Below the pieces are notes generated by a model. That model was not told the origin of the DNA, did not search any database, and was given only the letters and a program-made list of their open reading frames with translations. DNA of 38,906 bases, taken from a virus. Below, one piece after another: positions 1-38,906 of this stretch; position 1 is the first letter of the stretch, and every line of letters starts with the position of its first letter. Position numbers and translations under genes: made by a program. Location: the IMG/VR virus record IMGVR_UViG_3300025889_000320, positions 1 through 38,906 of that record, one strand, 5' to 3'.

Positions 1-1
1 T

Positions 2-202
2 AGTATCGGATCTTTATTGGTAACGGCAAAGAACTTTTCTGATCACTTAGACGGGTTACACGCTATGGAAATGTATTATGGAGATGAAACTCTTGGTGCT
101 TTGATTAAACACTCAAAGCAAGTTATAGAAGACATAAAAGAGTTTGAAGAAATCTATGAACTAACCAATGAAGGGCTGGTAGAAGATGAAGAACAAGAAT
201 AA
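2..202 (+). CDS. C-terminal part of a small acidic protein, start outside window
   Basis: The reading frame is open from the first complete codon of the window to a TAA at 200-202, so this is most likely the 3' end of a gene that starts upstream. A TTG at 17 is possible as a start but has no visible ribosome site. The visible 66 residues are mostly helical and acidic, ending in a run of Glu and Asp (EDEEQE). The stop codon overlaps the ATG of the sigma-factor gene in a TAATG junction, so the two are probably translationally coupled. I recognise no domain. A role with the sigma factor (for example a gp33-like co-activator) would fit the position but nothing in the sequence shows it. Confidence 0.6.
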   Translation, partial: SIGSLLVTAKNFSDHLDGLHAMEMYYGDETLGALIKHSKQVIEDIKEFEEIYELTNEGLVEDEEQE

Positions 203-885
203 TGGCGAAACCAAAAAAGAAAAATCTATACTTTACCCAAGAGCACGAAGACGCAATCGTTCAGTATGCTAATACTACTGATATCAAAATAAGAACTGAA
301 CTTTATGTTGAGTTTATTGAACCAGCATTCAATGAAATGGTCGATAAGATTATTTATACTTACAAGTTCACAAACCTCCCTAACATCGATGTCCTAAAAG
401 ATGAATGCAAAATCTGGCTTACAACAATCTTGGACAAGTATGATCCAGATAAAGGATCGAAAGCCTTTTCTTACTTCTCAGTCATTACCAAAAACTGGTT
501 TATTCACAAGGTAAAGAAAACAACCTTGGAGAATAAAAGAGAAGTTCAACTAGATCAAATCCCAAAAAACATTGAGATTAGACAGTTCACTGTTGTAAAC
601 GAATATGAATCAAAAAGATTAGAAAAAGAGTTTTGGATGAACTTTTGGGAAGAAGTTAATTCTTGGGAAACATCCAGTATGAAGCCCAACGAAGAGAAAG
701 TCTATGAAGCAATCAGGCTAATCTTTTCCAATCCAGACCGTATTGACATCTACAACAAAAAAGCAATCTACTTTTATATCAGAGAAATCACAGGTCTCAA
801 TACAAAACAAGTCGTTAACAACTTAAATAAAATGAGAGTAAAATATAAAGTATTCAAAAGAAGATGGGATCGTGGTGATTTGTAA
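202..885 (+). CDS. T4 gp55-like late-transcription sigma factor
   Basis: 227 residues. The family directs host RNA polymerase to phage late promoters, which consist of a -10-like element without a -35. Residues about 75-110 (KYDPDKGSKAFSYF...ITKNWFIHKVKK) match the sigma region 2 pattern of T4 gp55 ([28 protein letters not shown] as I recall it), the part that binds the polymerase clamp helices and reads the -10. Residues about 195-220 (YIREITGLNTKQVVNNLNKMR) look like a helix-turn-helix, possibly a region 4 remnant. T4 gp55 ends in a short hydrophobic-acidic tail that binds the sliding clamp; here the C-terminus is basic (KRRWDRGDL) and lacks it. The start overlaps the preceding stop (TAATG). 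It stands directly before the virion genes it would switch on. The gp55 family call is fairly sure; the tail comparison is from memory. Confidence 0.8.
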   Translation: MAKPKKKNLYFTQEHEDAIVQYANTTDIKIRTELYVEFIEPAFNEMVDKIIYTYKFTNLPNIDVLKDECKIWLTTILDKYDPDKGSKAFSYFSVITKNWFIHKVKKTTLENKREVQLDQIPKNIEIRQFTVVNEYESKRLEKEFWMNFWEEVNSWETSSMKPNEEKVYEAIRLIFSNPDRIDIYNKKAIYFYIREITGLNTKQVVNNLNKMRVKYKVFKRRWDRGDL

Positions 886-902
886 TACTTTTTTTATCTT
901 CA

Positions 903-910
903 ACTATTTA
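903..910 (+). promoter_or_regulatory. candidate late-promoter element ACTATTTA
   Basis: One of four intergenic copies of this octamer, here preceded by A. It lies 8 bases before the ATG at 919, which has no Shine-Dalgarno site. No -35 box is visible, as expected for a gp55-type promoter. If it acts as a -10-like element, the transcript would start about 3 bases before the ATG. Function is inferred from recurrence and position only. Confidence 0.45.
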
Positions 911-918
911 TTTTCGTT

Positions 919-1209
919 ATGAAAGACTTAGAATCCTATATTGACGAAGCAATCAAAAACATAAGAAGCGACAGGGCTATTACCACAACTCTGCTAATGG
1001 AGTTGATGGAATACATGAAGAAAGACGACGAACGCAAAGAAAAGGTCGGCGTTGTCGCTGCTAAATATGTAGAAACCCTACAAAGATCAAACGAACAACT
1101 TGTCAAAGTAAGTGCCCTCATCCAGAAGAAATCTGAAGGACAAGAGGGTCTGACTGATGAGGACAAGAGCGAATTATTTGATCTTATAAAGGAATCTGGC
1201 AATGGCTAA
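919..1209 (+). CDS. small helical protein of unknown function
   Basis: 96 residues, highly charged, almost certainly all helix (MKDLESYIDEAIKNIRSD... to ...DKSELFDLIKESGNG), with no membrane segment and no domain I recognise. It has no ribosome site; the ATG stands 8 bases after an ACTATTTA octamer. Its 3' end overlaps the next gene by 8 bases (ATGGCTAA), so the spike gene is probably translated by coupling. An ORF of 88 codons on the opposite strand covers the same bases, but gene direction, overlap and amino-acid pattern favour the + frame. Position before the spike gene would suit a chaperone or minor baseplate part; this is a guess. Confidence 0.75.
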   Translation: MKDLESYIDEAIKNIRSDRAITTTLLMELMEYMKKDDERKEKVGVVAAKYVETLQRSNEQLVKVSALIQKKSEGQEGLTDEDKSELFDLIKESGNG

Positions 1210-3613
1210 GAAAAAGAAGTCAGCAACTAGTTTAACATCTTATAGTAAAATATTAAATATTGGATATGGTGTTTTAAATCCTATACGAGATACATTAACC
1301 AGTAAAAACTTTGACCCACTAGATGTTACACCAATAGATCTCGTGAGAAATAGCTATAAAGCTTTTTATTCTCCAAGGAACTTTACAGGAGCAGGTCCAT
1401 TTATTGGGATTGTTTTAAGAGATGATGGCACAACCAAACAAGGGATTGTAGACCCGTCAAGTTGGGTATCTGGTCCATTTGCTTATGCGTTAGTCGATGA
1501 AGAAGAAGGCGGAATCGCCAAAGAAAAGGTGGTAGTATTACCAGAACTAAAACAACTAAGAGTTAGGATCCCAGAAGTCCATGCTGGATTGGCGATTCCA
1601 AAATATCTTCCAACAAAAAATCAAATAGGAAAAGATAAAACAGGCAAGCATGATTTCAATGAAGATCATCTTAAAATAAATCAATATCCAGTTTTCGTTG
1701 CTCAAAATGAAAGAATATCTGCTCTTCCAATAGGTCCGGGAGATTTGGTTTGGGTAGATTTTCAAAATACCAATACACTGGAAGGTGGTATCTACTTAGG
1801 ACCAGTTAATGAAAAGCAGGATGTTAAAACCAGTGTCACTCATGCTAAAGTTGGAGGGGGAAGAACATTTTTCTCTCGAGAAAAGTGCAGAGAGATTCCC
1901 CGTCCACCCGAATGTGAAGTATATAGACCAACAGGTATTGATTATAGTGATGCAGATTTAAAAATCTATCCCGGCAGACCTGTTATTATTGAAATGCCAC
2001 CGTTTGATATAAGCTTTGTTTCTGCAAAAATAAACACCACCATAAATAAAAAACAAGGTGCTCCAGAAGGATCAGAAGGAACAGTATATACTAATAATAC
2101 TGCATATACAGAAATAGTTACACATATGATAAATCCAAAGCATACTAGAACCAATAGAGTAAAGCATTATGCATATGGTCTGGTATCCTCAGAGCAGGTC
2201 GATGCAACGAGTGGGTTCGTGCATAAACTACTAACCCCAAGACTTGAGGCTTTAAATAAACTATGGGGTAAGTTTTTTGAAGCTTTTGGTGCTGGCAAGT
2301 TTCTGAGCGGTGAGACAGAACTTAAATGGTATAACTTTTATATCGAACAAATAAGTAACTATTCACCAAAGTTTGAACTTAGTAGAACATCTATTCAATC
2401 AAATGAAAAATATGCCGTGTTGACCGCAGAAAAAATGCGAGAATATTTAATAGAAAAAGTAGCAAAAAAGGAAACAGCAGGAGGAGGAAAAACAACTTTT
2501 GTAGATTTTAGCAAAATAGCTTATCCCGGTCTTTCTCCGCACTCTACAGGATTGGCTTTTGATATAAAGGGTAATGGATTGGGTGCAGGATCAGCAACAA
2601 GATATGGCTATGATAATCAAAAACCATCCGGCGTTACAGTAACATACAAAGAAAACGGTATAGAAAAGACAAAACAAATAAGAGTGCCGCAGTTTTGTTC
2701 TGTTGGATACTTATTTATGTTAAAATATGGTTGGCTTTTTGGAATGTATCCATATGAAAAAGAAGCGTGGCACTGGGAAGTGAAAGTGCCAAGAAATTGT
2801 TGGTCTGATCCTAATACGGAATATGCTGGTCCTTTGACCTCTTCGGGAAAACTTGCGTATAGACAAAAAGAATCATCCGCTGATATACCCGGATTTGAAG
2901 CCCTTATATCAAACCAGTCTAGTCTTGCTGAAACATACGACGAGGCGGTTGACGTGTCAAAAGGCGCAACCCCAGAAAAAATAAAAAACCTAAATCAAGA
3001 ATTGAAAGACCTAGCACAAAAACAAGAGTCAGAACCCATGCTCACCGATGTGTTAGGAACTGGTGAACAAATAAATGCTGCCATCGCCGCCATCGGAGAT
3101 GGCATTCCTACGGATGAAGGAGCATTAACTTTACTTAGGCACGTTTATGAACAATATGTCGAGCAAAAAAAACTAGAGAGTGTAGATGTTAGAGAATCTA
3201 TAACAGCCCTTGATTTATTTAATAATGATATAATCATTCCACAAGATGAACTAAGAAAAATATACAAAGAAGAATTTGAACAGGTTTATGGTAAACAAGA
3301 AGATGACTACTGGAAACAAATGAAGTTCCCTTATGCAATCTGGGTTACAGAGAAAGAAGACAAGTACAAACTCAAAAGTGAGGCTTCCAGTATGCCCGGA
3401 TCAACGAAGGCTAGAGATAGCTTTCTAGAAGTAGCTGGTCTCAGAACAGGTCCTCCAAGTTGGACTAGTGACGCTGGAAAACAAGCAATCCTAGATCAGC
3501 TAAATGGTATCAGTATTGATCCAAGTAAGACATATTTTTCAATGCCTTATTTTAATACTAAAGGTATAACTGACAAAACTATAAGAGATAATCAAACAGA
3601 AGCTACAAAATAG
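1202..3613 (+). CDS. Central baseplate spike protein with OB-fold segment and M15/VanY-type peptidase domain
   Basis: 803 residues. Residues about 160-205 (ALPIGPGDLVWVDFQ...GGIYLGPV) resemble the OB-fold of T4 gp5 and related spike proteins. Residues about 405-535 form a DD-carboxypeptidase-like domain: SPHSTGLAFD supplies zinc ligands H447 and D454, and EAWHWEV supplies the catalytic Glu (E521, in ExWH) and the third ligand H524. This is the full M15B motif set, so an active enzyme cutting peptide cross-links or stems of peptidoglycan is expected. T4 gp5 uses a lysozyme domain for the same task of opening the wall during tail contraction. The last 260 residues are unrecognised, with charged helices. 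It is coupled to the upstream ORF and followed by the needle protein. Peptidase call is strong; the OB-fold is moderately supported. Confidence 0.85.
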   Translation: MAKKKKSATSLTSYSKILNIGYGVLNPIRDTLTSKNFDPLDVTPIDLVRNSYKAFYSPRNFTGAGPFIGIVLRDDGTTKQGIVDPSSWVSGPFAYALVDEEEGGIAKEKVVVLPELKQLRVRIPEVHAGLAIPKYLPTKNQIGKDKTGKHDFNEDHLKINQYPVFVAQNERISALPIGPGDLVWVDFQNTNTLEGGIYLGPVNEKQDVKTSVTHAKVGGGRTFFSREKCREIPRPPECEVYRPTGIDYSDADLKIYPGRPVIIEMPPFDISFVSAKINTTINKKQGAPEGSEGTVYTNNTAYTEIVTHMINPKHTRTNRVKHYAYGLVSSEQVDATSGFVHKLLTPRLEALNKLWGKFFEAFGAGKFLSGETELKWYNFYIEQISNYSPKFELSRTSIQSNEKYAVLTAEKMREYLIEKVAKKETAGGGKTTFVDFSKIAYPGLSPHSTGLAFDIKGNGLGAGSATRYGYDNQKPSGVTVTYKENGIEKTKQIRVPQFCSVGYLFMLKYGWLFGMYPYEKEAWHWEVKVPRNCWSDPNTEYAGPLTSSGKLAYRQKESSADIPGFEALISNQSSLAETYDEAVDVSKGATPEKIKNLNQELKDLAQKQESEPMLTDVLGTGEQINAAIAAIGDGIPTDEGALTLLRHVYEQYVEQKKLESVDVRESITALDLFNNDIIIPQDELRKIYKEEFEQVYGKQEDDYWKQMKFPYAIWVTEKEDKYKLKSEASSMPGSTKARDSFLEVAGLRTGPPSWTSDAGKQAILDQLNGISIDPSKTYFSMPYFNTKGITDKTIRDNQTEATK

Positions 3614-3633
3614 TTAAAATATCGATATTTTAA
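3614..3633. promoter_or_regulatory. 20-bp perfect palindrome after the spike gene
   Basis: Immediately after the TAG stop, the half-site TTAAAATATC is followed by its exact reverse complement, with ClaI-like ATCGAT at the centre. There is no loop and no following T-run, so it is a poor intrinsic terminator. A protein-binding dyad or a weak hairpin affecting mRNA is possible. Only the symmetry is seen; function is unknown. Confidence 0.6.
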
Positions 3634-3652
3634 TAATATACTAAATAAGAAT

Positions 3653-4630
3653 ATGGTTAATCACGAAAAATATAAAAACAAAATTATCGATAAAAACACA
3701 ATACAGCAATATTCTGATTTTGTTCAAAGTCAATGGGATAAACTTGATGAGGAAACCAGAGCAAGGCTTGAAGGGTTTGGTGGCGGTAAAAAATATGAAC
3801 CAGTGCCTGTTTATAACAAATCTGATTGTGAAGAAGTAATATCTGGTCAAAACAACACTTGGATTGTGCTTGGTAGAGATAGACCGGGTTCTAAAGCAAC
3901 TGGATTTGGCGGCGATGCATCCAGTGGTGCTGGATCTATTGACATTTGCGTTGGTAGAGCATCTAGAGAAGCAAAAGAATCAACAAAAGACGGAAAAATA
4001 TTATCTGTTGATAACGATTTTAAATCAGACGCCGCTAGAATCTATATTAGCCAAAAAACAACCATTGATAAAAACTTTGGTCTTCGACCCGGATTTCAAG
4101 GAAACGCATTTCCAAGATCGGCTATCGGGATGAAAGCTGACTTGATAAGAATTATTGCAAGAGAAAATATTAAACTAGTAACCAGAACAGACGATATTAA
4201 CTCTCAAAGTGGAGCTATTGGTGTTATTGGTGGGATTGACCTTATTGCAGGCAATGATGATAAAGATATGCAACCATTAGTAAAAGGACATAATCTAAGA
4301 GAAATGTTGTTTTATATGCTGAAAGATATATCCAGTGTTACTCAAATGTTACACGATGTTGTATTAACACAACAGGTATTTGAGACAGTGTTGGCAAACC
4401 ATACACACATTGTGACGACTCCTCCGGGTCCAACTCCACCAGTTCCAATCGGGGTGGCAGCACCATCTGTTGAGTTAATGTCGGGAGTTGCTATCAAAGG
4501 TGCAAAAACAATGGTTCAAGATTATCCTAGTCATATTTCTAGCGTGATTAACCAGATTATGTTAAGGTTTAAATATATTACTCCGGGCATTGGAAGTTAT
4601 ATTTGCAGTGATGCAAATAATACAAACTAA
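3653..4630 (+). CDS. Needle-like tail spike tip protein with HxH motif
   Basis: 325 residues. Residues about 120-205 (RIYISQKTTIDKNFGL..., then ADLIRIIARENIKLVTRTDD and GAIGVIGGIDLIAGND) have the short alternating strands of a trimeric beta-helix needle. Residues H250 and H252 in NHTHIVTTPPGPTPPVPI match the HxH followed by a Gly/Pro-rich stretch found near the tip of spike proteins such as P2 gpV and phi92 gp138, where three chains hold an iron ion. Spike tips usually end soon after this motif; here about 70 more residues follow, mostly helical, which is unusual. It lies directly after the OB-fold/peptidase gene, so the two probably form one central spike whose parts sit in a single chain in T4 gp5. 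No clear Shine-Dalgarno site (AAGAA only). The alternative is another hub-associated beta-helical protein. Confidence 0.65.
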   Translation: MVNHEKYKNKIIDKNTIQQYSDFVQSQWDKLDEETRARLEGFGGGKKYEPVPVYNKSDCEEVISGQNNTWIVLGRDRPGSKATGFGGDASSGAGSIDICVGRASREAKESTKDGKILSVDNDFKSDAARIYISQKTTIDKNFGLRPGFQGNAFPRSAIGMKADLIRIIARENIKLVTRTDDINSQSGAIGVIGGIDLIAGNDDKDMQPLVKGHNLREMLFYMLKDISSVTQMLHDVVLTQQVFETVLANHTHIVTTPPGPTPPVPIGVAAPSVELMSGVAIKGAKTMVQDYPSHISSVINQIMLRFKYITPGIGSYICSDANNTN

Positions 4631-4645
4631 CTAAGTAGATAAGCT

Positions 4646-7600
4646 ATGTCAAATAAAGATTTTTATTTTAAAGTAAAGCCAAAAGATAGTGTCAAAGTAA
4701 CAGCAGCAGCTAGTATTGATATACCTTTTATTGATTTGCATAAACGAGGAGACTGGCACCACGGCTTTGGTATTCCATACCAACAATCAGAGCCTAAAGG
4801 TTATTTTGATGAAGACATCAATAACTACGAAGGTGATATATCGAAAGCCCTATTAAGTGCTGTAGGCATTAATGAAAATACCTATAGTAATGCAACAACA
4901 GAAAACAAAGAAAAAATAGCAAATAAAATATTAAGAAGAGAATTGACCGCTGAAAAAATCTTCCAAGATCAATATAGGGCACCTGTTTCTTTTTTTGCTA
5001 TGTATAAGAGTTGGGACTCTACAAAGTTTACAAATTTTGTTTTAGAAAATCTTGTTGGAAAAGCACTAACTCAAGCTCTTTTATATAACTATTTTGGATA
5101 CCCAGTATCAAATATTGGAAGAGTACAAGGAAGATCTGGGTACGCTCAAAATGGTCAAGATCCGGAGCATATGGAGGTATTTCCTCCCGGCTCACAAACA
5201 TCTTATTATGATGCCCAGCAGTTAATGGGTCTACTCCCAAGTTTTGGATCATCTGACAAAAACACCATTGATCAAACTACTTTTGATTTTCAAACCGCTA
5301 TCGCTAATCTCAACACTCTTTTAACAGAAAATGACGCTGAGAATTCACCAGATTTAGATCTTAGAATAACACAAATATTAGCCGGATCTTATGGGGAAGG
5401 ATCTGCCGCAGGAAATAGTTTTGCCGCTGTTTATTCTAATTCAAAAGTAGATTCCATCTCTCCATCAAATCATCTTTATGATTTGGATGATTGGATATAT
5501 GTGCCATCTTATCCTTGGGATTTTGTTCCTCGCTTATCAACAAATTCTCCATATTTTAAACAAGAAAAGTGGAATACTAACTTTGATGCACCAGATCAAA
5601 ATTTAACTCCAACACATGCAAAAATGTATATGCCCGGATTGGAATCATCTGTATATCCATCTCTTTCTGGCTTAATGGGAGGATCACAAGGGGTATTTAC
5701 AAAAAAATGGTATTATGGAGAAAGTGCCAAGGATGGAGAACCAGAAAAGTATTTTAAATATTCAAACTTAGTATCTGCCTTAAAGCTTGTTCCTCCGGGA
5801 ATCGACCCAAGTCAAGTTCAAGATTATTTAGACAACCCACATAAAACATTAAATGAAGTAATAAAAAACGTTTTTAAATATGTTGCACATGTTGTGCCTC
5901 AAAACATTAGACATGCTGGTCCAAAACCCACAATTAAAGAGCCGGGAACAGATGCAGTAACTGGCGAAAATAAGCCAGAAGCTTGTGAAGATCTATTATC
6001 GGCTAGCCAGTTGGAAATAAACAGGGTTGTCAGCGGTAGTTTCTTTGAATTAGGATCTATTCCTCCTGTATTGAATCATTCTACAACATCTAAAGAAAAC
6101 TATCTTGGTGCAAAAGACCCTAAAGATTATAATGATTATCCGGGAGGAGCACTTCAAGACATATATAACAACGTTTTGTGGGGAAAGGGTGTTTCTTCCC
6201 TGTTTACATACAATAGATATGATAAATACGGAAAAGATCCAAATGAATATGTTATTAAAAATGCAGTCTCTAAGATATCTTCCGATATAAAAGAATATTC
6301 TTATAAGTTTGGATTACCTCCAACAACTTTTATTGGAACGGAAAATCCATATCTTTTTGGTACACCAGCCGATGAACAAGAGGCAAAAAGGTTTGCTGTT
6401 ATTCCAAGAAACAAACAATCTATTATAACGATGTTTGATTCTCTACCTGATTTTACTAGACAAACGGATCTTAATGGAGGTAATAATTTATATATTGACT
6501 TCAATAAAGGCACCTCTGAGATATTTAATTACTATAACTCAAATGATATAGATCCCAACAATCCCCTAGAGGTGACTAGATACATCACCTCTTTGTGGCT
6601 AGCATATCATTTTGGTTCACTGCCTACTAACTTTTATGCGACACTGGACAAAGTTTATGCACATAAAGAGTTTAAGATTGATATCCCCGGAGCAACAGGG
6701 GGTTCCGACGGCTGGAAAGGAATATATGCAGATGTTCTTCCATATATTTTGCAATATTTAACAGCAGATCGTCAGGCGATGCTTTCATATTTAAAAACAT
6801 CAAATATGAATATTTCCGGTTTATCAGGATATTCAGGTATTGCAACTGGAAATAGTAAAAATCATTTTTTAAATGCGTTTCTTGATTTTTTTGGAAATAT
6901 AAAAGATGTTGGCGAGGACGCAACAGGCACTTTATACGATGTAGAAAATATTTTAGGAGCAGGTGATAGCAATTCTGTACTGTTTGCGGCAAAAAATAAT
7001 GTCCCTTACTACGTTAACCACAAATCTCCTCTAATTTTTCCTGTTTGGGATTATAAACAAAATGCGGGAACAATCTCCAGTTATAGCCACGGAAATCTTT
7101 CTAATATTAAATGGCCAAAGTTAATTAATACTAATGGTAATAAGGGGTATAAATATGATGAGGAAGATAGCCCTTGGACTCCCATTTTAGAACAAGATCC
7201 ATTTCTTAAACAAAAAGAAAGAAAATGTGTTCCTGATTGGTGTAAAAGTCTACAGGTATATCCAACAGTAAAAAAAGAGCCATTAACTTATGGTTTTATA
7301 AATCCGTATTTCACCCTTGGAACAACCCAACTTTATTATGGGGACAACCATCTTTTTACAAACAAATATTTAAATGATGCTAGTCTCGGAGATTTTTCAT
7401 CTAATGAAAACACTAAAAACTATAAAGATGAAAATCTCAGCCTACAACAAAAGGCAAGACCATACATTGTTGTTGATTATGAATATGATACAGATATTGC
7501 GAAAAATCCACCCCCCGGATCCGCTTTCAACGAGAAGGTGCTGGATAATTTTGATGAGGACACCCCAACCCCTGCCCTAACTACACTTACAGAATATGCC

Positions 7601-10600
7601 AAAAGCACTGGGCTTTATGTAGATTGGAGAGACGGAGTGGGATCTAGTCAAAACTACAGAAACAGTCTTTTGGCACAAGCAACGCTGACATATGCTGTTG
7701 ACCTTGAAATAGATGAAACTAAACTAATAATTGATATGATTCGTCATGGTGTTTTTGCTATGGCTGGAGAGTTTGATGAATATCAAGAAGCAGGCATCAA
7801 CCCCTATGATGTCTTTGAGGCAGTTGGGTTAAATGGTCAAGGAGTTTTTTATTCACAAGATTTATTATCTAAATATGAAAATTATAAATCAACTCTCGAA
7901 GGTAGTTTGCAAGGCATTGATTTTTCCAAGATACCATCATTCCTAAAAGGAGAAGATGTATCAGAAGAAATGCTTTTGGCTGTAGATTTAAATCTTCCAT
8001 TAATTAATCAAAAATATGATAGCCTAACTGAAAATGGATTAAAGCCAACAGAAGCAACAAGTTATGTTTTGGTTAATCAAGGGCAAAAAGTATCCCCTCG
8101 TGCTAAAGCAACGTTGAAAGCCTCTCCCGGAAGTGCGTCTCGTGCGGATGCATTTCTTCCGAACTTTACTGTTATAAAAGTCTTAAAACAATGGGTCAAT
8201 GGTGTGGGTGATTATAATCTTGTCAGAGTTGTAGACCCACAGTCTGATTTAAATGGGTTAGAGGGATACATTGAAATAAACGACATTGTTTCAATTAAGA
8301 AAAACATTTTCTTTGAAGATATATTTGGAGGAAAAAATGGGAATCTTAAGCTAGCTAACTTAAATGAAGTAGAGGGAACTAACGGACGTTTATCAATAAC
8401 ACAAATGTCAGAAGGTCAAAAGGCTGTAATACCTATTTGGTGGAGAAATGAAGTTCCTTACTACCACAAAGAAGAGGGAAATTGGTGGTATACTGTAGAA
8501 CTTGAAGATACTTGTGTTTTAAGTAAATCAGATCTCGAAGAAAAAAAGCAACAAGCACTTAGAAAGGGTGTTCAAGAGCTTTTTTATTGGCATAACAGAG
8601 TAATCACTGATGAACAAATCGAATCTTTTATAAAAACATATCTAACTTGTGAAATAGCAAGCCACTATATTGATATTAGACCCGGAGAGAATGTAAAGTT
8701 TCTTTTGAAAGTTGGGGCAATATATCTTTATGCATTTCCGTCTGCTTATAAATCGTTAAGTGATCTCAAAAAAGAATCTTCAAAAATATTAACATTAGAC
8801 ACAAGGTATTATGTTAAGCACCTATCTCAAGCTGGCTATGGGTTAAATCAAATGTATTTGAACATCTTGAAATCTGAGTTTAGAGTTCAGGGTGTAAATT
8901 TCATGCTTGAAGCAGAAAGAATGGATAAGATACCAGTTCTGTTTAAAAAACTAATAAGTTTTAATGGTTATACTATTGCGTCTGAAGAACAAAATCTAAT
9001 AAATATTGGATTTGATAATGAGTTTAATATTATTTTCATTTCTTATAACGAAGGCGCAAAAGAGGGCAACGAAAAACTTTTAAGCACTGGGCTTGATTAT
9101 ATCAAACAACAAGAGCCATTTAATGTAAAGAACACAATGTCTTTGTTTTATCACCACAGGCAACTTAAAAATCCTCTGTTAAAATGGCAACAAGCCATAA
9201 AAGAAATATTTTTAGATCCAAAGCCAGAAATCATACCAAAAGAAGAATCGACATTGCCAGATATACCATCTTCCAAGTGTAAACCATTAACTTGGAACTT
9301 TCCTTCTTGGCAAGAGCTTCTTGGTCCGATTGCAGGTCAGTTAGATGATGCACTAAAATTGGACCCTAGATTTGACTTAGGATCATTTCAGTTTTCATTA
9401 ACAGATTATTTGCCACCTTGCCCTTCTCCCCCATCTGGAAAAGGTGGTGCTTTGTTTAAGGGAGAGATTGAGACAGAAGCAGAAAGAATGTTTTTTGATT
9501 CTTTTGATTCTCTTGCGAAAATGAAAGATCTTCAAACTGGTTATAAAGAATATGTTGGAGATTTCATGACTTCAGCAGAGGGACTAAGGAGTATTGGGGA
9601 TAAAGCTATTGATTTAAATAGTCTATACGATCAAGTCTTGAGAAGGGTCGGCGGTCTTGATACCATTTATATGAAAATATGTAAATGCTTTTTAGATCTT
9701 GCGGGTCTGGACACTGTAGAAGTGCCAAACTTTAAAGTAGACCTTCAAGGACCATCTGCTGGATTAAATATAAAGCCGTTATCTTACATACCCTCCGCCG
9801 ATAGCAATGCTCCTGCAAACACTTCCATTACTGGGGGTCAACAAGCAGGTTGGAACAAGGGCGATGAATACGAATATGATATGGGATCTTTTGGTTCTGC
9901 GGATGCACTTAAAGATTCCTTTAATAATAAACCCACAGAATTTGATGCAGCGGATCTTATATGTTCTTTCTGTTTTGAAGTGCCTGATTTCTTTTTAAGG
10001 TTGCCAACAACAAATCTTCTTGATTCTCTCATAGATGCTTTATTGAAGGCACTTGAGTATATATTGGCGCAAATTCTAGTAGAGTTGTTCGCAACATTAT
10101 TAGAACTCTTATTAAGATGTCCAGAGTTAACTTGCCCAGAGGGTGTTAAAAGAGTATCTGATTATGGCGCACAAAACCTCAATAATCTCTTAGCATCTCC
10201 CGGAATAGGAGATAGCCCAGCAGTATTTGAAAGTTGTGGAGTTTCTGTAACAAATGTTAATGACATAGAAGATCTTTTGGACGATATATCTAAAGTTTTA
10301 AGTTCCGGAGAAGTTTTAGAGTTACTGGATGGGACATCAGATGTGCATTTGATGAAAATAATCCAGAAAAAGGTTGATCAATACCCATCTATAGCATCTC
10401 AACTGGACAATACTGCAAAAACTAGAGACTTTTTTAGGTGTGTTGGATTTAAAGTGCCTCCGCAAAAGTTGGCAGAAATAGAAGACGATATTATTAAAGT
10501 ATATCAAGACCCAGATGTCTGTGATAACATATTTGAAAAAGCTAAAGATGATCTTAGATCTAAATGCGGAGATCTTGAAAATGTCGATGATCTTGTAAAA

Positions 10601-13432
10601 CAAGCTACGGAAGTGGATGTCCAAAATTATATTACTTTGGCAAATCTAATCAGAAAGATACCTGATTTAACACAACAAATACCGCCTCTTTTTTCTGATA
10701 ACAAAGGAAATAAGGGTATTTTGTCGGGCTTGCCAAACCCAACAATAGAAGATGCTCTTGAGACAACCCTCAAAAACATGCTTTTGGGAACAAATAAGCT
10801 ATTAAAAGAAGAGAGTATAAGATTTACCAACCCAAAATCCAGAGTTATGGTAAAAATGGACTACAATAGAGAAGAACTATTAAACAATAGCCCGTTGGGA
10901 AATTTATTTTTTGCTCCCCTAAATCCGCTAACATTTGCACTAGGTGGCGTCACGGCATGGGCAGCATTTATTTATGGAGGCGGAGGCACAGAGTTGTCTG
11001 AAAATGATTTTTGGTCTCCTTGGTTTCCAATAGCAGATAAGATGGCTCCATATGCAAAAGATGCAAGAGGTGTTGATGAAATATTGACAGATTTTGGATT
11101 AGATTTTACAAAATATATAACGACATATGGCGATAACAACATTAGAATCAATATACAAATGCCTGAATTTCAAGGAAGCAAGGTGAGGACAGATTTGCAG
11201 TTTTCTCCTCCTGATACAAATGAAGATGGAAATCTAATATATACTAATAACTTAAGATTGTTTTTTGAAACACCACAGATTTTAGAAGGGACATTTAGTC
11301 TCAATGATAATGATAGTGGCGGTGAGACCTCAAAAAAAGTTTCAGATTCATTAGCACCAATACTTGATAAATATCCCCTTAAAGATGGCAATATTCCTCC
11401 ACAAAATCAGTATTTTGCCTCTTTGTTGGCGGATAAAATATTGCCAGATTCAAACATGCTAAGTTCTGAAGCTAAAAATAAATTTATTAATGAAACATAC
11501 AATATTTTTGCAATAGATTTGTATAAAAATATTTTCTCCTCTATTTTGGCTGGAATAGCAGAAACCATAGGAAATTCAGAAACTCTAGATGATTATGAAA
11601 TAGATCTTTTTGATGAACTAATACAAGAAAATCCACTTGGAACAGGTTGGATTTTGGTTCTTAGGCAGTTATGGGATCTAGCACAAGTAGATATTAAAGC
11701 TAAAACTACAAAAAAAGAACTAGGTCTTTTAGATTTAACTCCGAATGTTTCAAATCAAGGATTTTCACAAGGCTTGATTGATATGCAAAGAGTATATGAT
11801 ATTTCTAAAGAAAAATACGATTTTGCAGATTATGAAGATCCAAACTCAAATGAGTTGGGAATGCCACAGTTCGCAATGTTGGAAGGTATTGTGTCTGCTT
11901 ATATACAAATGGTTGCTGGAGAAGTATCTTTAAGGGCAATAACAACTATATGTAAATTTCCAAAATATATTATAACCCAAGGAGATATGTTAACAGAGCT
12001 TATATTAAAAATTCTGAACCAAATGCTTGATGAATCTGGATTTAAGAATGATTTCTCATTTATTTGTATGACGCTATTATCTAGGAGGAGTGAGTTTAGA
12101 TTTAAAGATCCAAATAAAAACCTTCCCGGAAACTCTGGGTTCATATTGGACAAAAAGAATGGTACAGATGTGGAAATCAATTCTTCTGATGATGCGGTGA
12201 GGTTTTTGATAAAAGAAAACTTGGAATATCCGTTAGATTTTATTTATTCTAGATTGGGAATATTCAAAGGATCAGGGCAAAGCTTTAGTAAAATTTCTCA
12301 AGCAAATCCTCTTGATTTTATCTCATATAATGCCCCAGTATGGGTTCATGATGAGTCACATCAGACAGAATTTGATAAACCGCCAAAAAATCCAGAAAAT
12401 GGTAGCGTATATGATTATCCAAGCTCATTTTTTTCAAATAATAGGTATAAAGAGTTTTTAAATGGAAAGTTTGTAAATCAAATTTATTATGAGGTAGAGG
12501 ATTGGGCTGACAAAGATGAGGCTCAAAACAATGGTGGAATATGGTTATCTTATTTACACGATGAAAACGTTCGATCAAACAAACTTAGAAAAGTTTTGAG
12601 TCAAGATAATTTATTTGAACTAATAGCCTTAACAGCAGACATGGTGACAACAGAAGAGGGAGAACAATACGCAGATGAGTCATTTATTAAGTTTTTCAAA
12701 TCAATAAAGCTTGGAACAAGACTTTGCTATGTGTTTATAACTTCAGAAAGAGAATGGCAAGGATCATCTTCTGGAATCGCAGGATTTGAAGATGTTCAAG
12801 AATTTATAAAACCCTATTCTGATGGGCAATCTGAGACGCTTAAAACAGTTTCAAAAGCCATTGATGATGCTTTGGGTATTAAAGTAGACTCTAATTCTGT
12901 TGGGTCAACATACGAAAAAATAGACGAAAACTTTAAACAATACATAGATTTAAATAAGAGTATATTAGTTATTGAAGACGATTTATCATTGAAAGATGAA
13001 AAATCTAAAACGAGTAAAAACCCACCAGCAAAAACATATATATTTCCTGTTATCGAATCTTCAGTTGATATGATGAACAATGATACTGGGCAAAGTTTTG
13101 AGTTATTTAATGAGCCAGTCAGTGTAATCAAAGAAATGGGCGAAGAAAACATTGTCCAGTTCTTGTTTGAACCATATGGTCAAGGTTTATTGGTGAAAAA
13201 TCTAACTAATATTGTTTTATCAGATGAATATTCTGCTTTGATGATGTATTCATTTCCAACAAAAGATATGATCGATCTTTTCGTGGTAACAAACGTGGCT
13301 ATTGTTTCGGCAGACAAGAAGATAAAAGATGCATTTGTCGCAACAAAAAGTCAAATAAAAACATTATTTGAGAGTATTTATAACATGGTAGGACCTGCTA
13401 AATACAAAAAACTAAAAGGTCCATATGGCTAG
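4646..13432 (+). CDS. Giant virion protein (2928 residues), probable baseplate component
   Basis: One uninterrupted reading frame between the spike and gp25 genes. Function is not recognised. Residues about 1140-1217 (YVLVNQGQKVSPRAKATLKASPG..., then WVNGVGDYNLVRV and GYIEINDI) look like a bacterial SH3-type domain, and a second short segment near 1265 (PYYHKEEGNWWYTVEL) is similar in style. About 12 cysteines are clustered between residues 1545 and 1975 (for example CKC, CSFC, CPELTC), uncommon in phage tail proteins. Residues 1782-1825 form a long hydrophobic helix region (LIDALLKALEYILAQILVELFATLLELLL) and about 2090-2115 is a second hydrophobic stretch. The first 1100 residues are rich in Tyr, Asn, Asp and Pro and look beta-structured. 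Position suggests a hub or wedge scaffold. A tape measure is unlikely because long coiled-coil helix is lacking. No Shine-Dalgarno site is evident. Confidence 0.75.
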   Translation: MSNKDFYFKVKPKDSVKVTAAASIDIPFIDLHKRGDWHHGFGIPYQQSEPKGYFDEDINNYEGDISKALLSAVGINENTYSNATTENKEKIANKILRRELTAEKIFQDQYRAPVSFFAMYKSWDSTKFTNFVLENLVGKALTQALLYNYFGYPVSNIGRVQGRSGYAQNGQDPEHMEVFPPGSQTSYYDAQQLMGLLPSFGSSDKNTIDQTTFDFQTAIANLNTLLTENDAENSPDLDLRITQILAGSYGEGSAAGNSFAAVYSNSKVDSISPSNHLYDLDDWIYVPSYPWDFVPRLSTNSPYFKQEKWNTNFDAPDQNLTPTHAKMYMPGLESSVYPSLSGLMGGSQGVFTKKWYYGESAKDGEPEKYFKYSNLVSALKLVPPGIDPSQVQDYLDNPHKTLNEVIKNVFKYVAHVVPQNIRHAGPKPTIKEPGTDAVTGENKPEACEDLLSASQLEINRVVSGSFFELGSIPPVLNHSTTSKENYLGAKDPKDYNDYPGGALQDIYNNVLWGKGVSSLFTYNRYDKYGKDPNEYVIKNAVSKISSDIKEYSYKFGLPPTTFIGTENPYLFGTPADEQEAKRFAVIPRNKQSIITMFDSLPDFTRQTDLNGGNNLYIDFNKGTSEIFNYYNSNDIDPNNPLEVTRYITSLWLAYHFGSLPTNFYATLDKVYAHKEFKIDIPGATGGSDGWKGIYADVLPYILQYLTADRQAMLSYLKTSNMNISGLSGYSGIATGNSKNHFLNAFLDFFGNIKDVGEDATGTLYDVENILGAGDSNSVLFAAKNNVPYYVNHKSPLIFPVWDYKQNAGTISSYSHGNLSNIKWPKLINTNGNKGYKYDEEDSPWTPILEQDPFLKQKERKCVPDWCKSLQVYPTVKKEPLTYGFINPYFTLGTTQLYYGDNHLFTNKYLNDASLGDFSSNENTKNYKDENLSLQQKARPYIVVDYEYDTDIAKNPPPGSAFNEKVLDNFDEDTPTPALTTLTEYAKSTGLYVDWRDGVGSSQNYRNSLLAQATLTYAVDLEIDETKLIIDMIRHGVFAMAGEFDEYQEAGINPYDVFEAVGLNGQGVFYSQDLLSKYENYKSTLEGSLQGIDFSKIPSFLKGEDVSEEMLLAVDLNLPLINQKYDSLTENGLKPTEATSYVLVNQGQKVSPRAKATLKASPGSASRADAFLPNFTVIKVLKQWVNGVGDYNLVRVVDPQSDLNGLEGYIEINDIVSIKKNIFFEDIFGGKNGNLKLANLNEVEGTNGRLSITQMSEGQKAVIPIWWRNEVPYYHKEEGNWWYTVELEDTCVLSKSDLEEKKQQALRKGVQELFYWHNRVITDEQIESFIKTYLTCEIASHYIDIRPGENVKFLLKVGAIYLYAFPSAYKSLSDLKKESSKILTLDTRYYVKHLSQAGYGLNQMYLNILKSEFRVQGVNFMLEAERMDKIPVLFKKLISFNGYTIASEEQNLINIGFDNEFNIIFISYNEGAKEGNEKLLSTGLDYIKQQEPFNVKNTMSLFYHHRQLKNPLLKWQQAIKEIFLDPKPEIIPKEESTLPDIPSSKCKPLTWNFPSWQELLGPIAGQLDDALKLDPRFDLGSFQFSLTDYLPPCPSPPSGKGGALFKGEIETEAERMFFDSFDSLAKMKDLQTGYKEYVGDFMTSAEGLRSIGDKAIDLNSLYDQVLRRVGGLDTIYMKICKCFLDLAGLDTVEVPNFKVDLQGPSAGLNIKPLSYIPSADSNAPANTSITGGQQAGWNKGDEYEYDMGSFGSADALKDSFNNKPTEFDAADLICSFCFEVPDFFLRLPTTNLLDSLIDALLKALEYILAQILVELFATLLELLLRCPELTCPEGVKRVSDYGAQNLNNLLASPGIGDSPAVFESCGVSVTNVNDIEDLLDDISKVLSSGEVLELLDGTSDVHLMKIIQKKVDQYPSIASQLDNTAKTRDFFRCVGFKVPPQKLAEIEDDIIKVYQDPDVCDNIFEKAKDDLRSKCGDLENVDDLVKQATEVDVQNYITLANLIRKIPDLTQQIPPLFSDNKGNKGILSGLPNPTIEDALETTLKNMLLGTNKLLKEESIRFTNPKSRVMVKMDYNREELLNNSPLGNLFFAPLNPLTFALGGVTAWAAFIYGGGGTELSENDFWSPWFPIADKMAPYAKDARGVDEILTDFGLDFTKYITTYGDNNIRINIQMPEFQGSKVRTDLQFSPPDTNEDGNLIYTNNLRLFFETPQILEGTFSLNDNDSGGETSKKVSDSLAPILDKYPLKDGNIPPQNQYFASLLADKILPDSNMLSSEAKNKFINETYNIFAIDLYKNIFSSILAGIAETIGNSETLDDYEIDLFDELIQENPLGTGWILVLRQLWDLAQVDIKAKTTKKELGLLDLTPNVSNQGFSQGLIDMQRVYDISKEKYDFADYEDPNSNELGMPQFAMLEGIVSAYIQMVAGEVSLRAITTICKFPKYIITQGDMLTELILKILNQMLDESGFKNDFSFICMTLLSRRSEFRFKDPNKNLPGNSGFILDKKNGTDVEINSSDDAVRFLIKENLEYPLDFIYSRLGIFKGSGQSFSKISQANPLDFISYNAPVWVHDESHQTEFDKPPKNPENGSVYDYPSSFFSNNRYKEFLNGKFVNQIYYEVEDWADKDEAQNNGGIWLSYLHDENVRSNKLRKVLSQDNLFELIALTADMVTTEEGEQYADESFIKFFKSIKLGTRLCYVFITSEREWQGSSSGIAGFEDVQEFIKPYSDGQSETLKTVSKAIDDALGIKVDSNSVGSTYEKIDENFKQYIDLNKSILVIEDDLSLKDEKSKTSKNPPAKTYIFPVIESSVDMMNNDTGQSFELFNEPVSVIKEMGEENIVQFLFEPYGQGLLVKNLTNIVLSDEYSALMMYSFPTKDMIDLFVVTNVAIVSADKKIKDAFVATKSQIKTLFESIYNMVGPAKYKKLKGPYG

Positions 13433-13457
13433 ACCAATAGATAGGAATATTAAATAA

Positions 13458-13859
13458 ATGGCTTATTATGCTCCAAAACTACCATTATCAAGAGATGTAA
13501 ATACAGGCTACAAGATGCTTGACAATCTAAAGGATGTTGTTAAGCAAAACTTCAAGATGTTAATATTAACAGTCCCCGGAGAGAGGATAATGAATCCTAG
13601 TTTTGGAGTTGGTTTGTATAAATATTTATTTGAACAAATTCCTTCTGTAGAGCTTCAAGAAGCAATAAAAGAAGATATATTTAATCAATGTTCTGCCTAC
13701 CTCCCTTATATATCAATCAGAGATATAGTGTTTGAAACAGGAGCAGGCTCACCATATACTACTGGGTATAATACACTTTATGTAAAAGTAGAATATTATA
13801 TAAAAACTCTAAATGCTTCTGATGTTTTGGAAGTTAGCGTTTCTGAAAGCACTTTTTGA
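13458..13859 (+). CDS. Baseplate wedge protein, gp25 / GPW family
   Basis: 133 residues, the normal length for the family. Residues about 28-62 (VVKQNFKMLILTVPGERIMNPSFGVGLYKYLFE) are the hallmark of T4 gp25 and P2 gpW, including the conserved PGER (G41-E42-R43) and NPxFG. In T4, gp25 sits at the inner baseplate, joins the wedge core (gp6, gp7) to the first sheath ring and starts sheath polymerisation. A TAGGA at 13442-13446 with about 11 bases to the ATG may serve as ribosome site. It is followed by the gp6 homologue, the usual W-J order of contractile tails. Highly confident. Confidence 0.92.
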   Translation: MAYYAPKLPLSRDVNTGYKMLDNLKDVVKQNFKMLILTVPGERIMNPSFGVGLYKYLFEQIPSVELQEAIKEDIFNQCSAYLPYISIRDIVFETGAGSPYTTGYNTLYVKVEYYIKTLNASDVLEVSVSESTF

Positions 13860-13867
13860 TAAAAAAC

Positions 13868-13875
13868 ACTATTTA
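13868..13875 (+). promoter_or_regulatory. candidate late-promoter element ACTATTTA
   Basis: Intergenic copy of the octamer, here preceded by C, 27 bases before the TTG start of the gp6 gene. No -35 element. A transcript starting about 6 bases downstream would keep a leader that includes the Shine-Dalgarno site at 13889-13894. Confidence 0.45.
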
Positions 13876-13888
13876 TAGAGTTATTATA

Positions 13889-13894
13889 AAGGGA
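13889..13894 (+). promoter_or_regulatory. ribosome binding site supporting a TTG start
   Basis: AAGGGA with 8 bases to the TTG at 13903. No ATG or GTG in this frame gives a better-placed start, and the next residues (SNTYETPPISYTSREFASI) match the usual gp6-family N-terminus, so TTG is the likely start. Confidence 0.7.
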
Positions 13895-13902
13895 ATAATA
13901 TT

Positions 13903-15708
13903 TTGAGCAACACATACGAAACTCCTCCAATATCATATACCAGTAGAGAGTTTGCTTCTATTAAAGCAGATCTAGTGTCGTATGCAAAAAGATATTATCC
14001 AGACACAACAGCAGACTTCTCAGAAGCATCATTCGGATCAATGATGGTTGATATGGTTGCCTATGTTGGAGATGTATTATCTTTTTATGTTGATTATCAA
14101 ACAAATGAATCATTCTTGGATACAGCCATTGAATACAACAATGTTTTTCGATTAGCAAGACAAGCAGGATATAAGCCTTCAAAATCTTTCACTTCAACAG
14201 GGGAAGTTACACTATATATCGTAGTTCCTACAACAACCGCTGGTGGCACAACTTCGCCAGATATGTCGTATGCTCCTATAATAAAAAACGGATCTAAATT
14301 TATATCATCTGGTGGTGTTGTTTTCACATTGACGGAGGATGTTGATTTTTCTAACCCGGCTAACGAAATGGTAGTAGCATCTTCTAACTCAAACAACGAT
14401 GCTGTTGCTTCATATGCAATAAAAACCTATGGAAAATTAGTATCCGGAGAATATAAAATAGAATATATTCCTGTTGGTGAGTTTATGAGATATCCAAGAT
14501 TTGTTTTGGCAGACAGGAATATTGTAGAAGTTATTTCTGTTGTAGATTCACAAGGAAATAAATACTACGAGGTAGATCACTTATCTCAAGATATTGTGTA
14601 TGAAAATGTGAAAAACACTGCCTCAGATAAAAGTATGGCACCATATGTTGTAAAGCCAAGACCTGTGCCAAGAAGATATACTGTTGAAATGATCGGATCA
14701 AATACATTTTTGCAGTTTGGGCATGGATCTGACAAAAATTTAACAAATGAAACAATAACAGATCCATCAAAAATAGTATTAAAACAACATGCAAAAGATT
14801 ATATAGCAGATAAAACCTTCGATCCAACCAAACTTTTAGAAACAGATAAGCTCGGAGTAGCCCCCTCAGACACTGTATTGACAGTTATTTATAGATCAAA
14901 TACTGCAAATAATGTCAATATTGCAACAAATACATTAACAGATACAGCGGATTTAGAGTTTTCATTTAGGAATGTTTCTTCTTTATCAACATCTAAAGTT
15001 ACAAATGTCATTTCAAGCTTAGATTTTGAGAATGAAAAGCCGATTGTTGGTGACACATCTGTAACAACAGCGCAAGAAATAAGAACTAGGGCAATGGGGT
15101 TTTATTCTGCTCAAAATAGAGCAGTTACAAAACAAGATTATATATCCTTAATCTATAATATGCATCCAAAATTTGGATCCGTTAAAAGAGCGGCGATATA
15201 TCAGGACACAAACTCTTTCAAAAGAAATCTTAATCTTTATGTTTTATCGGAAAACTCGATTGGAAATCTTGTACAAGCCACTCCTACGATTAAGAATAAT
15301 CTGAAGTCTTGGTTATCTAGATACAAGATGATCAATGATACCATCGATATATTAGACGCAAAAGTGATTAACTTGTCTATAGAATATGAAGCAATGATAG
15401 ACAAAGAAGAAAATAAATATGGAGCATTAGATATTATTAATAACCGATTGGCTTCTTTCTATTCAAATAAGTTTGATATTGGAGAGCCATTTATGTTGTC
15501 CGATGTGTATGGAATATTAAAAGAAATCCCATTCGTGCTAGATGTAAAAAATATTTATATTAATCTTCAGTCAGGCTTTCAATATTCCAATGTTTCATTT
15601 GATATCGAAAGAAATACTTCTAGTGATGGAAGGATGATTGTTTGTCCAATGGATCACATTTTTGAAATCAGATTCCCAACTTCAGATATAAGAGGATCAA
15701 TAGTTTAA
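13903..15708 (+). CDS. Baseplate wedge protein, gp6 / Baseplate_J family
   Basis: 601 residues, compared with about 660 for T4 gp6. The N-terminal segment, residues about 8-77 (ISYTSREFASIKADLVSYAKRYYP... then ADFSEASFGSMMVDMVAYVGDVLSFYVDYQTNESFLDTA), is the classic start of T4-like gp6 proteins. Residues about 385-450 (TTAQEIRTRAMGFYSAQNRAVTKQDYISLIYNMHPKFGSVKRAAIYQD) match the conserved J-family region. gp6 dimers link neighbouring wedges into the baseplate ring and change shape on contraction. Start is TTG with a good ribosome site. The stop overlaps the ATG of the next gene (TAATG). Highly confident. Confidence 0.93.
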   Translation: MSNTYETPPISYTSREFASIKADLVSYAKRYYPDTTADFSEASFGSMMVDMVAYVGDVLSFYVDYQTNESFLDTAIEYNNVFRLARQAGYKPSKSFTSTGEVTLYIVVPTTTAGGTTSPDMSYAPIIKNGSKFISSGGVVFTLTEDVDFSNPANEMVVASSNSNNDAVASYAIKTYGKLVSGEYKIEYIPVGEFMRYPRFVLADRNIVEVISVVDSQGNKYYEVDHLSQDIVYENVKNTASDKSMAPYVVKPRPVPRRYTVEMIGSNTFLQFGHGSDKNLTNETITDPSKIVLKQHAKDYIADKTFDPTKLLETDKLGVAPSDTVLTVIYRSNTANNVNIATNTLTDTADLEFSFRNVSSLSTSKVTNVISSLDFENEKPIVGDTSVTTAQEIRTRAMGFYSAQNRAVTKQDYISLIYNMHPKFGSVKRAAIYQDTNSFKRNLNLYVLSENSIGNLVQATPTIKNNLKSWLSRYKMINDTIDILDAKVINLSIEYEAMIDKEENKYGALDIINNRLASFYSNKFDIGEPFMLSDVYGILKEIPFVLDVKNIYINLQSGFQYSNVSFDIERNTSSDGRMIVCPMDHIFEIRFPTSDIRGSIV

Positions 15709-17273
15709 TGGCAATAAAAAGATATATAGCAAATGCAGACAATACCATAACAGATGCATTCCAATCTGACCTTGCCACTCGTGGAACTGGGTCAAACATG
15801 GGTGCAGCAGATGTTTTGGAATCTTTTTATATTTTTGGTCAAGTTTCTAAGGGAATAGGAACATCATTAAGTTCGGCAGAAAAATCCAGAATATTAGTTC
15901 AATTTGATACAGGACAAATTAATACAGATCGCCTGAATCAGCTAATCCCGGAATCTGGTAGCGTTTCATGGCATTTAAATCTCTATAATGCGCCACACGC
16001 TTTCCAAACTCCAAAAGACTTTTCAATGGAGGTCCAAGCAGTATCATCTTCATGGCAAGAAGGCAGAGGTCTTGATATGGATAGTTATCAAGATCAAACA
16101 TATGAAGGAACAGGCTCTAACTGGATCAGAAGAGGTGCAACTGATGATGGATATACTACTTGGACAGCCGAAGGCGGAGATTTTTTGGATAACGAATTAA
16201 TACTAACATCTAGTGGTTATCAAAATTATTCTGCTTCTTTCGTAGATGGAACTGAAAATCTCTCCATTGATGTTAGTGACTTGGTTGAAAAGTGGCTTAA
16301 TGGAGATACAGAAAACTATGGATTTGGCATAAAATTAAAAAATATTAATGAAACAGGGTCCCATTCATATTACACAAAGAAGTTCTTCTCCAGATCAAGT
16401 GAATATTTTTTCCTTAGACCAAATCTTGAAGCAAGATGGGATGACAGTAAAAAAGATAGTGCAGGAACATTTTTTGCAAGTAGCTCATTGGCTAGTGGTC
16501 AAGATAACCTCAATACTTTGTATTTATATAACTATGTAAGAGGAAAACTACAAAATATACCAGAATCTGAAAATCATTCTAATCCATATATCTTATATTT
16601 AAGTGCGTATTCTAGTTCAGCAGGAAATATTTATGACAAGCTTCCGTTGCCAGTTGGCGGAGATGTTGTTGAAAATGCGGATCTTAATGTAACAGGTGGC
16701 ATATTAATAGGTCCAGAGGGCGCAGTAGCGGGTATTTATACAGCATCATTTGCAATGAGTCATTCATTGGAGTCTATATATCCAGTATGGCACTATGAAG
16801 ATTTGGTGACATATCATACTGGTGCAGAAATAACTGTTAACAGTATTGATGCTTTTAACTATAATCCTACTGAAAAATACTTAACAACTATCGATAATCT
16901 TAAACCATCTTATAGTAAAGATGAGAATGCTAGATTTAGATTATTTATAAGGGAAAGAAACTGGAATCCAAACAACTATACAGTTATGCAAGCCGAATTA
17001 AAACCAAAAATCATAGAAGATGCATATTATTCTTTGTATAGGGTTAGTGATGGCTATGAAGTTATGCCATTCGGAACAGGGAGTTTAACACCTGAATCTG
17101 TTGGTTCAACCAGCACATATAGTAGATTGTCATATGACATGTCAGGGAACTATTTTGATTTGAGCATGAACCTTTTACAGCCCGGATATCAATATGGTGT
17201 AAGATTCGCTTATTATATTAATGGGTCTTATAAAGAGCAGGAAGAAGTATTTAAATTTAAGGTTGAAGAGTAA
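15708..17273 (+). CDS. Virion structural protein with DNRLRE-like domain
   Basis: 521 residues. Residues about 20-245 follow the pattern of DNRLRE-type beta-sandwich domains: RILVQFD near 63, SSSWQEGRG near 115, a W-x-x-GA segment, then LSIDVSDLVEKWLNG...NYGFGIKL near 185-210 and a closing SSEYFFLRPNLEARWDD. These domains are found in bacterial surface proteins and in phage tail proteins. The rest, about 270 residues, is beta-rich and ends in a short Ig-like strand set (YDMSGNYFDLSMNLLQPGYQYGVRFAYYINGSYKEQEEVFKFKVEE). The gene is coupled by TAATG junctions on both sides, between gp6 and the gpI-like giant, which argues for a baseplate or fibre-attachment part. Exact role unknown. Confidence 0.7.
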   Translation: MAIKRYIANADNTITDAFQSDLATRGTGSNMGAADVLESFYIFGQVSKGIGTSLSSAEKSRILVQFDTGQINTDRLNQLIPESGSVSWHLNLYNAPHAFQTPKDFSMEVQAVSSSWQEGRGLDMDSYQDQTYEGTGSNWIRRGATDDGYTTWTAEGGDFLDNELILTSSGYQNYSASFVDGTENLSIDVSDLVEKWLNGDTENYGFGIKLKNINETGSHSYYTKKFFSRSSEYFFLRPNLEARWDDSKKDSAGTFFASSSLASGQDNLNTLYLYNYVRGKLQNIPESENHSNPYILYLSAYSSSAGNIYDKLPLPVGGDVVENADLNVTGGILIGPEGAVAGIYTASFAMSHSLESIYPVWHYEDLVTYHTGAEITVNSIDAFNYNPTEKYLTTIDNLKPSYSKDENARFRLFIRERNWNPNNYTVMQAELKPKIIEDAYYSLYRVSDGYEVMPFGTGSLTPESVGSTSTYSRLSYDMSGNYFDLSMNLLQPGYQYGVRFAYYINGSYKEQEEVFKFKVEE

Positions 17274-20200
17274 TGTCAAATTCAAATGGTATCAAGAATC
17301 TTTTTAATAAAACAAAAGTTGTATCTTCTTCTAGCTTAAATGATATAGCGAGAAAGATAGAATCTCCAGAGTATGTTCAAGAGTTCTTGGAAGATAGAAA
17401 AAGATTTTTTCCAAATGTTGATTTTTCAAATCCAATAAACTTTGCTAGATTTGGATCTGCTGAAGAATACTATAAAAAATCCATTGAAAATATTTATAAA
17501 ACCTATCCATATGATGGTTCTTTAAAAGAAAAATATGAATGGCATAATGATTCTTCATATTTGGACAACTATATTTTCGAGCATGAATATCCTAGAACTA
17601 CTGGCTATATAACACTTGGACAAAACTGGGGATCGATTAACTCGTCTGATACTGTAAATGCTACAGCAGACGGAGATTCTATTTATAAAAAATCAACAAC
17701 ACCACAATATATTTATGTAAAAGGCGGTCCAAACCCAGCTTCTCATTTGACTTATGAGTTAGATAATCCGCTTGAATCGCCAGATTATAAAAAGAAAAGA
17801 TTCAAAGCAAACTATTATAATACCACAAGCAGTCAAGACCAGAATTTAAATATTGATGGAACAAGTGGAAACACAATAGAATTTTGGTTGAAACTGCCAT
17901 CTAGTCCAGAAACTAGCCAAACTTCTCCAGCACATGCTTATTTCGATTTATGGAATAATGAAACAATCGGCGATCACACATATGGTCGTATATTGGTTGA
18001 GACGATATTGGATGTTGATGGTGGAGGAAGCCCAGATGGATCTTATCTGGATGATTCAATATTTTACGTTAGTTACGCCTCTGGATCATCCGGAGTCCAA
18101 AGAGCTAAGATAGGACCTTCGACATTCCCATCGAGCGAAAATATAACTTTATCTGACTGGAATCATTATGCATTTGTGATGCAAAATAACCTCACTGGAT
18201 CAGACCATCTTCTTTTAAAGATGTATGTAAATGGTATTCTCATTGACACTGTGCATACTGGTTCACAAATACAAGCAGTTGGGACGGGTCCTTTCAATGC
18301 TAATATTGGAGCATACCGTGGTGGACCAACCACAGCCCTTGCTGCGGCAGGTGTTGGAAACGGTCATGGATCTTTATCTGGGTCTTCTATTGATGAATTT
18401 AGGTTTTGGAAAACTGCAAGAAACTCTGAGCAAGTTGGCTTACATTGGTTTAAGCAGGTTGCTGGCGGAACAAACAGCGATTTTGGAAATAATACATCAA
18501 AATATAGTGGATCTTTAAATCCTGTTGATTTAGGTGTTTACTACAAGTTTAATGAAGGAATAACCGGAATAGCCAACTTAGATAGCAATGTCCTAGATTA
18601 TTCTGGTAGGGTTTCCAATGGTTCTATTCAAAATTATAATGCTTCTCCAAGTATGAGATCTACTGATTCTGCTATTGTAGTAGCCGGAGCAGCAGAAAAA
18701 GAATTTAAAGATCCAATCTTATATAAGAACCACCCAAGTATTACAACTTACTACAACGAATCTCTTTTAAAGGGATTGGAATACGACAATCGAAACTCTA
18801 TGGGCATGTACAGAATGATGCCACAATGGATGTTGGATGAGGATTCTCAAAAAGATGGATTTAAGTTAAGAGAACTTACGCAAATAATGTCAAGTTACTT
18901 TGATGAGTTGTTTATTCAAACGAAAGAAATGTCAAAACTTAAAGACATTACTTATGTTAGCGGAAGTTTGACAGGAAGTTTTTATAAACCTCTTCCATTT
19001 GCGAATAGATTATTGACTAGTCATGGATTTGCAGCACCAGAACTTTTCGCAAATGCAGATGTTTTGGCAGCTTTAGGTAATAGAGATAGGGAAAGAGAAT
19101 ATGAAAAAACTTTATTTGATGTAAAGAATCAACTCTATACAAATGTATATAACAATCTTTCCGCAATCAATAAATCAAAAGGAACTGAAAAGTCAATAAG
19201 AAACTTACTCAGAAGCCTTGGTGTTGATACGGAACTATACTCTATTAACTTTTATGCGAATAATGCTGAAGTAACACTTAATCAGTCCATTCTTCCTGTA
19301 ACAGTGGAAAAGAATTTTGTTGATTTTACAATGACAGGAAGTTTTGGAGGGACTGTATATCAAAGTTCAGCTTCTTCAAATACAAATTCAGTTACATTTT
19401 TGACTGGTAGTGATAATCAAAGCGGCGGCTTTGATAGAGAAATGGGCTTTACTGTTGAAACTGAAGTTGTTTTTCCTCGCCAGTTAAAATATGAAAATCC
19501 AGCTTTTGGACAAAGAGAATATATTCCACTAACTGCTTCCTTGTTTGGTATGCATACAGCAGAAGGTCCAACAATGACAGATGTTGGAGATACCACATGG
19601 GCTACAGATGACTGTGCTAACTTCCAAGTATTTGCAGTAAAAAATGATTATAATAGAAATGGATTAAATGTTGTAGATGATGAAGTTTACTTTGTGTTAA
19701 CAAGCACTAATGGCGGAGTTTTCAGCACTATACAAACAGAAAAGTTCACAGATGTATATGAAAATCAAAAATGGACTTTCGCTGTAAAAGTTTTACCAGA
19801 GACTTACCCAAACTTAGGCTTTGTCTCTGGCACGACTGGTCATAGAATAGAATTTCATGGATATAGCGCAATCGGAGATCAGATTGTAAATTCTTTTAAT
19901 TTATCAAGTAATATATCACAAGCTGATGGGGCAAAGTTTTTATCCAGAAAGAAAAGAATATATATTGGAGCGCACAGACAAAACTTCACAGGATCTGTCT
20001 TGCAAAGCACAAATGTTAAAATATCTGCATGTAGATATTGGGCATTGCCTTTGGAGACAGACGAGATTATAGCCCATACAATCGACGCATCTAACTATGG
20101 ATTGTTTGCGCCACAAGAGAATGCCTATTTATTCCAAGATTTTAAAATAAATGTCCCAAAAATGGACACATTAGCTCTGAACTGGGAGTTTAGCACACTG

Positions 20201-23200
20201 ACAGGATCAGACTCTAATGGTGATTTTGAAGTTCCAGACTTGAGTTATGGAACTGGCGACAACAGATATGGTTCAAGCTTGTCTGGATTGTTAGAAAAGC
20301 AGCACACAGGTCGTGGCTATGGTTTTGTTTCTAATGATACATCGTGTATAACAAAAGACTTTTTGTATGCCTATAAACAACAGGTGCCTGATAACTTGGA
20401 TATTTCTGACACAATCAAGGTTCTTGATAGGGATGACGAAATGTTCACTCCGAGAACCAAGCCTGTCAAGTTTTCAATGTCGATTGAAAAGAGCATGTAT
20501 GAAGTTATATCCGAAGAAATGCTCAATTTTATGGCTGCTTGTGTTGATGCAAGTGCTTTAGAAACTTTAGTTGGTCGAGGAGTTAATAAATACAGGGATA
20601 AATACAAAGCTTTAGAAAAAGTAAGGAATCTATTCTACGAAAAAATATCCAATACACCAGATTTAGATAAATATTTGGAATATTATTCTTGGCTCGATGG
20701 CGCAATATCTGAAATGATTGGTTCTATTGTTCCAATGTCTTCTGGGTTTAAAGACATTGAAAATGTTGTAGAGAGCCACGTTTTAGAAAGAAATAAATAC
20801 CAACATCGCTTTCCAACAATGGAGTTCAAGTCGTCTGATCCAGAAGGGATAATCAAAGGTATCAATGAGCTTGTATATGATTGGGAATTTGGACATGCAC
20901 CATACCCTGAAACTGTTGGTCGCCACGCCACCGGGACACAAGAGTGTCTTCCAATTTTTTCTTGTGCAGTAACAACTCCGATCATCTTTACAAGCACTAC
21001 CGACATTAATAGTGCTGCGTCTAGAAATGGCGAGCACATACAGTTTGATGTTTTGGCAGCATCAGATAACCCAACAGATACAATCTTAGTTTCTTTTGTG
21101 TCAATTGGCACACCACGAACTCAAATATCCATTCAGGTTACACCAAATGATGGAACATACAACAGTGGAATACCTGTCAATATCACATCAGCAGAGATTG
21201 TTGAGTTGATTAATAACGGGTCTGTTGCTGGAAAAAATGTAACTATTACAGATTCAAGCAGTGTTCGCACTTTGCAAACAGCTACAGGTGGTGATGGAAC
21301 AAACCTTGCTAATGGCGGCGAAGGTGACAGTTCAAGAGCCACTTTTTCTGGAGGAGTTAATGCGGGAAGTCAATATAAAAACTGTAACTGGTGGAATAAA
21401 AAAGCCTTAAGAAGCGAATCTTATTTAGAGATAGGAGACTCAGATGTTGATTTTGGCAGAATGAACATACATTCTGCCTCCTTACAAGTCTTTAATAGAG
21501 ATTTTAATAAGCCATATAAAATGTCCTTAAGGGAAGAGGGCTTAAAAACAAGATTAAAAAAGAAATCTGTTGTTTTATCTGAACTTAAGCCATTTGATAA
21601 CTCTAGAAGTATCACTTTTGATACAACGACTTTTGTATCTAGTAGTCAAGATTGCACAGATGATTTAAAAATAAATCCAAATTTAAAAAGAAAAGCAGAT
21701 TTTCAAGTTCAGTTGTCAGATGGAACAAATACACAATCAAAATATTCTGGTGATTTAATCGTACCTTACTCGTTTTATTCCTCTTCTGTTAGCAATCCCG
21801 CAACTGGAGTACCAACTGGATATCAAGTGGGTTTTGAACACTTAAGGGACTATTATGTTGATACTAAAGAAGTTCCAATGCAAGGTCCATTTACACAGCA
21901 GCACGTCGGAGGAAATCAGCATAGAAATGTTGGGCTCGTATACAAGCCAATACAACTAAATGGACCATCTGATCCGAGAAAAGATTATGTTCCACAAGCG
22001 TGGTATGCACTTGCAACATTGGCGGGAGGTCATTTATTTTATACAATACTTAATCCAAGTTACTTCGGAGCAGATTTTACGAGAGCTAGCTTTACAAGAG
22101 ACTTTATTGCAAAAAGACCAGTAAATATAAAGAACATTAAAACTGTTACAACTTCCTTCTCAAGTAGTTATGGCTCCGTGTTGCCAATCGGTAACTATGT
22201 TAATAGCTATGAAATGGTTCAAATGGCTGACAGAAGCGTCAATAGCAGATATTTTGTAGAAAACAATGGTATTTCGACTGAAGCTGCTAACTCACCAGTA
22301 GTATTAGGACTAAAAGAATATACAGTGCCAGATAGAGGAAGACATTCTTCTATTATGGTTAACAGATTTTCAGCACCCGGAGGACCAGAAGTTAGCAGCC
22401 CCGGATATCTTGATGCAGAGTCTGAAACTTATTCTGTATACAACGCACTTCCCTATAGAAACTTAACTGTTAGACAGCCACTGAAATCATTCTTGACTGC
22501 TCATTCTCTTTTCGGAGGTTACAGTAGCTTATACGGCGAACCTTCTGCTTCATACCATAAAGTTCAAAGAAATGGTGCAAAAAGAATAGAATACACTATA
22601 GACAAGGTTTATGATCCGGGATTTGCTGTATCGACGGCTAGTGCTTATGACAACTACTGGGTTCAACATATAATCCCGCAAAGTGATCTACAATATTCGT
22701 GGATTACGGCATCAGCAGTTTCTTTTCCATTCGGATATTCTCAGCCAGACCCAAGCAATGCTAGCGAGGCTGCAACAGACATTACATTTGTTGGTGCGAG
22801 TGATTTCGGAACATATGGATCGGTGCCCAGATATTATGGACTACCGGAGGCTAATGGAGCCTCTAGCTGGACTCCAATAGATTTTGTTGGTCTAAACAAT
22901 GTTTTTACTGCTGACTCAACACAGTTTGGAGACAATACTTTAGAACTTTCACTCAACGATCTCAATAATACAGTCGTGACACCAGATGGTCTTCCAGCAG
23001 TATTAAATGCGGGTCTTTTATTATTAAACGGACCTTATGGACACCCATCTTGGAAACAAGTAAGGCAGTCTTACAATCCTATTGTAAGATACATGCACAA
23101 AAACAATGTTTATTCTATCCTTAAGGAAACAAAGCTTGGACCCGGACCAGCAGGAGGTCTTGTTTACTCAAAGCAGTTGATCAACTATACTGAACCACCA

Positions 23201-26200
23201 GTATCGTTTAAAAATCACCCGCTTATTCATGATTTTGTATTGGACACCAATGTTGAGATTATACTAAAAAGCACCTACCAAAATAACCTTCAGAGGTTTG
23301 GAAACCCAGCCGTGACCAATGTATTGAACTATTCTGGTAGATACAAGGGCGAAGAGATTTACGATGATCTTAAAAGGATATATATCGATGGGGATTTAAA
23401 CACAGAACAAAGTTCAATAAAGAAATTTAACTCTATGAAATACAAAGAGACAGTGTTTCCGATGGATAAAAACACTGGTCTTGGAAAAGTTAGAGGAAGA
23501 GAAAACTACACTGTTTCTAGTGGATCTTCTGATTTTAACCTTGCTCTTGGAGAATCTGTAGCATTCTGGAAGAATAATATAAAAGAAAGACATAGATCTG
23601 ACGCCATAGCAAAGAATGCTTCAAGCGATATTATAACAAGTGGAAGTGCTTATCTCGGGTTACTTGACTTAAGTATTTGGCCACTAAATGCAACCGAGCC
23701 GTTTTTTGATTTATATCAAGCTACTAGTTCTGTTGATTTGGGGCAGGGATTTGGTGGAGAAACTCTAGACGGTCATTATTTAGCACCTCTTGGTGTCAGC
23801 GGAGGAACTTTAAACTCCACATATGAGCCAAGATTTAATAATGTAGCCGAAAATGGAGAGTTGTCTCATGCTGGTTATATTTATAACTTGTTGTTGCCGG
23901 GGATACAAGGTAGATCTAGATACAATGGCGCAGCTACAGCTTCTGCACCAATAGATAGGGGATATTTAACTGGATCTACCACAATATCACCTTCGGCATC
24001 TCTTCAGTTTGAGTATCCAAACCTAGTTCCAAGTGGAACATCGGAGCATTATAGTGATGAGTGGTTAGCGGCAACATATGCTTCAAACAAACAAACACTT
24101 ATTCCATCTGGAAATCTTCACCTGATTCCGCCATATAAGACTGCCGAAATATCTGGCAGAGCACCTTGGTTTAATTCTTACGAAGATTACTCCGAAGATA
24201 TCAGGAGAATGGCAAAAGAATATTCAGTATTGCCAGAATATAAAGTATCTGATTATATTGATCACTATTTGGAAAACGGAATCAAAGCAGATACAAACAA
24301 CTTCTTAAAGCTTGAAGGAAACACATTATCGCTAGATAGTGCAAATACTACTGGTGGGGAAATAAATAATCAGTTCTTTAAAGTTTATTCACATAGTGAT
24401 TTCTTATCAAGCTTTAAAGTATTTAAAGAAGATCACAGTAAGAATTCAACAGGAAAGTTTAGAACAGTCAAGATTGATTGTCATGGTATAAAGAAGTTGT
24501 TACCATATCAAGGCTTTTACCCTGCTCTTAGATCTATACAACTCGGAGCTTTGTTTTCATCATCTTTTGGTAAGGAAGAATATTTAGATGGGTCGTCACT
24601 TACTGAAAATCCAGCAATCGAAAGATTGGCAGCACTTTATCAGCCATTCTTCGCACCCGGAGTATTTTATAATACTATAAAATCGGGCATTGCAGTAAGC
24701 TATCCCATTCACACAGAAAAGATTGATAGTAGCAACAGTTTAATGCAAGGTGATGGCACCACTGTTTCCGGTAAAAATGCTCCAAAAGGATATTATTTAC
24801 AGCCCGGAACAGGAACAATAGGACCTAGATTTGCATGTAATGTAATAACAGATTTCCCAACATCAGAAATACCGTTTGAGGCAATATTAGATCCAAGCAA
24901 AGGTCTTTCAACAAGTAAAAGTATGTATTTTGTTTACCCACATATGAGTGGGAGCGTTCACAGAAATACCTATGCAGACGGATTCTATTTAAATCAAAGC
25001 GAAACTTCAAAATATCCAGCATCAACAGGTCAAAATATAAATGCTGTTAACCCAAGAGATGGTCTTAGGGTGCGCTGGAAAGGGACAGGAGACATAAACT
25101 ACATATTAGCAGCAAACAACTTTTTTGCAGAAACTGAAAACTTCTTTTTGGAACAAAGAGCACCAGTTAACTTTGTGTCCAAGCCAGAAAACAAATTCAG
25201 ACCCATGAAAGCTGGAACAAAATATTATATGGATATTGTCTTATATAAGACAGACAAGTTCATGTCTTATGAAGTTCCCTCTGGGTCTTTTGACTACAAC
25301 GTTTATCCGTATAAAGATCCTTCAAATCGGGATGACAGAAATAAAGTTATTCATGAAATAGGTGACGGAAAAATGGTTTTGGCTCCTATGAGTGTTAGAG
25401 GGATGCACTATGGACCCCCGTATGCGTTTTCTACTTATTTTATGGGATTATCTGGAACAGGAAGCGTTGGAGACGGTGTGCAGGTTAATATGGCTTTAGA
25501 AGACCCAGCATATGCCCCGCATTGCCCACCTTATTTTTATGGTGTTTCTAGAGCAAGGGTTGTATTTGATCCAGCATTGGCCGATACTAGTTTGGCAACT
25601 GGAGATTCTAGAAAGTTTAGCTTAGAAGAAATATTTGGTTATGCTAGAATTAACTCCGTGTATTCTAACGATTATGATACTTTGGATGGATGGTTAAGGT
25701 ATTCTACAGACTCAATATACACAAACACTCCAGCGTCAGTTGGTCAAATGCACATAACCTCTTCTGTTGACATATTTAAGCAAAAGAATACAAAACTTTT
25801 TAATTACGAACCTGTTCCACAAGCAACTGTGGATGCTTTTGGGAACACGCTTTTTGTGCCAACTTCTGTTCAAGATTATCCGACAGAAGGTCTAGACAGG
25901 CAGTGGGTTATCGAATCTAGATTTGAGTGCCCTTCTATTAATGTGTATGATATGGACACTGAAGCTTTAGGAGCAGGATCTCCCGGCGATGGTCGCAATG
26001 CAGCCCCCGGCAGCGAGAGATTGTATACAAAAGGGATATGGAAAGGTTTCGGAAGTCCTCCTACTGCTAAAGAAGGTATTTTCTTAGAACTAAGAGAAAG
26101 CTACCCAGAGTTTTTAGGGGTTGATGGCGATAATCCTGTAGCATCCAGATCGGGGCTTGGATACCCAGTTGGTTCTCTTATAAAAGCTTGCGGCTTTGGT

Positions 26201-27133
26201 AATAATAGTAAAAGAAAGTTAGGAGAGATAGCTTCAAAACGAAAAATGTATGAAGCAGTTGTTGCAGTGCCAGTAAAAAGAGATGGAACTTTTTATGGTA
26301 TTGAGCGAAAAATCTTTTTAAAACAGCTTTTCAATGTAAATAATGGAAAACCGGCAGTTGCAGAAGGTGATTTTGGATCAACATCAAACATAGATGAAAC
26401 ATCAATCAGCGATATGATTGGGAAAATGAAGAAATATAACATTCCTCCACAAATGAACTTCGTTGAGTTCGGAGACATTGATCCATTTGTGATGTATATT
26501 TTTGAATTTGAGCATGAGTTTAGTAAGAATGACCTTTCCCTTATCTGGCAAAATGTAATGCCCGATATAGCTGTAACTGCTGAAAAACAAACATATTCTT
26601 TAGAACATCCCATTGGAAGTCAGTTTGAGTTTTATGGAAAAGGAAAAAATGCTTTCCAACCAGAAACAAGATGGATGATCTTCAAGATTAAACAGAGAGC
26701 AAAAAACAACTATAGTTCTATTTCAGTCGCCTCTGATGAAAAAAACGGATTTAATCAAGCAGTTATTGGTACAACAAAACAAATGGGTCTTTTTATAAAC
26801 GGAGAATCAGATCTTAGATATAGCTATAACTGGCCATATGATTTTTGTTCACTAGTGGAGTTAGCAAAAGTAGATGTCGAATCAACTTTTGGACCAGAAA
26901 CAGAAGATATAGCGGAAGAGACTGAGAGAGTCGAAACAATAACAAAAGTTTATGATCGAAACTTGCAACAATATATAGAAACAGACAAAAGGTTACAAGA
27001 AACTAAGAGAGAGTCTTTGAAGCAAACTCCGAGGTTTAACGACACTAGAGTTGGCAATCCATTTCCACAACAAGGTACAACAACTAGTGGCAATGGATTT
27101 GTTGGCGGAACAACCAAAAAAACAATCAAATAA
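17273..27133 (+). CDS. Giant baseplate/adsorption protein (3286 residues) with two LamG-like domains and a gpI/gp7-like motif
   Basis: One intact frame, coupled by TAATG to the DNRLRE gene. Residues about 175-395 form a LamG/concanavalin-like domain (IEFWLKL, SDWNHYAFVMQN, LKMYVNGILIDTVHTG, IDEFRFWKTARN) followed by YKFNEG near 425. Residues about 630-650 (INKSKGTEKSIRNLLRSLGVDTEL) resemble the KGT...I..LL...G motif of tail protein I of P2, the counterpart of T4 gp7 in the wedge core. Residues about 720-945 are a second LamG-like domain (GFTVETEVVFP, QKWTFAVKV, KRIYIGAHRQNF, ACRYWALPLETDEI). Residues 1233-1360 look like a separate inserted beta domain. The region about 3077-3200 (FEFEHEFSKNDLSLIWQNVMP, then MIFKIKQRAKNNY, YSYNWPYDFCSLVEL) recalls C-termini of other large phage structural proteins. 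Probable job: wedge core fused to carbohydrate-binding modules for host contact. The gpI link is an inference. Confidence 0.75.
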   Translation: MSNSNGIKNLFNKTKVVSSSSLNDIARKIESPEYVQEFLEDRKRFFPNVDFSNPINFARFGSAEEYYKKSIENIYKTYPYDGSLKEKYEWHNDSSYLDNYIFEHEYPRTTGYITLGQNWGSINSSDTVNATADGDSIYKKSTTPQYIYVKGGPNPASHLTYELDNPLESPDYKKKRFKANYYNTTSSQDQNLNIDGTSGNTIEFWLKLPSSPETSQTSPAHAYFDLWNNETIGDHTYGRILVETILDVDGGGSPDGSYLDDSIFYVSYASGSSGVQRAKIGPSTFPSSENITLSDWNHYAFVMQNNLTGSDHLLLKMYVNGILIDTVHTGSQIQAVGTGPFNANIGAYRGGPTTALAAAGVGNGHGSLSGSSIDEFRFWKTARNSEQVGLHWFKQVAGGTNSDFGNNTSKYSGSLNPVDLGVYYKFNEGITGIANLDSNVLDYSGRVSNGSIQNYNASPSMRSTDSAIVVAGAAEKEFKDPILYKNHPSITTYYNESLLKGLEYDNRNSMGMYRMMPQWMLDEDSQKDGFKLRELTQIMSSYFDELFIQTKEMSKLKDITYVSGSLTGSFYKPLPFANRLLTSHGFAAPELFANADVLAALGNRDREREYEKTLFDVKNQLYTNVYNNLSAINKSKGTEKSIRNLLRSLGVDTELYSINFYANNAEVTLNQSILPVTVEKNFVDFTMTGSFGGTVYQSSASSNTNSVTFLTGSDNQSGGFDREMGFTVETEVVFPRQLKYENPAFGQREYIPLTASLFGMHTAEGPTMTDVGDTTWATDDCANFQVFAVKNDYNRNGLNVVDDEVYFVLTSTNGGVFSTIQTEKFTDVYENQKWTFAVKVLPETYPNLGFVSGTTGHRIEFHGYSAIGDQIVNSFNLSSNISQADGAKFLSRKKRIYIGAHRQNFTGSVLQSTNVKISACRYWALPLETDEIIAHTIDASNYGLFAPQENAYLFQDFKINVPKMDTLALNWEFSTLTGSDSNGDFEVPDLSYGTGDNRYGSSLSGLLEKQHTGRGYGFVSNDTSCITKDFLYAYKQQVPDNLDISDTIKVLDRDDEMFTPRTKPVKFSMSIEKSMYEVISEEMLNFMAACVDASALETLVGRGVNKYRDKYKALEKVRNLFYEKISNTPDLDKYLEYYSWLDGAISEMIGSIVPMSSGFKDIENVVESHVLERNKYQHRFPTMEFKSSDPEGIIKGINELVYDWEFGHAPYPETVGRHATGTQECLPIFSCAVTTPIIFTSTTDINSAASRNGEHIQFDVLAASDNPTDTILVSFVSIGTPRTQISIQVTPNDGTYNSGIPVNITSAEIVELINNGSVAGKNVTITDSSSVRTLQTATGGDGTNLANGGEGDSSRATFSGGVNAGSQYKNCNWWNKKALRSESYLEIGDSDVDFGRMNIHSASLQVFNRDFNKPYKMSLREEGLKTRLKKKSVVLSELKPFDNSRSITFDTTTFVSSSQDCTDDLKINPNLKRKADFQVQLSDGTNTQSKYSGDLIVPYSFYSSSVSNPATGVPTGYQVGFEHLRDYYVDTKEVPMQGPFTQQHVGGNQHRNVGLVYKPIQLNGPSDPRKDYVPQAWYALATLAGGHLFYTILNPSYFGADFTRASFTRDFIAKRPVNIKNIKTVTTSFSSSYGSVLPIGNYVNSYEMVQMADRSVNSRYFVENNGISTEAANSPVVLGLKEYTVPDRGRHSSIMVNRFSAPGGPEVSSPGYLDAESETYSVYNALPYRNLTVRQPLKSFLTAHSLFGGYSSLYGEPSASYHKVQRNGAKRIEYTIDKVYDPGFAVSTASAYDNYWVQHIIPQSDLQYSWITASAVSFPFGYSQPDPSNASEAATDITFVGASDFGTYGSVPRYYGLPEANGASSWTPIDFVGLNNVFTADSTQFGDNTLELSLNDLNNTVVTPDGLPAVLNAGLLLLNGPYGHPSWKQVRQSYNPIVRYMHKNNVYSILKETKLGPGPAGGLVYSKQLINYTEPPVSFKNHPLIHDFVLDTNVEIILKSTYQNNLQRFGNPAVTNVLNYSGRYKGEEIYDDLKRIYIDGDLNTEQSSIKKFNSMKYKETVFPMDKNTGLGKVRGRENYTVSSGSSDFNLALGESVAFWKNNIKERHRSDAIAKNASSDIITSGSAYLGLLDLSIWPLNATEPFFDLYQATSSVDLGQGFGGETLDGHYLAPLGVSGGTLNSTYEPRFNNVAENGELSHAGYIYNLLLPGIQGRSRYNGAATASAPIDRGYLTGSTTISPSASLQFEYPNLVPSGTSEHYSDEWLAATYASNKQTLIPSGNLHLIPPYKTAEISGRAPWFNSYEDYSEDIRRMAKEYSVLPEYKVSDYIDHYLENGIKADTNNFLKLEGNTLSLDSANTTGGEINNQFFKVYSHSDFLSSFKVFKEDHSKNSTGKFRTVKIDCHGIKKLLPYQGFYPALRSIQLGALFSSSFGKEEYLDGSSLTENPAIERLAALYQPFFAPGVFYNTIKSGIAVSYPIHTEKIDSSNSLMQGDGTTVSGKNAPKGYYLQPGTGTIGPRFACNVITDFPTSEIPFEAILDPSKGLSTSKSMYFVYPHMSGSVHRNTYADGFYLNQSETSKYPASTGQNINAVNPRDGLRVRWKGTGDINYILAANNFFAETENFFLEQRAPVNFVSKPENKFRPMKAGTKYYMDIVLYKTDKFMSYEVPSGSFDYNVYPYKDPSNRDDRNKVIHEIGDGKMVLAPMSVRGMHYGPPYAFSTYFMGLSGTGSVGDGVQVNMALEDPAYAPHCPPYFYGVSRARVVFDPALADTSLATGDSRKFSLEEIFGYARINSVYSNDYDTLDGWLRYSTDSIYTNTPASVGQMHITSSVDIFKQKNTKLFNYEPVPQATVDAFGNTLFVPTSVQDYPTEGLDRQWVIESRFECPSINVYDMDTEALGAGSPGDGRNAAPGSERLYTKGIWKGFGSPPTAKEGIFLELRESYPEFLGVDGDNPVASRSGLGYPVGSLIKACGFGNNSKRKLGEIASKRKMYEAVVAVPVKRDGTFYGIERKIFLKQLFNVNNGKPAVAEGDFGSTSNIDETSISDMIGKMKKYNIPPQMNFVEFGDIDPFVMYIFEFEHEFSKNDLSLIWQNVMPDIAVTAEKQTYSLEHPIGSQFEFYGKGKNAFQPETRWMIFKIKQRAKNNYSSISVASDEKNGFNQAVIGTTKQMGLFINGESDLRYSYNWPYDFCSLVELAKVDVESTFGPETEDIAEETERVETITKVYDRNLQQYIETDKRLQETKRESLKQTPRFNDTRVGNPFPQQGTTTSGNGFVGGTTKKTIK

Positions 27134-27147
27134 GATTTGAAATAAAA

Positions 27148-27155
27148 ACTATTTA
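27148..27155 (+). promoter_or_regulatory. candidate late-promoter element ACTATTTA
   Basis: Intergenic copy only 5 bases before the ATG at 27161, which has no Shine-Dalgarno site. If the element is centred about 10 bases before the start of transcription, as in T4 late promoters, transcription would begin at or next to the A of the ATG. Confidence 0.45.
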
Positions 27156-27160
27156 ATGAT

Positions 27161-28195
27161 ATGGAATTTTTTGACAGAAAACAAGAAGTAATAGATATTA
27201 AGCTTACGCAATACGGCAAAATGAAACTATCTGAAGGTAAGTTTAAGCCATCTTATTACGCTTTTTTTGATAATGATGTGATATACGACACAAATCATGG
27301 AGAAAATGGCTACGAAGAAGTCCAAAAAGAGTCAGAAGATAGAATCAAATCAGCCCTAAGACCAAAAGCTCAAACTATAACTTACGGCTTGGAAAGCATA
27401 ATAACGAAGATATTAAAAGGATTTCAGACAAAAGAAGATCAAGGGTTAGTAGCAAGTGCTATAAATGAAACTTTATATGCCATATCCAATCCGCCACCAA
27501 ATAAGCTGAATAATGATACACTAGTCAACCCACTTGGAACTTCTGATTTAAATTCCTTTTATACTCCGTATTGGAACTTAAATAGTTTGGTTGGAGAAGT
27601 AAAAACATCTTCTGCAAACTACACTGGATCACTTGATATAGAAAGAATACCTCAAGTAAATATAGACATATTTTATGATACATTTATAAGTATGGATAAT
27701 ATAGAGAATCTAGATGAGGATGATTCGTTGCAAGTAGATAAAAATGGACAGTTATATATGCTAAATACTGACGCTATAGATATAGAATATAACGACACTA
27801 GTGGATACGCTCCTAGAGTATATGATGATGGATCCAAAATAGTAATAAGAAGGGGATTTTCTTTAATAGATTTAATAGAGGGATATACAAAAGACAATAT
27901 AGAAAACTTTGACATTGAAGTTTTCCAAGTAAAAACCGAGAAAAACAATGGTATAGAAGAAGAACACTTACAAAAGATGAAGTTCAGAAACAATCAATAT
28001 TTGAATCTAAATGATAACCAATTGTTCAGCCCAGAACTAACTAATAGTATACAGATTGATTCTAACTATGTCGAGTATTACTTCGAGATTAAGTTCGATA
28101 ATGAAATAGAAGACGTTGTAAGGTCGTTCGCACCAGATATAAATGCTGTTTCCGAACTACCAGAAAATAACTTTGAGGAGCCTTGTGAAGATTAA
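27161..28195 (+). CDS. Virion structural protein, paralogue of the 35529 gene product at its N-terminus
   Basis: 344 residues. The first 45 residues (MEFFDRKQEVIDIKLTQYG, then KMKLSEGKFKPSYYAFFDNDVIYD) align with those of the 321-residue protein encoded at 35529 (MSFLDNSGDIILDAVLTDAG, then RARLAQGDGSFKIVKYAFGDDEIDY): shared F-x-D, VI(L)D, LT, G(K/R), L, G, YAF, DD and Y. This N-terminal block is, to my memory, common in marine phage structural proteins and may be an attachment domain. The rest is acidic and unrecognised. No ribosome site; an ACTATTTA octamer lies 5 bases before the ATG. The stop overlaps the next start (TAATG). Function beyond virion component is unknown. Confidence 0.7.
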   Translation: MEFFDRKQEVIDIKLTQYGKMKLSEGKFKPSYYAFFDNDVIYDTNHGENGYEEVQKESEDRIKSALRPKAQTITYGLESIITKILKGFQTKEDQGLVASAINETLYAISNPPPNKLNNDTLVNPLGTSDLNSFYTPYWNLNSLVGEVKTSSANYTGSLDIERIPQVNIDIFYDTFISMDNIENLDEDDSLQVDKNGQLYMLNTDAIDIEYNDTSGYAPRVYDDGSKIVIRRGFSLIDLIEGYTKDNIENFDIEVFQVKTEKNNGIEEEHLQKMKFRNNQYLNLNDNQLFSPELTNSIQIDSNYVEYYFEIKFDNEIEDVVRSFAPDINAVSELPENNFEEPCED

Positions 28196-31100
28196 TGGCA
28201 GTTACGGATAATACTATAAATATTAATCTTTCTAAACCACCGGGATTTGGTGCGTTTCACCCAAAAGTTGGGATAGATAGTATTTCTTTGTATCCATCTG
28301 CTGATATTGCAAAAAGCAAGCAAGATCCACATATTAATCACCCTGATGAAATATCTGTTGCAACAATAAGTCAGATTGATTTAGTCAATGCTCCGGTCCC
28401 AATGGAGGTCGTATTAGACCTCTTTGTGTTGCTGCCAATAGAGAACAATACATACCTAAGTGTGCTGTTTGATGACGAAATAACAGAATATTTACAAGTG
28501 GGTGTTGTTCAATGTATGAACAAGGATATTCATCAAAACATTAGCGCAGATTATTATAAATACTTAAACCCAGTAGATGGATTAGTGCCAAAAGAATCGA
28601 CTGATACAATTAAGAAATATACCAAGTTTGATGGAGGCAAGTTTTCTGATTATTTGCCAGATGTCGTCAAAACAGCTTTAGAAAAAGAGAATGGATCTCA
28701 AGACTTTGTTGATATTGGAATACAAACAGATCTTCCATATGAAAAGGTAACATTGGGATCTGGAAATGTTTATTACAAAATACCTTTCAAGAGAAAAATG
28801 ATGGTTCCTGCCACTGCTGGCGGCACCAATCCAGATTTTTTATCATATTATGTTTTTACATATTTTGATGTTGATAAACTTAAGGATAGTTTAGACATCG
28901 GTGGCACTGGGTATAATATTAATGTAGATCTTTCTGGTCCACTTATGAAAAACTTGACTTTTGGCACAATAGATACTGATGTTGTTATTTCCAATGGATT
29001 GTTAAACGATAAAACATATGCATACAAGTATGCCTCTACAATACCATCAGGATTGTCTCAGCTAGAAATACAAATGATAAGTTCTGCTATGGCAGACAAA
29101 GCAGGTCAGTGGTATTGGGGTCCTGCTCATCAGATGCCAAATGGATTGTGGATGACTGGCGAAAGTCATAATGCTTATAATTCTTATGGCACACAAACAA
29201 TGTCACTTCCTTTAGAAAAAGTTACTATTCCAAATGCAAAAGTAAAAGATTTTAGACAAAAAGCAGAACTAGAAAGTTTTAACTTTGACTTTAATAAAAC
29301 TTCGCAATATTTTACAAACGACCAAGCAATACTGAAGCTAGCTAATAACGGCGATGCCCTTACAAAGTTTTTGTTCTCCAAGAAAAAACCAAACTTTTTC
29401 ACAGAAATGTATATGTCTAGAGATGTGTATGGTGCAAATAGGTTTATGTTTGGTATAAATATGCCTGAAATTATTTTATCAAATAGTATGTTTGGGGATA
29501 TGCTTTTAAATCTTGCTAGTAATGATCTTTCAAAATATCAATCTATTCTAGCAGGTATTAAAATATCTTCTTTAAAGATTTTTAGAAAAAAGACAAAAAC
29601 TGCCCAAGTCATACAAAGCGATCTCACCAGAACAACATTTTCAAAACAAGATTTTGAAGAAATGATTGTGCATTCAAGTGATAACGATTCAAATAAACTT
29701 CAGCAGTTAACCTACAATCCAGCCCTAGAACAGGGAGTCGAAGACTTTTATAAGCCAGAAGTATCAGCAACAATATCTGAGTTAATATTAGAATCAGCCA
29801 ACTCAAGCACAACTCGGGCAATAAGAACATTTAGCGGAGTTGATTATTCAGTTGGAAGAAAAATGGCTGGCACATATCAATATAGGGTTGAGATAGAAAT
29901 GCAAGACCCATCCATCGAATATTTAAAAGGAAAAAGCAATAGTCTAAAAAACATACTAGAGGGCACTCAGGGTTGGGCAGAATATATGAATGATATGTCT
30001 AAGCCTTCCTATTCTAATCCCTATACAGATAGATTTACTGTGCAAGCTTTCAAGCAGTTTCTTCAAAAATATCCACAAAACTACATTGGGCTGGCAGTGC
30101 AAAAATATATTGATGTATTATATGAACTGGGCACCAAAACTACACCAGATTTAAATGATCAAAGATTAAAATATTTCAACTTTTTGTGCAGTATTTCTAG
30201 TCCAAATACTGGAAGTATTGATGGTGTAATATTGTTTTATAATCTTGTTAATGATTTAATACAGAAATTAGATAAAATAATCGCTTCTGCTTCTGGATAT
30301 GTAAAGTTAAAACAAGTATCTAGTGCAGTAGATCCTCATGTCGAGAATAATCCAAATATTGTTGCGAATACGAAGCCAAGAACATTTAAAGTGTCGCATA
30401 CGTTTAAAAACCTATATAATGCTGAAATACCATCTGGTTATGGGCTAGATTTCTTATCTCCAACATTGGGAGATAACACTGCTGGCAACTCTTTTATACC
30501 GAATGGTCTTAAGGTTTATACAATCACGGACATGCAGAACAGATTTGATTTAGAGACTGAAAAGCTTTTTAGCGATGGAGATTTGTCTATTCAGATTGGA
30601 TATGGGCAAAGTAACGAAAACGAAGGAGTGATACTGAATCCCAATGATACTAGCAATGGGTCCAAGTTTTCTTTTTTATCTCCGTCAGTTATTAATCTTC
30701 CAAGACAGCAGCCGTTCTTTTCTTTGGGAGAATCTCGCAACAATAATCCCGAGAAATACGCAGAAACATTTTTAGACATGTATGGATCTACGCAGACTAG
30801 CCCAAATGCTTTTGACATTGGTTTACGATATATTCCTCAAAGAAACACTTCAGCAAGAGAACAAGCTTCTATCGAGCTTTCAAACACGGAAAAAGAAAGA
30901 AGATATGATTTGAATAGAATATTCGCAGAAAAAGGATGCACATTGGAAATAAAAACAAGCCCACCTCTTGATGTTTCTCCCTTTAATGTCTTGTCTGGTT
31001 TTTTTGATGGAGCCAATAATCCTACTATCGACGATCTAGTTGCAGGTAATGTTGAAGAATATATTCTTGATACAAACATTAATACAAACAAAATGTTGTC

Positions 31101-32145
31101 AATGCTTTTATATATAGACGACTTTAGGCTATTGCCACCTAGCGGCAGAGAGCAAAAGAATTCCATCAATAGTCTTGATTTTTATAACCCTGTATTTGCA
31201 ACTGGTGGAAAAACATTCAAAGATGAGGCATTTGCTTATGGGTTATTGGCTGGTCTCGGCGGTGGCACAGGAGGTGAAGGACAAGTATCAGATCAGGCTC
31301 CACTAAATGCAGCCCCAAACCACATAAAGGCTCTTTTGTTAAATACAACAAATGCCTTCGTAGTAAGGGATAACATCGTAAAGACTTTTGTTGAAAAAAA
31401 TTCAGATCCATTTAAGGATGCCAATGCTTTTCCATTCATCCAACTAAACTATAAAATTATTAATAGAATAGAAGTTTTCCGTGGATTCAAATATGGAAAT
31501 CTGCAAGATCCTATTTTTACAGATATGGTTGCAGATGATGTTTTAAATACAAGCGGCAATAATCTTATTTTATGTAGACAAAAAAGATATTACAATCCAA
31601 CTTATGGTGTTGTAAAATCAAGCAATATGGATTTGCCAACTTTTGACGAATATTTCTTTTTATCAAAACAGCAAGAACTAGCACCAGCACCCGAGGCACT
31701 TCCTCCTGTTTCAACGTTGCCATCTGCTAGAAATCCTCTTACGGATGCTGTTAAAATGAGAGGAAGATTTTTTGAATCAGCAGGTCCAGACCTCGTAATG
31801 CCAGAATTTATACAATCTGGTTTACTAGAAACTCCAAAGATAGATAATGGATTAACAGACCCAGTAATGAGCAAAGGATTTTCAGATGAAGTTAAAAGAT
31901 CTACGTTAGGTAGAACTGTTGGGCAAAATATGCAGAGATTGAAAGACAGAGGTCTTGGATATCTGTTGGAAGGAATGGATTTAGGAAATAAAAATAGCAA
32001 TACAACGGCAGCAGGAAAAAATGGAATCCCAGTGCAAAAAAGTATACTAATGAAAAATGGAATGACAGACAAATCTCCTCCTATGGGTTCACAACAATCC
32101 GGCACTAATATTCCTAATCCCAGCGGCGGTGGCGGAACTTATTAA
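28195..32145 (+). CDS. Large virion structural protein of unknown function (1316 residues)
   Basis: One long frame, coupled by TAATG to the preceding gene. No enzyme motif, signal peptide or membrane segment is seen. The N-terminal 300 residues are beta-rich (MEVVLDLFVLLPIENNTYLSVLFDDEI near 65; KVTLGSGNVYYKIPFKRKMMVPA near 185). A helical stretch lies near 610-710 (FKQFLQKYPQNYIGLAVQKYIDVLYEL... LVNDLIQKLDKIIASASG). Residues about 1090-1105 contain IEVFRGFKYGNLQDP. The last 60 residues are low in complexity (Gly, Ser, Asn, Pro), ending SGGGGTY, like a flexible tail. Position among baseplate and fibre genes supports a tail-associated role. The protein family is not recognised. Confidence 0.65.
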   Translation: MAVTDNTININLSKPPGFGAFHPKVGIDSISLYPSADIAKSKQDPHINHPDEISVATISQIDLVNAPVPMEVVLDLFVLLPIENNTYLSVLFDDEITEYLQVGVVQCMNKDIHQNISADYYKYLNPVDGLVPKESTDTIKKYTKFDGGKFSDYLPDVVKTALEKENGSQDFVDIGIQTDLPYEKVTLGSGNVYYKIPFKRKMMVPATAGGTNPDFLSYYVFTYFDVDKLKDSLDIGGTGYNINVDLSGPLMKNLTFGTIDTDVVISNGLLNDKTYAYKYASTIPSGLSQLEIQMISSAMADKAGQWYWGPAHQMPNGLWMTGESHNAYNSYGTQTMSLPLEKVTIPNAKVKDFRQKAELESFNFDFNKTSQYFTNDQAILKLANNGDALTKFLFSKKKPNFFTEMYMSRDVYGANRFMFGINMPEIILSNSMFGDMLLNLASNDLSKYQSILAGIKISSLKIFRKKTKTAQVIQSDLTRTTFSKQDFEEMIVHSSDNDSNKLQQLTYNPALEQGVEDFYKPEVSATISELILESANSSTTRAIRTFSGVDYSVGRKMAGTYQYRVEIEMQDPSIEYLKGKSNSLKNILEGTQGWAEYMNDMSKPSYSNPYTDRFTVQAFKQFLQKYPQNYIGLAVQKYIDVLYELGTKTTPDLNDQRLKYFNFLCSISSPNTGSIDGVILFYNLVNDLIQKLDKIIASASGYVKLKQVSSAVDPHVENNPNIVANTKPRTFKVSHTFKNLYNAEIPSGYGLDFLSPTLGDNTAGNSFIPNGLKVYTITDMQNRFDLETEKLFSDGDLSIQIGYGQSNENEGVILNPNDTSNGSKFSFLSPSVINLPRQQPFFSLGESRNNNPEKYAETFLDMYGSTQTSPNAFDIGLRYIPQRNTSAREQASIELSNTEKERRYDLNRIFAEKGCTLEIKTSPPLDVSPFNVLSGFFDGANNPTIDDLVAGNVEEYILDTNINTNKMLSMLLYIDDFRLLPPSGREQKNSINSLDFYNPVFATGGKTFKDEAFAYGLLAGLGGGTGGEGQVSDQAPLNAAPNHIKALLLNTTNAFVVRDNIVKTFVEKNSDPFKDANAFPFIQLNYKIINRIEVFRGFKYGNLQDPIFTDMVADDVLNTSGNNLILCRQKRYYNPTYGVVKSSNMDLPTFDEYFFLSKQQELAPAPEALPPVSTLPSARNPLTDAVKMRGRFFESAGPDLVMPEFIQSGLLETPKIDNGLTDPVMSKGFSDEVKRSTLGRTVGQNMQRLKDRGLGYLLEGMDLGNKNSNTTAAGKNGIPVQKSILMKNGMTDKSPPMGSQQSGTNIPNPSGGGGTY

Positions 32146-32149
32146 GGAG
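32144..32149 (+). promoter_or_regulatory. strong ribosome binding site overlapping the preceding stop
   Basis: AAGGAG begins inside the TAA stop at 32143-32145 and stands 7 bases before the ATG at 32157. This supports that start and termination-reinitiation coupling. Confidence 0.75.
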
Positions 32150-32156
32150 TTTATAG

Positions 32157-35100
32157 ATGTCTTATCCAAATAATATGACAAAAGGTATATTAGATTCGCT
32201 TATAAAGGCATATGCAGATTCTATTTCTACCTTTAAACAACAAGAAAAAATAAACCCTTTAGATTTAGTTTTGCCGGGGATAGCAGGACCTGCTTCTTTT
32301 GTAGCATATTCTGAAAATGTCTCATCAGAATCAAGATACACGGCAGAACATTCCGTGATCACATCAAACGGTATTATATCTCAAGGATTTAACACTCAAC
32401 AATCTGGAATGTCCACAGCAGATCCAATAAGACAATCTCTTGGTTGTTTTTGGGTAATGAACCCAACCCTTGGACCAACATATGCCAAAAATGAACTAGC
32501 ATCTCAAATAGAACAAGGCTCAGATCAGGCAAACTATTTTTATGAACCACAAAAGCCAGATGACTTTGATACATCATATGATTATACATTGGAAAACGGG
32601 ACTTTTCCTGCTGGATCTGGATATGGTTATAAGTTAGGAATAGATGATGTAGCCAAAATATCAGTTGGATACAGTCACAACTCAACATATAAACCCGGAT
32701 TTTTATACAGAACTCCATCGACATATTATAAAACAGGTATTGAGTTCTTTGAGTTCACTGAACCAGAAATGTATGGACCGGGAGAAACATTTGACTTTAA
32801 AACATCGCTTTTTGATTTAGGGTTTAATCAATATATAAAAATACACTACAACTTCTCAAAAGCAGCAATGGTCGCTTCAAAGGAAGCAAACAAACTTTAT
32901 TCACCAGATCAAATAAAAAAGATTTTACCCCTCACCATCTTCTCTGGCTTAGAGCAAAAGAATGAAGGAATAAAGGTATATTATCAAAAAAACGATATTG
33001 TAGCAGAAAAGACTGTATTCTTTGGAGATACTGCATCCCCAACAAACTGGGAAGCCCCTTTTCCATTTAAACAGTATTTTTATAGCCCAAACGCAGATAC
33101 CGAGGAAAGTAAAGCACAAAATCAAAAGGTTGCAGATTCGATTATATCTAGAGCTTTTGGAGTTAATGCGCCAAATTACTACGAAGATCATTCTTTCTAC
33201 TCAAGAGCAGCAATATCTGCCGAAGTTACAAAACTATTTAGCGAAGAACTAAATCAGAATGATGCCATAGCAGATGTTGTTCCGCACTACAACTTTACAT
33301 CTCCATTTTGGGAAAAGGCAATAGCAAACTATCAACTTTTCCCGGAAGCTAGTCAATATGCAGATTTCAATAAAGAACTTGTTATTGGAAATATCTATTC
33401 TTATTGTTTCAATAAAACAGAAGAAGAAGCAATGAAGTTTCAATTTGATAAATATGGAAGAAAGCTTTTGTATTGTGGTTTGGATGTTGACCAAGATGAT
33501 GCTTTAAAATACAGCAATCTATTCTTCTTAACACCACTCGGAAAGTTTAATAAAAAGGTAGACGATACAAAGTATCAGTTCCCAATGTACAATGAAATCA
33601 CGTTCAAGTCCGAAACAATAGGGGAGCTTGGTATTTTATTGAACGAAAGCGGAATAGGATTGGAATTCTTTTCTACTCTCTTAAGTTATGTATATCAAAC
33701 AAATAAGCCAGTGGGTTCTTATTTAGAAGATGAATGGAATAGTATATTTTCTGATTGGGAAAATCTAGAATCAAAGGGCATATTAAACTCAGGAGAAATT
33801 TCTGGCGGTAAAGTGTATAGCAATAACAGATCAATAGCTACAAAGCTTAAAAGACCTTCTATTCTTGGGTTTGAACCCGAAAGTTACACTTTACAGCATG
33901 GACCTGTTGGGGATTATGATTTTGACCAATGGCTTAAAAGTTACTTAAACTATTTGGATGATCCGGATAATAACTGGAGCCCATCTAGACCTTTGTCATC
34001 TATAGAAAGAAAGACAAAGTTTTTTGCCTTAGATGATAAAAAAAATGTTGCTGATCAACTAGAAGACTTCAATCCCAAAAAGTTGTTTTCATTGGTGAAG
34101 TTCATGCCAAAGTTTCAACAGTTTGTTACGTTGAAGACTAGAGCTTTGCACGACATTTTCTCAGCAGACAAAAAAAGAAGTAAGATGGCATATTCTGAAA
34201 CTATCATGTACAGAATAGCAAAAATAGACCAAGTTACTGGAATGACAATGCAGAGCATATTTGTTCCTTTAGAACAAATGCAAGATACTATTAAATATAT
34301 CGACACGCAAGTTAGGTATGGGCGTCCATACCAGTACAGTATATTTGCAGTAAAAATGGTTATTGGAACTGAATATAAGTATAAAGGCGGAACAATAAAC
34401 GGTGATGAACTTTCTACTTTTAGATCAATAGCTGAAGACACTTCGATTCCCGGAGATGCAAATGACAAATATGGCAATTATGATTTAAATGAAGACTTTA
34501 TATCCCTTGGAACAGCCGCTGCGAATAGTGTCCCCATTTACTCTAGAAACAATATAACGCCATCTAATAATAAAGAAGATGTAGGCTTATCTGTCATCGA
34601 GGTAAAATATAGACCTTCTGTTAAAGTTATTGAGGTTCCTTATCACGAAGAAGGTTTTGTAACATTGGTTGATAATCCTCCAATGCCTCCTTTGGTAAAT
34701 ATATATCCCTTATCCGGTCAAAAAAACAAGTTGCTTATAACTTTAGAAAATCAAACTGGGGATAGAAATCTTGTGCCTATCTCTATCGGAGTAAAAAATG
34801 ATGCAAATCTTTTTGACCTCCACAGGGTAATACAAAAAAGATCCTTAAAATTACCAAATGGAGACCTGTATGATCCTACAATAAGATTTAAAGCTGATGA
34901 TGTTGCTTTATATTATGAAGTATTTAAAACAACAAAAAAGCCAACAAGTTATACAAGTTTTTCTAATTCTTTGGTTGCAACAGTGAGCATGGAACAACTC
35001 AAAGCAGGATATGAGGATTTAATAGCAACAAATAAAAAATATTATTATACTTTTAGGACTGTAGATAGGCACAGTAATATATCAAACCCAACATCTGTTT

Positions 35101-35456
35101 ACGAAGTTGAAATGGTAGAAGATTCTGGGGTTACTTATCCTATTATAAAAATAATGGATCAGTTTGAAGAACAAAAAGAATATATCTGGTCTAGATCTTT
35201 TAGAAGACATATGATGGTAGATGCGGCAGATCAACATGTCTATTTGAATGAGGAAAAAACAGGTATTGTAGATGGTGCGACAGCAATAACAGGAAAAGAC
35301 CCAGTTTTGGGAACAGCTGATAAATCTTTGTGGAATGATAAAATATTTAAGTTTAGAGTTAAGTCAAAGCAAACAGGCAAAATCATCGATTTGAATTTGC
35401 AGTTTAAAACCAGACATATTACAGATGGTAATGAAAACACAAATTTATGCGATTGA
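32157..35456 (+). CDS. Large virion structural protein with C-terminal fibronectin-III-like region (1099 residues)
   Basis: A strong AAGGAG site fixes the start. The first 650 residues are unrecognised. Residues about 680-735 (MAYSETIMYRIAKIDQVTG... IFVPLEQMQDTIKYIDTQVRYGRPYQYSIFAVKMVIGTEY) look like a conserved core; the last part (RYGRPYQYSIFAVKMVIG) has the tyrosine-rich strand of a beta sandwich. Residues about 835-990 resemble a fibronectin type III domain: PPMPPLVNIYP at the start, LYYEVFKTTKKPTSY in the middle, KKYYYTFRTVDRHSNISNPTSVYEVEMV at the end. Such domains act as spacers or weak sugar-binding modules in tail proteins. It belongs to the same tail operon as its neighbours. A tail or fibre-base role is inferred. 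Confidence 0.65.
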   Translation: MSYPNNMTKGILDSLIKAYADSISTFKQQEKINPLDLVLPGIAGPASFVAYSENVSSESRYTAEHSVITSNGIISQGFNTQQSGMSTADPIRQSLGCFWVMNPTLGPTYAKNELASQIEQGSDQANYFYEPQKPDDFDTSYDYTLENGTFPAGSGYGYKLGIDDVAKISVGYSHNSTYKPGFLYRTPSTYYKTGIEFFEFTEPEMYGPGETFDFKTSLFDLGFNQYIKIHYNFSKAAMVASKEANKLYSPDQIKKILPLTIFSGLEQKNEGIKVYYQKNDIVAEKTVFFGDTASPTNWEAPFPFKQYFYSPNADTEESKAQNQKVADSIISRAFGVNAPNYYEDHSFYSRAAISAEVTKLFSEELNQNDAIADVVPHYNFTSPFWEKAIANYQLFPEASQYADFNKELVIGNIYSYCFNKTEEEAMKFQFDKYGRKLLYCGLDVDQDDALKYSNLFFLTPLGKFNKKVDDTKYQFPMYNEITFKSETIGELGILLNESGIGLEFFSTLLSYVYQTNKPVGSYLEDEWNSIFSDWENLESKGILNSGEISGGKVYSNNRSIATKLKRPSILGFEPESYTLQHGPVGDYDFDQWLKSYLNYLDDPDNNWSPSRPLSSIERKTKFFALDDKKNVADQLEDFNPKKLFSLVKFMPKFQQFVTLKTRALHDIFSADKKRSKMAYSETIMYRIAKIDQVTGMTMQSIFVPLEQMQDTIKYIDTQVRYGRPYQYSIFAVKMVIGTEYKYKGGTINGDELSTFRSIAEDTSIPGDANDKYGNYDLNEDFISLGTAAANSVPIYSRNNITPSNNKEDVGLSVIEVKYRPSVKVIEVPYHEEGFVTLVDNPPMPPLVNIYPLSGQKNKLLITLENQTGDRNLVPISIGVKNDANLFDLHRVIQKRSLKLPNGDLYDPTIRFKADDVALYYEVFKTTKKPTSYTSFSNSLVATVSMEQLKAGYEDLIATNKKYYYTFRTVDRHSNISNPTSVYEVEMVEDSGVTYPIIKIMDQFEEQKEYIWSRSFRRHMMVDAADQHVYLNEEKTGIVDGATAITGKDPVLGTADKSLWNDKIFKFRVKSKQTGKIIDLNLQFKTRHITDGNENTNLCD

Positions 35457-35528
35457 TTTAAAATAACACACTATTTACAGTAAAGTGCTAATTATATGGC
35501 AAAATAGTTTAGTTTTAGGAGAAAACGA
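35457..35528 (+). promoter_or_regulatory. 72-base leader region with candidate late promoter and ribosome site
   Basis: The longest intergenic gap in the window. ACTATTTA at 35470-35477 is the fourth intergenic copy of the octamer, here preceded by C, with no -35 element. AGGAG at 35517-35521 stands 7 bases before the ATG at 35529. A transcript starting near 35483 would have a leader of about 45 bases. This arrangement suits separate, perhaps strong, late expression of the last three tail genes. Confidence 0.5.
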
Positions 35529-36494
35529 ATGAGCTTTTTAGATAACAGTGGAGATATTATTTTAGATGCTGTTTTAACAGATGCTGGTCGTGCAAGATTA
35601 GCGCAAGGAGATGGTTCCTTTAAGATTGTTAAATATGCATTTGGTGACGATGAGATTGATTATTCAAAATATCAAAACGCAAACTATGTTGATGGAGCAA
35701 ATGCAAGCGGATCTGCTTACTATGACATCAATATTTTAAGAACACCAGTATTGGAAGCATTCACAAACAACACTTCCACAATGAAAAGCAAACTTATTTC
35801 TATTCCCCAAACAAACTTGCTTTATTTGCCAGTTATTGAACTTTGTGATGCCGATGGCGACTTCGCTGGTGGGTCTACTGCGATGAATACAGACTCCAAT
35901 CAAGCATCTGGATCTTATGTAGTTGGAGTTGATGATGCAACCGATGATAAATTCTCTAACTTATCCAGCGAGTTTAGGGCTGGTACTTTTAAAGGATTCC
36001 AATCAACTAATTCCGATAAAAACATCGTTGTCCATCAGGGTTTGGATACAACAGCTATCTCCCCATCTTCACAACTAGATACAACCCTAGTTGAAACTCA
36101 GTTTATTGTAGAAATGGACAATAGGCTAGGATCATTAATGACCAACAATGGTCAAGTTGTTTCTTATTCGTTTTTAGATGATGATAATATTGCAACTTAT
36201 AATATTTCAAACGCAGGACAAGGAACTTCTTTTTTCGTAACAAATATTGGTACCCAAGCTTCTGTCAGCCCGATAGCAGGACCAAGAGGTGTTGGTTTTA
36301 GATTTAAAGTAAAACCAAGCATTGAGCTTCAAACTAGCACTTATCTGTTTGAAAGAATTGGAACAACTGGTGCATCATGGGGATCCCCCCAGCAATTCAC
36401 ATATAGTTTTATCGACACAGTAGTTAGAATCACTGGGGCAACAACAGGATACAGAATCGACATTCCGATTAGGTACGCTAAATATACCGCATAG
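35529..36494 (+). CDS. Virion structural protein (321 residues), paralogue of the 27161 gene product
   Basis: Start fixed by AGGAG. The N-terminal block (residues 1-50, MSFLDNSGDIILDAVLTDAG... then VKYAFGDDEIDYSKYQ) is shared with the protein encoded at 27161 and, from memory, with many marine phage structural proteins. The middle is Ser/Thr/Asn/Asp-rich with beta pattern. The last 60 residues (GFRFKVKPSIELQTSTYLFERIG... FIDTVVRITGATTGYRIDIPIRYAKYTA) look like a compact beta domain. Its own leader and good ribosome site suggest higher copy number than the giants. Likely tail-fibre base or collar-type structural part; function unproven. Confidence 0.7.
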   Translation: MSFLDNSGDIILDAVLTDAGRARLAQGDGSFKIVKYAFGDDEIDYSKYQNANYVDGANASGSAYYDINILRTPVLEAFTNNTSTMKSKLISIPQTNLLYLPVIELCDADGDFAGGSTAMNTDSNQASGSYVVGVDDATDDKFSNLSSEFRAGTFKGFQSTNSDKNIVVHQGLDTTAISPSSQLDTTLVETQFIVEMDNRLGSLMTNNGQVVSYSFLDDDNIATYNISNAGQGTSFFVTNIGTQASVSPIAGPRGVGFRFKVKPSIELQTSTYLFERIGTTGASWGSPQQFTYSFIDTVVRITGATTGYRIDIPIRYAKYTA

Positions 36495-36519
36495 CATAAT
36501 AAAATAGGCAGGATAAAAA

Positions 36520-37695
36520 ATGGCAACAACATTTAAGCAACTTTTAAATAACGATGTTACAACAACCAGAACTTTATTGCATGAGTCAATTCCATTGACA
36601 GGCTCTATTGTATCTGGAACGTATAATGAGGGCGGGACTTCCACCGAGACAAACGTAAAGAACTTCTCGCATGGGTTGTTTCAATCTGTCTATGACTATC
36701 CCTACTTGAGTTCTTCTGCCAATCACATTTTTGACATTACAGTCGGGTATTCTAATAGCTCGCCAATGTCTTCTAGCAATAACACTCAGAACTTGGATAA
36801 AATCAATATTTACAATCAAATGGCTCAAGTTCTCGTGGGTCATGATGTAAATGGAAATATTAGAGAGTTTGACTTAGATGGCAACCTAACAGGCGGAAAG
36901 AAGATACAACAAGCATTTTTCTTTAACTTTGCAAGACTTCTTCAAAAAGATGAGATTAAAAAAGGAAGTTTTGTAATGGAGTTTGGATGTCAATCCGATG
37001 CGACAGGTTCTTTTGGTGGGGATCCATTTGAAAAAAGATTCAGAGTAGGAGACTTTAGTGGATCTTCCCAGTACCTTACAAACTCACCAGCGGGTGAATA
37101 TGGCATTTTGTATGCAACTGCAAGTGATGGTACGGCAGCCGGGAACACATTGGAGCATGAAAATCTGCCAGTCGGTCTAATATATTACCAAGCAGGTATC
37201 GCAGTTGTTTCTGGGTCTATTTTTAATGTATCCGCCTCCGCCGCCTCCGCAGAGGCTCTCCCCGGCAATGGTATCTTAAAAGGAAATCTCCCCATAACAA
37301 TGCAAAGAGCAAATGCTGATAACTCGAAGGATGTGGCATCGTTTTCTGCCGATGGATCACAAAGATTTGTAACTGGATCATCCATTTCTGGATCTGCTGA
37401 TATGGTTAGAAACAGACTTTATAATGTAAGTTTCAACAATACAACGGAATTAAACTCAACCATCTACTTCTGTAGAGCAGGGCACAATGAGTTTAACTAT
37501 AGTTCCAATCCTTCTTATTTAAAACAAAGTCAGATTAGGGTAAAAGAAACAACTCTTGATCAGCCAGTGTCATATATTACGACCGTTGGCTTATATAGTG
37601 CAACAAATGAGCTGCTGGCAGTTGCAAAACTGTCCGAACCTCTTAAGAAAACACCAGAAACAGAACTCACTCTAAGAGTGAGACTGGATTACTAG
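36520..37695 (+). CDS. Virion structural protein, first of a tandem pair of 391-residue paralogues
   Basis: 391 residues, with a GCAGGA ribosome site ahead. It shares length and a clear C-terminal signature with the next gene product: residues about 345-391 (YITTVGLYSATNELLAVAKLSEPLKKTPETELTLRVRLDY) against (YISKIGIYDDDMNLIAIAKLATPVKKTEERDLTFKLKLDI). Middle segments also correspond: DEIKKGSFVMEF with DSIKKRTVELNF, VGLIYYQAGIAVVSGS with AGVVFYNEGFIALTGS, and RAGHNEFNYSSNPSYL with RSDRTENNFSHNPTFI. The N-termini differ. A GC-rich Ser-Ala repeat is encoded at 37231-37256. Probably a tail or fibre protein that duplicated. Confidence 0.7.
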   Translation: MATTFKQLLNNDVTTTRTLLHESIPLTGSIVSGTYNEGGTSTETNVKNFSHGLFQSVYDYPYLSSSANHIFDITVGYSNSSPMSSSNNTQNLDKINIYNQMAQVLVGHDVNGNIREFDLDGNLTGGKKIQQAFFFNFARLLQKDEIKKGSFVMEFGCQSDATGSFGGDPFEKRFRVGDFSGSSQYLTNSPAGEYGILYATASDGTAAGNTLEHENLPVGLIYYQAGIAVVSGSIFNVSASAASAEALPGNGILKGNLPITMQRANADNSKDVASFSADGSQRFVTGSSISGSADMVRNRLYNVSFNNTTELNSTIYFCRAGHNEFNYSSNPSYLKQSQIRVKETTLDQPVSYITTVGLYSATNELLAVAKLSEPLKKTPETELTLRVRLDY

Positions 37696-37699
37696 GAGG
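37694..37699 (+). promoter_or_regulatory. ribosome binding site supporting a GTG start
   Basis: AGGAGG, the strongest Shine-Dalgarno match in the window, overlaps the TAG stop at 37693-37695. The GTG at 37711 begins 11 bases after it, and no in-frame ATG lies nearer, so GTG is the likely start. Confidence 0.7.
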
Positions 37700-37710
37700 T
37701 ATAGTGAATT

Positions 37711-38886
37711 GTGCCTTATTACAAGTTTGGACCAGATGATCTAATCTATAACACAGTCAGGGTGTATCCAAGAGAAAGCTTCTTTATATACCAAGATGCC
37801 GTGTATTACAACAACAATCCAGAACAAACAGCAACAAGAGGCGCAACAACTGTTGATAACGTCCCTGTTGGTTATATCAATCTATATGAAATAAATACAG
37901 ATAGACCTCAATCGGAACTTGTTTATCCTTTTATTACGAAAAACGGAAGTTTGACAGCTTTTAAAACAGTTTCAAAATCAGAGTTTAATACAGACTTTCA
38001 ATATGGTGATGTTCTAACAGGAAGTTATCCTTTATCTGCTAGCATATCTAGAGACTATTATTCGCAAGGTCAAGAGAGAAACAGAATTGAGGCTTTGCAA
38101 ACATCATTTGATTATTATAAAGTATTGAGTAGGCATTATGCTTATAACTCCCAGTTGGGAGATAAGTCTGACCAAGCAATCAACTTGATTTCTATTCCTT
38201 CTATTTTTTATGGGGACTCAATCAAAAAAAGAACTGTTGAGCTTAATTTCTATGTAACTGGTACTTTAACAGCAAGGCTAAAAGACATTTATGGAAATGG
38301 AGAGCTAGTCCAAGTTTCTGGGGTAGCTAATGCTTTAGGGGCAGAATATGGTTCTGGTTCTGTAGCTGGTGTTGTTTTTTACAATGAAGGGTTTATCGCT
38401 CTTACCGGATCTTGGGAACTAGATCCGGATCATACAGAGAACTATATAGGCTCATCTGTTAATCCAAAATGGTTGTATTTTGGTTTAGGGGCAGAAATAG
38501 ACAGTCTAGGATACAGCATCCCAAATACCAGCTTTGAACTTAAGTTTTCAGGATCAAGCACAATCCCCAAAATGACAATGTTCGCCAGATCGGATAGGAC
38601 TGAGAACAATTTCTCTCACAATCCAACATTTATTGCTTCTGCTAGTGCGAATATAAGTGCTGATACTGGCTCTTGGGGATACAGAGAATACAATAAAAAA
38701 CAACCAAAAAATATTGTTAGCGGATCTTATTCAGATTATAATGCAGATTTTCAAAAAATAACTTATATTTCTAAGATCGGCATTTATGACGACGATATGA
38801 ATCTAATTGCGATCGCTAAGTTAGCCACCCCAGTCAAGAAAACAGAAGAAAGAGATCTCACCTTCAAACTAAAACTTGACATCTAA
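37711..38886 (+). CDS. Virion structural protein, second of a tandem pair of 391-residue paralogues
   Basis: 391 residues from a GTG start with a strong AGGAGG site. It is homologous along most of its length to the preceding protein, most clearly in the C-terminal 45 residues (YISKIGIYDDDMNLIAIAKLATPVKKTEERDLTFKLKLDI). The N-terminus is different and tyrosine-rich (MPYYKFGPDDLIYNTVRVYPRESFFIYQDAVYYNNN), which may be a distinct partner-binding part. Equal length and conserved C-terminus suggest two positions in one assembly, for example two related fibre-connector subunits. It is the last gene before a consensus sigma70 promoter whose -35 overlaps its final codons. Function is inferred from context only. 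Confidence 0.7.
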   Translation: MPYYKFGPDDLIYNTVRVYPRESFFIYQDAVYYNNNPEQTATRGATTVDNVPVGYINLYEINTDRPQSELVYPFITKNGSLTAFKTVSKSEFNTDFQYGDVLTGSYPLSASISRDYYSQGQERNRIEALQTSFDYYKVLSRHYAYNSQLGDKSDQAINLISIPSIFYGDSIKKRTVELNFYVTGTLTARLKDIYGNGELVQVSGVANALGAEYGSGSVAGVVFYNEGFIALTGSWELDPDHTENYIGSSVNPKWLYFGLGAEIDSLGYSIPNTSFELKFSGSSTIPKMTMFARSDRTENNFSHNPTFIASASANISADTGSWGYREYNKKQPKNIVSGSYSDYNADFQKITYISKIGIYDDDMNLIAIAKLATPVKKTEERDLTFKLKLDI

Positions 38887-38904
38887 TATTTTATCTGCTA
38901 TAAT
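38876..38904 (+). promoter_or_regulatory. consensus sigma70 promoter with extended -10
   Basis: TTGACA at 38876-38881, 17 bases, then TATAAT at 38899-38904 preceded by TGC (an extended -10). All three elements match consensus. The -35 lies within the last codons and stop of the preceding gene. Transcription would start a few bases past the window edge, so the gene it serves cannot be seen. This form is read by the host's main sigma factor, not by a gp55-type factor. Confidence 0.75.
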
Positions 38905-38906
38905 AA

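Follow-up and report, generated by a model that had tools for sequence, protein, structure and literature searches.

A giant protein of marine phages with a probable gpI/gp7-type baseplate wedge core, LamG-like insertions and a C-terminal module

In this study, we analysed a virus record of 38.9 kb (38,906 nucleotides, hereafter the window) in which a single uninterrupted ORF encodes a protein of 3286 residues. We propose, with a probability of about 0.78, that this giant protein serves as the gpI/gp7-type wedge protein in a marine phage with a contractile tail, and that insertion and fusion have enlarged it. An earlier note on the same DNA had pointed to a motif near residue 637 with two LamG-like domains around it; the motif was found as KSKGTEKSIRNLLRSLGV (the KGT motif), and to that description we add that the core resumes at residues 1036-1214, with more than 2000 residues after it, and that a conserved module occupies residues 2300-3220.

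Genomic context and relatives

The location given earlier for the giant gene, after gp6 with one gene in between, was confirmed, as the ORF is intact and gp25 and gp6 were identified by Pfam and PHROGs (Table 1). The ATG of the giant gene overlaps the stop codon of the preceding gene (TAATG), its codon composition resembles that of the neighbouring genes, and the closest relative, a separate contig, has an equivalent ORF of 3276 aa within an identical gene order. The giant ORF is real. The order gp25, gp6, intervening gene and giant gene is conserved in the relatives and similar in the named phages, and the giant gene occupies the position of a gpI/gp7-type gene, beside gp25 and gp6. The positional counterpart of the 521-aa intervening gene in Microcystis phage Mel-JY01 matched CBM96 (E=5.5e-5, below the cut-off).

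Table 1. Features of the wedge gene region in the window and domain layout of the giant protein
Feature	Residues	Position	Strand	Evidence or remark
gp25 wedge protein		13458..13859	+	PF04965 E=2.3e-9
gp6 wedge protein		13903..15708	+	phrog_219 E=2.1e-21
Intervening gene, weakly carbohydrate-binding-like	521 aa	15708..17273	+	Disaggr_repeat E=1e-4, below cut-off
Giant gene, probable wedge protein	3286 aa	17273..27133	+	Full-length relatives
N-terminal conserved region with helices	1-165	17273..17767	+	
LamG1 (Laminin_G_3)	192-388	17846..18436	+	Pfam E=2.2e-8; Foldseek matches to concanavalin-A-like domains
gpI-like core, first half	481-690	18713..19342	+	Matches in Immutovirus, Mel-JY01 and LR756508 proteins; PF09684
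KGT motif	634-651	19172..19225	+	PF09684 match 19163-19240
Probable second LamG-like domain (LamG2), inserted in core	691-1000	19343..20272	+	All-beta model; weak hhalign bridge; no Pfam hit
Core, second half, VESHVLERNKY motif	1036-1214	20378..20914	+	Also after the KGT region in Mel-JY01, LR756508 and Immutovirus proteins
Segment, possibly a diverged mobile insert	~1226-1370	20948..21382	+	Mostly missing in L010 and L040 (weak evidence)
Conserved C-terminal module	2300-3220	24170..26932	+	No PDB match

No match was obtained for the giant protein in the PHROG search, nor for its residues 1-1000 in a tblastn search of a phage collection. In scans of IMG/VR, the N-terminal part yielded 110 relatives, 80 of which were kept, and the C-terminal part 56 loci; it must be noted that these loci overlap and that several correspond to one contig. 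The giant-protein design is common to roughly a hundred marine viral contigs, with a common domain order: N-terminus, LamG1, KGT region, LamG2, second half of the core, middle and C-terminal module. A host assignment through genome bins was rejected, given that the bins offered short or low-coverage contigs and a WOR-3 'chromosome' in which the match lies close to runs of N. In the latter (L298, CP070664.1) a piece of the giant gene is joined across an N run to a D12 methyltransferase domain, and it looks like a joined or contaminated assembly.

Several other genes of the window deserve mention. The 2928-aa upstream protein (4646-13432) diverges faster than the wedge genes. An 803-aa protein (1202-3613) matches VanY peptidase weakly (E=0.0043, below the cut-off) and is possibly a baseplate hub enzyme. 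The product of 202-885 weakly resembles a late sigma factor family (phrog_234, E=0.0014) and has relatives in the three named phages. The proteins encoded at 27161-28195 and 35529-36494 have apparently similar N-termini, and L005-L007 match both at the same place.

The wedge core

The only PF09684 (Tail_P2_I) match in the window falls on the KGT motif (residues 631-656), with 12.7 bits (E=0.0024) against a curated cut-off of 20.6 bits, so that Pfam membership cannot be assigned to it or to any of its relatives. In 16 long relatives there were five such matches, four of them on the KGT region, and in the Flavobacterium phage immuto, Mel-JY01 and LR756508 a single one, on the KGT region of LR756508, all below the cut-off. 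In total, six of the seven matches in the window, the long relatives and the three named phages lie on that region. Across the family, PF09684 weakly matches 14 of 69 members, and no other family matches as many. Since no PF09684 match reaches the Pfam cut-off, the homology to gpI would be remote.

Profile-profile comparisons (hhalign) gave matches centred on the KGT motif, with E=0.002 for gpI (0.2-0.3 for its reversed controls) and E=1.6e-4 for the cyanophage proteins at the gp7 position, about two to three orders of magnitude better than the reversed controls (0.2-0.8 overall). For gpI, diverse sequences were used, as the relatives of P2 gpI from viral contigs were 99-100% identical and unfit as a profile. 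A comparison with T4 gp7 had been suggested earlier as well; T4 gp7 gave no significant alignment (E=0.19, no better than the reversed controls). In addition, the family profile matched the same-position proteins of Immutovirus, Mel-JY01 and LR756508 with whole-protein E values of about 1e-14 to 1e-21. These matches form two collinear blocks, one over the KGT region and the other over the second half of the core. Given these two blocks and the resumption of the core after LamG2, LamG2 is an insertion in a two-part core.

Each of the 16 long relatives carries exactly one KGT core per record. The earlier proposal left no room for a separate gpI/gp7 gene elsewhere, and none above the cut-off was found in the window or in the 16 relatives of 119-194 kb. 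PF23786 (Baseplate_wedge) had no match in these 16 relatives and matched two cyanophages weakly. Among the top 50 Foldseek matches of the N-terminal model there were only lectin-like and similar beta folds and no core fold, and PDB profile searches with the N-terminal, KGT, LamG2 and C regions returned nothing meaningful. A match of the KGT profile to IcmE/DotG was discarded as a repeat artefact built from many sub-threshold stretches. Altogether, a gpI/gp7-type wedge core in the giant protein is supported, not proven, by these sequence comparisons.

Shorter versions of the core, of 1265-1336 aa, occur in Flavobacterium and Microcystis phages. In immuto (Immutovirus), gp161 (1265 aa) follows gp25, gp6 and two further genes, and shares with the giant protein the KGT region as well as the core's second half, but it has a different N-terminus, no profile match to the LamG1 and LamG2 regions and no C-terminal module. 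Mel-JY01 WWT39511.1 and its relatives (1308-1443 aa) and the LR756508 protein (1400 aa) share the KGT core, the LamG2-like insert and the second half, whereas LamG1 and the C-terminal module have no match in them. P2 gpI (176 aa) probably has the KGT motif in common with the giant protein and holds a corresponding gene position, while T4 gp7 (1032 aa) corresponds in gene position and is not alignable in sequence. Giants are also found directly after gp6 in cyanophages, namely P-SSM2 gp7 (5195 aa), Syn1_094 (3274 aa) and S-WAM2 gp167 (3446 aa). Around residue 200 they bear a motif of the KGT type (KGI in P-SSM2), and they carry a YHYH domain, with no LamG match in the parts scanned and no match to the C-terminal module. 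Giant proteins of several domains are thus already known from this position, and with cyanophage proteins of 3,274-5,195 aa bearing a similar motif at the same position, size alone is not new. The protein of the window differs from them in its pattern of LamG insertions and in bearing the C-terminal module.

LamG-like domains

Two LamG domains had been proposed, at about residues 175-395 and 720-945. The first is certain from its sequence, with 34.8 bits to Laminin_G_3 (PF13385) against a cut-off of 27.6. The second (about residues 690-1000) is only probable: none of 45 relatives had a Pfam LamG (PF13385) match there, no PDB profile matched, and the best family match was E=0.21 in one distant relative. 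Its region is all-beta in the AlphaFold2 model, which covers residues 15-1214 (mean pLDDT 79.3), and the Mel-JY01-type relatives form a bridge by hhalign to LamG2 (E=2e-5) and to LamG1 (E=7e-5). Foldseek of this model gave 41 PDB matches at E<=0.001, which judging by their names are proteins that contain concanavalin-A-like beta-sandwich domains: pentraxins, LNS domains, polysaccharide lyases, sialidase carbohydrate-binding domains and clostridial toxin receptor-binding domains. The output does not give the matched domain, and these similarities denote a common fold only.

The mean pairwise identity among 83 relatives was 0.446 for the N-terminal region, 0.410 for LamG1, 0.445 for KGT, 0.380 for LamG2 and 0.479 for the second half. 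With respect to the closest relative, identity was 0.85-0.87 in LamG1, 77% in gp6 and from 0.36 to 0.71 in the C-terminal module. Since the conservation of LamG1 and LamG2 comes close to that of the core, neither host-range diversification nor a role as host-specific adhesins is indicated by the sequences. The earlier suggestion that wedge core and sugar-binding receptor modules are one chain is supported for the fusion of a gpI-like core to LamG, and not supported for the receptor-binding adhesin role. Searches of open-access literature turned up no description of LamG in gp7-type proteins. An additional strong Laminin_G_3 is nested in the LamG1 region of two relatives (L063:10415-11677 and L150:5975-7357; E=6e-26 and 8e-26).

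C-terminal module and gene fission

Residues 2300-3220 align in 68 relatives. The predicted structure of this module had a pTM of 0.83 and a mean pLDDT of 77.9; pLDDT was at least 90 in 421 residues and under 50 in 150. Foldseek against the PDB gave nothing at E<1 (best 2.4), and against predicted viral proteins it gave seven strong matches, one of them named uncultured marine virus, with no significant match beyond these seven. The module was not found in the other phage groups examined.

The core and the C-terminal module lie in a single ORF in 91 loci including the window, and 74 of these 91 ORFs are closed at both ends, some being overlapping views of one contig. About 16 distinct contigs encode the module separately, in the gene that follows, and the break site varies; in L062, for instance, the first ORF stops after 1236 aa, just past the core. 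On a midpoint-rooted FastTree tree, parsimony reconstructed fusion as the ancestral state and required six changes, which corresponds to about six independent fissions that separated the module from the wedge gene. Assembly frameshifts may account for some of the splits; three contigs show the in-frame stop of L006. As some relatives encode the module as a separate adjacent gene, its covalent linkage seems non-essential.

A domain of about 113 aa that ends near TDFTGG had 120 matches in 70 ORFs of relatives, inserted at many sites of the giant protein and in neighbouring genes (for example, L131:4979-5320, L008:6868-7212 and residues 1153-1265 of L155). No family matched it above the cut-off.

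Proposed model and alternatives

It is known that gp7, gpI and TssG are equivalent and that gp6 and gp7-type proteins have a 2:1 stoichiometry (PMC6300606). By analogy with the family and with (gp6)2-(gp7)1 of T4, each wedge would combine one copy of the giant protein with two of gp6, which makes six giant copies per baseplate. In the giant protein, the core comprises residues 481-690, which include the KGT motif, and residues 1036-1214; LamG1 separates this core from the N-terminal helices, and the LamG2-like domain lies within it. The two LamG-type modules would be fixed, slowly evolving beta-sandwiches that project and may stiffen the arm or bind a conserved glycan, and the C-terminal module would be a separate folded body, probably forming the outer arm or a site where fibres attach.

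Glycan binding is common among LamG and pentraxin-like folds. As such folds were found in the model, and two relatives have an extra nested LamG, the LamG domains of this wedge protein might be the main receptor-binding adhesins of the phage, in line with the earlier proposal. We consider this unlikely, given that LamG1 and LamG2 are almost as conserved as the core and that, in the comparison with the closest relative, conservation of LamG1 is no lower than that of gp6. It is more doubtful still that the protein is a giant tail fibre or adhesin that merely lies near gp6 and is no wedge component. A large, beta-rich, multi-domain protein bearing a LamG domain would fit such a role, but the gpI-like motif and the two-part core are common to the same-position proteins of other phages, and no alternative gpI-like gene above the cut-off was found in the window or in the 16 long relatives.

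That two genes were fused by an assembly artefact is very improbable. L006 and some 15 other contigs do hold the same content as two ORFs; against this stand the 74 closed fused ORFs, overlapping views among them, the full-length ORF of the closest relative and the inferred ancestry of the fused state. Returning to the enlarged wedge protein, a bolder version, to which we give some credence while leaning against it, is that the C-terminal module is a new fold confined to the marine group and forms a hitherto unseen, wedge-fused outer arm of the baseplate, the LamG domains being fixed parts of the scaffold.

Implications

This analysis defines a widespread family of marine structural proteins which the phage family library (PHROG) does not cover. 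Its confidently predicted C-terminal fold, without a match in the PDB, is a good target for structure determination. If the proposed wedge identity is correct, a conserved wedge protein would tolerate lectin-fold insertions around and inside its core as well as the fusion of a large body, the latter having been repeatedly reversed by gene fission.
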